A DNA stretch of 64,000 nt, from NCBI GenBank assembly GCA_948567375.1, contig OX419755.1, positions 67,522,944 through 67,586,943 on the forward strand, read 5' to 3'. The translations under genes and the position numbers were made by a program. Origin of the DNA: Lunularia cruciata (Eukaryota; Streptophyta; Marchantiopsida; Lunulariales; Lunulariaceae). Positions 1 to 64,000 of the stretch are shown here, in pieces (the stretch's first letter is position 1; every line of letters starts with the position of its first letter). The notes beneath the pieces are model-generated. The model saw only the letters and a program-made list of their open reading frames with translations, made no database searches and had not been told where the DNA came from.

Positions 1-475
1 AAAAGGGGACTTCTACTAATAGAGTATGAACCAAAATATGCCTGAAATCTTTGAAGGCAATTTCGGAGGCCTAAACAGATGAATTAGGCCTCAAAAATAT
101 GCAGATTTCCCCCCAACAGAGGAAAGGCTGGCCTTCCCTCCCCCCAACTTTGTCTTTTCAAGAGCTTTCCAACGGTACCTTACTCATGTGATTATGAGAT
201 TCCTATAGGAAGATTCCCTAAAAGATTCCCTCCAGTAAAAGCTTGTTTGACCAACCAAATAGGGCCTAGACCAGACATGTCACCCATCCAAGTAAGTAAT
301 CCAAGGGTGGAGCTTGCTGACATGTCACCTATCTGTGTCCCTAATCCTAAGGTGGAGCTTCCTTGGCGGAGATCCTCTTTGTCTATATAATAAAGAGAAG
401 GTGCTCCCTTGGAGCATCAATTGTTTGAGTGTGCAATCTGTGTTTTCTCTCTTCTCTTGTCCTTGGAGTATGACA
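1..475 (+). repeat. Chr-1 5' LTR, cut by the window start
   Basis: This is the right part of a long terminal repeat. It matches 13650-14125 almost base for base, with small differences (for example ttgtcttttc here, ttgtcttgtt in the other copy). It ends in TGACA, where the 3' copy ends in TTACA, and is followed one base later by a tRNA-iMet primer site, which fixes the orientation as +. A TATA-like TATATAA lies at 384-390. The first part of the LTR is outside the window, so the left target duplication cannot be read. Confidence 0.9.
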
Positions 476-476
476 A

Positions 477-488
477 TGGTATCAGAGC
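477..488 (+). other. Chr-1 primer binding site (tRNA-iMet)
   Basis: TGGTATCAGAGC starts two bases after the LTR end. It is the canonical plant initiator-methionine tRNA primer site used by many Ty3/gypsy and Ty1/copia elements. It confirms + orientation and shows that positions 1-475 are the 5' LTR. Confidence 0.95.
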
Positions 489-1075
489 AAGTGTTTTAGT
501 CCAAGAGAGTGGATCACCCCTATTGGAATAACACAAACTACTGAAATTGAGTAATTTGAGGTGGAGAACATAGAGTAGTTCCTAGACTTTGGAAGGACTT
601 TAGAGAGCGGATGGGATGGATGCGCCGGGAGGCCAATTTCCCGCACCTACCTTTCCATTCTCAAACCCATTCCACATCAAGGTTATGTATATCTAGCGTG
701 AGTAGATGAGGATATCACTAGTTTATCACTTTGGCACAGAATTCATGGACAGTGATGAACTCACCAAACCCGATGATTCTACCTGTGGTGATATATGATA
801 GAGAGTGGGATTTGACAATCTACATTCTATTATGATAAAATGGATATGAATGTCCCAAATCCTCTCCCTTTCAACACTCAAGTAGAAATCCATTATGTAG
901 TGAGGCCGAAAGTGATGTTTAGAGATTTTGTGGTTAGGAATTTTGGTGAGGAGTATTATCAATGAGTGATAGCTTCTGAGATCCAAATGGTAGTTCCGAT
1001 AGTTTGTGCACCTTCTAGAGTGATTATATTGACTCTGTATTGAATAGACATTAGCAATTGAGTGTTGCAGGAACC
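489..1075 (+). other. Chr-1 untranslated leader
   Basis: About 590 bases lie between the primer site and the first gag-like ATG at 1076. I see no convincing reading frame on either strand. This is the expected position of the packaging and leader region. Confidence 0.6.
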
Positions 1076-2083
1076 ATGGATCCGCAATTGCAAGAGTTGG
1101 TGCAAGGAATGCAAGGGATGTTGAATAAATTTTGAGAGATTAAGATGACCATGGAGACATTACAAAGTCAAGTGCAGATCCTCAAGAATGATCAAGCCAT
1201 GCAAGAAGAAGAGTCATCTCAAAACCCAGTACCTGCGACTGAAGTACTTAGAGAGGCATCCGTGCCTACAAACCCTATCAATGATGAAGCCACATTGCTA
1301 CTCTGGATGAAGAAGACTTGCAACATCGAACCTTACAAGGGGTAGCGTTCAATAGGAGTAGTGGAAAATTGGATCTCAAGAATGAATCGATATTTCCGAT
1401 TGTTCTCAATAGAGATCACGGAGCATGCTGCAGGCATGTTTGCATGTGGGTTCTTGACCAATAAATCCCTCACATGGTATGATGCTTGGGAATGATCCAT
1501 GCTAGCAGAGAGAAGGGAGGTCACATGGACAGCAAAGCAAGAAGGACTGCGGAAGAATTTCCAATCGGTGGATTTTGTGCAGATGTCTCAAACCCGACTA
1601 TGGGGATTGAGACAAAAGAATAGCGTACAAGAGTATGTGGAAGCTTTTCTGGATCTACAAGTTGCAATTACCGACATGAGTTCAGCAGAGGCTCTCAAAA
1701 ATTTCAAACGAGGGTTGAAAGAGCAGATTTGCCAAGAAGTCATGGTGCAAAATCCTCGCACGGTATTTGAAGCCATTGCTTGTGCACAGAGAATAGTAGG
1801 AGCATTAGGTGGAGGTGAAGGAGTAGCTCTACCTCAACATTATCGGGGAAAAATACCACACATAGGTGGACCAATACCGATGGAATTGGGCAACCTTTGA
1901 TTTCGGGATCGAGGAGCACGCCCGCTTCAAGGAGAGCGGGGATGGGTAGAAGAACAAAGAGATGGAGTCCCACAAGGAGAAGGGACTCAAGGAGAACAAC
2001 GCCGTTTTTACAATTGTGGCCATATTGGGCACATATCTACCAACTGTTGCACTCGTTTCCCTAGAGGCCCTTGGCCTTTGTTC
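1076..2083 (+). pseudogene. Chr-1 gag, decayed and split by Tat-1
   Basis: Gag would form the virus-like particle. The frame opens at the ATG at 1076 and is broken by stops near 1135, 1345 and 1495, then runs open for 133 codons (1499-1900). The open stretch has a capsid-like pattern (LWGLRQKNSVQEYVEAF, then LKNFKRGLKEQI). The downstream CCHC knuckle is at 2006-2047, but its first cysteine is changed to phenylalanine (FYNCGHIGHISTNC). The gene is interrupted at 2083 by Tat-1 and resumes at 9890. The order gag, protease, RT, RNase H, integrase, chromodomain across the interruption shows a chromovirus. It is not functional. Confidence 0.8.
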
Positions 2084-2762
2084 TGTGAGCCGGCCTGTCT
2101 CTCACTCAGGATGAACCTCTGATGGCTATTATGGTAGCGCACCATGGACTAAGAAGGCAAGGAACCCCAACTCCATCATACTCCTCCAAGGCTAACACTC
2201 CAAGACTCAAGACATTGCTCACTAGAGAACTCAATGAGAGAGAGATAGTTGCAAATGAAAGGATGATGAGTACCTCCTCACTCCTTGTTTATATACTTGT
2301 GAAATAGTTACGTACCAAAGTTACTAATTACCGTAGTAACTCAAGTTACTAGACTAAAAGTCAAGTAAAGTCAAAAAGTAGAAAGGAATATCCATTCACA
2401 TGGGCATATTCCCCTTATCTTGACCCAACCACTAAAGCAAGGATTCCTTCACATGGGCTATCCTTGGACTAAAGAAGAATCCAAAACAAAAAGGCTTGCG
2501 GGCCCAAGAGTTCTCAACTCTTTTCCCAAAGCCAAACACCTAGGAATAATACCAAGTCAACACACTAAAATCCAAAATAGTGGTGCTCATCTTTTCTACT
2601 TCCTCTAAAGTAAGGTCCCATCTATCTTAGCTATGACTAACTTTAGCTAACCATGACTAATATAGAACCATCCTTTATCTCTATATAAATAATATCTCTT
2701 AAGTACTTGTAATACCAAGCTAAATATCACAATACCACACACATGCACAAATGGGTGTTACA
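2084..2762 (-). repeat. Tat-1 3' LTR
   Basis: The LTR is 679 bp. Read on the - strand it starts TGTAACACCC and ends GGCTCACA. It lacks 13 bases (accacatgcttag in Tat-2 sense) near 2425, and the same gap is in the other Tat-1 LTR. Short frames across it, such as the one at 2122-2307, are antisense LTR sequence and recur unchanged in every copy. Confidence 0.95.
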
Positions 2763-2775
2763 TTTACCCCCGGAC
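2763..2775 (-). other. Tat-1 polypurine tract
   Basis: On the - strand the sequence GTCCGGGGGTAAA lies directly before the 3' LTR. This is the expected plus-strand primer position and is the same in Tat-2. Confidence 0.75.
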
Positions 2776-2810
2776 TAAGTTTTCACTTTGTCCTCAAAGT
2801 GAAGGTCTCT

Positions 2811-5800
2811 CTACCTTCTATGGTACATCTTCAACTTATCATGGTTAATCCTATCAAAGTGTCTTCCTCCCAACTCCTTGAGATCATAGGTGTAATTGCC
2901 CCACACCTTCTCTACTATGAAAGGTCCAAAGTACTTAGGCAAAAACTTCTTTTGCACTCTCTTGAATCGAATGGAATCAAACAACATTACCCAATCACCT
3001 TCTTTGAAAGGCTCCACCTTCTTCTTGCCTTGCCTCTTGTCATAGCTCTCCTTTTGTTTCCTTTGGGCTTGCTCCACTCAAACCATAGCAACTGCTCTTG
3101 CCTCTTCCAACTCCATGAGTTGATCCTTCCTTGACTTCCCTGCATCACTTCCTTGTGCTTTCTTCAATCTCCTATGAATGCTTTGGAAGGTAGGCAGATC
3201 AAAGTGAATAGGTAAGGTAGACTCAATACCATACACCAATTGGAATGGAGAATATCTAGTGGAAGTCTTCATGGTTGTCCTATACTCCCACAAAACTGCA
3301 TGAATCCTCTTGTCCCAATGATGTTTAGCCCCCTCCATTTCTGCATCTTTGGCCAACATCATGCACAAGGTCTGATTGGTTCTCTCTGCCAAGCCATTGG
3401 AATTTGGCTTATAGGATGTAGTTACTCTATGTGTGATAGAGAAATGTCGTAGCATGGCTGTAGTAATGCTTCCTGTAAACTCTCCTCCTCTATCAGAAAC
3501 CAACTCCAAAGGGCATCCAAACCTAGTGATAATGCGTTCATAAAGAAATCTACCCACTTCATCTTCATTCTTGTCCCTCAATGGTCTAGCCTCAACCCAC
3601 TTGGTAAGGTAATCAGTAACTACCACAATGTACCGATTGTTCCTTGGGGTTCTATTGAGAGGTCTTACAAAATCAATTCCCCACTTCTCAAAAGGTCCTA
3701 GCAATGGAATTGATCTAAGTGGTGGAGTGGATGTAGACTTTCTAGCAAAAGCTTGACAAACATGACAAGTTTTGCAATAATCAAGACAATCCTTGAAAAT
3801 CCCTCTCCAATGGTAACCTGCATCTAGAATCTTGAAAGCAGTCACCTTTCCTGCAAAGTGTCCTCCACATACTAAACCTTCATGAAACTCCTTTATGAGT
3901 AGGATAGACTCTTCCTTACCCACTGCTCTTCGAAGTAGACCATCTGCTCCTTGGTGAAAAAGAATATCCTCCACCATTGTGTAAGGTCTAGATCTTGCTG
4001 CAAGGGCCTTCCTCTCCCTAGCATGCATCCCTTCTGGATAGTTACCTCTTGTCACAAAATCCACAATCTCCTTGTACTCCATTGGAATCTCTTGAGTGAC
4101 TGAGATTGTCATGAGCTCCTCATCCGGGAAGGAATCATCTACTGGCTCATCTCCATCATGATCATAGGCTCTAGATAACAAATCAGCATTTGCATGTTTC
4201 TTTCCTGGCCTATCCTCAATTGTGTAGTCATACTCAGACAAGAGTATCATCCACCTTGCTAGTCTCCCTTCAACATTAGGCTTGTTGAAGATGTACTTCA
4301 AAGCCTTGTGATCCGTGACAATTGTGGCTTTCCCTCCAATCAAGTAGTGTCTAAACTTCTTGAGACCAAAGATCACTGCCAACCCTTCTCTCTCTGTGAC
4401 AGAGTAGTTCTTCTCTGCTGAAACCATCTGCCTACTAGCATAAGCTATTGGATGATCATGCCCATCTTGGTCTAATTGACTAAGAGTGCATCCTATAGCT
4501 ACATTAGAAGCATCAGTGTAGAGGATGAAAGGCTTACTCCAATCAGGTTTAGCAAGAATTGGAGCTACAACAAGGGATTGCTTGAGCTCCTCAAAAGCTT
4601 TGAGAGCCTCCTTGTCTTCCAAAATCACCATGTAATCTACACCCTTCTTCATGTAGATGGTCAATGCATAAGCCTTGTTGGAAAATGAGAAGATGAACCT
4701 CCTATAGTACCCAACCATTCCCAAGAATTGGCGTAACTTTGTCAAGCTTGAAGGGAATGGAAGGTCTGAGATTTTCCTCACCTTCTCAGGATCAACTGCT
4801 ATTCCATCCTTGGAGATGATGTGCCCCAAAAGTAGACCTTCTTCACATCCAAAAATGCACTTCTCTGGGTTGAGTGATGCATTTGCCTCATCCAAGCGTT
4901 GCAAGACTTTGATTAGGTGCTCAAAGTGCTCCTCCTTGCTCCCATAGACACAAAAGTCATCAATGAAATCTCTCACAAATTTCCCAATGAAAGGTTCAAA
5001 TACCTTGTTCATGAACCGTTGGAATGTGGCTGGAGCATTGCAAAGCCCAAAAGGCATGACCTTGAAAGCGTAAGTTCCCCAAGGTGTGGTGAATGTGGTG
5101 AGTTGTTGATGCTCTGGTGCAATCTTTATTTGGTTATATCCACTATAACCATCTCCAAAACTGTACCTCTCATGACATGCAACCTCCTCCAAGATCTCAT
5201 CAATGAATGGCAATGGGTAGTAGTCCTTCTTGGTAACAGCATTAAGCTTCTTGTAATCCACACATACCCGAAGCTTGCCATTCTTTTTCTTCACAATGAC
5301 AATTGGAGACACCCATTCTGAATTCTCCACCTCAAAGATAAATCCAGCCTCCTTGAGCTTATCAATCTCCTCCTTCACAACCAAAGATATTGGTGGGCTA
5401 ATGCGACGTTGCTTTTGGCGGATTGGTCTTGCATGTGACTCCACCTCTATCTTGTGCTCCTCCAAGGTGACTTCCTTCAAATCCTTGTAACTAAAAGCAA
5501 ACACATGGATGAACTTGCGGAAAATCTCCTCAAATCTCACCTTCTCCTCCTTGGTAACATTTGGGCCATACTTGAGGGTAGATAACCTTCTCTCTACCTC
5601 CTCAAGTGTCAATGGTGATTTATCTGGGTCCTTCAAAACCTCTGGCTTAGGTGCAAAATCCATAGCACACAAGGGATACACATCTGAATCAGATTCAGAT
5701 TCTTCCTCCTCCGTGGAAGTCTCCTCTTCCATGCTTGTGTCCACACCTGAAGCTCCTTCTTCAGAATCTGATTCCCAATAATTAGAAGATGGGGTATCTG

Positions 5801-7637
5801 AATGTGAAGTGTTGGTGGTGTTAGTCACAGGAACAGTGACTCTATGGTTTGATGGCCCAATCCTCAAGTACCCTTTGTGCCATCGATCAGTTGTGCGTGC
5901 TGCTCTCAACCATGGCCTCCCAAGAAGTAAGTCATAGCTTGAATCCTTCAAGACTTGGAAAGTCATGAGATTTTGAACTCCCATAACTGAAACTACCACC
6001 TTATCCATCACCCCTACTGGTCGAACTTGTTGCTTGTTTGCCATGCTCACCACAAATGTTGAAGGTCTTGAGGGTATCATACCCAACTTCTTCATCAACC
6101 TTTCTGACATGGCATTCACTGCTGATCCTCCATCAACCAATGCATCCTTGATGTTGTGACCATTCACTCTCACATCAATCTTGGAGGCATATTCACAAGC
6201 CTCCCATGGTGCTGGCTTGGCATCCACCACCCCCATTGATACTGGAACTTTTGCCTTCTTCTTCTTTTTGCTCCTTGTAGAACTCAAACCACCTCTAAGC
6301 TCCTTTCTCAAGGTAGGGTTCAAAGCAATTAATTGGCCCACTGTGATGTTAGCCTTGTGACTACCAACATCCTCCAACACATTGTAGTTCCATTGTTGCT
6401 TTGAGATCAAGAAGTCCTCCATCCCCAACTTCTTCCTTGGAGTCTTTGTTGTTGATGGTGTTGAGGTGCGAGTGCTCCTAGTAGACATAGGAGTATCCTT
6501 GCTTGAAGTAAATCCTTGAGAAGAGTGAACATCCTCTGCAAAACGAGCTCTCTTCTTCTCTTGTGCCAAAAGCTCCAAATTAAGACCCTTGGAGTTTGAG
6601 CACTCTCCCTTCTCATACTTGCTCTCAACCACATCTATGGATGCTATCCCCTTACCTTTGTTGGGATTAGGAGCCACTTGGGTTTCACTACCTCCCTCTT
6701 TCCCTCTATTGGCTCCCTCATAACCCCTTCCTCCATGGTAAGTGGAATTTGGGCAATTCCTTTGGATATGGCCTCTTCCTCCACAACCAAAACAATTTCT
6801 ATCATTGAAATTGTTGGCTGGTTGGCCTCCTCTATATGGATAGTTTCCATAACTCCTAGGTCCTCTCCCTACATTCTGATCCACCTCTCTCTTCTCCCAT
6901 AGTTGCACCACATTGATCTTGAGATCCGCAAGTTGTTCTGTGATGGTTTGGAGTGGATCTTTTGGTGGAGGTGCAAGAATTGGAGCAACTACTACTTGTG
7001 GTGCAACCCTTGTCACCAAAGTATCAGAAGTTCCACCATACTTGTAGCCTTGAGGAGGATGCACAACCTCCTTCACCACCAAATCACTCTCATCCCCTTC
7101 CAAACTCTCCTCCATACGAATTGCGATCTTGATAGCTTCAACCTTGGAAGAAGGTTTCTCATATCTCACCTTGCTTCTAATTTGTGGTCTCAATCCTCCC
7201 ACAAAATTCTTGGTGAGCATGGCCCCTATGCCAATCATTGTAGTCTCCACATCATCCCCACCCTTCCTCAACACTATGCAAAATCTGGACTCCAACTTTT
7301 CCACTCTTTCCACATAGACCCTCACTTTCTCTCCATCTCCTTGCTTGAGAAATGTAACCTCACTCATCAATCTCTCATAACTCTCATCAGGAAGAAAGTT
7401 CTCAATGAGTGCTGAAGTCAAAGTCTCCCAAGACTCCTCTTCCCCCTCTCTCCTCTCTCTCTTTTGGTATTCTGACTCATACCATGTAAGTGCTGCATCC
7501 TCAAAGAAATCTGGTAATAATGAGGCCCACTCATTCTTCCTCCTCTCATTGTTTCCTATGCAAGCTCTCTTGAAGTCTCTCACAAAGGCCTCCACATCTT
7601 CTCCATCCTTGCCAAAGAAAACCGGAAGTTTCCCCAT
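2811..7637 (-). pseudogene. Tat-1 Gag-Pol polyprotein with one premature stop
   Basis: One frame of 1608 codons starts at the ATG at 7637-7635. It has the domain order of Tat-2: Gag, CCHC knuckle (CFGCGGRGHIQRNC), aspartic protease with a DGGS active site, RT with FIDD, RNase H (YTDAS) and an HHCC/DDE integrase. It is broken only at 3078-3080 by TGA, where Tat-2 reads CGA at 39141-39143. The first 1519 residues are therefore made, and the last 88 codons, the C-terminal end after the integrase core, are cut off. The change is C to T in a CpG. Catalytic domains precede the stop, so a partly working protein cannot be excluded. Confidence 0.95.
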
Positions 7638-7872
7638 CTTAACCCCTCACTATCTTTCTTTTCTCTTAATTTTTTTTTTCTCTTTTCTTTTCTCTCACTC
7701 TATTACTAATAGAGTATATACATGACTAACACCATCTGAGAATAATCCACTCTAGGGAACACAAAAGGTTCAGGTTGCTCCAAGATTTCTATAGCAACAT
7801 CAAATCCTAGAGTGCATATTAATCTAATTCTCATGGATAGTTTATCCATAAGTTGAAAGATTATCTCCATCA

Positions 7873-8346
7873 CTAATCTTGAGAACTAGCTGATGAAGGT
7901 GGTAGTATTTCTGTAGCTGTACTAAGACTCTCTCCAAGATCCTTCACCAAAGTTTCCAAAAGTGCTTTTACTCCACTACACTCATGTCCTTTTGGAAGTC
8001 CTTCAACTCCACAAACCTCACACAACTCCTTGGTCTTAGATCTTCTCCCTCCCAATCTTGGTGAAGAAGGTCCAACATGCAAACCCAAGTCAAGTAAGCC
8101 TCTCCTTTCCCTCAATCTCTTACTCTCAAAGGTTAATGGACATGAACTTGCCTTATGTCCCTTCTCTCCACATAGAAAGCACTTAGACTCACTCTTTCCT
8201 CCAAGTGGTGTAGGTTTTTGGATCCTCTCAACACTCTCTTCAAATTCTATTGTAAACTCTCTTTTCCTCAAATCCACCCCTACAATCACCTCAAACCCTT
8301 GGGAAACCTTGCATAATCTCAATTTCCACTCTTGATGACTCTCCAT
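7873..8346 (-). CDS. Tat-1 small CCHC zinc-knuckle protein upstream of gag
   Basis: This is a 157-codon frame in the sense of the element, between leader and gag. I take the ATG at 8346-8344; the frame is open a few codons further upstream but without another ATG. It has a CCHC knuckle (CFLCGEKGHKASSC) and then a second Cys/His cluster (CEVCGVEGLPKGHEC). The same frame is intact in Tat-2 and decayed in Tat-3 and Tat-4. Some Tat-lineage elements such as Ogre have an extra ORF before gag. I do not recognise this one as a named family. A nucleic-acid binding role is inferred from the knuckle only. Confidence 0.65.
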   Translation of the reverse strand: MESHQEWKLRLCKVSQGFEVIVGVDLRKREFTIEFEESVERIQKPTPLGGKSESKCFLCGEKGHKASSCPLTFESKRLRERRGLLDLGLHVGPSSPRLGGRRSKTKELCEVCGVEGLPKGHECSGVKALLETLVKDLGESLSTATEILPPSSASSQD

Positions 8347-9184
8347 GTTCCCCAAGATGAATCTAAACACTCAAACATGCTTTTTGTTGATCTCAAACTT
8401 CTCATGCATGAGATCTCCACTCTGCAGAATTGACCCTTCCTCACAATGTCACTCAAATCTCCCAACTAATATGTCACAGTCCTCTGAAATTTTCCACACT
8501 TGATCACAACTCTAGGGCGTCCCTCCCTGCAAAATTTTAGATCTTTTCATCGAGCCATTTGGCCTAGACACCTTTCTATTCAGCACCCATATTTCAGATT
8601 TGGTCTGAAAACCACCCCCCTCACTTCAAAAACTCATAACGCACTGCGCAAAAATGATCTCTCTCTAATTTTTGTGGCACCAGGTAGGATCCAATGCACT
8701 GAATTTTCTTGGAAATTTTCAGGACAATTCACTAAAAATTGAAGAAATGGCAGACTCTGTACAATTTTCCAGAGAGCATGCAGTTGCGGGAGCACTTTAC
8801 CCTATCAACTTTCAAAAATTCTAGCCCAGTGCGCATAGAAGCTCTCTCAATAATTTCAAGTGTGCTAATTGAAAGATAACCCAAGCTATCATGTGTAGAA
8901 ATCTCAAGTCCAGATCTCAAACTTGAGATTTTGCCCAAAATCACCTTAATCCCCAAAATCTGCAATCCACCTCACACAATCTCTCCAATTCCTCTCATGT
9001 GTACAAGATGTACAAAATCACCTCAAAGACATCATAATGAACTACAGGGTATACAAATGGATCTTGGTTCTCTAACATAAGTTCAGCCCTCTCCTCTCCT
9101 AATGTTCTCTCCAAGTGAGCTCTCATAGCCTCCTTCTGCCTAATGTAGAATTGGACGCGGAACATTATCTTGCCTTCTAGAGAG
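8347..9184 (-). other. Tat-1 leader between primer site and CCHC ORF
   Basis: This is about 840 bases of leader. A 56-codon ATG frame starts at 9165 and runs to 8995, and is open in all four Tat copies. Its substitutions in the older Tat-3 copy are mostly amino-acid changing, so it may be a chance frame or uORF. Nothing else is recognisable. Confidence 0.5.
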
Positions 9185-9202
9185 GTCCCGGCAACGGAAC
9201 CA
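9185..9202 (-). other. Tat-1 primer binding site
   Basis: TGGTTCCGTTGCCGGGAC on the - strand lies four bases from the LTR. It resembles the tRNA-Asp primer site of Athila/Tat elements (TGGCGCCGTTGCCGGGGA) with a few differences. The same bases occur in Tat-2, Tat-3 and Tat-4. Confidence 0.7.
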
Positions 9203-9206
9203 AAAA

Positions 9207-9885
9207 TGTGAGCCGGCCTGTCTCTCACTCAGGATGAACCTCTGATGGCTATTATGGTAGCGCACCATGGACTAAGAAGGCAAGGAACCCCAACTCCATC
9301 ATACTCCTCCAAGGCTAACACTCCAAGACTCAAGACATTGCTCACTAGAGAACTCAATGAGAGAGAGATAGTTGCAAATGAAAGGATGATGAGTACCTCC
9401 TCACTCCTTGTTTATATACTTGTGAAATAGTTACGTACCAAAGTTACTAATTACCGTAGTAACTCAAGTTACTAGACTAAAAGTCAAGTAAAGTCAAAAA
9501 GTAGAAAGGAATATCCATTCACATGGGCATATTCCCCTTATCTTGACCCAACCACTAAAGCAAGGATTCCTTCACATGGGCTATCCTTGGACTAAAGAAG
9601 AATCCAAAACAAAAAGGCTTGCGGGCCCAAGAGTTCTCAACTCTTTTCCCAAAGCCAAACACCTAGGAATAATACCAAGTCAACACACTAAAATCCAAAA
9701 TAGTGGTGCTCATCTTTTCTACTTCCTCTAAAGTAAGGTCCCATCTATCTTAGCTATGACTAACTTTAGCTAACCATGACTAATATAGAACCATCCTTTA
9801 TCTCTATATAAATAATATCTCTTAAGTACTTGTAATACCAAGCTAAATATCACAATACCACACACATGCACAAATGGGTGTTACA
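9207..9885 (-). repeat. Tat-1 5' LTR
   Basis: This 679-bp LTR matches 2084-2762, including the 13-bp gap. The - strand contains the TATATAAAC promoter motif and two TTGACT W-box cores, as in the Tat-2 LTR. It is followed on the right by the target duplication GTTC and then by the rest of Chr-1. Confidence 0.95.
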
Positions 9886-9889
9886 GTTC

Positions 9890-10518
9890 AGGCAATCTTT
9901 GAACAACATGGAGAGGCACATTGACAAGGAGGAGGTGGAAATCACTTCAGAAAATGAAGATCGCTAGTAAATGTACCTTGCGGCCTTACTGGCTCAATAA
10001 GGAAGCAGAGAAGCAAGGGAAAGAAGAAGAATAATGTGCAACAATCCCAAAAGGCAACCTCACAATTGATTGTCATGAATGGAATCCTAGAAGGTAATCA
10101 AGTGAGAGTATTAATAGATCTAGGAACAATAGAGAATTTCTTGTCTCGCTTTGTTGCAATAAGATTGGGAATGGATCTAGAGAGAGATGGAAGTGAAGAA
10201 GTAGAGTTACCAAATGGGCAAACTGAGAGGATTGAATCATTACCTAGACGGGTAACCCTCTTTGTAGGAGAATATCAGGAAGCAATTGAGTGGCGAGTGA
10301 TACAATTAGCTCGTTATGATGCAATTTTAGGCATGCCATGGATAGAGCAGTACAACCCTATGGTAGATTGGAGGAAGAAAGTAGTGAGAACCCACCAATG
10401 GTCAATCATTGGGGTTAAAGAAAAATCACACAAGCAGAAACTGCCTCTATATGTTGTAGGGACGGCAACTGTCTGTAAGACCGATAGATGTTTTATGGGT
10501 CTAATAAGAGAAGTCTAG
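9890..10518 (+). pseudogene. Chr-1 gag end and aspartic protease
   Basis: Chr-1 resumes right after the Tat-1 target duplication. After stops near 9965 and 10035, an open stretch from 10036 encodes a retropepsin-like region. LIVMNGILEGNQVRVL leads into the active site, which reads DLGTIENF instead of the usual D-T/S-G-A, followed by AILGMPWIEQYNP, the conserved C-terminal block of chromovirus proteases. The active-site change and the stops make it non-functional. Confidence 0.8.
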
Positions 10519-10551
10519 AGTGCACAACTCAATGGACAAATTCCTGAGAAA

Positions 10552-11402
10552 TTGAAAGATGTGGTGGATGAGTTTCAAGACGTCTTTCCTGATGATCTAC
10601 CCTCAGGATTACCACCAAAAAGGCGAGTAGATCACAAAATTGAGACACTTCCAGGGAAGACACCTCCTTGTAAGGCCCCATATTGGAGGAGTGTAAGACT
10701 CAAATTGAGGAGATGTTGCAGAAAGGGTTCATCCAACCTAGCATATCACCATATGGGGCCCCTGTCTTGTTTGTAAAGAAGAAGGATGGTACAATGCGCA
10801 TGTGCATTGACTATCGGGGTCTCAATCAGCAAACAATGAAGAACAAATACCCCTTACCTCGCATGGATGACCTGTTTGATCAACTCCATGGAGTGAGATA
10901 CTTCACTAAACTGGACTTGCAAAGCGGTTAAAATCAAATCCGAATTGTAGAGGAGGATGTGCACAAAACTGCCTTTCAAACCAGGTATGGCCACTTTGAG
11001 TATCTTGTGATGCCTTTTGGCCTCACCAATGCACCTGCCACTTTCATGAGTCTAATGAATGACATATTTTGTCCATACTTGGATAAGTCTGTTATCGTCT
11101 TCTTGGATGATATCTTAGTATACAGTAGCGCGATGACAGAACACAAACAACATCTACGAGAGGTCCTCCAGATTCTAAGACAAAATCAGTTATACGCCAA
11201 AATCTCAAAGTGTGATTTTGGCAAGTCTGAAGTAGACTACTTGGGGCATAGAGTAAGTGCAGAGGGCATTCAAGTATTGACAGATAAAATAGAGGTCATT
11301 CAAAAATGGAGTGCCTCAGAAGATCAAACTCAACTTAAGAGCTTCTTGGGGTTGACGGGATTCTATCATAGATTTGTCAATGACTTCTCCAAGGTTGCAT
11401 AG
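10552..11402 (+). pseudogene. Chr-1 reverse transcriptase
   Basis: Recognisable Ty3/gypsy RT blocks are FQDVFPDDLPSGLPP, then after a frameshift near 10700 [33 protein letters not shown], a stop near 10930 where GYNQI is expected (SG*NQI), [17 protein letters not shown] and the catalytic [10 protein letters not shown]. It ends in [15 protein letters not shown]. The catalytic aspartates remain, but the frameshift and stop break the gene. Confidence 0.9.
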
Positions 11403-11870
11403 CCTTTAACGGCACTACTTGGCAAGAGGAAGAAGTGGACATGGGGAACTGCACAAGAGTTGGCCTTTCAAGAATTGAAGGCCGCCTTGCTACATGCACC
11501 AATCTTGAAGTGGTATGACCCAAAACGTCCAATCAAGTTGGCTATAGATGCATCAAGCATAGCAATAGGAGCAGTCCTACAACAAGAGTGGCATGATGGA
11601 TGGCATCCAATTGCATATTTCTCTCGAAAGTTGTTACCAACAAAGCGCAACTACCACACCACAGAACGAGAAGAGCTGGCAATCGTTCTAGCAACCAAGC
11701 ATTGGAAGCACTACTTGGGCAAGAAAGCATTTGTAGTAGAGACAGACCACAAACCTCTAGTCTACCTCGAGACGCAGAAGGATCTATCTCGTCGCCAAAT
11801 TTGGTGTGCAGAGTGGTGACAACGCTTCAACATGATAATCACCTATGTGGAAGGCAAGAAGCAACTTGCT
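11403..11870 (+). pseudogene. Chr-1 RNase H
   Basis: A stop at 11401-11403 separates it from RT. The 119-codon open stretch from 11460 shows LAIDASSIAIGAVLQQ, PIAYFSRKLLPTKRNYHTTEREELAIV and FVVETDHKPLVYL, the standard RNase H order with D, E and D positions present. It ends in a stop at 11817 where RQIWCAEW precedes the broken linker to integrase. Confidence 0.88.
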
Positions 11871-12290
11871 AATGCATTCACCCGCATGCCAATGGCCAAC
11901 AATTGGGTGGCAAAGGTTAAGATTAACCTTGAATTCTGGCAAGAGATTCTAGCGGCTACAAAAACTGACCCATAGATTGTAGAAGCACAATCATCCAAAG
12001 GTGTCACCAGTACCCAAGGACTCACCTTTCGGGATGGCAGATTATGGATCCCAAACGTCCCAAAATTACGCACCACCATTCTAGCGGAATGTCATGATTT
12101 GGCCATTGTAGCTCATGTCGGAGTGGATAAGACCTTGGATGCAGTCAAGCGCCATTACTATTGGCCCAAGATGAGCAATGACGTGGACTATGTGCGTAGC
12201 TGCCTACTTTGCCAATAGAACAAAGCTTCTAATCAAGCTCCTGCAGGGCTCCTTCAACCTCTCCCCACTCCTACCCAACATTGGGAACAA
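11871..12290 (+). pseudogene. Chr-1 integrase zinc-binding region
   Basis: The frame continues through the linker with stops (for example near 11975 and 12215). The N-terminal integrase domain is recognisable as AHVGVDKTLDAVKRHYYWP and then CLLCQ. Stop codons show decay. Confidence 0.75.
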
Positions 12291-13373
12291 GTGAGTATGG
12301 ATCTTGTCTGTGAATTACCCAAGACCACCTCAGGGTTTGACTCCATTGTGGTCTTTGTGGACTGGCTTAGCAAAATGATTCATGTACGCCCTACCACCAA
12401 GGAGGTGACCGCTCCACAACTAGCTCAATTATACTTAGATGTAGTCTTTGCTCACCATGGCTTGTCTAGAGTACTCATCACCGATAGAGGCACCCAATTC
12501 ACCAGCTTGTTTTGGCAAACACTCTTTGGGTTCTTCAAAACCAAGTTGGCCATGTCCACAGCTTACCACCCCCAAACAGATGGCCAAACAGAGCAGGCTA
12601 ATCGCACAATTGAAGACATGTTACGTGGCTTCACCTTAGAAGAGCAAGAGGGGTGGGACACCCTACTCCCGTTGGTGGAATTCGCTTACAACAATTCAGT
12701 GAATGCATCCACCCAGGTCACTCCATTCTTCCTCATGTATGGTGAGCATCCTTTCACACCTTCTAGCTTGATGAAGATCCGTCTAGTGGCTACCAAGGTC
12801 AATGCAGTCAACACATTTGTGTCTAGAATCCAACAAGGTGTGGAAAGCGCCAAGCACAGATTACAGATTGCACAAAATCAACAGAAGCAGTATGCTGATG
12901 CACACCGTTGGTATATGGAGTTCAATGTTGGGGATCCAGTGTGGCTATCGACAACCAACCTCACATTAGTTGGACCTCATAAGCTCAGACCTCGTTTTAT
13001 TGGGCCTTTCTCGATTCTTTGTCGCATCGGTGCTGTGGCCTATCACCTTGAGCTACCACCACACATGAAGATCCATCCAGTCTTCCATGTCTCCCTACTA
13101 TGCAAATATGCTCCCCGATCAGGCCAAGGTCATTCCACACTAGACATTCGACCTTGTCCAACACTCATTGATGGCACAGAGGAATATGAAGTGGAGCGGA
13201 TTCTTCAAAAACACATGCGTGGTACTTGCCACCCGCGGGTGGACTATCTAGTACAATGGAAAGGTTACCCTCTCTATGAATCCACTTGGGAGCCGGCTGC
13301 CAATTTGGCACATGCACCTGTGTTGGTGCAAGCATTTGAGCAACAATTGCACAACGAGGACATTGCATCTTAA
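12291..13373 (+). pseudogene. Chr-1 integrase core with C-terminal chromodomain
   Basis: This open stretch of 360 codons is the best-kept part of Chr-1. The DDE integrase core shows SMDLVCELP (first D), ITDRGTQFTS (second D) and HPQTDGQTEQANRTIEDML (E). A GPFSILCRIGAVAYHLELP block follows, and then a chromodomain of about 50 residues near the end (YEVERILQKHMR, DYLVQWKGYP, STWEPAANL) with its three aromatic positions. A chromodomain on integrase defines the chromovirus branch of Ty3/gypsy and is known to steer insertion to particular chromatin. The rest of the polyprotein is broken, so the stretch is annotated as part of a pseudogene. Confidence 0.93.
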
Positions 13374-13386
13374 AAGGAGAGAGGTT
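13372..13386 (+). other. Chr-1 polypurine tract
   Basis: AAAAGGAGAGAGG starts directly after the pol stop codon and leads into the 3' LTR. This is the expected plus-strand primer. Confidence 0.85.
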
Positions 13387-14125
13387 TGTAATACCAAGAG
13401 CTAGCCATATGAGCTAGATGTGAAATTCGGTTTGGTAACATCTAGAATGATGTTATACATGATGGTCAAAATAGATCAGATAGAAGTATCACCAAAAGAG
13501 TACTTCTACTAATAGGGCAAAAACCAAAATAGACTTGAGAACCTTAGAACAAATAGCTAGACATACGATTTAAAGGTGAGAATTGGTTTGGTAACATCTA
13601 GAAGGATGTTACACATGATGGACTAAACAGATCAGAAAGAGGTATCACCAAAAGGGGACTTCTACTAATAGAGTATGAACCAAAATATGCCTAAAATCTT
13701 TGAAGGCGATTTCGAAGGCCTAAACGGATGAATTAGGCCTCAAAAATGTGCAACTTCTCCCCCAATGACAAAAAGGCTGGCCTTCCCTCCCCCCCAACTT
13801 TGTCTTGTTGAGAGCTTTCCAATGGTACCTTACTCACGTGATTTTGAGATTCATACAAGAAGATTCCCTAAAAGATTCCCTCCGGTCAAAGCTTGTTTGA
13901 CCAACCAGATAGGACCTAGACCAGACATGTCACCCATCCAAGTAAGTAATCCAAGGGTGGAGCTTGCTGACATGTCACCTATCTGTGTCCCTAATCCTAA
14001 GGTGGAGCTTCCTTGGCGGAGATCCTCTTTGTCTATATAATAAAGAGAAGGTGCTCCCTTGGAGCATCAATTGTTTGAGTGTGCAATCTGTGTTTTCTCT
14101 CTTCTCTTGTCCTTGGAGTATTACA
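13387..14125 (+). repeat. Chr-1 3' LTR with an internal tandem duplication
   Basis: The LTR is about 739 bp, from TGTAATACC to TTACA. A TATA-like TATATAA is at 14034-14040. About 150 bases are present twice in tandem: the block with ggtttggtaacatctagaa near 13430 recurs near 13583, and acttctactaatag recurs at 13502 and 13657. The same arrangement should lie in the 5' LTR, but that part is outside the window. Confidence 0.9.
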
Positions 14126-14940
14126 CTCGGTGGATTGATTGCAAATTTTCCCAAGTCTGCTCTGTAAGAAAGCTTGGAGCTGGTACACCCGTGTCACCCA
14201 GAAAGGGTTTGTACCGGCGGACTGGGCAGACTTGAGAAACAAATTTCTTGAACGCTTCCGAGAAGTTGATTATGACACGAGTGTCTTTGCGGCATTCAAC
14301 AATTTGGATAGAGGTAAGAAGGAGAAGTTGAGAGACTACTTTGAGCGGTTCATGGTGCTTTTGAACCGAGTCCCAAATCGGAATCGGGGGTGGTGGGTTA
14401 CTCAGATGCCCAAGCCATCACCTGGTTCTTGGGAGGACTCTCACCAAAGATTCAGATCTTTGCCAGGGAGAGGAATGTAACTTCCTTGGACAAGGTACTC
14501 AAACATGTCACCTGCTATGAGGTGGCTCACTCTCACTCTGCCAGCAATTGAAGAAACCAGGAGAAGAAAGGCAAGAAGCCCAAAAGGAGAGCTTCTTGCA
14601 ATACATTCCCTTCTTCGGAGGAATCCACCACGTCTTCAAGCTCTTCTTCAGAATCCAAAGAAGAATCAAAGCCAAGATGAATACAAAGACGTGGGGGTAA
14701 GAAACCAATGACACCCCCAACAAAGAGTGTACATAAGGCTGGCTGACACAAAGCTGGATGCCCTCATCAAGGAGTTTTGGATTTTAGGATCCAAATGATT
14801 AGGGCGAAGGACCAAAGGAAGCCCCCATCATTTGGCAGATCTAACGTATGGTGCACCGCGTGTGGCAAATCAGGCCATGCAAATATGGAATGCAATACTT
14901 GTAACACATTCCTGGTGCAGAAGATTGATTGGGTTCTAGG
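14126..14940 (+). pseudogene. Gag-like region with CCHC knuckle in TGC-1
   Basis: The frame 14139-14480 shows a retrotransposon Gag capsid pattern: AWSWYTRVTQKGFVPADW, DLRNKFLERFREVDYD and GKKEKLRDYFERFMVLLNRV. After frame breaks, a serine/lysine-rich linker and a CCHC knuckle (CTACGKSGHANMEC, near 14850-14895) follow. The reading continues past a stop near 14940 into the coiled-coil tail shared by all TGC copies. This is direct evidence that at least one TGC variant derives from a Gag-encoding retroelement. The join to the shared tail could also be a secondary fusion. Confidence 0.7.
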
Positions 14941-15073
14941 ATAGAACCAAGAAGAGGAAGAAGAGGTTGTGTACCAAACTCAAGAGGTTCAGCCTCAGGC
15001 TAGCACATCGTATCAAGATCCGAGGTACGGATCAAGGGAGTATAACCCCAATGCTCCTCCATGAAGACCACCG

Positions 15074-15472
15074 ATGAATAACCAAAATCAACCTCTGAAT
15101 GTGGCTATCAGTCTCAAAACTTGTGTAGATAGGAAGATACTGGAAGTGGAAGACAATATCACGATTAGATTAGACTTAGTGAAATTGGAGATAGATAAAA
15201 TTTGGAAGGATGTAAAAGCAAAACCAAAAGTAGATGACATAGGAGTACAAATATCTTTGAAGTTACCATTGGATATATTAGAGAAGAGTGGATCGGAAGA
15301 TAAGGAGTTAGATGGATTACCCACTAGAGGAATTGTAGATCAGAGCAAAGAAGTGTTAGAATTGATAAAGGATTTAGGAGTTGTGAAACCCCAAGACAGA
15401 GTAGAAGTGAGTGAGGTTACTTTGGGATCGAGATTGAAAGCTGAGGAAGAAGTAGACATTAAATCGGAGTAG
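15074..15472 (+). pseudogene. TGC-1 C-terminal coiled-coil tail
   Basis: An open frame of 132 codons encodes the shared TGC C-terminus: TCVDRKILEVEDNI, IRLDLVKLEIDKIWKDV, a charged region with EKSGSEDKELDGLPT, and an acidic end. The same order is found in TGC-2, TGC-3 and TGC-4. Heptad-like spacing of L/I/V suggests a coiled coil. No enzymatic motif is seen. Confidence 0.65.
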
Positions 15473-16264
15473 TAATAGATTTGAGATTTGAAAAGGCAGA
15501 TATGAAGAGGTGCATTGTTAGTTCGGATCTATAGGTAGGGAGAGTTGTTAGGAAATGCTATTTTTGTTAGTAACTATCATTTGCTTCACTATTTAAAGGT
15601 GGCATTCATAGTATATGTTGTTCAATGCTCATAATTTTTGAGAATAGATAAAGAAAAGTGTTGTGAAGCAGTGCTTGTTGTTTGAGCTTAATTCTAAGTA
15701 TCAATTTTGTGTTTGTGTTTGTGAGATTGTGGAGAAATTCAAAATGCAAATCAATGTGCTTGGTGGATGTTGGATTCTGTAGCCTTGATCTTCATTCTGT
15801 GTGTTTGATCTTGAGTGAAGTGCAGTCAAAGCAATGCCTTGAGAGATCTAAGGGGAATTGTAGTGTTGGTAGTATTCTGCATTTGTGAGTGCAACGTGAA
15901 GTTGATGTGAAGCAATTTCAATCAAGGAAGTTGTGCCTTCAATGGAGAGGTGGAACAAAATTCTAAGATGAAGTCATTTTGCAATGAAATGCCACTTTTG
16001 GGAGAGCCTGAATCATCACAATCAAGATTGTTTGGAAAGATTTGGTGGAGTTGTGATTAAGAAGTGTAATTTGTGATGAGATTGTGAGTTAGTGCTTGTT
16101 ACTCTCTTCTGGGTGTAGTTTCTACTTGAGAGATTAAAGACGCAACCAAGAAGAACTACATTGAGACATTTGACTTTGTATTTGACCAATTCTAACTCGT
16201 ATCTTTGCGATAACAAACTTTACTACCTTATTACCGCAAAAGTGATATTTGCCGGGTTGTCACA
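15473..16264 (+). other. TGC-1 3' untranslated region
   Basis: About 790 bases follow the stop codon. They are conserved with TGC-2 to TGC-6 but have no open frame common to the copies. A subterminal inverted repeat GCAAA...TTTGC lies just before the terminal GGGTTGTCACA. Confidence 0.6.
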
Positions 16265-16620
16265 AGTGGTTGGGTGAAGATAAGATCACATGCTTAGGAA
16301 AATATTCACATGAGCATGGATATTCTTTTAGATTTTTGACTTTTTCTCTAGTAACTTGAGTTACTCCAATAATTAATAACTTTGGTGCATAACTATTTCA
16401 CAAGTATATAAACAAGGAGTGAGTGAGTACTCATCATCCTTTCATTTGCAAATATCTCTCTCTCTCTCATTGAGTTCTCTAGTGAGCAATGTCTTGAGTC
16501 TTGGAGTGTTACCCTTGGAGGAGTATGATGGAGTTGGAGTTCTTTGCCTTCTTAGTCCATAGTGCACTACCATAATAGCCATTAGAGGTTCATCTTGAGT
16601 GAGAGACAGGCTGGCTCACA
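16265..16620 (+). repeat. Tat-5: 3' part of a Tat-family LTR
   Basis: This matches the second half of the Tat LTR from AGTGGTTGGGT through the TATATAAAC promoter motif (near 16407) to GGCTGGCTCACA at 16620. It lacks a primer site after it; MT-1 sequence follows instead. It is therefore the right end of a solo LTR or of a 3' LTR. Its left part lies beyond TGC-1, outside the window. It is more diverged than the Tat-1 and Tat-2 LTRs. Confidence 0.85.
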
Positions 16621-16647
16621 TTACGCAATGGGTATACTAGGAGTGGT

Positions 16648-18511
16648 TGTGACAACTCGGCAAATATCACTTGTGCGGTAATCGAGTAAGTAAAGTTCAT
16701 TCCCGCAGAGATACAAGTCAGAAATGTTCAGATACAAAGTCAAACAGTAATAATGTAGTTCTTCTTGGTTGCGTCTTTAATCTCTCAAGTAGAAACCACA
16801 CCCGGAAGAGAGTAACAAGCACTGATTTGCAGTCTTGTCACAAATTCACACTCCATAATCACAACTCCATCAAATCTTTCCAAACAATCTTGATTGTAAT
16901 GATTCAAGCTCTCCCGAAAATGGCACTTCACTGCAAAATGACTTTGCCTCAGAATTGTGTTCCACCCCTCCACTAAAGGCACAACTTCCTCGATCAAAAT
17001 TGCTTGACATCAACCTCGCACTGCACTCACAAATGAAAAATACTACCAACACTACAATTCCTCTCAGATCTGTCAAGGCATTGCTTAGATTGCACTTCAT
17101 TTAGGATCAAACACACAGAATGAAGATCAAGGTTGTGGAATCCAACATCCAACAAGCACACTGACTTGCACTTTGAATTTCTCCACACACTCACAAACAT
17201 AGACACAAAGTTGATACTCGGAATCAAGCTCAAGCGACGAGCACTGCTTCACAGCACTTTGCTTTATCTATTCTCAGAAATTATGAGCACTGAACAACAT
17301 TTGACTGCGAATGCCACTCTTAAATAGTGAAGCAATCGACAATTATCTTCCTAATGTACCTCTTCCTAACAACTCTACAAACCTGCAGATCTCACATGAC
17401 AATCCAACCTTTCATATCTGTCTCTTCAAATCTCAAATCGGTTTCTACTCCGATCCGATGTCTACTTCTTCCTCGGCTTTCAAACCCAAACCCGAAGTAA
17501 TCTTACTTCCTTCTACTCTGTCCTCGGGTTTCACAACTTCTAATTTTTCTACCAGATCCAACAATTCTCTTTCTTGATCTGAAATTCCACTAGTGGGTAA
17601 TCTATCTAACTCCTTATCTCCCGACCCACTCTTCTCTAAAGTGTCAAATGTCAAATCCGAAGACACTTGCACTCCTATCTCTCTTACCTCGGGTTTAACT
17701 ACTATCAATTCCTTTACTAATTCTATTGTGTCATCATCAAGAATTGTAATTGAAAGCATGAGTACACTATCTACACCTTCAATTTGTAACCCACTTTCCC
17801 TTAATCACTCATGTTACTAACCTGAAGACACTTACTGTTTGATCCTTCACTTCGGGTTTATTCACTACTGCTACTTCTCCTTCAATTCATGTTCCATCTT
17901 CAATTAGAACTGAAATTGAAGTCATGGGTATTCTAACTATCTTCTTTCTCTACTCTAACTTCCTCTGATCCCTCCCGCAAAACTCCCGAAGTCACCTTCA
18001 CTGCACTCTGAGGTCTGGTTACCTTGGATTTAGTCATCTTGAAGCAAAGTCTTTAGACCTGAAGTCATGTAAACCCAAAGTACGAAGTCACATTGACCCG
18101 AAGAACCTCAACCCAAAGTACATCTACTCTCAAAACTTCAAATGCTTGCAACTTCTTCTACAAATCTCCAAAATTTGTGATTTTGGTGGCAATGAAAAGC
18201 CCTGAACAAGACGCTTCCAACGAGATATAGCATGTTTGATTTGAAATTGTCATCACTGAGATATGGTTTCCGCAAGAATCCTGACCTGTAACCTTCCTTC
18301 CTCCTTCGACGTTTGATCCGAGTTTTTCCTCCTCTGACACGAAGTAAACTTCTTCGGGTTTGATCCAGTCTGAGTCATTCTTCCTCTTACATGAAGTTGA
18401 CTTCCTTGGGTCTGATCAAAACACAAGTTTGTGCTCATTTCTTCTCCATTTGGTTTCAGCAAGGCACTTCTTCTTCAAAACTCGTCCAAAATGAAAAATG
18501 TGTGTACCACA
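16648..18511 (-). mobile_element. TGC-2: short (1.9 kb) TGC element
   Basis: This is a complete copy. On the + strand it starts TGTGACAACTCGG and ends GTGTACCACA, and is flanked by GTGGT on both sides (16643-16647 and 18512-18516). The half near 16648 (3' end of the element) matches the long TGC copies. The other half (about 17820-18490) does not match them, apart from the terminal 15 bases, and I see no long frame in it. It is either a distinct short subtype or an internally rearranged copy. Confidence 0.85.
17445..17759 (-). pseudogene. TGC-2 coiled-coil tail remnant
   Basis: A 104-codon open stretch corresponds to the C-terminal part of the TGC protein: VVKPEVREIGVQVSSDL, EKSGSGDKELDRLPTSG, DQERELLDLVEKLEVVKPEDR and an acidic end. 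It has neither the N-terminal domain nor a credible start. It is probably a remnant. Confidence 0.55.
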
Positions 18512-18516
18512 GTGGT

Positions 18517-18853
18517 GCTCATTATAAATCTATATCTCAGGTCCTAGTGAGGGAGGAGATTGACTCTGAGTCAGAGTTTGACGCATGAGCTCATTCAATT
18601 GAGAGTGCACTTGGTGTGTCTATACCATTACTGTGGGACATGGATGAGATTTATGGTGCCTCTAAAGGTCCCAAACATTACTCTAGTATAGTGGGTACCA
18701 TTGAGTTGGATAACTTCATCCAAGAGTTTGATAGTTGGTGTGATCTACAATAGATGCCGAAGTTTGTTCATACCTTTCATGGCATAGAAGGGGTTGTTTT
18801 GGCATTTGGAGGGTCTACTAATGGAAAACTACCATGAGTTTGAGAGAGCTCAC
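18517..18853 (+). pseudogene. MT-1 gag, first visible segment
   Basis: The + strand reads LLWDMDEIYGASKGPKHYSS, then ELDNFIQEFDSWCDLQ, a stop, then MPKFVHTFHGIEGVVLAF. This resembles the N-terminal capsid region of a Ty3/gypsy Gag. It stops at the TGC-3 insertion and continues at 22637. Confidence 0.6.
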
Positions 18854-21800
18854 TGTGACAACCCGACAAATATCACTTTTGCGGTAATCGGGTAAGTAAA
18901 GTTTGTTCCTGCAGAGATACGAGTCAAAAATGTCCAAATACAAAGCAAACAGTAACAATGTAGTTCTTCTTGGTTGCATCTTTAATCTCTTAGGTAGAAA
19001 CCACACCCAGAAGAGAGTAAGAAGCACTGACTCGCAGTCTTGTCATGAATTCACACTCCTTAATCACAACTCCATCAAATCTTTCCAATCAATCTTGATT
19101 GTGATGATTTAGGCTCTCCCAAAAACTGCACTTCACTGCAAAACGGTTTTGCCTCAGAATTGTGTTCCACCCCTCCACTGAAGGCACAACTTTCTCGATC
19201 AAAATTGCTTCACATCAACTTTGCACTGCACTCACAAATGTAGAATACTACCAACACTACAATTCCTCCTCAGATCTGTCAAGGCATTGCTTCAATTGCA
19301 CTTCATTTAGGATCAAACACACAGAATAAAGATCAAGGCTGTGGAATCCAACATCCAACAAACACATTGACTTGCACTTCGAATTTCTCCAAACACTCAT
19401 AAACACAATCACCAAGTTGATACTCGGAATCAAGCTCAAGCAACGAGCACTACTTCACAACACTTCACTTTATCTATTCTCAGAAATAATGAGCACTGAA
19501 CAACAATTCTCTGTGAATGCCACTCTTAAATAGTGAATCAATCGACAGTTCTAACAACTATACCGTTCTATGACAACTGTTCTAACCTGCAGATCCAAAA
19601 TGACAATGCACCTCTTCATATCTACCTCTTCAAATCTCAAATCTGTAACTACTCCGATCCGATGTCTACTTCTTCCTCGGCTTTCAAACTTGGACCCAAA
19701 GTAATCTTACTTCCTACTATTCTGTCCTCGGGTTTCACAACTCCTAATTACTCCACTAATTCTAACAATTCTCTTTCCTGATCTGAAATTGCACTAGTGG
19801 AAAATCTATCTAACTCCTTATCTCTTGACCTACTCTTCTCTAAGGTCTCTATTGGTAACTCCGAAGACATTTGTACTCCTATGGTATCTACTTTGGGTTT
19901 TGTTTGAACATCTTTCCGAAGCTTTTCCATCTCTATTTTCACTAAGTCTAATCTAATTGAAATGTTGTCTTCTACTTCTAATATCTTCCTGTCTACCCGA
20001 GTTCTGAGACTAATCAACAAGGCATTCATATCTGTGTCTTTCGCTTGTCTTTGCCTTGTCTCCTGCACCAACAATTTCAACTCGTGCAGCCTCATCTCCT
20101 CAATCCAAATACTGGCTTTTGTACTTAGCATTGTATTCATTCTGAGGACAATCTCCTTCACTGGCTCCAATCTGGTCTTCCTCTCTTGCTCTCGATCTGC
20201 AAGCCAGTCCTCTCTATACATCGCCAACTCCTCCTCAAACTTAGCTTTCACCGTCTCCTTCTCCTTCTCCTTTTGTACAATCTTCTCCTTTTGTACAATC
20301 TTCTCCTCCTGATTACAAAGTAATTTGCGTAGTCTTTCTTCTTCCCTATATTGTCCCGCCAACTCTCTTTGCCAGAGTTGCTTCTTCTCCTCGACACTCT
20401 CCATCACCTTATTGAGCTCTTGATCCTTTGCTGCTACCCTCACCATAGCATGGATTACTTCTACTCTTGAATCAGCAAACTGCTGCTTCAAGATCTCATA
20501 CTCCGCAACTTGTTTCTCCCTTGCTACATCACTCTTCACAAGATCCTCTCGACAATTTACTTCTCTCTTCAGGTCTTTGATTACCTAACTTCTTACTACT
20601 GCCTCCGCTCGCGGTACTTCTCTTTCCTCCTCACCTCGGGTTATACTCTTCTTCAACTCGGAGTTTTCTTCTTCTAATCTTGCCAACACCTGCAATACAG
20701 TCTTTACCTCCGGACATGTCGACTGCATTTCCTTCTTCTTATGTTCTAACTTTACCAACAACGGACACACCACTTCCCACAGGTACTCCACTCCATCACT
20801 TGGGATTACTTCTTCTCGTGTAGCCACTTCTCTTTGTACTTTGTGTTCATCCGATACTCGCCTTCTTCTCTGCAGTCTTTGTATCAGAAGTGACCCTTCA
20901 CTTCCCGAGCTTTCTCCTACCTCTTCCTTCACTTTACTCAGCCCCGCTTCACACTTTGCCTTATGTCTCAAGCAAACTCCTTGCTATACTGCGATCTTCT
21001 TCTCTTTGGGCATAGTTACTTTGTCTTCTAACTGTGTGTTGTCTTCAGCCTCCAAATCGGCTTGCACTTCTTCTTTGTATTCGTCAGCCGCTGGCGCTGA
21101 TGTCATTTCTCCACCTTCATCACTATCATTGCTCGTATCTCCGCTCTGCAGCGTTAGCTCAGGCTCCTCCTCGTGTTCCGAGTCTTCAGTTTTGAGCTCA
21201 ACATCTCCTTTTGAGTCTTCATCCTCCGACTCAATTACCATCATACTTTGCCTCGGGTTGCCTCTCTGCATCTTCCGAGGTTTCTTGATATCTTCAGCTT
21301 CACCTTGCCGACCTCTCTTCTTTGTTGTTGGAGTACTCACTTCTATCTCCACGCTCTACCTGTCTTCATGTAGTATTCATCCGTGCTTCGGATTTGGAGA
21401 ATGTACTATTGTTCCTCCACGTGGACTTCTCTTCTCAAGTCGGGATGGAAGTGAGACACCATTCTGTTTCGCTCCGCCGAGTTGAGCAAATTCAACCTGA
21501 GGTAAAAATGTGCTGCAAACGGCACAATGCAGTGTAGTGGCAACTTATCCCGCAAATTCCACACCATCTGTCTTGTCCTCCCATGGAAGCACCTCGCCCA
21601 ATTGATAGCTTCTCCTGCAAACAACTTATGGAAGAACACCACTTGGTGCTTCATCACATAAGTTGTTCTCTCCGGCTTCAAGATTGCCATGAGAGCACTC
21701 ACAATCCCTCTCTTCACTGGATCCTTGTAACTCTCAACTTTATACCCATTCTTTGTTCTCTTCGACGAGAAAGCATCTCTCACCTCTTGAGTCTCCTCAG

Positions 21801-22631
21801 CTATCTCTCCCTTCTCCGAGCCTGCCTCCTTCTCGAGTACGAGTCTCCAATCCGACTCTGTCCAGCAAGCCGGATTTCCTCTCTTCCCTTCTTCCTTGGG
21901 TCCATCAAGACACTTACTCTCGATAATTTCTGTCATGAATCCTGGAAAGCTTACATTCCAGTTCCATGCCAGAAATGTGATCCAAAGTCGGCTCAAGACT
22001 TTGATCCTCGCTATTACGTCTAACCTCGGAATCGCATGATTTCTCACTACAAATTTGGAGTTCTTCTTTCCTCCTCCCATCTCTTCTACTTTCTCACTCT
22101 CTCTCAATTTCACTCTTGTGACTTCTCCCTTGCACACTAACACGATTCCAACTCTATTTCCCTTCCCCCGGTCACCTGCAAGACGACTTCTCAATGGCAA
22201 AGGAAAATTACTCGACATTTTGTTGTTGCAAGTTCAATTTTTATAGAGTTGCGCTTCTTTGTATTCTGTCACTTCGAGTTTCTACCAAGAAATCACACCT
22301 CCGGCATGCACCTGTCACTATCAATAAACCTTTGCGCGTATGAGCCGCCAATTTTTAAACGGCCCCTTCTTGAATTTCTCGCCCCGACGAAAGGTTGTTA
22401 GACTATCTTTGCCTCGGGTTGAGCTCCCCCCAATACGAAGACAATTTACTTTGGGTTGTATGCTGACAGGGCATTTCTGAGTACTTTGCCTTATGACCCG
22501 AAGTCACTTTACTTTGGGTTTCATCCCAAAGACTCTTTTCTTTGCCTTCTTTGGCCATACAGGCGCAATCCAACTTCTCTATACACTTCTTCTCCTTTAT
22601 TTTGAAAAAAACAAAAAATGTGGGCACCACA
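18854..22631 (-). mobile_element. TGC-3: complete long TGC element (3.78 kb)
   Basis: The ends on the + strand are TGTGACAACCCGAC at 18854 and GGGCACCACA at 22631. CTCAC flanks both sides (18849-18853 and 22632-22636), a perfect 5-bp target duplication in MT-1 gag. I compared the first and last few hundred bases: they are not repeats of each other, so there are no LTRs. I see no primer site or purine tract next to either end. One long decayed coding region fills the middle. Confidence 0.9.
19748..22218 (-). pseudogene. TGC-3 long protein: unknown N-terminal domain plus long coiled coil
   Basis: The ATG at 22218 opens a frame of 270 codons (MSSNFPLPLRSRLAGDRGKG), closed by a stop near 21406 where the other copies read glutamine. 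The same reading continues through 21352-20984, 20971-20585 and 20539-19748, with stops or small frame changes between, giving about 800 residues originally. The N-terminal part has a conserved block: TTYVMKHQVVFFHKLFAGE, INWARCFHGRTRQMVW and LPLHCIVPFAAHFYLRLNLL. Its arrangement faintly recalls the plant 'putative plant transposon protein' domain, which is a guess. Next come an acidic Ser/Glu-rich segment, a basic QRRRRV patch and a heptad-rich coiled coil (REEERLRKLLCNQEEKI). VQKEKI is repeated in tandem near 20290. No catalytic motif is seen. Confidence 0.6.
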
Positions 22632-22636
22632 CTCAC

Positions 22637-23064
22637 TTGGAGGAGATTGAGCTATAGAGATAGTATTGGTTTCCAAACTATGTATCCATTACTTTAGGTG
22701 CGGTTTCTAAGGGTAGATTGGCAAAACTCATGAGTTCTAGCTCTAGTAGCATTGGTGGATCTCTTGGAGATGGTGTTACTACAGGAGGTGGTGTAGTATT
22801 GGGGTTTAACCCCATGGTGTAGTTCTTTTATTGTTTGAGGCAGTACTACCAAGGAGTGCGGAATGGCAAGCTAAGGAGCTTGCAGGAGTTCCAATAGAAC
22901 TGTGAGGAGAGCCTACACAAGGCATATACTCACATGACATGGCTGATCAATTTTACTTAGGGAGTTACTAAGGCCCAAGCAGTCCAACATGGAGTTGCAA
23001 CATAGAGTTTGTGATGTTATGTTCCAAAAGGCTACTTCATTTACTTTGGCAGTGGTCTTTGGTT
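22637..23064 (+). pseudogene. MT-1 gag, second segment
   Basis: The gag continues after TGC-3. A serine-rich stretch is followed by capsid-like sequence, including YYQGVRNGKLRSLQEFQ and CEESLHKAYTHMTWLINFT, ending at FTLAVVFG before Tat-3. Several stops are present. Joined across Tat-3, the frame passes into LAKRIKLNMVEERVVKSRFG at 45249. Confidence 0.6.
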
Positions 23065-23755
23065 TGTAATACCCATTTGTGCATGTGTGTGGTATTGTGA
23101 TATTTAGCTTTGTATTGTAAGTACTTGAGAGATATTATTTATATAGAGATAAAGGATGGTTCTACATTAGTCATGATTAGCTAAAATTAGTCATAGCTAA
23201 GATAAAGGGGACCTTACTTTAGAGGAAATAGAAAAAGATGAACACCATTATTTTGGATTCCAGTGTGTTGACTTGGTATTATTGCTAGGTGTTTGGCTTT
23301 GAGGAAAGAGTTGAGAGCTCTTGGGCCCGCAAGCCTTTTTGTGTTGGATTCTTCTATAGTCCAAGGATAGCCCATGTGAAGGAATCCTTGACTTAGTGGT
23401 TGGGTCAAGATAAGATCACATGCTTAGTGGAATATGCCCATGTGGATGGATAATCCTTTATACTTTTTGACTTTACTTGACTTTTAGCCTAGTAACTTGA
23501 GTTACTCCAATAATTAGTAACTTTGGTGTGTAACTATTTCACAAGTATATAAAATAGGGGTGAGGAGGTACTCATCATCCTTTCATTTGCAACTATCTCT
23601 CTCATTGAGTTCTCTAGTGAGCAATATCTTGAGACTTGGAGTGTTAGCCTTGGAGGAGTATGATGGACTTGGAGTTCTTTGCCTTCTTAGTCCATGGTGT
23701 GCTACCATAATAGCCATCAGAGGTTCATCCTGAGTGAGAGACAAGGCGGCTCATA
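23065..23755 (+). repeat. Tat-3 5' LTR
   Basis: This 691-bp LTR runs from TGTAATACCC to GGCTCATA, so its last dinucleotide is TA after a C to T change at the usual CA. It has the 13 bases that are missing in Tat-1. Two TTGACT motifs and the TATA region are recognisable (the latter read as gtatataaaataggg). Confidence 0.9.
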
Positions 23756-23759
23756 TTTT

Positions 23760-23777
23760 TGGTTCCGTTGCCGGGAC
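23760..23777 (+). other. Tat-3 primer binding site
   Basis: TGGTTCCGTTGCCGGGAC is unchanged from the young copies although the rest of Tat-3 has decayed. Confidence 0.7.
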
Positions 23778-24578
23778 CTCCCTAGAAGGTAAGATAATGT
23801 TCCACGTACAGTTCTATATTAGACACAAGAAGGCTATGAGAGCTCATTGGGAGAGAAATTTAGGGGAGAAAAGGGTTGAATTTATGTTAGAGAATTTGGA
23901 TACATTTTTATACCATGTAGTTTATTATGATGTCTTTGAGGTGATTTTGTACATCTTGTACACATGAGAGGATTTGGAGAGATTGTGTGAGGTGGATTGC
24001 AGATTTTTGAGATCAAGTTGATTTTGGGCATATTCTCAAGTTTGAGACTTGGACTTGAAATTTCTCACACATGGTAGCTTGGGTTATCCTTCAGTTATCA
24101 CACTTGAAATTTTTGTGAGAGTTGGCTAGAATTTTTGAAAGTTGATAGGGTAAACTGCTCCTACAATTGTATGCTCTCTAGAAAATTGTACAAAGTCTGC
24201 CACTTCTTCAATTTAAAGTGGCTTGTGCTGAAACTTTTCAAGAAAATTAAGTGCATTGTATCCTACCTGTTGGTACAAAAATTAGACAGAGATTATTCTT
24301 GAGAAAAGAGTTATAAGGTTTTAAAGTGAGGGGTGTGGTTTTTAGACCAAATCTAAAATATGTGTGTTGAATAGAAAGGTGTCTAGGCCAAATGCCTTGA
24401 TGAAAAGATCTGAAATTTTGCAGGGAGGGTTGCCCTGAAGTTTTGATCAAGTGTGAAAAACTAAAGAGGATTGTGACATACCAATTGCAAGATTTGAGTG
24501 ACACTTTAAGAAGTGTCAATTCTGGAGAGTTTAGATTTCATGCATGATGAGTGTGAGAGCAGCAAAAAGCATATTTGA

Positions 24579-25064
24579 GTGTTTAGACTCATCTTGGGAA
24601 CATGGAGGGTCACCAAGAGTGGATTGAGGCTAAGCAAGGTTTCCCAAGGGTTTGAGGTGATTGTAGGGGTGGATTTGAGTAGAAGAGAGTTTAGAATAGA
24701 ATTTGAAGAGAATATTGAGAGGATCCAAAAGCCTACACCACTTGGAGGAAAGAGTGAGTCTAAGTGCTTTTTATGTGGAGAGAAGGGAAGTTCATGTATA
24801 TTGACTTTTGAGAGCAAGAGATTGAAAGAAAGGAGAGGCCTAATTGACTTGGGTTTGCATGTTGGACCTTCTTTGCCAAGATTGGGAGGGAGAAGATCTA
24901 AGACTAAGGAGTTGTGTGAGGCTTGTGGAATGGAAGGACTTCCAAAAGGACATGAGTGTAGTGGAGTAAAAGCACTTTCAGAAACTTTGTTGAAAGATCA
25001 CAGAGAGAGTCTTAGTACCGCTACAGAAATACTCCCACCTTCATCAACTAGTTGTCAAGATTAG
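24579..25064 (+). pseudogene. Tat-3 CCHC ORF, damaged
   Basis: This corresponds to the 157-codon CCHC ORF of Tat-2. A frameshift disrupts the N-terminus. A 9-base deletion removes the histidine of the first knuckle (CFLCGEKG runs directly into SSC). The second cluster (CEACGMEGLPKGHEC) is kept. Confidence 0.75.
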
Positions 25065-25300
25065 TGATGGAGATAATCTTTCAATTTATGGATAAACTAT
25101 CCATGAGAGTTTGATTAATATGCACTCTAGGATTTGATGTTGCTATAGAAATCTTGGAGCAACCTAAAGCTTTTTTGTTCCCTAGAATGGATTATTATCA
25201 GATGGTATTAGTCATGTATATACTCTATTAGTTATAGAGTGAGAGAAAAGAAAAGAAAAAAGAAAAAATTGAGAGAAAAGAAAGATAATGAGGGGTTAAG

Positions 25301-28300
25301 ATGGGGAAACTTTTGGTTTTCTTTGGCAAGGATGGAGAAGATGTAGAGGCCTTTGTGAGAGACTTCAAGAGAGCTTGCATAGGAAACAATGAGAGGAGGA
25401 AGAATGAGTGGGCCTCATTATTACTAGGTTTTTTTGAGGATGCAGCACTTACATGGTATGAGTCAGAATACCATAAGAGAGAGAGGAGAGATAGGGAAGA
25501 AGAGTCTTGGGAGAGTTTCACTTCAATACTCATTGAGAAATTTCTTCTAGATAAGAGTTATGAGGGATTGATGAGTGAGGTTACCTTTCTCAAACAAGGA
25601 GATGGAGAGAAAGTGAGAGTCTATGTGGAAAGAGTGGAAAAGTTAGAGTCCAGATTTTGCATAGTGTTGAGGAAGGGTGGGGCTGATAAGGAGACAACTA
25701 TGATTGTCATAGGAACCATACTCAACAAGAATTTTGTAGGAGGGTTGAGACCACAAATTAGAAGCAAGGTGAGATATGAGAAACCTTCTTCCAAGGTTGA
25801 AGCTATCTAGATTGCAATTTGTATGGAGGAGAGTTTAGAAGGAGATGAGAGTGATTTGGTGGTGAAGGAGGTTGTGCATCCTCCTCAAGGTTACAAGTAT
25901 GGTGGAACTTCTGATACTTTGGTGTAAAGGGTTGCACCACAAGTAGTAGTTGCTCCAGTTCTTGCACCTCCACCAAAGGATCCACTTCAAACCATCATAA
26001 AACAACTTGCAGATCTCAAGATCAACGTGGTGCAACTATAGGAGAAGACAGAGGTGGATCAGAATGTAGGGAGAGGGCCTAGGAGTTACAGAAGTTATCT
26101 ATATAGAGGAGGCCAACCAACCAACAATTTCAATGAGAAATTTTTCTGGTTGTGGAGGAAGAGGCCATATCCAAAGGAATTGCCCAAATTCCACTTACCA
26201 TGGAGGAAGGGGTTATGAGAGAGCCAATAGAGGGAAAGAGGGAGGTAATGAAACCCAAGTGGCTCCTAATCCAAACAAAGATAAGGAGATAGCATCTATA
26301 GCTATGGTTGAGAGCAAGTATGAGAAGGAGAGTGCTCAAACTCCAAGAGTCTTAATTTAGAGCTTTTGGCACAAGAGAAGAAGAGAGCTTGTTTTGCAAA
26401 GGATGTGCACTCTTGTCAAGGATTTACTCCTAGCCAAGATACTCCTATGCCTAATAGGAGCACTTGCACAAGCACTTCAGCACCATCAACAACAAAGACT
26501 CCAAGGAAGAAGTTGGGGATGGAGGGCTTCTTGATCTCAAAGCAACAATAGAACTACAATGTCTTGGAGGATGTTGGTAGTCACAAGGCTAACATCACAG
26601 TGGGCCAATTGATTGCTTTGAATCCTACTTTGAGAAAGGAGCTTAGAGGTTGTTTGAGTTTAACAAGGAGCAAGAGGAAGAAGAAGGCAAAAGTTTTAAT
26701 ATGAATGGGGGTGGTGGATGCCAAACCAGCACCATGGGAGGCTTATGAATATGCCTCCAAGATTGTTGTGAGAGTAAATAGTCACAACATCAAAGATGCA
26801 TTGGTTGATGGAGGATCAGCAGTGAATACCATGTCAAAAAGGTTGATGAAGAAGTTGGATATGATACCCTCAAGACCTTCAACATTTGTGGTGAGCATGG
26901 AAAACAAGCAACAAGTTTGACTAGTAGGGGTGATGGATAAAGTGGTAGTTTCAATTATGGGAGTTCAAAATCCCATGACTTTCCAAGTCTTGAAGGATTC
27001 AAGTTATGACTTACTTCTTGGGAGGCCATGGTTGAGAGCAGCATGCACAATTGATTGATGGCACAAAGGGTACTTGAGGATTGGCCCATCAAACCATAGA
27101 GTCACAGTTCTTGTGACTAACACCACCAAGACTTCACATTTAGATACACCATCTTTTGATTATTAGGAATCAGATTCTAAAGAAGGAGCTTCAGGTGTGG
27201 ACACAAGCATGGAGGAGGAGACTTCCACGGAGGAGGATGAATCTGAATTGGATTCAGATGTGTATCCTTTGTGTGCTATGGATTTTTCAACTAAGCTAGA
27301 GGTTTTGAAGGACCCAGATAAATCATCATTGACACTTGAGGAGGTAGAGAGAAGGTAAGCTATCCTCAAGTATGGCCCAAATGTTACCAAGGAGGAGAAC
27401 GTGAGATTTGAGGAGATTTCTTGCAAGTTCATCCATGTGTTTGCTTTCAATTACAAGGATTTGAAGGAAGTCACCTTGGAGGAGCACAAGATAGAGGTGG
27501 AGTTACATGCACGACCAATCCGCTAAAAGAAATGTCACATCAACCCACCAATATCTTTGGTTGTGAAGGAGGAGATTGATAAGCTCAAGGAGTTGGATTT
27601 ATCTTTGAGGTGGAGAAATCAAAATGTGTGTTTCCACTTGTGATTGTGAAGAATAAGAATGGCAAGCTTTGAGTATGTGTGGATTACAAGAAGCTCAATG
27701 TTATTACCAAGAAGGACTACTACCCATTTCCATTCATTGATGAGATCTTAGAAGAGGTTTTAGGTCATGAGAGGTATAGTTTTGGAGATGGTTATAGTGG
27801 AAATAACCAAATCAAGATTGCACCAGAGCATCAACAACTCATCACATTCACCACACCTTGGGGAACTTATGCTTTCAAGGTCATATCTTTTGGGCTTTAC
27901 AATGCTCTAGCCACATTCCGACGGTTCATGAACAAAGGTATTTGAACCTTTCATTGGGAAATTTGTGAGAGACTTCATTTATGACTTTTTTGTTTATGGG
28001 AGCAAGGACCACTTTGAGCACCTAATCAAGGTCTTGCAATGCTTGGATGAGGCAAATGCATCACTGAACCCAAAGAAGTGCATTTTTGGATGTGAAGAAG
28101 GTATACTTTTGGGGCACATCATCTCCAAGGATGGAATAGTAGTTGATCATGAGAAGGTGAGGAAAATCTCAGACCTTCCATTCCCTTCAAGCTTGAAAAA
28201 GTTACTCCAATTCTTGGGGATGGTTGGGTACTATAAGAGGTTCATCTTCCTATTTTCCAACAAAGCTTATGCATTGACCATCTACATGAAGAAAGGTATA

Positions 28301-28615
28301 GATTACATGGTGATTTTAGAAGACAAGGAGGCTCTCAAAGCTTTTGAGGAGCTCAAGCAATCCCTTGTTGTAGCTCCAATTCTTGCTAAACCTGATTGAA
28401 GTAAGCCTTTCATCCTCTTCACTAATGCTTCTAATGTAGCTATAGGATGCAATCTTAGTCAATTAGACCAAGATGGGCATGATTATCCAATAGCTTATGC
28501 TAGTAGGCAGATGGTCTAAGTAGAGAAGAACTACTCTATCACTGAGAGAGAAGGGTTGGCAGTGATCTTTGGTCTCAAGAAGTTTACACACTACTTGATT
28601 GGAGGGAAAACCACC
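25301..28615 (+). pseudogene. Tat-3 Gag-Pol, first part (Gag to RNase H)
   Basis: The ATG is at 25301. Gag is open for 169 codons, then broken at 25808. The protease block is recognisable (ALVDGGSAVNTMS near 26800). A stop at 26918 replaces the arginine after KQQV. RT blocks follow (FIDEILEEV, FIYDFFVYG where Tat-2 reads FIDDFCVYG, LLGHIISKDGI), and then RNase H up to the TGC-4 insertion in HYLIGGK. The first catalytic Asp of RT is replaced by Tyr. It is non-functional. Confidence 0.9.
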
Positions 28616-29403
28616 TGTGACAACCCGGCAAATATCACTTTTGCAGTAATAGGGTACGTAAAGTTTGTTCCTGCAGAGATACAAGTCAGAAATTTCCAAA
28701 TATGAAGCAAAGTAACAATTTAGTTCTTCTTGGTTGCATCTTTAATCTCTCAATTAGAAACCACACCCAGAAGAGTGTAACAAGCACTGACTCATAGTCT
28801 TGTCACAAATTAACACTCCATAATCACAACTTCTTCAATTCTTTCCAAACAATCTTGATTGTGATGATTCAGGCTCTCCCAAAAATTGCACTTCACTGTA
28901 AAACAACTTTGCCTCAGAATTGTGTTCCACCCCTCCACTGAAGGCACAACTTCCTCGATCAAAATTGCTTCACATCAACTTTGCACTGCACTCACAAATG
29001 CAGAATACTACCAACACTACAATTCCTCTCAGATCTGTCAAGGCATTGCTTCGATTGCACTTCACTCAAGATCAAACACACAGAATGAAGATCAAGGCTG
29101 TGGAATCCAACATCCAACAAGCACACTGACTTGCACTTCAAATTTCTCCAAACACTCACAAACACGATTGCAAAGCTGATACTCGGAATCAAGCTTAAGC
29201 GACGAGCACTGCTTCACAGCACTTCGCTTTATCTATTCTCAGAAATATGAGCATTGAACAACATCTGATTACGAATGCCACTCTTAAGTAGTGAAGCAAT
29301 AGACAGTTCTAACAACTAAACCGTTCTACAATAACTCTTCTAACCTACTGATCCAAAATGACAATGCATCTCTTCATATCTGCCTCTTCAAATCTCAAAA
29401 CTG

Positions 29404-31982
29404 TTACTTCTCTGGTCCAATGTCTACTTTGTCATCGGCTTTCAAACCCGAATCCGAAGTAAATTTACTTCCTACTATTCTGTCCTCGGGTTTCACAACT
29501 TCTAATTCTTCTACCAGATCTAGCAATTCTCTTTCTTGATCTAAAATTACACTAGTGGGTAATCTATCTAACTCCTTATCTCCCGACCCACTCTTCTCTA
29601 ATGTCTCCGATAGTAACTCCAAAGACATCTGCACTCCTATGTTATCTACTTTGGGTTTGGCTCTAACATCCTTCCGAAGCTTGTCTATCTCCAACTTTAC
29701 TAAGTCTAATCTAATTGTGATATTATCTTCTACCTCTAATGTCTTCCTATCTACATGAGTCCTGAGACTTATCAACAACGCATTCAAATTGGTATCTTTC
29801 ACATGTCTTTGCCTTGTCTCCTGCACCAACAATTTCAACTCATGCAGCCTCGTTTCTTCAATTTGAACGCTGGCCTCTGTACTTAATATCGCATTCATCC
29901 TGAGGACAATCTCCCTCAATAGCTCCAATCTCATTTTTCTTTCTTGCTCTTGATCTGCAACCCAATCCTCCTTGTACATTGCCAACTTTGCTTTGAACTT
30001 GGCTTTCACCGTTTCCTTCTCCTTCTCCTTCTGTAAAATCTTCTCTTCTTGATTACAAAGTAACTCTTGTAACCTTTCTTCTTCCCTATATCGTGCTGCT
30101 AACTCCCTTTGCCAGAGTTGCTTCTTCTCTTCTACACTCTCCATGACTCTATCGAGCTCTTGTTCCTTCGCTGCTACCCTCGCCATAGCATGGATAAGTT
30201 CTACTCTTGAATCAGCAAATTGCTGCTTCAAAATCTCATACTCTGCTACTTGTCTTTCCCTCCCTATGTCACTCTTCTTAACAAGCTCCTCTTGATATCT
30301 CACTTCTCTCTTCAAGTCTTCAATTACCTAAGTCTTCACTACTACCTCCGCTTGTAGTACTTCACTTTCCTCCTCACCTCGGGTTATGATTTTCTTCAAC
30401 TCAAAGTTCTCTTCTTCTAATCTCGCTAAGACTTGCAAAACAATCTTCACTTCTGGACAAGTTGACTGCATTTCCTTCTTCTTGTGCTCCGATTTCACCA
30501 ACAGTGGACACACGATCTTCCACAGGTACTCTACTCCATCGCCCGCTACTACCTCCTCTTGTGTAGCAATCTCTCTTCTCACTTCTTGTTCACCCGATAC
30601 TCACCTTTGTCTCTATAGTCTTCGTACTGGAACTGATGCCTTGCTTCCCAAGCTTTCATTCACTTCTTCTTTTACTTTACTCGGACTTGCATCACACTTT
30701 GCCTTGCATCTGGACCGGAGTCCCCTCTAAATGTTGATCTTCTTTTCTTTGGCCTCGGGTATCTCATCCTCCAAATTCGTGTTGTCCTCGGCCTCAATCT
30801 CTGCCTGCACTTCTTCTTCCTCCTCTGCAGCAGCTGGTACTGACGTCATTTCTCCACCTTCATTGCTGTTGCTACTCGTATTTCCACTTTGTAGTGTTAG
30901 CTTGGGTTCCTCCTTGCGTTCCAAATCTTTGGACTTGCACTTAGCTTCACCTTCTAAGTCTTTGTCTTCTGACTCAATCACCACCATTCCTTGCCTCAAG
31001 TTTCTTCTCTTGGTCTTCCGAGGTTTTGTCTTGTCTTCGGCTTTGGCCTGCCGACTTTGCTTCTTCAATTTTGGAGTACTTGCTTCTATCTCCACATTCT
31101 TCCCCGTCTTCTTGTAGTACTCGTCTGTGCTTCAGATTTGAAGGATGTATTGTTGTTCCTCTACATTGACTTCTCTTCTTAAGTCAGGATGGAAATGCGA
31201 CACCATTTGAGTTTGCTTTGCCGAGTTCAACAAATTCAACCCGAGGTAGAAATGTGTTGCAAATGGCATAATGTAATGTGGAGGCGATTTATCCCAAAAA
31301 TTCCACACCATTTGTTGCGTCCTTCCATTGAAGCACCTTGCCCAATTTATTGGTTCTCCTGCAAACAATTTGTGAAAGAACACCGTTTGGTGTTTCATCA
31401 CATAGGTTGTTCTCTCCGGCTTCAGGATTGCCATCAGAGCACTCACAATCCTCCTCTTGACAGGATCTTTATAGCTCTCTACTTTGTATCCATTCTTCAT
31501 CCGCTTTGACGAGAATGCATCCCTCACTTTATGGGTTTCTTTAGCTATCTCTCCCTTCCCCAAGAACGTGGCACCTTGCTCCGTGCCTGCTTCCTTTCCA
31601 AGTACTAATCTCCAATCCGACTCTGTCCAACAAGCCGGATTTTGTCTCTTCCCTTCTTCCTTGGGTCCATCAAGACACTTGCTCTCAATGATCTCAGTCA
31701 TGAAACCTAGAAACTAACATTCCAGTTCCATGCCAAGAATGTAATCCGAAGTCAGCTCAAGACTTTGATTCTTGCAATTACATCTAACCTCCGGATTGCA
31801 TGATTCCTCACTGCAAATTTGGAGTTCTTCTTTCCTCCTCCCATCTCTCCTGCTTTCTCACTACCTCTCGGTTTCACTCTCTTGACTTCTCCCTTACACA
31901 CTAGCGTGTCTTCAACTCTATTTCCCTTCCCACGATCACCTGCAAGATGACTTCTCAACGGTGAAGGAAAATTGCTCGACAT
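29404..31982 (-). pseudogene. TGC-4 long protein: N-terminal domain plus coiled coil
   Basis: The ATG is at 31982 (MSSNFPSPLRSHLAGDRGKG). Open pieces are 31982-31752, 31701-31132, 31095-30727, 30582-30328 and 30315-29404. The last, 303 codons, is the longest continuous coiled-coil stretch in any copy: EILKQQFADSRVELIHAMAR, MESVEEKKQLWQRELAARYR and REEERLQELLCNQEEKILQ. The breaks are single stops or small indels that differ from those of TGC-3, so the common ancestor had one long frame. Function is unknown. Confidence 0.65.
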
Positions 31983-32000
31983 TGCTTTGTCGTGAGCTCG

Positions 32001-32008
32001 ATTTTTAT
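32001..32008 (-). promoter_or_regulatory. TATA-like box close to the TGC-4 start codon
   Basis: On the - strand CTATAAAAAT lies about 20-27 bases before the ATG at 31982. The same motif precedes the ATG in TGC-1-type relatives TGC-3, TGC-5 (41020) and TGC-7. If it is a true TATA box, the transcript would start at or after this ATG. Confidence 0.4.
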
Positions 32009-32720
32009 AGAGTTGCGCTTTCTCCATCTCTCTTCAATTTGAGTTTCAACCAAGAAATCACACCTCCTGCATGCGCTTATCACTGTCAATCGTACTTTGC
32101 GCATATGGGCCGCCAGTTTTGAATGGTCCCTTCTTGAATTTCTCACCCCAAAAAAGGTTGTTAGACTGACTTTGCCTCGGGTTGAGCTCTCCCCGACACG
32201 AAGACTCCTTACTTTGGGTTGTATGCTGATAGGGCATTTCCAAGTACTTTGCCTTATAACCCGAAGTCACTTTAGTTTGGGTTTCATCTTGAAGACTCTT
32301 TTCTTTGCCTTCTTTGGCCTGTAACACCCATTTGTGCATGTGTGTGGTATTGTGATATTTAGCTTGGTATTACAAGTACTTAAGAGATATTATTTATATA
32401 GAGATAAAGGATGGTTCTATATTAGTCATGGTTAGCTAAAGTTAGTCATAGCTAAGATAGATGGGACCTTACTTTAGAGGAAGTAGAAAAGATGAGCACC
32501 ACTATTTTGGATTTTAGTGTGTTGACTTGGTATTATTCCTAGGTGTTTGGCTTTGGGGAAAGAGTTGAGAACTCTTGGGCCCGCAAGCCTTTTTGTTTTG
32601 GATTCTTCTTTAGTCCAAGGATAGCCCATGTGAAGGAATCCTTGCTTTAGTGGTTGGGTCAAGATAAGACCACATGCTTAGGGGAATATGCCCATGTGAA
32701 TGGATATTCCTTTCTACTTT

Positions 32721-32790
32721 TTGACTTTACTTGACTTTTAGTCTAGTAACTTGAGTTACTACGGTAATTAGTAACTTTGGTACGTAACTA
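32721..32790 (+). promoter_or_regulatory. Tat LTR upstream promoter: paired W-boxes and a palindrome
   Basis: Two TTGACT cores (32721-32726 and 32731-32736) lie exactly ten bases apart. A perfect 8-bp inverted repeat TAGTAACTTGAGTTACTA follows (32744-32761), with further TAGTAACT (32769) and CGTAACTA (32783). TTGAC(C/T) is the core bound by WRKY factors, which act in defence and stress. That these sites work here is inferred. The block is kept in every Tat LTR in the window. Confidence 0.45.
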
Positions 32791-32799
32791 TTTCACAAG

Positions 32800-32808
32800 T
32801 ATATAAAC
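32800..32808 (+). promoter_or_regulatory. Tat-2 LTR TATA box
   Basis: TATATAAAC in the middle of the LTR, downstream of the W-box and palindrome block, is present in all Tat LTRs with at most small changes. It is a good candidate for the core promoter that sets the start of R. Confidence 0.65.
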
Positions 32809-33015
32809 AAGGAGTGAGGAGGTACTCATCATCCTTTCATTTGCAACTATCTCTCTCTCATTGAGTTCTCTAGTGAGCAATGTCTTGAGTCTTGGAGTGT
32901 TAGCCTTGGAGGAGTATGATGGAGTTGGGGTTCCTTGCCTTCTTAGTCCATGGTGCGCTACCATAATAGCCATCAGAGGTTCATCCTGAGTGAGAGACAG
33001 GCCGGCTCACATTTT

Positions 33016-33033
33016 TGGTTCCGTTGCCGGGAC
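33016..33033 (+). other. Tat-2 primer binding site
   Basis: TGGTTCCGTTGCCGGGAC lies four bases after the LTR. It is closest to the tRNA-Asp primer site of Athila/Tat elements but differs at several positions. The matching tRNA is not certain. Confidence 0.7.
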
Positions 33034-33871
33034 CTCTCTAGAAGGCAAGATAATGTTCCGCGTCCAATTCTACATTAGGCAGAAGGAGGCTATGAGAGCT
33101 CACTTGGAGAGAACATTAGGAGAGGAGAGGGCTGAACTTATGTTAGAGAACCAAGATCCATTTGTATACCCTGTAGTTCATTATGATGTCTTTGAGGTGA
33201 TTTTGTACATCTTGTACACATGAGAGGAATTGGAGAGATTGTGTGAGGTGGATTGCAGATTTTGGGGATTAAGGTGATTTTGGGCAAAATCTCAAGTTTG
33301 AGATCTGGACTTGAGATTTCTACACATGATAGCTTGGGTTATCTTTCAGTTAGCACACTTGAAATTATTGAGAGAGCTTCTATGCGCACTGGGCTAGAAT
33401 TTTTGAAAGTTGATAGGGTAAAGTGCTCCCGCAACTGCATGCTCTCTGGAAAATTGTACAGAGTCTGCCATTCCTTCAATTTTTAGTGAATTGTCCTGAA
33501 AATTTCCAAGAAAATTCAGTGCATTGTATCCTACCTGGTGCCACAAAAATTAGAGAGAGATCATTTTTGCGCAGTGCGTTATGAGTTTTTGAAGTGAAGG
33601 GGGTGGTTTTCAGACCAAATCTGAAATATGGGTGCTGAATAGAAAGGTGTCTAGGCCAAATGGCTCGATGAAAAGATCTAAAATTTTGCAGGGAGGGACA
33701 CCCTAGAGTTGTGATCAAGTGTGGAAAATTTCAGAGGACTGTGACATATTAGTTGGGAGATTTGAGTGACATTGTGAGGAAGGGTCAATTCTGCAGAGTG
33801 GAGATCTCATGCATGAGAAGTTTGAGATCAACAAAAAGCATGTTTGAGTGTTTAGATTCATCTTTGGGAAC
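33034..33871 (+). other. Tat-2 leader
   Basis: About 840 bases lie between the primer site and the CCHC ORF. A short ATG frame from 33053 to 33223 (starting MFRVQFYIRQKEAM) could act as a uORF. Otherwise I see nothing recognisable. Confidence 0.5.
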
Positions 33872-34345
33872 ATGGAGGGTCATCAAGAGTGGAAATTGAG
33901 ATTATGCAAGGTTCCCCAAGGGTTTGAGGTGATTGTAGGGGTGGATTTGAGGAAAAGAGAGTTTACAATAGAATTTGAAGAGAGTGTTGAGAGGATCCAA
34001 AAACCTACACCACTTGGAGGAAAGAGTGAGTCTAAGTGCTTTCTATGTGGAGAGAAGGGACATAAGGCAAGTTCATGTCCATTAACCTTTGAGAGCAAGA
34101 GATTGAGGGAAAGGAGAGGCTTACTTGACTTGGGTTTGCATGTTGGACCTTCTTCACCAAGATTGGGAGGGAGAAGATCTAAGACCAAGGAGTTGTGTGA
34201 GGTTTGTGGAGTTGAAGGACTTCCAAAAGGACATGAGTGTAGTGGAGTAAAAGCACTTTTGGAAACTTTGGTGAAGGATCTTGGAGAGAGTCTTAGTACA
34301 GCTACAGAAATACTACCACCTTCATCAGCTAGTTCTCAAGATTAG
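33872..34345 (+). CDS. Tat-2 small CCHC zinc-knuckle protein (extra ORF before gag)
   Basis: This is a 157-residue frame starting at the ATG at 33872. The first half contains FEVIVGVDLRKREFTIEFEE. A CCHC knuckle follows with C56, C59, H64 and C69. A second cluster, C109, C112, H121 and C123, has the unusual spacing C-x2-C-x8-H-x-C. It ends in a Ser/Pro-rich tail, and gag begins about 240 bases later in a separate frame start. It is kept at the same place in Tat-1 and, damaged, in Tat-3 and Tat-4. The knuckle suggests RNA or DNA binding. The first half vaguely resembles the region before the knuckle in LINE-type ORF1 proteins, which is only an impression. Confidence 0.7.
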   Translation: MEGHQEWKLRLCKVPQGFEVIVGVDLRKREFTIEFEESVERIQKPTPLGGKSESKCFLCGEKGHKASSCPLTFESKRLRERRGLLDLGLHVGPSSPRLGGRRSKTKELCEVCGVEGLPKGHECSGVKALLETLVKDLGESLSTATEILPPSSASSQD

Positions 34346-34583
34346 TGATGGAGATAATCTTTCAACTTATGGATAAACTATCCATGAGAGTTAGATTAAT
34401 ATGCACTCTAGGATTTGATGTTGCTATAGAAATCTTGGAGCAACCTGAACCTTTTGTGTTCCCTAGAGTGGATTATTCTCAGATGGTGTTAGTCATGTAT
34501 ATACTCTATTAGTAATAGAGTGAGAGAAAAGAAAAGAGAAAAAAAAAAAAATTAAGAGAAAAGAAAGATAGTGAGGGGTTAAG

Positions 34584-37500
34584 ATGGGGAAACTTCCGGT
34601 TTTCTTTGGCAAGGATGGAGAAGATGTGGAGGCCTTTGTGAGAGACTTCAAGAGAGCTTGCATAGGAAACAATGAGAGGAGGAAGAATGAGTGGGCCTCA
34701 TTATTACCAGATTTCTTTGAGGATGCAGCACTTACATGGTATGAGTCAGAATACCAAAAGAGAGAGAGGAGAGAGGGGGAAGAGGAGTCTTGGGAGACTT
34801 TGACTTCAGCACTCATTGAGAACTTTCTTCCTGATGAGAGTTATGAGAGATTGATGAGTGAGGTTACATTTCTCAAGCAAGGAGATGGAGAGAAAGTGAG
34901 GGTCTATGTGGAAAGAGTGGAAAAGTTGGAGTCCAGATTTCGCATAGTGTTGAGGAAGGGTGGGGATGATGTGGAGACTACAATGATTGGCATAGGGGCC
35001 ATGCTCACCAAGAATTTTGTGGGAGGATTGAGACCACAAATTAGAAGCAAGGTGAGATATGAGAAACCTTCTTCCAAGGTTGAAGCTATCAAGATCGCAA
35101 TTCGTATGGAGGAGAGTTTGGAAGGGGATGAGAGTGATTTGGTGGTGAAGGAGGTTGTGCATCCTCCTCAAGGCTACAAGTATGGTGGAACTTCTGATAC
35201 TTTGGTGACAAGGGTTGCACCACAAGTAGTAGTTGCTCCAATTCTTGCACCTCCACCAAAAGATCCACTCCAAACCATCACAGAACAACTTGCGGATCTC
35301 AAGATCAATGTGGTGCAACTATGGGAGAAGAGAGAGGTGGATCAGAATGTAGGGAGAGGACCTAGGAGTTATGGAAACTATCCATATAGAGGAGGCCAAC
35401 CAGCCAACAATTTCAATGATAGAAATTGTTTTGGTTGTGGAGGAAGAGGCCATATCCAAAGGAATTGCCCAAATTCCACTTACCATGGAGGAAGGGGTTA
35501 TGAGGGAGCCAATAGAGGGAAAGAGGGAGGTAGTGAAACCCAAGTGGCTCCTAATCCCAACAAAGGTAAGGGGATAGCATCCATAGATGTGGTTGAGAGC
35601 AAGTATGAGAAGGGAGAGTGCTCAAACTCCAAGGGTCTTAATTTGGAGCTTTTGGCACAAGAGAAGAAGAGAGCTCGTTTTGCAGAGGATGTTCACTCTT
35701 CTCAAGGATTTACTTCAAGCAAGGATACTCCTATGTCTACTAGGAGCACTCGCACCTCAACACCATCAACAACAAAGACTCCAAGGAAGAAGTTGGGGAT
35801 GGAGGACTTCTTGATCTCAAAGCAACAATGGAACTACAATGTGTTGGAGGATGTTGGTAGTCACAAGGCTAACATCACAGTGGGCCAATTAATTGCTTTG
35901 AACCCTACCTTGAGAAAGGAGCTTAGAGGTGGTTTGAGTTCTACAAGGAGCAAGAAGAAGAAGAAGGCAAAAGTTCCAATATCAATGGGGGTGGTGGATG
36001 CCAAGCCAGCACCATGGGAAGCTTGTGAATATGCCTCCAAGATTGATGTGAGAGTGAATGGTCACAACATCAAGGATGCATTGGTTGATGGAGGATCAGC
36101 AGTGAATGCCATGTCAGAAAGGTTGATGAAGAAGTTGGGTATGATACCCTCAAGAGCTTCAACATTTGTGGTGAGCATGGCAAACAAGCAACAAGTTCGA
36201 CCAGTAGGAGTGATGGATAAGGTGGTAGTTTCAGTTATGGGAGTTCAAAATCTCATGACTTTCCAAGTCTTGAAGGATTCAAGCTATGACTTACTTCTTG
36301 GGAGGCCATGGTTGAGAGCAGCACGCACAACTGATCGATGGCACAAAGGGTACTTAAGGATTGGGCCATCAAACCATAGAGTCACTGTTCCTGTGACTAA
36401 CACCACCAACACCTCACATTCAGATACCCCATCTTCTGATTATTGGGAATCTGATTCTGAAGGAGGAGCTTCAGGTGTGGACACAAGCATGGAAGAGGAG
36501 ACTTCCACGGAGGAGGATGAATCTGAATCTGATTCAGATGTGTATCCTTTGTGTGCTATGGATTTTGCACCTAAGCCAGAGGTTTTGAAGGACCCAGATA
36601 AATCACCGTTGACACTTGAGGAGGTAGAGAGAAGGTTATCTACCCTCAAGTATGGCCCAAATGTTACCAAGGAGGAGAAGGTGAGATTTGAGGAGATTTT
36701 CCGCAAGTTCATCCATGTGTTTGCTTTTAGTTACAAGGATTTGAAGGAAGTCACCTTGGAGGAGCACAAGATAGAGGTGGAGTCACATGCAAGACCAATC
36801 CGCCAAAAGCAACGTCGCATTAGCCCACCAATATCTTTGGTTGTGAAGGAGGAGATTGATAAGCTCAAGGAGGCTGGATTTATCTTTGAGGTAGAGAATT
36901 CAGAATGGGTGTCTCCAATTGTCATTGTGAAGAAAAAGAATGGCAAGCTTCGGGTATGTGTGGATTACAAGAAGCTTAATGCTGTTACCAAGAAGGACTA
37001 CTACCCATTGCCATTCATTGATGAGATCTTGGAGGAGGTTGCAGGTCATGAGAGGTACAGTTTTGGAGATGGTTATAGTGGATATAACCAAATAAAGATT
37101 GCACCAGAGCATCAACAACTCACCACATTCACCACACCTTGGGGAACTTACGCTTTCAAGGTCATGCCTTTTGGGCTTTGCAATGCTCCAGCCACATTCC
37201 AACGGTTCATGAACAAGGTATTTGAACCTTTCATTGGGAAATTTGTGAGAGATTTCATTGATGACTTTTGTGTCTATGGGAGCAAGGAGGAGCACTTTGA
37301 GCACCTAATCAAAGTCTTGCAACGCTTGGATGAGGCAAATGCATCACTCAACCCAGAGAAGTGCATTTTTGGATGTGAAGAAGGTCTACTTTTGGGGCAC
37401 ATCATCTCCAAGGATGGAATAGCAGTTGATCCTGAGAAGGTGAGGAAAATCTCAGACCTTCCATTCCCTTCAAGCTTGACAAAGTTACGCCAATTCTTGG

Positions 37501-39410
37501 GAATGGTTGGGTACTATAGGAGGTTCATCTTCTCATTTTCCAACAAGGCTTATGCATTGACCATCTACATGAAGAAGGGTGTAGATTACATGGTGATTTT
37601 GGAAGACAAGGAGGCTCTCAAAGCTTTTGAGGAGCTCAAGCAATCCCTTGTTGTAGCTCCAATTCTTGCTAAACCTGATTGGAGTAAGCCTTTCATCCTC
37701 TACACTGATGCTTCTAATGTAGCTATAGGATGCACTCTTAGTCAATTAGACCAAGATGGGCATGATCATCCAATAGCTTATGCTAGTAGGCAGATGGTTT
37801 CAGCAGAGAAGAACTACTCTGTCACAGAGAGAGAAGGGTTGGCAGTGATCTTTGGTCTCAAGAAGTTTAGACACTACTTGATTGGAGGGAAAGCCACAAT
37901 TGTCACGGATCACAAGGCTTTGAAGTACATCTTCAACAAGCCTAATGTTGAAGGGAGACTAGCAAGGTGGATGATACTCTTGTCTGAGTATGACTACACA
38001 ATTGAGGATAGGCCAGGAAAGAAACATGCAAATGCTGATTTGTTATCTAGAGCCTATGATCATGATGGAGATGAGCCAGTAGATGATTCCTTCCCGGATG
38101 AGGAGCTCATGACAATCTCAGTCACTCAAGAGATTCCAATGGAGTACAAGGAGATTGTGGATTTTGTGACAAGAGGTAACTATCCAGAAGGGATGCATGC
38201 TAGGGAGAGGAAGGCCCTTGCAGCAAGATCTAGACCTTACACAATGGTGGAGGATATTCTTTTTCACCAAGGAGCAGATGGTCTACTTCGAAGAGCAGTG
38301 GGTAAGGAAGAGTCTATCCTACTCATAAAGGAGTTTCATGAAGGTTTAGTATGTGGAGGACACTTTGCAGGAAAGGTGACTGCTTTCAAGATTCTAGATG
38401 CAGGTTACCATTGGAGAGGGATTTTCAAGGATTGTCTTGATTATTGCAAAACTTGTCATGTTTGTCAAGCTTTTGCTAGAAAGTCTACATCCACTCCACC
38501 ACTTAGATCAATTCCATTGCTAGGACCTTTTGAGAAGTGGGGAATTGATTTTGTAGGACCTCTCAATAGAACCCCAAGGAACAATCGGTACATTGTGGTA
38601 GTTATTGATTACCTTACCAAGTGGGTTGAGGCTAGACCATTGAGGGACAAGAATGAAGATGAAGTGGGTAGATTTCTTTATGAACGCATTATCACTAGGT
38701 TTGGATGCCCTTTGGAGTTGGTTTCTGATAGAGGAGGAGAGTTTACAGGAAGCATTACTACAGCCATGCTACGACATTTCTCTATCACACATAGAGTAAC
38801 TACATCCTATAAGCCAAATTCCAATGGCTTGGCAGAGAGAACCAATCAGACCTTGTGCATGATGTTGGCCAAAGATGCAGAAATGGAGGGGGCTAAACAT
38901 CATTGGGACAAGAGGATTCATGCAGTTTTGTGGGAGTATAGGACAACCATTAAGACTTCCACTGGATATTCTCCATTCCACTTGGTGTATGGTATTGAGT
39001 CTACCTTACCTATTCACTTTGATCTTCCTACCTTCCAAAGCATTCATAGGAGATTGAAGAAAGCACAAGGAAGTGATGCAGAGAAGTCAAGGAAGGATCA
39101 ACTCATGGAGTTGGAAGAGGCAAGAGCAGTTGCTATGGTTCGAGTGGAGCAAGCCCAAAGGAAACAAAAGGAGAGCTATGACAAGAGGCAAGGCAAGAAG
39201 AAGGTGGAGCCTTTCAAAGAAGGTGATTGGGTAATGTTGTTTGATTCCATTCGATTCAAGAGAGTACAAAAGAAGTTTTTGCCTAAGTACTTTGGACCTT
39301 TCATAGTAGAGAAGGTGTGGGGAAATTACACTTATGATCTCAAGGAGTTGGGAGGAAGACACTTTGATAGGATTAACCATGATAAGTTGAAGATGTACCA
39401 TAGAAGGTAG
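34584..39410 (+). CDS. Tat-2 Gag-Pol polyprotein, intact
   Basis: One frame of 1608 codons. Gag capsid is at about residues 1-190 (DFKRACIGNNERRKNEWASL). The CCHC knuckle starts at residue 282 (CFGCGGRGHIQRNC). The protease active site is at residue 502 and reads DGGS rather than D-T/S-G. RT has MPFGLCNAPATFQRFM and the catalytic FIDDFCVYG at residue 891. RNase H has YTDAS at residue 1042. Integrase has an HHCC finger from residue 1252 (ending CKTCHVC) and a catalytic D1322, D1382, E1418 with 35 residues between the last two. There is no chromodomain. The FIDD box, the integrase core and the primer site place it with the Tat/Athila branch. Protein processing by its own protease is inferred. 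Confidence 0.95.
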   Translation: MGKLPVFFGKDGEDVEAFVRDFKRACIGNNERRKNEWASLLPDFFEDAALTWYESEYQKRERREGEEESWETLTSALIENFLPDESYERLMSEVTFLKQGDGEKVRVYVERVEKLESRFRIVLRKGGDDVETTMIGIGAMLTKNFVGGLRPQIRSKVRYEKPSSKVEAIKIAIRMEESLEGDESDLVVKEVVHPPQGYKYGGTSDTLVTRVAPQVVVAPILAPPPKDPLQTITEQLADLKINVVQLWEKREVDQNVGRGPRSYGNYPYRGGQPANNFNDRNCFGCGGRGHIQRNCPNSTYHGGRGYEGANRGKEGGSETQVAPNPNKGKGIASIDVVESKYEKGECSNSKGLNLELLAQEKKRARFAEDVHSSQGFTSSKDTPMSTRSTRTSTPSTTKTPRKKLGMEDFLISKQQWNYNVLEDVGSHKANITVGQLIALNPTLRKELRGGLSSTRSKKKKKAKVPISMGVVDAKPAPWEACEYASKIDVRVNGHNIKDALVDGGSAVNAMSERLMKKLGMIPSRASTFVVSMANKQQVRPVGVMDKVVVSVMGVQNLMTFQVLKDSSYDLLLGRPWLRAARTTDRWHKGYLRIGPSNHRVTVPVTNTTNTSHSDTPSSDYWESDSEGGASGVDTSMEEETSTEEDESESDSDVYPLCAMDFAPKPEVLKDPDKSPLTLEEVERRLSTLKYGPNVTKEEKVRFEEIFRKFIHVFAFSYKDLKEVTLEEHKIEVESHARPIRQKQRRISPPISLVVKEEIDKLKEAGFIFEVENSEWVSPIVIVKKKNGKLRVCVDYKKLNAVTKKDYYPLPFIDEILEEVAGHERYSFGDGYSGYNQIKIAPEHQQLTTFTTPWGTYAFKVMPFGLCNAPATFQRFMNKVFEPFIGKFVRDFIDDFCVYGSKEEHFEHLIKVLQRLDEANASLNPEKCIFGCEEGLLLGHIISKDGIAVDPEKVRKISDLPFPSSLTKLRQFLGMVGYYRRFIFSFSNKAYALTIYMKKGVDYMVILEDKEALKAFEELKQSLVVAPILAKPDWSKPFILYTDASNVAIGCTLSQLDQDGHDHPIAYASRQMVSAEKNYSVTEREGLAVIFGLKKFRHYLIGGKATIVTDHKALKYIFNKPNVEGRLARWMILLSEYDYTIEDRPGKKHANADLLSRAYDHDGDEPVDDSFPDEELMTISVTQEIPMEYKEIVDFVTRGNYPEGMHARERKALAARSRPYTMVEDILFHQGADGLLRRAVGKEESILLIKEFHEGLVCGGHFAGKVTAFKILDAGYHWRGIFKDCLDYCKTCHVCQAFARKSTSTPPLRSIPLLGPFEKWGIDFVGPLNRTPRNNRYIVVVIDYLTKWVEARPLRDKNEDEVGRFLYERIITRFGCPLELVSDRGGEFTGSITTAMLRHFSITHRVTTSYKPNSNGLAERTNQTLCMMLAKDAEMEGAKHHWDKRIHAVLWEYRTTIKTSTGYSPFHLVYGIESTLPIHFDLPTFQSIHRRLKKAQGSDAEKSRKDQLMELEEARAVAMVRVEQAQRKQKESYDKRQGKKKVEPFKEGDWVMLFDSIRFKRVQKKFLPKYFGPFIVEKVWGNYTYDLKELGGRHFDRINHDKLKMYHRR

Positions 39411-39445
39411 AGAGACCTTCACTTTGAGGACAAAGTGAAAACTTA

Positions 39446-39458
39446 GTCCGGGGGTAAA
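39446..39458 (+). other. Tat-2 polypurine tract
   Basis: GTCCGGGGGTAAA lies directly before the 3' LTR. The purine run is short and G-rich, the same as in Tat-1. Confidence 0.75.
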
Positions 39459-40150
39459 TGTAACACCCATTTGTGCATGTGTGTGGTATTGTGATATTTA
39501 GCTTGGTATTACAAGTACTTAAGAGATATTATTTATATAGAGATAAAGGATGGTTCTATATTAGTCATGGTTAGCTAAAGTTAGTCATAGCTAAGATAGA
39601 TGGGACCTTACTTTAGAGGAAGTAGAAAAGATGAGCACCACTATTTTGGATTTTAGTGTGTTGACTTGGTATTATTCCTAGGTGTTTGGCTTTGGGGAAA
39701 GAGTTGAGAACTCTTGGGCCCGCAAGCCTTTTTGTTTTGGATTCTTCTTTAGTCCAAGGATAGCCCATGTGAAGGAATCCTTGCTTTAGTGGTTGGGTCA
39801 AGATAAGACCACATGCTTAGGGGAATATGCCCATGTGAATGGATATTCCTTTCTACTTTTTGACTTTACTTGACTTTTAGTCTAGTAACTTGAGTTACTA
39901 CGGTAATTAGTAACTTTGGTACGTAACTATTTCACAAGTATATAAACAAGGAGTGAGGAGGTACTCATCATCCTTTCATTTGCAACTATCTCTCTCTCAT
40001 TGAGTTCTCTAGTGAGCAATGTCTTGAGTCTTGGAGTGTTAGCCTTGGAGGAGTATGATGGAGTTGGGGTTCCTTGCCTTCTTAGTCCATGGTGCGCTAC
40101 CATAATAGCCATCAGAGGTTCATCCTGAGTGAGAGACAGGCCGGCTCACA
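39459..40150 (+). repeat. Tat-2 3' LTR
   Basis: This 692-bp LTR matches the 5' LTR. GGCC follows at 40151-40154, and then the last 76 bases of TGC-4. Confidence 0.97.
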
Positions 40151-40235
40151 GGCCATACAGGCGCAATCCGACTTCTCTATACACTTCTTCTTCTCTATTT
40201 TGAAAAAAAAATAAAAATGTGTGCACCACACCACC

Positions 40236-40634
40236 ATTATCATAGATCACAAGGCTTTGAAGTACATCTTCAACAAGCCTAATGTGGAAGAGAGACTAGC
40301 AAGGTGGATGATACTCTTGTTTGAGTATGACTACACCATTGAGGATAGGCCAAGGCAGAAATATGCAAATGTGGATTTGTTATCTAAGGCCTCTGATCAT
40401 GATGGAGATGAACCAGTGGATGATTCCTTCTTGAATGAGGAGCTCATGACAATCTCAATCACTCAAGAGGTTCCAATGGAGTACAAGGAAATTGTAGATT
40501 TTGTAACAAGAGGTAACTATCTAGAAGGGATGCATGCTAGGAGAGGAAGGCCCTTGCAACAAGATCTTACCATTGGAGAGGGATTTTCAAGGATTGTCTT
40601 GATTATTGTAAAACTTGTCATGTTTGTCAAGTTT
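40236..40634 (+). pseudogene. Tat-3 Gag-Pol, second part (RNase H end to integrase finger)
   Basis: The reading resumes after TGC-4 with IIDHKALKYIFNKPNVEERL and continues through the RNase H to integrase linker. Compared with Tat-2, 174 bp (38232-38405 there) are missing around 40573, which removes the first part of the HHCC finger. It ends at the TGC-5 insertion, just after the CKTCHVC block. Confidence 0.88.
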
Positions 40635-43578
40635 TGTGGTGCCCACATTTTTTTGTCTTTTCAAAATAAAGAAGAAGAAGTGTATAGAGAAGTCGGATTG
40701 CGCATGTATGGCCAAAGAAGGCAAAGAAAAGAGTCTTTGGGATGAAACCCAAAGTAAAGTGACTTTGGGTCATAAGATGAAGTACTCAGAAATGCCATGT
40801 CAGCATACAACCCAAAGTAAATTGTCTTCATATTGAGGGGAGCTCAACCCAAGGCAAAGACAATCTAACAACCTTTCGTCGGGGCAAGAAATTCAAGAAG
40901 GGACCGTTCAAAAACCGGCGGCCATACGCGCAAAGGTTGATTGACAATGATAGGTGCATGCAAGAAGTGTGATTTCTTGGTAGAAACTTGAAGTGAAGAA
41001 AGACGAAGAAGCGCAACTCTATAAAAATTGAACTTGCAACAACAAAATGTTGAGTAATTTTCCTTTGCCGTTGAGAAGTTGTCTTGCAGGTGATCATGGG
41101 AAGGGAAATAGAGTTGGAATTGCGTTAGTGCGTAAGGGAGAAGTCGCAAGAGTGAAATCAAGAGATATTGAGAAGGCAGAAGAGATGGGAGGAGGAAAGA
41201 AGAACTCTGAATTTGCAATGAGAAATCATGCAATTTGGAGGTTAGAAGTAATAGTTAGGATTGAAGTCTTGAGCCGACTTCAGATCACGTTTCTGGCATG
41301 GAACTGGAATGTGATCTTTCCCGATTTCATGACAAAAATCATCAAGAGCAAGTGTCTCAATGGACCCAAGGAAGAAGGGAAGAGCGGAAATCTGGCTCGC
41401 TGGACTGAGTCGGATTGGAGACTTGTACTCGGGAAGGAAGCAGGCTCGGAGCAAGGGGCCACGCTCTTGGGAAAGGGAGAGATAGCTCAAGAGACCTAGG
41501 AGGTGAGAGATGCTTTCTTGTCAAAGCGGACAAAGAATGGGTACAAGGTTGAGAGCTACAAAGACCCTGTGAAGAGAGGAATCATGAGTGCACTTATGGC
41601 CATCCTAAAGCCGGAGAGAACCACTTATGTGATGAAACACCAAGCGGTGTTCTTTCACAAGCTATTCGCAGGAGAACCGATCAATTGAGCGAGGTGTTTC
41701 CACGGGAGATGGTGTGGAATTTGTAGGATAAGTCGCCTCCACACTTCATCATGCCGTTTGCAACACATTTCTACCTCGGGCTCAATTTGCTGAACTCGGC
41801 GGAGTAGACTCGGATGGTGTTGCACTTCCATCCTGATTTGCAAAAGGAAGTCGACATCGAGGAGCAACAATACGTCTTGCAAATCAGGAGCACCAACGAC
41901 TACTACACAAAGACAGGGAAGAACATGGAGGTCGCAATGAGTACCCCAAATACAAAGAAGAGGAGTCTGCAAGGTGATGCTGAAGGCATGAAGAAACCTC
42001 GGAAGACACGGAGAGGCAACCCGAGGCGAGGTATGGTGGTAATCGAGTCAAAGGACAAAGACTCAGAAGGTGATGCCGAGCTCAAGACTGAAGACTCGGA
42101 ACACGAGGAGGAGCCTGAGCTAATGCTGCAAAGTGGAGATACAAGTAGTGATAGCGGCGAAGGGGGAGAAATGACATTGGCGCCAACGGCTGTAGAATAC
42201 AAAGAAGAAGAAGTGCAAGCAGAAATTGAAGCCAAAGATAATACACAGTTGGAAGACAAAGTAATTGTGCCCAAAGAGAAGAAGATCACCGTGCAGAGAG
42301 GAGTTTGCTTGAGACGTAAGGCAAAGTGTGAAGCAGGGCCAAGTAAGGCAAAAGAAGAAGTAAGTGAAAGCTTGGGAAGTGAGGTGTCAATTTCGATACA
42401 AAGACTGCAGAGAAGAAGGCGAGTATTGGATGAATACGAAGTACGAAGAGAAGTGGCCACGCAAGAAGAAGTAACCCTGAGCAATGGAGTGGAGTACTTG
42501 CGGGATGTGGTATGTCCTCTACTAGTAAAGCTAGAGTACAAGAAGAAGGAGATGCAGTCAACTTGTCTGGAGGTAAAGACTGTATTGCAGGTATTGACCA
42601 GATTAGAAGAAGAAAACTTGGAGTTGAAGAAGAGTATAACCCGAGGTGAGGAGGAAAGGGAAGTGCTGCAAGCGGAGGCAGTGGTGAGAAGTCAGGTAAT
42701 TGAAGACCTGAAGAGAGAAGAAAGTTATTGAGAGGATCTTGTGAAGAAGAGTGGCATAGCAAGGGAGAGACAAGTAGCGGAGTATGAGATCTTGAAGCAA
42801 CAGTTTGGATCTGTAGGTTAGAAAAGTTGTCATTTCGGATCTATAGGTTAGAAAAAATGTTGTAGAATGGTATAGTTGTTAGAACTGTTGATTTGTTCAC
42901 TACTTAAGAGTGGCATTCACAGTATCATGTTGTTCAGTGCTCATAATTTCTGAAAATAGATAAAGCAAAGTGTTGTGAAGTAGTACTCGTTGCTTGAGCT
43001 TGATTTCGAGTATCAACTTTGTAATTGTGTTTGTGAGTGTGTGGAGAAATTTGAAGGGCAAGTCAGTGTGCTTGTTGGATGTTGGATTCCATAGCCTTGA
43101 TCTTCATTCTATGTGTTTGATCCTAAGTGAAGTGCAATTGGAGCAATGCCTTGACAGATCTGAGAGGAATTGTAGTGTTGGTAGTATTCTGCATTTGTGA
43201 GTGCAATGTGAAGTTGATGTGAAGCACTTTTGATTGAGGAAGTTGTGCCTTTAGTGGAGGGGTGGAACATAATTCTAAGGCAAAGTTGTTTTGCAATGAA
43301 GTGCCGTTTTTGGGAGAGCCTGAATCATCACAATCAAGATTGTTTGGAAAGATTTGTTGGAGTTGTGATTATGTAGTGTGAATTCGTGACAAGACTGCAA
43401 ATCAATGCTTGTTACTCTCTTCTGGGTGTGGTTTCTACCTGAGAGATTAAAGACGCAACCAAGAAGAACTACATGTTACTATTTGACTTTGTATTTGACT
43501 AATTCTGACTCGTATCTCTGCGGGAACAAACTTTACTTACCCGATTACCGCAAAAGTGATATTTGCCGGGTTGTCACA
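40635..43578 (+). mobile_element. TGC-5: TGC element with an internal deletion (2.94 kb)
   Basis: The ends are TGTGGTGCCCACA at 40635 and GGGTTGTCACA at 43578. AGTTT flanks both sides (40630-40634 and 43579-43583), within the integrase of Tat-3. Compared with TGC-3, about 0.8 kb is missing near 42812, where the start of the coiled coil (EILKQQF) runs straight into the 3' untranslated region. Both edges share TTTG, so a microhomology deletion is likely. GGATCTRTAGGTTAG is present twice at the join. Confidence 0.92.
41047..42731 (+). pseudogene. TGC-5 protein: N-terminal domain and start of coiled coil
   Basis: The ATG is at 41047 (MLSNFPLPLRSCLAGDHGKG). Stops at about 41497 and 41686 and a small deletion near 41710 break the conserved N-terminal domain. 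From 41814 a clean frame of 305 codons covers the acidic segment (HEEEPELMLQSGDTSSDSGE), the basic patch (IQRLQRRRRV) and the first helix (LTRLEEENLELKKSI). The rest of the coiled coil is deleted. Confidence 0.65.
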
Positions 43579-43583
43579 AGTTT

Positions 43584-44515
43584 TTGCTAGAAAGTCCACT
43601 TCCACTCCACCACTTAGATCAATTCCATTGCTAAGACCTTTTGAGAAGTGGGGAATTGATTTTGTAGGTCCTTTCAATAGAACCCCAAAGAACTATCAAT
43701 ATATTGTGGTAGTTATTGATTACCTTACCAAGTAGGCTAGACCATTGAGGGATAGGAATGAAGATGAAGTTGGTAGATTTCTTTATGAAAGCATTATCAC
43801 TAGGTTTGGATGCCCTTTGGAGTTGGTTTCTGATAGAGGAGGAGAGTTTATAGGAAGCATCACTACAGCCATGCTACGATATTTCTCTATCACACATAGA
43901 GTAACTACATCCTATAAGCCAAATTCCAATGGCTTGGAAAAGAGAACCAATCAGACCTTGTGCATGATATTGGCCAAAGATGCAAGAATGGAGGAGGCTA
44001 AACATCATTGGGTCAAGAGGATTCATACAGTTTTGTGGGAGTATAAGACAACCATGAAGACTTCCACCGGAGATACTCCATTTCACTTGGTATATAGTAT
44101 TGAGTCTACCCTACCTATTCACTTTAATCTTCCTACCTTCCAAAGCATTCATATGAGATTGAAGAAAGCACAAGGAGGTGATGTAGAAAAGTCAAGGAAA
44201 GAACAACTCATGGAGTTGGAAGAGACAAGAGCAGTTGCTATGGTTCAAGTGGAGCAAGCTCAAAGGAAACAAAAGGAGAGCTATGATAAGAGGCAAGGCA
44301 AGAAGAAGGTGGAGCCTTTCAAAGAAGGTGATTGGGTAATGTTGTTTGATTCTATTTGATTCAAGAGAGTACAAAAGAAGTTTTTGCCTAAGTAATTTGG
44401 ACCTTTCATAGTGGAAAAGGTGTGGGGCAATTACACCAATGATCTCAAGGAGTTGGGAGGAAGACACTTTGATAGGATTAACCATAGTGAGTTGAAGATG
44501 CATCATAGAAGGTAG
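43584..44515 (+). pseudogene. Tat-3 Gag-Pol, last part (integrase core and tail)
   Basis: The reading resumes after TGC-5 at the integrase core. KWGIDFVGPF, VSDRGGEF and LEKRTNQTL correspond to the DDE region, but a stop and 6-bp loss near 43735 and a stop at 44359 break it. The position of the third catalytic residue reads K-R where Tat-2 reads E-R (LEKRTNQ versus LAERTNQ), so the catalytic Glu is changed. It ends at the TAG at 44513. Confidence 0.88.
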
Positions 44516-44556
44516 AGAGACCTTCACTTTGAGGACAAAGTGAAAACTTAGTCCGA

Positions 44557-45244
44557 GCACTCATTTGTGCATGTGTAAGGTATTGTGATATTTAGCTTTG
44601 TATTACAAGTACTTGAGAGATATTATTTATATAGAGATAAAGGATATTTCTACATTAGTCATGATTAGCTAAAGTTGGTCATAACTAAGATAGAGAGGAC
44701 CTTCCTTTAGAGGAAGTAGAAAAGATGAACACCACTAGTTTGGATTCTAGTGTGTTGACTTGGTATTGTTCTTAGGTGTTTGACTTTGAGGAAAGAGTTG
44801 AGAGCTCTAGGGCCCGCAAGCCTTTTTGTGTTGGATTTTTCTATAGTCCAAGGATAGCCCATGTGAAGGAATCCTTGACTTAGTGGTTGGGTCAAGATAA
44901 GATTATATGCTTAGTGGAATATGCCCATATGGATGGATATTCCTTTATACTTTTTGACTTTACTTGACTTTTAGCCTAGTAACTTGAGTTACCCCAGTAA
45001 TTAGTAACTTTGGTGCATAACTATTTCACAAGTATATAAAGAAGGGGTGAAGAAGTACTCATCATCCTTTTTATTTGCAACTATCTCTCTCTCATTGAGT
45101 TCTCTAGTGAGCAATGTCTTGAGTATTGGAGTGTTAGTCTTGGAGGAGTATGATGGAGTTGGGGTTCTTTGCATTCTTAGTCCATGATGCGCTACCATAA
45201 TAGCCATTAGAGGTTCATCATGAGTGAGAGATAGGCTAGCTACA
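44557..45244 (+). repeat. Tat-3 3' LTR, first bases deleted
   Basis: This matches the Tat LTR from CACTCATTTGTGC on. About 17 bases covering the end of the purine tract and the LTR start are missing (GTCCG runs straight into AGCACTC). It ends TAGCTACA at 45244. Confidence 0.88.
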
Positions 45245-45248
45245 AGTT

Positions 45249-45760
45249 TGGCTAAGCGTATTAAGCTCAACATGGTGGAGGAAAGAGTGGTGAAATCTAG
45301 ATTTGGTAAGGAGATCTATCCACAATTGTTACTTCTTCTAAAGTGCAGCAAAGTGCACAATGCCATGTCAGTTTCCAAGGACAAGGTGAACAGCCTAGAT
45401 CCTATGGAGTGAGTGGAAGGCCTAGTGTGGCCAGACTCTTGCCTTCATTTTTTAGTCAACATCAACCAATGAGTGATGGTGTTGCTTGTTGGCCTTGTGG
45501 TAGACTCATCACAAGAGAGAGTGCACTCAAGGCAGTGGACTTGATACCTATGGTGCATCACAACCAATACATAGATAGCATGAGCATTGCCATAAATTTG
45601 GTCACACCAATGACCAAAGCTTTGACTTTCACCTAGAGTTATGAAGTGGTAGAACTGCTATGGCAGGTGGTAGAGGAGCTCTAGATCATGGAGGACAAGG
45701 TGGTAGAGGATCCACACTTAGGAGAGGTGTCGTACCTACCCTCACATTTGATATAGCCAT
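45249..45760 (+). pseudogene. MT-1 gag C-terminus with zinc-knuckle remnants
   Basis: The reading continues from 23064 with LAKRIKLNMVEERVVKSRFG. After frame changes, a knuckle remnant CWPCGRLITRE lies near 45490, followed by a second Cys/His stretch (HCHKFGH, near 45590). A Gly/Arg-rich segment (GGQGGRGSTLRRG) then leads toward protease. No clear feature is seen from 45760 to 46120 beyond a frame-broken linker. Confidence 0.6.
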
Positions 45761-46119
45761 GGCAACATGGTGATATCGTGCATGATGGACTACCTACTAG
45801 TCAACCACCCTCTACTACACAAACTAAGTCTAGCATGATGTTGGGGGCAATTCAGCTGATTATGTGCTTTCCATTATTCTTCACCAATGATATGTGTACA
45901 TTGGGAGTTGACCTAGCCCTAGGGTTTTGGTTGGTTGCCATGCTCTGTGACAGGTAAGGATGATGTGGTTCTTGCTACTAAATTAGAGGTGGTTGATAGT
46001 GGAGTTGACTTGGTTGAGGAGCATGGGATCCACTCAGTGACCAATGGTTTATGGTAGACAACAATGGCTAGATTGGAGGAGTTACCAACTAGACCGGCCT
46101 TTGAGAGAGCATGTTTTAC

Positions 46120-46560
46120 ACCTGGAGTTGTCATAATGGATAACCAAAGGAGGATTTTTTTTGTGGGACCTATGTGGTGTACAGACCTTTGTGAAGGTCT
46201 ATACATCACAAAGGGTCTTACTAGACTCTGGTGTGAAACCCTTTATGTTGGGGAAGGCTATAGTTGTCGGTTTGGAAGTATGGAAGACCGATGTGGAGAG
46301 GTGTCCATTTCAAATCCAAACATCTCTAGATGGTGGTTCTTCCATAATACATCATATGTGGAGAGCTTGTTGTTCAGATTCAACTTGGTCATCCAATTGA
46401 TAGCTCTATAGTGAAAGCTCAGGCTATTGCAACAATGGTTGTGATATGATATGTTAGTTGGAAGAGCAATGTTACACCCCATGGGTTTCAGTATTGACTT
46501 TTGGGAGGAGATAGTGTCCTATAGACCAGGTTGGCAGTCAGGTGAGAGATGAGTATGTTG
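46120..46560 (+). pseudogene. MT-1 aspartic protease
   Basis: The frame 46161-46400 contains LLDSGVKPFMLGKAIVVGLE, with the D-S-G active site, and then CPFQIQTSLDGGSS. After a frame change, LHPMGFSIDFWEEI and SYRPGWQSGE follow. The MT-2 copy has the same order. From 46560 to 46936 there is a decayed linker ending in a DLITLTPLDTTLIAW-like block just before the methyltransferase. Confidence 0.75.
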
Positions 46561-46935
46561 CCTACTAATATGCTTGAGTAGTAGCAATCTTGGCTCACTA
46601 TAATCCGGGACCATGTTGACATCAATTTTAGCTTTTACTGGTGTTGTTTCTTGGCCTGTTGACTTATTGGAGGGGAACACCCATCCAAAGGATATGCCAA
46701 TATCAGAGGAGATCACTAAGATTTGGAGTATGAGTGGGATTTTTCCATCCATCTTGGATATTGTTTTGTGGAGTTCAAAGGATGCAATGTAGTTGCATGT
46801 AGATTAGTTGGTGAAATAGGCTTGGAGTGGAGCCTTTGTACCACTAGGCGACTAGTGTGATTATGAGCCTCCACATTTGATTACCTTGATACCTCTAGAT
46901 ACCATACTCATTGCTTGGCAATATCCAGTAGAGGG

Positions 46936-47878
46936 AGTATGTCTATTGGAGTTGTTCAATGGGATTAGCATTAGACTAGCTACGGTACTACAGGCAGGTA
47001 TACAAGTATAGAGCTACTTGTATGTAGAAATAGATAAGACTATGAGGTGAGTCTCTTTACATCATGTGGCACATTGGCCTATTGGTATCTTGACTTATTA
47101 CCAATGTTACCAGTCAAGGGTTACCAAAAGATCTTACTAGTAGGCATTTCCTTGCTGGGGGCATAGGATTTGGAGAGACATGGTCCCATTCATTTGGTGA
47201 TTTTGGATGGCCATGTCAAGAATATCACATGCTGGCCAAGGTTAGGGTCTTTAGGATCCTCATTTTGGTGTGTTTTGGGAGATGTTATAGATACTATGAC
47301 ATCTCCAAGTTCATCGGTCCATTTCTCCAGCTTATGTTTTGGAGAACGTCCCTTTGATGGGTGATTCTTGCACCATGGTGGTGGCAAGCACACATCAAGT
47401 CCATTCTTGGATGGGACTTGTAGTGTTGTTGGATGCAACTAGAGTGGGATTACAAGCTCATCATCTTTGTCTTTGGTGGACAAAGCTCTTACCTAGAGAG
47501 GTTTTACAATGCGCTTATGATAGGATTCAAAAACTAGATCACATCATTGTTGATGATATCTTGGATGTTGGGCATCAATCTCAGATGGTGGTAGTGGCTG
47601 ATAGGTCACTTATGGCAATGGTGAACCTAGTTGGATAGCCTTGAGCCGCTTTTCCCACACTTATGAGTTTCCTAGTCTCCCATGCTTTTTCAGAGAGAGG
47701 TCTTGGATTGGTTTGGGACTCATAGTTATAGTAGTTGGTGGAGCCCAATGCCAATTAGAGAAGTGGGTGATGGGTTTCACATTGGTATTATTGCTGGTCC
47801 AGCAATATCAAAGGCATCTAAGTGTCAAGTGTTAGGTCAGGCTATGGACCTGAATTTTTTGACTTGGATTGTGAGCCA
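46936..47878 (+). pseudogene. MT-1 C5-cytosine DNA methyltransferase domain, decayed
   Basis: C5-methyltransferases move a methyl group from S-adenosylmethionine to cytosine in DNA. The motifs in order are: I, LLELFNGISIRLATVLQAG (46943 on); II, YLYVEID; IV, FGWPCQ at 47202-47219 with the catalytic cysteine codon; VI, ENVPLMGDS at 47342; VIII, LDATRVGLQAHHLCLWWT near 47440-47475; IX, VMGF near 47766; X, VLGQAMDLN near 47829. Spacings (about 86 codons from I to IV, 44 from IV to VI) match the family. Frameshifts lie between motifs, so it is dead. It sits between protease and RT, as in MT-2. The domain identity is strong by motifs; no search was run. Confidence 0.8.
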
Positions 47879-47910
47879 TTGAGGAGCTCAAGCAATCCCT
47901 TGTTGTAGCT
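47879..47910 (+). other. 32-bp patch of Tat pol sequence inside MT-1
   Basis: The bases from TTGAGGAGCTC to TTGTTGTAGCT are identical to a stretch of the Tat-family RNase H region (near 28344 in Tat-3 and 37628 in Tat-2). They lie exactly between methyltransferase motif X and RT, where MT-2 has about 650 bases of linker. This looks like filler DNA at a deletion junction. Confidence 0.8.
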
Positions 47911-48472
47911 AATCTATATGCCATGCTTACACCAAAGGAGATCTTTGATGCAATTGGGCATGCAAAGGTCTTCAGTACTTTGGATCTTTGAGCAGGATAT
48001 CATCAGTTGCCAATCAAGAAGGAGGATAAGTCCAAGGTAGCATTTTGGGCTATTGATCCTCATGGCAAGGATGTGTTATATTAGTTGAAGTTCTTACCAT
48101 TTGGGTTAAAGACCACTCTTGCCAAGTCCCAAATGGTCATGGACAAGATCCTAGTTGGATTGGATTTTACTTGGTGCTATATTGATGACATTTTGGTCTA
48201 TAGCACCATGGTGGAGGAGCATGAGAGACATTTTTGGAGGTGTTTGAGAGGTTGAGATCTCATGGACTCAAATTACATCTTGGGAAGTGTAGGTTCTAAC
48301 AAGCAGGTTGAGTATTTGGGTCACACTATCTACTTTGGAGGACTTGGTGTTTAACAAACCAAGGTGGAGGCTATTGCGCATATTCCTTGGCCTATGAATG
48401 TGAGCAAAGTGCAAGCATTCTTGGGAAAACTTCTATCACCGCTATGTAAGAGGATTTAGTGCCATTGCCAAG
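47911..48472 (+). pseudogene. MT-1 reverse transcriptase
   Basis: Blocks are TPKEIFDAIGHAKVFSTLDL, a stop, AGYHQLPIKKEDKSKVAF, FLPFGLKTT and the catalytic CYIDDILVYST near 48180. VEYLGHTIYFGGLGV follows, then a stop. The part from 47911 to 48472 ends at the TGC-6 insertion (GPSAIAK in the MT-2 reading). Multiple stops are present. Confidence 0.88.
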
Positions 48473-51400
48473 TGTCACAACCTGGCAAATACCACTTTTG
48501 CAATAATCAGGTAAGTAAAGTTTGTTCCCACAAAGATATTGGTAAAAAAGTCCAAATACAAAGAAAATAGTAACAATCTCAATTCTTCTTGGTTGCGTCT
48601 TTAATCTCTCAGGTAGAAACTACACCCAAAAGAGATAACAAGCATTGACTCACAATCTTGTCACAAATTGACAAACTCCATCAAATATTGTCCAAACATT
48701 TCTTGATTGTGATGATTCATATTTTCCCAAAGACGGCTTCTTCATTGCAAAGCACCTTCACCTCAGAATTCTGTTCTACCCCTCTACCCCTCTACCCCTC
48801 CACTAAAGGCACAACTCCCTTGATCAAAATTGCTTCACATCAACTCTACGTTGCATTCCACAAATGCAAATACTACCAACTCTACAATTCTTCTCAGATC
48901 TATCAAGGCATTGCTCCGATTGCACTTCACTCAAGATCAAACACACAAAATGAAAATGAAGGCTCTAGAATCCTACATCCAACAAACACACTAACTTGCA
49001 CTTCAAATTTCTCTCAACACTCATAAACACACACATAGAATTGACACTTGGAATTAAGCTCAAGCAATGAGCACTAAAATTAGCACTTTTCTTTATCTAT
49101 ATTTAGAAATTATGAATACTAAATAACATAAGATTGCGAATGCCCCCTTTAAATAGTAGAGCAATTGACACTTAACTAACAACTATATTGTTCTACAACA
49201 ATTCTATAAACCTTTAAATCCAAATGACAATGCACATCTTCATATTTCTACTCCAATCCAATGTCAACTTCAACTTTGGCTTCCAAACCCGATGTTCCTT
49301 TGAGTATTTCCCCTTCTTTGGGTCTACTCAATTCTACTCCAAACACTTCTCTTTCTACAATTTCTTCACTACAAACTACAATTGCATTCCTATCTATTCT
49401 ATCTTCATTAGTATTTTCTAACACATTTTTCTCTAATGTCTCAAGTAATGAGTCTGAGAACACTTGGACTCCTACTTCACTTACTTTGGGTCTTCTAACT
49501 ACTTGCACTTCACTACAAAGTTTATCCAACTTTGTCCTATCAAGATCCAATCTGAGACACACATTGTCTCCTACTTCTAACATCTTCCTATCTACCCGAT
49601 CTCATAGACAAATTAATAATTATTCAGCTATGTGTCCTTTGCCTTCCTCTTCCTTGTCTCTTGCATCAACAACTTCAACTAGTGCAGCCTAGCTTCTTCC
49701 AAATTCCCTTTGACCTTTGTGCTGAGCATCACCTTTATCTTGTTTACCATTCCTGCTACGTCATTGGCTTCCACCACTGTCTCGAGCTTCTCCTTCTTTC
49801 TTTCTTCTTCCAATTCATTGTGATACATCTGTAATTTTTCCTCAAACTCAGCCTTCATCACCTCCTTTTCTTGTCGATTTACCGCAATTTATTCTTCCGC
49901 CACTCTCAAAAATCCTTGCACTTGCTCTTCTTCTCTACCACATTTTGCTAACTCCCGGTGCCAAGCTTGATCTTTCTTGGCTGCCTTCTTCTTCATACTC
50001 TCCATCTCTTGCTCGATTACTACCAGACTTGCCTTTGAATGTATTAATTCTACTCATGCATCAACAATTTCTCCCTTCAACACTTCTACCAACGCCATCT
50101 TCTCCTTAGCTTCCTCACAACACTTCACCAAATCTTCCCTCATTGCTTTGGAATGTTTACCCCAAAGAATCTCCTCCACCCAAAGTTCTTTGGCCTCCAT
50201 CTCTACTCATGTTAATTACTTCTTAACAACAAGGTCTCTACACTCCACTTTTCTACTACTGCTAACTCATCTCGCACGTCAAGGTTAGCACTCACCATCT
50301 CTACTTTCTATTGTTGTAGAAACACTAACAATGGATACACAACCTTTGACAAGTACTCTACTCCGTTGTACTTCTTGTCCTTGGCCCAAACTTTGTCTTC
50401 CTCTCCAGGTAACTCTCCTACTAGTGCCTTACCCCAAAGTCACAATCTCCGTACCTTCAATGTTTCCCCATCTAAGCTCTCCTCCTCTTCTGTGGTGACT
50501 TTATTGGGCTCACTTTGGCTACGTGCACACTTCTCGTCCCCTTGGCAATTCTTGGACATACCAAGACTCCTTCTTCTTCCTTCTTCTCACACCCTTGTTT
50601 GATAGTGGACACCTCTAGACTTGGCTTCTCGGTATCCACACTCCGTCTACAAGTTTGCTGAACCTCTGCCTTGCCTTTGCTACCACTACTTGATTCTTCA
50701 CTTCATAGTGTGAACTCTTCTTCTCCTCCCAAAGCGTTTCCCTTTGACTCAGTTCTCCTTTGGACTCCTCCTCTTCTTCCGGAGTAGATTCCTTTGCTTT
50801 CATCACCACTGCCTTTGGGTTAGGTTTTTGCATCTAATGCGGCTATACTACCACAATGTGACTTTCAGGCTTAGTTCTCTTCTTTGCCCTCGAGATATCA
50901 ACCGCTACAATTTTCTCCTTCCCACTCTTCTTGTAATACTCATCCTCTTCTCTCACACGCTCCATATAATATTGTTTATCTACATCTGTCTCGTTGCGCA
51001 GATCCGGATAAAGGTATGATTGCCTTTGGTTTCTTTCCTCCAAAGTCAATAAATTCATCCCAAAGTAGAAATGAGCTGCAAAGGGCATGAAATAATGGGA
51101 TTGCATGTCCATTCTCCAACCCAAAATCATCTGCCCCACTTGTTGATGCAGACATTTTGCCCAATCTATTACTTCTCCTGCAAACATTTGGTGAAAGAAC
51201 ACCGCTTGTTGCATCATGACATAGGTGGTTCACTCTAGCTTGAACATTGCCATCATCGCGCTTACAATCCTTCTCCGCTTGGGATCTCTATGGCTATCCA
51301 CCTTATACCCATTCTTGGTGCGAGGTTGATTGAAAGAATTTCTCACCTCAGCAATCTCTTCTCATCACACTTCCAATAGAAGGTGGTACCTCTCTCCTGC

Positions 51401-52208
51401 TTCTCTCCCCAAGACTATTCTCCAATCTGGCTTAGTCCATCAAGCCAGATTTCCTCTCTTCCCTTCATGCTTTGGCCCATCCTTGTTATCACTCATTGCG
51501 ATTTCTACCATGAAACCTAAAAAACTGAAGTTCCAACTCCAGGCCAAGAACGTGATACAAAGTCTTGCTAAGACATTGATTCTCACCACTACATCTAATC
51601 TACATATTACAAGTCCTTTCACCACACTCTACTCACTCACTTTTGGGGCCATTGTGTGTTTCCTCACTCTCTTCTTATGAAAGATCATTCTTGAGATCCT
51701 TACTCACTCATCTTCTTGCAAATTTGCAATTTTCATTTTCATGCAATACTTTGGGTTGACTTTGAATAGGGACAAGGTAGCATCTAGACATTGCACTGCT
51801 TCCTCACAAAAATCTCAATTTTATAGTCCTTTGTTGATTGGTCATTCTTCAATTTCTTCTTTGCTCTAGTCACCAATTTTGTGAGGTTGTTTCCTGTCAC
51901 TATCAAGGACTTCTTGATCCTAAGGTTGTCACTTTCTTCCCGTGTACTTTCTTGATTGGCAAACCTCAAAGAAGTTTGTTACAAGTTCTTTGGATCAGGC
52001 TACGCTACCCAATACAAAGTCCACTTCTTCATCTTTCTCTCTTATCCTTGGGTTCTTCAGACTTGACCCAAGGTTGACTTTGGGTTTGGCCCAAACACAT
52101 GTTTATTCACATTTTCTGTCCCGTTTAGCCCTCCTTCAACTTTACTTACGTACTTCTTCTTCAAAACTTTTCAAAAACCATCCAAAACCAAAGAATGTGG
52201 GTACCACA
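48473..52208 (-). mobile_element. TGC-6: complete, diverged TGC element (3.74 kb)
   Basis: The ends are TGTCACAACCTGG at 48473 and GGGTACCACA at 52208. CCAAG flanks both sides (48468-48472 and 52209-52213). It is collinear with TGC-3 along its length but clearly more diverged, with different ORF breaks, so it is an older insertion or a separate subfamily. A short CCCCTCTA repeat lies at 48779-48801. Confidence 0.9.
49248..51660 (-). pseudogene. TGC-6 protein, diverged and broken
   Basis: Open pieces correspond to the TGC protein. 51625-51440 holds LDVVVRINVLARLCITFLAW. 51217-50843 holds the conserved domain (AVFFHQMFAGEVIDWAKCLH and FMPFAAHFYFGMNLL), 49861-49679 coiled coil, and 49583-49248 the C-terminus (LEVGDNVCLRLDLDRTKLDK). 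The conserved residues in the N-terminal domain (FFH, FAGE, W-A-C, PFAAHFY) are the same as in the younger copies. This marks the part that was under constraint before the subfamilies split. Confidence 0.6.
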
Positions 52209-52213
52209 CCAAG

Positions 52214-52895
52214 GCCTTAACAAAGCTGACCAATCTTACACAAGAGTGGTGCTGGGAAGATGAGCAAGAGAGAGCTTTTGTAGAGCTCATGGGGAGGTTG
52301 ATATTTGGTCCTATTTTGAGGAGACTGATCAAAGGATGATCATTTCAGATTCATACTAATTGGAGTATGTTAGGGCTTAGGGCAATGCTTATCTAGCATG
52401 ATGATGAGGAGAAGGAGTTTGTGGTGGCCTATGCTAGTTGCTCCAACCATTCAACAGAGGAGAAGTATAGTTCATATGAGAGAGAGTGCTTGGTAGCACT
52501 ATGGGCAATAACACATTTCCGATGCTACCTATTTGGTAATCCCTTTACTCTCATCACTAATCATCAGCCATTGAAGTGGTTGATAAAGTTTGACAAGCTC
52601 TCAAGGAAGCTCGCACAATGAGCTCTGATTTTATAAGAGTATGATTTCATGGTTATTTACATACTTGGGGTGGTGAACCTTGATGGAGATGGGTTGAGTA
52701 GAAACACATGTCCCAGCCAGTAGGATCAGACCAGAGCATGTTGGCATGGTGAGAGAGATGAGGAGATGGTGCCTTGTTGGCACGTATCTGCCTTTCTCTA
52801 TATATTTTTGAGGCTTTGGTGGTATCTCTCTCAATGCATACATGAGGAGTTATTGAGGTCACATATCTAGAGAGTGGAGATAGTGGTATAGTCCA
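52214..52895 (+). pseudogene. MT-1 RNase H and linker
   Basis: The reading resumes after TGC-6 at ALTKLTNL-like sequence and QERAFVELMGRL. RNase H blocks are VVAYASCSNHSTEEKYSSYE, ECLVALWAITHFRCYLFG and LITNHQPLKWLIKF. A linker with DGDGLSRN follows and the sequence breaks off at 52895 where TGC-7 begins. In MT-2 the same region continues into the integrase finger. Confidence 0.85.
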
Positions 52896-55620
52896 TGTGG
52901 TGCCCACAATTTTTGTTTTTTTCAAAATAGAGAAGAAGAAGTGTATAGAGAAGTCGGACTGCGCCTATATGGCCAAAGAAGGCAAAGAAAGAGTCTCCGA
53001 GATGAAACCCAAAGTAAAGTGACTTCGGGTCAGAAGGCGAAGTACTTGGAAATTCCCTATCAGCACACAACCCGAAGTAAGGAGTCTTTGTATCCGGGAG
53101 AGCTCAACCCGAGGCGAAGTCAGTCTAACAACCTTTTGCCGGGGCAAGAAAGTCAAGAAGGGACCGTTCAAAAACCGGCGGCCCATACGCACGAAGTATG
53201 ATTGACAGTGACAGGTGCATGCATGAGGTGTGATTTCTTGGTAGAAACTTGAAGTGAAGAAAGACGAAGAAAGTGCAACTCTATAAGAATTGAACTTGGA
53301 ACGACGCAATGTTGAGTAATTTTCCTTTGCCATTGAGAAGTTGTCTTGCAGGTGATTATGGGAAGGGAAAAAGAGTTGGAAACGCGTTAGTGTATAAGGG
53401 AGAAGTTGCAAGAGTGAAACCAAGAGACAGTGAGAAAGTAGGAGAGATGGGAGGAGGAAAGAAGAACTCCAAATTTGCAATGAGAAATCATGCAATTTGG
53501 AGGTTAGATGTGATCACGAGGATCAAAGTCTTGAGCTGACTTTGGATCACCTTCTTGGCATGGAACTGGAACGTGAGTTTTCCAGGTTTCATGATAGAGA
53601 TCATCAAGAGCAAGTGTCTCGATAGACCCAAGGAAGAAGGGAAGAGAGGAAATCCGGCTCGCTGGATAAGTTGGATTGGAGATTAGTACTCGGGAAGGAA
53701 GCAGGCTCGGAGCAGGGGGCCACGTTCTTGGGGAAGGGAGAGATAGCCCAAGAAACCCAAGAGGTGAGAGATGCATTCTCGTCAAAGCGGACAAAGAATG
53801 GGTACAAAGTCAAGAGCTACAAAGATCCTATCAAGAGAAGAATTGTGAGTGCTCTGATGGCAATCTTGAAGCCAGAGAACACAACTTATGTGATGAAACA
53901 CCAAGCGGTGTTCTTTCACAAATTGTTTGCAGGAGAACTGATAAATTGGGCGAGGTGTTTCCATTGGAGAACGCAACAAATGGTTTGGAATCTGCGGGAT
54001 AAATTGCCTCCACACTACATCGTGCCGTTTGTAGCTCATTTCTACCTCGGGTTGAATTTGCTGAACTTGGTGGAGCAAACTTGGATGGTGTTGCATTTCC
54101 ATCCCAATTTGAGAAGGAAGGTCGATGTAGAGGAGCAGCAGTACATCTTGCAAATCAGAAGCACCGACGAGTACTACAAGAAGATGGGGAAGAATGTGGA
54201 GATCAAAGTGAGTACTCCAAAATTGAAGAAGAGAAGTCGGCAAGGCAAAGCCAACAACACAAAGAAACTTTGGAAGACCAGGAGAGGAACCCCAAGGTGA
54301 GGCATGGTGGTGATTGAGTCGGAAGATGAAGACTCGGAAGGTGACGCTGAGCGCAAGACCAAAGACTCGGAACATGAAGAGGAGCCCAAGCTAACGCTGT
54401 AGAGTGGAGATACGAGTAGCAACAGCGATGAGGGTGGAGAAATGACATTGGCGCCAACTGTTGCAGAGGAAGAAGAAGAAGTGCAGGCAGAGATTGAGGC
54501 CGAGGACAACACGAAGTTGGAAGATGAAGTACCCAAGGCAGAAGAGAAGATTGCAGTTCAGAGGGGAGTCCACTTGAGACATAAGGCAAAGTACAATGCA
54601 GGTCCGAGTAACGTGAAAGAAGAAGCAAATGAAAGCTTGGGAAGCAAGGCGTCCATTCCGATACGAAGACTATAGAGAAGAAGGCGAGTATTGGATGAAC
54701 ATGAAGTACAAAGAGAAGTTGCTACGCAAGAGGAAGTAGTAGCAAGCAATGGGATGGAGTATTTGAGAAAGGTCGTGTGTCCATTGCTGGTGAAGCTAGA
54801 GTACAAGAAGAAGGAGATGTAGTCGACTTGTCCAGAGGTGAAGACTGTCTTGCAGGTGTTATCAAGATTAGAAGAAGAGAACTCGGAGTTGAAGAAGAGT
54901 ATAACCCGAGGTGAGGAGGAAACGGAAGTACTACGAGTGGAGGCAATAATGACGACTCAGGTAATTAAAGACCTAAAGAGAGAAGTGAGTTATTGAGAAG
55001 ATCTTGTTAAGAAGAGTGACATAGCAAGGGAGAGACAAGTAGCTAAATATGAAATCTTGAAGCAGCAGTTTGCTGATTCAAGAGTAGAAGTTATCTATGC
55101 TATGGCAAGAGTAGCAGCAAAAGATCACGAGCTCAATAGGGTGATGGAGAGCCTAGAGGAGAAGAAGCAACTCTGGCAAAGAGAGTTGGCAGCACGATAT
55201 AGGGAAGAAGAGAGATTACGAGAGTTACTTTATAATCAGGAGGAGAAGGTTGTACAGAAGCAGAAGGAGAAGGAGACGGTGAAAGCCAAGTTTGAGGCGG
55301 AATTGGCCATGTATAGGGAGGATTGGCTCGCAGATCGTGAACGAGAAAGAAAGATGAGATTGGAGCCATTGAAGGAGATAGTCCTCAGGATGAATGTGAT
55401 GTTGAGTACAGAGGCCAACGTTTGAATTGAAGAGACGAGGCTGCACGAGTTGAAATTGTTGGTGCAAGTGACGAGGCAAAGACAGGCAAAAGACACTAAT
55501 TTGAATGCCTTGTTGATTAGTTTAAGAACTCGTGTAGATAGGAAGATCTTAAAAGTAGAAGACAATATTGCGATTAGATTAGATTTAGTGAAAATAGAGA
55601 TAGAAAAACTTCGGAAGGAT
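52896..55620 (+). mobile_element. TGC-7: TGC element truncated at a breakpoint
   Basis: The left end TGTGGTGCCCACA at 52896 is preceded by GTCCA. The element is collinear with TGC-3 for 2.7 kb and stops at 55620, inside the coiled coil (EIEKLRKD). About 1 kb including the right end is missing. The next base belongs to MT-2 in inverse orientation, so the expected second GTCCA is absent. Confidence 0.88.
53309..55617 (+). pseudogene. TGC-7 long protein, 3' truncated
   Basis: The ATG is at 53309 (MLSNFPLPLRSCLAGDYGKG). The conserved N-terminal domain is in the open frame 53671-54300 (TTYVMKHQAVFFHKLFAGEL, INWARCFHWRTQQMVWNL). 54442-54675 holds the acidic and basic segments, and 55057-55425 the coiled coil (MESLEEKKQLWQRELAARYR). 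The stops (for example 54298 and 54673) are at other codons than in TGC-3, TGC-4 and TGC-5. The last codons run into the breakpoint. Confidence 0.65.
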
Positions 55621-55990
55621 TGAATGATGCTCTAACTTGGTCACAAACCACACATCTGGCAACAAACTGCTGTACCTTGGTCTGCATACCGCACCACCAA
55701 TAATGACTCTAGAGTAAGCTATATGTACGCTTTACTCCAAAATGTCCTAGCTCCTCATGAGCATGACGGACCAACTGTGGTCTTTGAGATGGAAGTGGTA
55801 CTACTTGCACTCTACCCTCCTCCCATACACACAAAAGATGTCTACCCTCCAATCTGAACCATCTGGCTTGCTGAAGAACACGGTCTCTCTTCTTGGCCCC
55901 AATTGTGCCACCCACAACACCAATGCAAGGATAGTCCATCACTAAGACATCATCATGAATGTCTTGCTAAACTGTACTAATATCTTCACT
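55621..55990 (-). pseudogene. MT-2 integrase N-terminal zinc-binding region
   Basis: The - strand frame 55942-55709 reads MDYPCIGVVGG, RDRVLQQARWFRLEGRHLLC and AHEELGHFGVKRTYSLL. After a stop, CVVCDQVRA follows. The H-H and C-x2-C pattern is the integrase HHCC finger. The catalytic core is missing beyond the breakpoint. Confidence 0.8.
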
Positions 55991-55999
55991 CTCTGGATC

Positions 56000-56744
56000 T
56001 ATGACCTCAATAACTCCTCTGTATGCACTGAGAGAGATACCACCAAAGCCTTTGAAAATATACATAGAAAGGCCGATGCATGCCAACCTGGTACCATCTC
56101 CTCATTTGTCTCACCATGCCAATGTGCTCCGATCTGATCTTGCTGGCTGGGATATGGGTTTCTACTCAACCCATCTCCATCATGGTTCACCACTCTAGGT
56201 CTATGAACAACCATGAAATCATACTCTTGTAAAATCAAAGCCCATTGTGCAAGCTTCCTTGAAAGCTTATTGGACTCCATCAACCACTTCAATGGCTGAT
56301 GATCAATGATGAGAGTGAAGGGGTTACCAAATAGGTAACATCAGAAATGTGCTATTGCCCAAACTGCTGCCAAGCACTCTCCCTCATATGAACTATACTT
56401 TGCCTCCGCTGAATTGTTGGAGCAACTAGCATAGGCCACCACAAACTCCTTCCCCTCATCATCATGTTGGGTGAGCACCGCTCCAAGAAATGAACCTGAA
56501 ATGGTTGTCCTCTTATTGGTCTCCTCAAAATAGGAGTGGATGTCAACCTCTCCTTGAGCTCTACAAAAGCTCTCTCTTGCTCATCTCCCCAACACCACTC
56601 CTGTGTAAGCTTGGTTAGCTTTGTCAAGGCCTTGGCAATGGCACTAAATCCTCTAACATAGCAGTGATAGAAGTTTGCCAACCCAAGGAATGCTTGCACT
56701 CCACTCACATCCGTAGGTCGAGGAATATGTGCAATAGCCTCCAC
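56000..56744 (-). pseudogene. MT-2 end of RT, RNase H and linker
   Basis: The - strand shows VQAFLGLANFYHCYVRGFSA, ELKERLTSTPILRRPI, then a frameshift near 56480, the SAEAKYSSYE and IAHFRCYLFG blocks, HQPLKWLMESNKLSRKLAQW and DGDGLSRNPYPSQQDQ. This is the same order as in MT-1. The first catalytic Asp of RNase H is lost at the frameshift. Confidence 0.85.
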
Positions 56745-57330
56745 CTTGGTCTATTGAACACCAAGTCCTCTAGGGTAGATAGTGTGACCCAAATACTCAA
56801 CCTGCTCGTGGAAGAACCTACACTTCCCAAGATGTTATTTGAGTCCATGAGATCTCAACCTCTCAAACACCTCCAACAATAGTCTCTCATGCTCCTCTAT
56901 AGTAGTGCTATAGACCAAAATGTCATCAATATAGCACCGAGCAAAATCCAATCCAGCTAGGATCCTATCCATGACCCTCTGGAACTCATCAAGAGTGTTC
57001 TTTAACCCAAACAGTAAGAACCTCCATTGATATAACACATCCTTGCCATGAGGATCAATAGCCTAAAATGTTGTCTTGGACTTATCCTCTTCCTTGATCG
57101 GCAAATAATGATATCCCGCTCAAAGATCCAAAGTATTGAAGACCTTTGCATGCCCAATTGCATCAAGTATCTCCTCCGGTGTAGGCATGGGATACCAATC
57201 AGCCCTGGTCTATCGGTTGATAGGATGGTAATCTCCACACATCCGCTTATTTGTGTAGCTGCTATGCATATCCTTCTTGGCTGGCATCACTATCATTGAT
57301 GCATACTTTCCATGTGAAATCTCCACCAAT
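56745..57330 (-). pseudogene. MT-2 reverse transcriptase
   Basis: Blocks on the - strand are KYASMIVMPAKKD-like sequence, MPTPEEILDAIGHAKVFNTL, LPIKEEDKSK, FLLFGLKNTLDEFQRVMDRI and the catalytic CYIDDILVYST at about 56915. VEYLGHTIYPRGLG and a stop follow. It closely resembles MT-1 RT, with different breaks. Confidence 0.88.
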
Positions 57331-57954
57331 TTAGCCTCAAAAAGGTCACTATTCCGGCTTTGAATCAATGTCCTCTCCATCTCACTATATCAATATGGAC
57401 GTTGGAAAACTGGTGTATTGCTAGTCAGTTCAATCTGTATACTAGGTCCTTTCAGAGCACCCAAATCCTTCATACTAAAGGCAAAACAACTCATGTGGCT
57501 CCTCAAGAACCTCAAACCCTCCGTCTTTCCTCTCCAGTAAGCTTGGGTCCAAGATCTAGCTCCCAAGTATCCTCTATAACTGTAGTAAGAGTGGAAGACA
57601 TATTGACTGGCTGCTACACTAGGCCCTTGAGAGCAATAGTGTCATATCTCCAACCACTAGAGGTCCTAGCCTCTGTGTGAAAAACTCCCCCCACTCTGGG
57701 TGCAAGCTCCACACGTCTCTTAGCTGCATCCCAAGTGGACCAAAGGTGTAATCCAAGTAGCCCACGCTCACTTGGATGGACTCTAAGTAGACCACTCCCT
57801 CTAGTAGCTATTGGTTGTGTCCCAAGAATACCATGCTCACTCGGTCTATTGCCCCTAGCATGTGCCTGAATTGTCTCGATAGGCACAAGGCTCACAAGTG
57901 TCCGAGTGGTGGTGCCTATCAAGCGCATCCTATGTTGCTCTACCAAGCCAAGGC
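57331..57954 (-). other. MT-2 linker between methyltransferase and RT
   Basis: About 620 bases are partly open on the - strand within the frame 58096-57614 (HARGNRPSEHGILGTQPIAT, RRVELAPRVGG). I recognise no domain. In MT-1 this stretch is replaced by the 32-bp patch at 47879-47910. Confidence 0.5.
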
Positions 57955-58890
57955 TCACAATCCATGTCAAACAGTTCTGGTCCATAGCCTGACCTAACAC
58001 TTGACACCTGGGTGCCTCTAACACTGCTAGAACAATGGTAATACCAGTGCAAAAACCCATCACCCGCTCTCTCTCATCAGCGTTGGGCTCCACCAACTGC
58101 TATAACTGTGAGTCCCAAACAAGTCCAAGTCCTCCCTCTCAAAAAGCATGAGAGCCTGGGAAACTCATGAGTGTAGGAAATGCAACTCTAGGCTGTCCAA
58201 CTAGGTTTACCAGTGCCATAGGTGACCTATCAACCACTACCATTATCTGAGACTGACGCCCAACATCCAAGATATCATCAACAAGGATGTGGTCAAGTTG
58301 TTGAATCCCATCATAAGCACGCTGTAAAATCTCTCTAGGTAAGAGGTTTGTTCACCAAAGACAAAGACAATGAGCCCGTGATCCCACTCTGGCTGCATCT
58401 AACAATATAGTAGGTTCCATCCAAGAATTGACCTGATGTACTCACCACCACTTTGGTGCAAGAATCACCCATCAAAGGAACGTTCTCCAAAAAGTAAGCT
58501 GGAGAAACGGATTGATGAACCTAGAGATGTTGTAGTATCCATAACATCTCCTAAATCACACTAGAATAAGGATCTTGAAGACCCAAACCTCTACCAGCAC
58601 GTGTATGTCTCTAACATGGCCATCCAAAAATCACCAAGTGAATAGGCCCATGTCTCTCTAGATCATGCGCCCCCAATAAGGAAATGTTTGTTGGTATGGC
58701 CTTTTGGTAACCTTTGACTGCTAACATTGGTAGCAACTCCAAATATTGATAGGCCAAGTGTGCTACATGGTGTAGAGAGACTTGACTAGCAGTCTCATCT
58801 CTCTCTACATACAAGTACCTCTATACTTGTATACCCGCTTGTAATACCGCAACTAGTCCAATACTAATCCCACCGAACAACTCCAATAGA
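57955..58890 (-). pseudogene. MT-2 C5-cytosine DNA methyltransferase domain, decayed
   Basis: This is the better-kept of the two copies, about 310 codons, the usual size of a small C5-methyltransferase. Motif I is LLELFGGISIGLVAVLQAG near 58883. A stop and YLYVERDETA (II) follow, then HDLERHGPIHLVIFGWPC (III to IV, Cys near 58615). A stop replaces the Gln after Pro-Cys, and RHTRAGRGLGLQDP follows directly. ENVPLMGDS (VI) is near 58485. VGSRAHCLCLW*TN (VIII) is near 58365, where two Cys codons TGT probably replace Arg CGT. NADERERVMGF (IX) is at 58084 and VLGQAMDQN (X) near 57990. Order and spacing fit the family along the whole domain. Stops make it inactive. Confidence 0.82.
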
Positions 58891-59123
58891 CATATCTCTT
58901 TTATTGGATGTTTCCAAGCAATGAGTGTGGTATCCAGAGGTGTCAAAGTAATCAAATCTGGAGGCTCATCCTCACACTCATCTCCTGATGGTACAAAGGC
59001 TCCACTCCAAGCTTGTTGCACCAACTAATTTGCATGTTGTTGTAACGCTTCCTCTGAACTCCACAATGGAACATCCAAGGTGGATGGAACAATCCCACTC
59101 GTACTCCAAATCCAAGTGATATC

Positions 59124-59650
59124 CTATGGTACTAGATTATCCTCTACATAGGCGTTCCTCTCCAACAAGTCACCAGGCCAAGTAACTACACCACTTAAAG
59201 CTAAAACTGATGTTGCCATGGTCTTGGACTGTAGTGAGCCAAGATTGCCACTACTGAAGTATACTTGTAGGTGATATACCCGTCCCTCCCCAGACTGCCA
59301 ACCTGGTCTATAAGAGGTTGTCTCCTCCCAATAGTCAATACTGAAACCCATAGGGTATAACACTGCTCCCCCAACTAGCACATCATATGACTTAACTATT
59401 GTCGCAATAGCCTGAGCTCTCACCACTGAGCTATCAGTTAGATGACCAGGCTGAACTTGGACAACAAGCTCCCCACATGTGATGTACTATGTTGAACCAC
59501 CACCTAGAGATGTTTAGATCTGAATTGGACACCTCTCCATATCGGTCTTCCGTAACTCCATACCAACAATTGCAGCCTTCCCCAACATAAAGGGCTGCGC
59601 ACCCGAGTCTAACAAGACTCTCTGTGGTCTAAAGACCTTCCTTGAAGGTC
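59124..59650 (-). pseudogene. MT-2 aspartic protease
   Basis: The - strand reads RVLLDSGAQPFMLGKAAIVG with D-S-G. A stop, TSLGGGST and, from 59426, VRAQAIATIVKSYDVLVGGA, LYPMGFSIDYWEETTSYRPG follow. The last block is characteristic of this element family and is shared with MT-1. From 59124 to 58890 a linker leads into the methyltransferase (DLITLTPLDTTLIAW). Confidence 0.8.
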
Positions 59651-59706
59651 CCACCAAACGGAAAATCCCCCTTTAGTTATCCAATAGGACCACACCAGGT
59701 GTGAAC

Positions 59707-59761
59707 TATGACAGCTCGACAAATATCACTTTTGCGGTAATCAGGTAAGTAAAGTTTGTTC
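59707..59761 (-). mobile_element. TGC-8: end of a TGC element, interrupted by Tat-4
   Basis: TATGACAGCTCGAC and then AAATATCACTTTTGCGGTAA match the 3' terminus of the other TGC copies, with the terminal TGTG changed to TATG. Only 55 bases are visible before the Tat-4 LTR; the rest would lie right of the window. The left flank in MT-2 is TGAAC. Confidence 0.8.
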
Positions 59762-60435
59762 TGTAACACCCATTTGTGCATGTGTGTGGTATTGTGATAT
59801 TTAGCTTGGTATTACAAGTACTTAAGAGATATTATTTATATAGAGATAAAGGATGGTTCTATATTAGTCATGGTTAGCTAAAGTTAGTCATAGCTAAGAT
59901 AGAGGGGACCTTACTTTAGAGGAAGTAGAAAAGATGAGCACCACTATTTTGGACTTTAGTGTGTTGACTTGGTATTATTCTTAGGTGTTTGGCTTTGAGG
60001 AAAGAGTTGAGAACTCTTGGGCCCGCAAGCCTTTTTGTTTTGGATTCTTCTTTAGTCCAAGGAAAGCCTATGTGAAGGAATCCTTGACTTAGTGGTTGGG
60101 TCAAGATAAGACCACATGCTTAGGGGAATATGCCCATGTGAATGGATATTCCTTTCTATTTTTTGACTTTACTTGACTTTTAGTCTAGTAACTTGAGTTA
60201 CTACGGTAATAAGTAACTTTGGTACGTAACCATTTCACAAGTATATAAACAAGGGGTGAGGAGGTACTCATCATCCTTTCATTTGCAACTATCTCTCTCA
60301 TTGAGTTCTCTAGTGAGCAATGTCTTGAGTCTTGGAGTGTTAGCCTTGGAGGAGTATGATGGAGTTTGGGTTCCTTGCCTTCTTAGTCCATGGTGCGCTA
60401 CCATAATAGCCACCAGAGGTTCAGGCCAGCTCACA
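59762..60435 (+). repeat. Tat-4 5' LTR
   Basis: This is about 674 bp from TGTAACACCC to CAGCTCACA. Near the end about 15 bases (the tcctgagtgagagac block of Tat-2) are missing, so that GGTTCA joins GGCCAGC. It has the 13 bases that are missing from Tat-1. Confidence 0.93.
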
Positions 60436-60439
60436 TTTT

Positions 60440-60457
60440 TGGTTCCGTTGCCGGGAC
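60440..60457 (+). other. Tat-4 primer binding site
   Basis: TGGTTCCGTTGCCGGGAC is the same as in the other Tat copies, four bases after the LTR. Confidence 0.7.
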
Positions 60458-61294
60458 CTCTCTAGAAGGCAAGATAATGTTCCGCGTTCAATTCTACATT
60501 AGGCAGAAGGAGGCTATGAGAGCTCACTTGGAGAGAACATTAGGAGAGGAGAGGGCTGAACTTATGTTAGAGAACCAAGATCCATTTGTATACCCTGTGG
60601 TTCATTATGATGTCTTTGAGGTGATTTTGTACATCTTGTACACATGAGAGGAATTGGAGAGATTGTGTGAGGTGGATTGTAGATTTTGGGGATCAAGGTG
60701 ATTTTGGGTAAAATCTCAAGTTTGAGATCTGGCCTTTAAATTTCTACACATGATAGCTTGGGTTATCTTTCAGTTAGCACACTTGAAATAATTATGAGAG
60801 CTAATATGCGCACTGGGCTAGAATTTTTGAAAGTTGATAGGATAAAGTGCTCCCGCAACTGCATGCTCTCTGGAAAATTATACAGAATCTGCCATTTCTT
60901 CAATTTTCAGTAAATTGTCCTGAAAATTTCCAAGAAAATTAAGTGCATTGTATCCTACCTGCTGCTACAAAAATTAGAGAGAGATCATTTTTGCGCAGGG
61001 AGTTATGAGTTTTTGAAGTGAGGGGAGTGGTTTTGAGACCAAATCTGAAATATGTGTGCTAAATAGAAAGGTGTCTAGGCCAAATGGCTTGATGAAAAGA
61101 TCTGAAATTTTGCAGGGAGGGACACCCTGGAGTTGTAATCAAGTGGACCAAATTTTAGAGGACTGTGACATACTGGTTGAGATATTTGAGTGACATTGTG
61201 AGGAAGGGTCAATTCTGCAGAGTGGAGATCTCATGCATGAGGAGTTTGAGATCAACAAAAAGCATGTTTGAGTGTTTAGATTCATCTTGGGAAC

Positions 61295-61750
61295 ATGGAG
61301 GGTCATCAAGAGTGGAAATTGAGATTATGCAAATTTCCCCAAGGGTTTGAGATGATTGTAGGGGTTGATTTGAGGAAAAGAGAGTTTACAATAGAATTTG
61401 AAGAGAGTATTGAGAGGATCCAAAAACCTACACCACTTGGAGGAAAGAGTGAGTCTAAGTGCTTTCTATGTGGAGAGAAGGGACATAAGGCAAGTTCATG
61501 TCCATTGACCTTTGAGAGCAAGAGATTGAGGGAAAGGAGAGGCTTACTTGACTTGGGTTTGCATGTTGGACCTTCTTCACCAAGATTGGGAAGGAGAAGA
61601 TCTAAGACCAAGGAGTTGTGTGAGGTTTGTGGAGTTGAAGGACTTCCAAAAGGACATGAGTGTAGTGGAGTAAAAGCACTTTTGGAAACTTTGGTGAAGG
61701 ATCTTGGAGAGAGTCTTAGTACAGCTACAGAAATACTACCACCTTCATAA
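61295..61750 (+). pseudogene. Tat-4 CCHC ORF, slightly truncated
   Basis: This has the same start and both Cys/His clusters as Tat-2 (CFLCGEKGHKASSC and CEVCGVEGLPKGHEC). A TAA near 61748 replaces a serine TCA-like codon and removes the last residues. It may still encode a nearly full-length protein. Confidence 0.7.
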
Positions 61751-62001
61751 GCTAGTTCTCAAGATTAGTGATGGAGATAATCTTTCAACTTATGGATAAA
61801 CTATCCATGAGAGTTAGATTAATATGCACTCTAGGATTTGATGTTGTTATAGAAATCTTGGAGCAACCTGAACCTTTTGTGTTCCCTAGAGTGGATTATT
61901 CTCAGATAGTGTTAGTCATGTATATACTCTATTAGTAATAGAGTGAGAGAAAAGAAAAGAGAAAAAAAATTGAGAGAAAAGAAAGATAGTGAGGGGTTAA
62001 G

Positions 62002-64000
62002 ATGGGGAAACTTTCGGTTTTCTTTGGCAAGGATGGAAAAGATGTGGAGGCCTTTGTGAGAGACTTCAAGAAAGCTTGCATATGAAACAATGAGAGGAGG
62101 AAGAATGAGTGGGCCTCATTATTACCAGATTTCTTTGAGGATGCAGCACTTACATGGTATGAGTCAGAATACCAAAAGAGAGAGAGGAGAGATGGGGAAG
62201 AGGAGTCTTGGGAGACTTTGACTTCAGCACTCATTGAGAACTTTCTTCCTGATGAGAGTTATGAGAGATTGATGAGTGAGGTTACATTTCTCAAGCAAGG
62301 AGATGGAGAGAAAGTGAGAGTCTATGTGGAAAGAGTGGAAAAGTTGGAGTCCAGATTTTGCATAGTGTTGAGGAAGGGTGGGGATGATGTGGAGACTACA
62401 ATGATTGGCATAGGGGCCATGCTCACCAAGAATTTTGTGGGAGGGTTGAGACCACAAATTAGAAGCAAGGTGAGATATGAGAAACCTTCTTCCAAGGTTG
62501 AAGCTATCAAGATCGCAATTCGTATGGTGGAGAGTTTGGAAGGGGATGAGAGTGATTTGGTGGTGAAGGAGGTTGTGCATCCTCCTCAAGGCTACAAGTA
62601 TGGTGGAACTTCTGATACTTTGGTGGCAAGGGTTGCACCACAAGTAGTGGTTGCTCCAGTTCTTGCACCTCCACCAAAAGGTCTACTTCAAACCATCACA
62701 GAACAACTTGTAGATCTCAAGATCAATGTGGTGCAACTATGGGAGAAGAGAGAGGTGGATCAGAATGTAGGGAGAGGGCCTAGGAGTTATGGAAACTATC
62801 CATATAGAGGAGGCCAACCATCCAACAATTTCAATGATAGAAATTGTTTTGGATGTGGAAGAAGAGGCCATATCCAAAGGAATTGCCCAAATTCCACTTA
62901 CCATGGAGGAAGGGGTTATGAGGGAGCCAATAGAGGGAAAGAGGGAGGTAGTGAAACCCAAGTGGCTCCTAATCCCAACAAAGGTAAGGAGATAGCATCC
63001 ATAGATGTGGTTGAGAGCAAGTATGAGAAGGGAGAGTGCTCAAACTCCAAGGGTCTTAATTTGGAGCTTTTGGCACAAGAGAAGAAGAGAGCTCATTTTA
63101 CAGAGGATGTTCACTCTTCTCAAGGATTTACTTCAAGCAAGGATACTCCTATGTCTACTAGGAGCACTCGCACCTCAACACCATCAACAACAAAGACTCC
63201 AAGGAAGAAGTTGGGGATGGAGGATTTCTTGATTTCAAAGCAACAATGGAACTACAATGTGTTGGAGGATGTTGGTAGTCACAAGGCTAACATCACAGTG
63301 GGCCAATTGATTGCTTTGAACCCTACCTTGAGAAAGGAGCTTAGAGGTGGTTTGAGTTCTACAAGGAGCAAGAAGAAGAAGAAGGCAAAAGTTCCAATAT
63401 CAATGGGGGTGGTGGATGCCAAGCCAACACCATGGGAGGCTTGCAAATATGCCTCCAAGATTGATGTGAGAGTGAATGGTCACAACATCAAGGATGCATT
63501 GGTTGATGGAGGATCAGCAGTGAATGCCATGTCTGAAAGGTTGATGAAGAAGTTGGGTATGATACCCTCAAGACCTTCAACATTTGTGGTGAGCATGGCA
63601 AACAAGCAACAAGTTTGACCAGTAGGAGTGATGGATAAGGTGGTAGTTTCAATTATGGGAGTTCAAAATCTCATAACTTTCCAAGTCTTGAAGGATTCAA
63701 GCTATGACTTACTTCTTGGGAGGCCATGGTTGAGAGCAGCACGCACAACTGATCGATGGCACAAAGGGTACTTGAGGATTGGGCCATCAAACCATAGAGT
63801 CATTGTTCCTGTGACTAACACCACCAACACTTCACATTCAGATACACCATCTTCTGATTATTGGGAATCAGATTCTGAAGAAGGAGCTTCAAGTGTGGAC
63901 ACAAGCATGGAGGAAGAGACTTCCATGGAGGAGGATGAATCTGAATCTGATTCAGATGTATATCCCTTGTGTGCTATGGATTTTGCACCTAAGCCAAAGG
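62002..64000 (+). pseudogene. Tat-4 Gag-Pol, gag to protease, with two stops
   Basis: The ATG is at 62002. TGA at 62083-62085 replaces GGA, after only 27 codons, and TGA at 63616-63618 replaces CGA shortly after the protease active site (ALVDGGSAVNAMS). Between them the frame is open, with Gag, the CCHC knuckle (CFGCGRRGHIQRNC) and protease. After the second stop the reading is again open (LLLGRPWLRAARTTDRW) to the window end. Confidence 0.92.

Follow-up and report, generated by a model that had tools for sequence, protein, structure and literature searches.

A DNMT3-type cytosine methyltransferase in a Ty3/gypsy-like retrotransposon lineage of bryophytes

Known DNMT3-bearing retrotransposons and the liverwort element

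Retrotransposons bearing a DNMT3 domain are already known, and the closest described systems come from an alga and from dinoflagellates. KnitGypsy-Dnmt3 of Klebsormidium nitens combines gypsy domains with the repeat structure of DIRS elements (A-coding region-B-A-B), and its enzyme produced no methylation in yeast, a result which its authors call inconclusive; two DNMT3 domains from the SymbioDIRS retrotransposons of dinoflagellates methylate CG in yeast (PMC5890265). Other Ty3/gypsy elements have in-frame stops between Gag and Pol (PMC10085805), and in plant viruses UAG-CARYYA is described as the motif of type I readthrough (PMC5382211). According to an opinion paper of 2019, DNMT3-bearing transposons do not occur in land plants (PMC6338049). 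Lunularia cruciata, the source of the DNA analysed here, is described as a liverwort rich in gypsy elements (PMC9985172).

We analysed 64,000 nucleotides of the L. cruciata genome (assembly GCA_948567375.1, contig OX419755.1, positions 67,522,944 to 67,586,943; hereafter the window), which carry two dead copies of a Ty3/gypsy-like retrotransposon lineage from bryophyte-type plants. We are confident of the identity and anatomy of this lineage: it is Ty3/gypsy-like, and its first frame (ORF1) encodes gag, protease (PR) and a DNMT3-type cytosine-5 methyltransferase (MT). As in KnitGypsy-Dnmt3, a DNMT3-type domain without introns and under purifying selection lies in a gypsy-domain coding region flanked by A-coding-B-A-B repeats; however, the algal domain belongs to the Pol ORF, whereas here the MT ends a gag-PR-MT frame before UAG-CARYYA, and the present element further differs in its land-plant hosts, its many copies and a PHD finger on its integrase (IN) (PMC5890265). 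The word 'PHD' does not occur in the main text of the paper on the algal element (PMC5890265). Common descent of the two is likely, given that both combine these unusual split-repeat ends with gypsy domains and a DNMT3 domain; the algal element is set beside ours by its published description only. The SymbioDIRS-Dnmt3 elements also combine a DNMT3 domain with A-coding-B-A-B repeats but have a tyrosine recombinase, in contrast to the DDE-type integrase (rve) and 4-bp target duplications found here (PMC5890265). With the fission-yeast Ty3/gypsy elements Tj1, Tosmo and Tcry1 our element shares an in-frame stop between two coding parts, although theirs is a TGA after Gag alone, in another context, and ours is UAG-CARYYA after gag-PR-MT (PMC10085805).

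These elements are at odds with the printed absence from land plants, a contradiction shown for bryophytes only, since no tracheophyte host appears among the organism-named matches. We found no earlier description of a land-plant DNMT3-bearing retrotransposon in the open-access literature searched, and neither the REXdb paper nor a review of additional ORFs uses the word methyltransferase in its main text. What is new is the occurrence in land plants, the gag-PR-MT frame, the type I stop, the PHD finger on IN and the many copies.

Dead copies in the window and younger copies in the same genome

Copy 1 runs along the minus strand from about 59.7 to 55.6 kb in the order protease, linker, MT motifs I-X, reverse transcriptase (RT), RNase H and integrase start. 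The plus strand carries a second MT copy (46.2-48.5 kb), 82% identical to copy 1 over 1.7 kb (self-comparison and tblastn).

Copy 1
58914..59660, minus: aspartic protease and linker; LLDSGAQP at 59592-59615
57974..58886, minus: MT domain, DNMT3-type motifs I to X; broken
58854-58886, minus: MT motif I
58794-58811, minus: MT motif II
58659-58685, minus: MT motif III
58614-58640, minus: MT motif IV, GWPC
58476-58496, minus: MT motif VI, ENVP
58355-58387, minus: MT motif VIII
58052-58075, minus: MT motif IX
57974-58000, minus: MT motif X
57608..57616, minus: ORF1 stop, TAG CAG CCA, fitting the type I context UAG-CARYYA
56490..57533, minus: reverse transcriptase; YIDD at 56907-56933
55984..56487, minus: RNase H
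55620..55905, minus: integrase start, H2C2 region; HEELGHF at 55739-55759; cut by a repeat at 55620

Copy 2
18640..18847, plus: gag N-terminus, probably of copy 2
22643..22990, plus: gag continued, probably of copy 2; separated by a family C insert
45245..46159, plus: gag C-terminal part and linker, beyond nested inserts; several tblastn pieces
46194..46918, plus: protease and linker
46892..47876, plus: MT domain, broken; GWPCQ at 47205-47225, motif X at 47829-47855
47908..48472, plus: reverse transcriptase; MT-RT linker and first RT part missing
52209..52892, plus: RNase H, beyond the repeat inserted at 48473-52208

Repeat C
18853-22556, 28615-32319 and 48473-52208; on the minus strand, 40635-43578 and 52896-55620

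An earlier note on this DNA had claimed C5-cytosine methyltransferase motifs in the right order on the minus strand, lying between the protease and RT of a plant Ty3/gypsy element. Both claims are borne out: motifs I to X of DNMT3 type follow one another from 58886 to 57974, and the domain shares the protease frame. The MT frame of copy 1 is broken, with a single frame change near 58400 and several stops. The protease of copy 1 reached 12.6 of 20.3 bits, under the Pfam cut-off, and was called by its LLDSGAQP motif, its position and its relatives; gag was called likewise by position and motifs, and the gag Pfam matches of relatives also fell under the cut-off. Copy 1 is interrupted 5' by repeat B (59755 on) and 3' by repeat C (52896-55620). 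We infer from order and strand that the three gag pieces belong to copy 2, where they have been pushed apart by nested inserts of families B and C. Comparison of the two copies revealed no third-position excess, probably because most changes came after insertion. Both are older than the copies fetched from elsewhere in the genome, with dS to those younger copies in the MT of 0.14-0.29 for copy 1 and 0.39-0.45 for copy 2.

Some further features of the window concern its nested structure. Copy 2 was absent from the earlier description. Repeat B is another Ty3/gypsy type of about 7.8 kb, with two full copies in inverted orientation (2083-9886 and 32319-40151; 99.1% identical) and partial copies at 23065-28614, 43577-45251 and 59755-64000; repeat C (about 3.7 kb) is a third family, inserted repeatedly into the MT element and beside B. 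An LTR-like pair (44558-45217 and 59767-60423) was considered as the LTRs of the MT element and rejected, as it belongs to element B.

In the whole genome (566 Mb, 74 contigs) at least 123 places match PF00145, all over the cut-off; this is a lower bound, with 123 scored of 2161 candidates. The majority show the profile match range of the MT element, and the 28 examined comprise 24 MT elements and four host genes (L031 to L034). Twenty copies were fetched for their long open frames near the MT, a choice that biases the set toward intact copies. The element measures 9.9-10.0 kb (six copies read at both ends). Its ORF1 reaches 1428 codons (stop to stop) and encodes gag-PR-MT without introns, the MT being C-terminal, with the protease motif at codon 762 and MT motifs I, IV and X at codons 1006, 1092 and 1302. 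ORF2, of up to 1037 codons, encodes RT, RNase H, an H2C2 and rve integrase and a terminal PHD finger (39.1 bits against a cut-off of 24), and the PHD-bearing tail of a Marchantia model matches all 20 loci (L039-L058). At the extreme C-terminus of the integrase ORF, the finger is possibly a histone reader for target choice. The Marchantia gene model P0106 also holds a PHD finger (563-607, 36.7 bits).

Where they could be read, the termini start with TGTCAC and end with GACA. A single A repeat (449 bp) stands 5' and B-A-B (B, 106 bp) stands 3' of the coding region; B1 is present at 20 of 20 loci, and six further 3' ends were read. Target duplications of 4 bp flank all six copies checked. The order RT-RNase H-IN with an rve integrase, the TG..CA ends and the target duplication are Ty3/gypsy traits, but the two equal simple LTRs of Ty3/gypsy elements are not present (5' A versus 3' B-A-B); where DIRS elements have a tyrosine recombinase and no target duplication, this one has an rve integrase and 4-bp duplications. 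A1/A2 pairs, present in 16 of 20 copies and in some clipped by the end of the stretch, differ by a K2P of 0.0025-0.034 in 15 cases and 0.11 in one, and such small distances indicate recent insertions, in relative terms.

Relatives and kinship of the methyltransferase domain

A search for longer proteins returned 18 matches among 775 candidates, and a profile search returned 159 among 8000 scored. Of the 120 profile matches listed, 32 carry an organism name: 25 from Marchantia polymorpha, four from Calypogeia fissa and three from Sphagnum (S. fallax, S. troendelagicum and S. jensenii). Klebsormidium is not named among these 120 of 159 nor among the matches listed in the two other protein searches, and most listed matches lack an organism name. 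Long ORFs or gene models with the MT domain occur in Calypogeia, Marchantia and Sphagnum, and in the models P0064 and P0066 PF00145 is found together with RVT_1 and RNase H. With phmmer, the MT domain of P0062 finds all 158 collected proteins (E<=1e-5, set of 158). Conservation was read from an alignment of relatives limited to matches shorter than 500 residues: of the readable rows, 101 of 102 have the motif-IV Cys, 92 of 98 a Gln directly after it and 61 of 63 the Asn of ENV (motif VI). Identity of copy 1 to 14 of the 158 relatives is 58-64% over the first half of the MT (12 rows; 45% and 37% in two spliced models), 44-65% over the second (11 rows), 61-70% over RT (4 rows) and 43-53% over PR-linker (14 rows; one spliced model 37%).

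Of 96 candidate proteins, 61 matched the first MT half of copy 1 at E<=1e-3, with a best value of 2.9e-58 (60% identity), and the top solved structure for this half was human DNMT3A (E=0.001). PF00145 scored E=0.042 and 13.7 bits against a cut-off of 22 on this half and found no match in the second. An NCBIfam scan returned the general dcm model, under its cut-off. The profile is passed by 8 of the 14 relatives scanned, at 29-51 bits, and by an open-frame copy from the same genome at 31 bits. Of the first nine relatives one did not pass, P0079, a spliced gene model that lacks motif IV; the five others, a set chosen for other regions, all stayed under the cut-off (one at 19.4 bits). The earlier note had proposed to check its call by a significant PF00145 match spanning motifs I to X. 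The window copy does not give one; above-cut-off matches are found in relatives and a same-genome copy, and in none does the matched stretch cover motifs I to X. The same note had named unrelated linker sequence as the alternative. Though the window copy by itself falls under the Pfam cut-off, a linker with chance motifs and no methyltransferase has a negligible probability, being ruled out by the protein homologues (to 2.9e-58), a structure profile led by DNMT3A, the genome search with DNMT3A, the Pfam-passing relatives and same-genome copy, and the tree.

The MT domain is, on these comparisons, most akin to DNMT3. Its profile found DNMT3A first among solved structures (1.5e-15), followed by DNMT3B and 3C and, at lower ranks, DRM (1e-7), HaeIII (6e-7), DNMT2 (1e-6) and HhaI, with no DNMT1 among the 57 matches. 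A phage C5-methyltransferase run as a control found HaeIII, HhaI, DNMT1, DNMT2 and DRM, with no DNMT3 among the best 60 of 61 matches; as the control is a single sequence and not a profile, only the ranks are to be compared. A human DNMT3A fragment searched against the Lunularia genome (150 scored of 1906 candidates, type judged by match range and fetched copies) had a cellular DNMT3 as its best match (59.9 bits); most of the matches that follow are MT-type places, about 35% identical to the fragment over residues 3-166. In a tree of 20 sequences, a kind of test that the earlier note had suggested, MT and DNMT3 sequences are split from the CMT-like, bacterial and phage enzymes (SH-aLRT 98.1, UFBoot 95; the CMT-like row is one short exon). 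Derivation from DNMT1/CMT, bacterial or phage enzymes was rejected on the structure ranks, the phage control and the tree. Within the same tree the MT sequences lie apart from host and human DNMT3 (98.7/100), and the MT is therefore a DNMT3-type enzyme in its own clade and not a recent copy of a host gene.

A recent, independent capture of DNMT3 from the host plant would account for an enzyme of DNMT3 type that shares PCQ in motif IV with the host's own DNMT3, but is very improbable, and we rejected it, given that all MT sequences fall outside host and human DNMT3 with the support just cited and that the domain is common to two liverworts and Sphagnum. The PCQ of the MT differs from the PCN of human DNMT3A but recurs in the host's cellular DNMT3, so that PCN is no defining trait of DNMT3 in plants. 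Like cellular plant and animal DNMT3, the MT has its motifs I-X in linear order, not rearranged as in DRM, and falls with them at the best-supported deep split of the tree; unlike them, it is not nested within the cellular enzymes and sits in an intronless frame of 1428 codons. Pfam scans of relatives and of the same-genome copy found none of the companion domains of cellular DNMT3.

Three observations lie beside this placement. L031 (C7:31.99 Mb) and L034 (C1:51.67 Mb) are host genes, or remnants of genes, for cellular DNMT3, and their motif IV reads PCQ; a cellular DNMT3 beside genes of CMT-like and DRM-like appearance fits a streptophyte genome. The MT tree has two deep groups; the second and divergent one (P0025, P0034, P0087, P0102 and P0105), with GWPCQGMSM at motif IV, is coherent without support (0/48) in the 20-sequence tree, and its structure matches are led by DNMT3A (6e-14), then HhaI (9e-8) and DRM (2e-5). 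A search of viral contigs gave 30 loci at 25-33% identity, and the four examined are phage-type methyltransferases.

The ORF1 stop, selection and possible roles of the enzyme

ORF1 ends in an in-frame TAG after the MT and ORF2 continues in frame. The nine bases at this stop read TAGCAGCCA in 17 cases, TAGCAGCTA in three and TAGCAGTCA in one; UAG-CAR-YYA thus fits 21 of 21 (20 copies and window copy 1), and UAG-CAG-YYA is present in all, although the 20 copies are close kin and these are not 21 independent events. MT, stop and RT lie in one frame in 16 of the 18 copies with all three landmarks and do not in the other two; two more copies lack a landmark. The junction has the type I readthrough context, and readthrough itself is predicted. 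A stop after gag-PR-MT in the UAG-CARYYA context was not found in the readthrough literature searched. At locus L051 a premature stop inside gag also reads TAGCAGCCA, so the nine-mer can arise outside the junction. Among the 18 relatives with motif X, seven end 94-100 residues past its start (Calypogeia P0062; Marchantia P0063, P0067 and P0077; Sphagnum jensenii P0131; P0069 and P0083), and the rest have earlier ends or models that run on. We equate the stop of the own-genome copies with the ends of these seven through their aligned last residues. The earlier expectation that the MT would be made within the polyprotein stands insofar as it is the C-terminal domain of the gag-PR-MT frame, and needs amending in that an in-frame UAG parts it from RT. 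Given this UAG and its readthrough context, we expect the MT to be produced at Gag level rather than solely together with RT.

We estimated dN/dS from 19 copies (L047, with an incomplete ORF1, was left out; ranges by copy bootstrap). The MT gave 0.36 (0.24-0.54) for motifs I-VI and 0.36 (0.29-0.47) for motifs VI-X. Values elsewhere were 0.29 for gag-N, 0.49 for gag-C/linker, 0.36 for PR-linker, 0.55 for the ORF1 tail, 0.27 for RT, 0.30 for RNase H, 0.52 for IN, 0.41 for IN-C and 0.28 (0.10-0.51) for PHD. These values place the MT under purifying selection in these frame-selected copies, at a strength within the range of the other enzyme parts. Differences between the younger copies are mostly C-to-T (or G-to-A), at 5.4% of CG, 3.9% of CHG and 0.8% of CHH sites, against 0.3-0.6% for transversions, and 84 of 90 premature stops are a single C-to-T/G-to-A change away from the commonest codon at that place. 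The two window copies show the same context order (0.37, 0.29, 0.13). The excess at CG and CHG over CHH implies that the element is methylated in these contexts in the germ line, by whichever enzyme.

These observations suggest a mechanism in which ribosomes would mostly halt at the UAG, so that the MT would be made and packaged at Gag level, while RT-IN(-PHD) would arise less often, via readthrough. The element's protease would free the MT from the polyprotein, and the MT might then methylate the element's own cDNA or fresh insert, such that the new copy would enter host chromatin already marked. To judge from the sequences, the self-methylation step is plausible, if somewhat short of probable. 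It is possible, although we doubt it, that the MT instead acts in trans, methylating RNA, rival elements or host DNA, or that it serves the Gag particle as a nucleic-acid-binding part with dispensable catalysis. Such a job would fit an MT that sits in the Gag polyprotein, the algal relative without activity in yeast and the RNA methylation discussed for the LINE form by de Mendoza 2018 (PMC5890265), but the nearly invariant motif-IV Cys and ENV, a dN/dS comparable to that of the other enzyme domains and the CG methylation in yeast by two dinoflagellate retrotransposon DNMT3 domains (PMC5890265) argue against it.

The C-to-T pattern among younger copies would also be expected if the MT marked fresh copies for host silencing and so slowed its own spread, to the benefit of the host and hence of the element. 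We consider this unlikely: a host DNMT3, together with genes that we take from their motifs to be CMT-like and DRM-like, could explain the pattern, and CHG is not a usual DNMT3 context. The idea of self-restraint is raised in the discussion of the paper on the algal and dinoflagellate elements (PMC5890265).

Returning to marking of the element's own copies, we tentatively propose that a single capture in an ancestor of streptophyte algae and land plants may have founded a split-repeat gypsy lineage with a DNMT3 writer in Gag-PR-MT and a PHD histone reader on its integrase, in which a leaky stop like that of plant viruses would set the dosage of writer to integrase and cDNA would be pre-marked as 'self', an arrangement that would have been kept for hundreds of millions of years. 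MT elements have many copies in one plant genome and occur also in Marchantia, Calypogeia and Sphagnum, and their enzyme is under selection. Why a parasite carries the kind of enzyme used for its silencing thereby becomes testable in Marchantia, a model plant. An element that combined a putative writer, the MT, with a reader, the PHD finger, and a leaky UAG as dosage switch would be a compact case of element-host chromatin interplay. Finally, the ORF1 tail (window 57974-57616, minus strand) exceeds that of Marchantia, Calypogeia and Sphagnum by about 27 codons and seems to contain an internal duplication.
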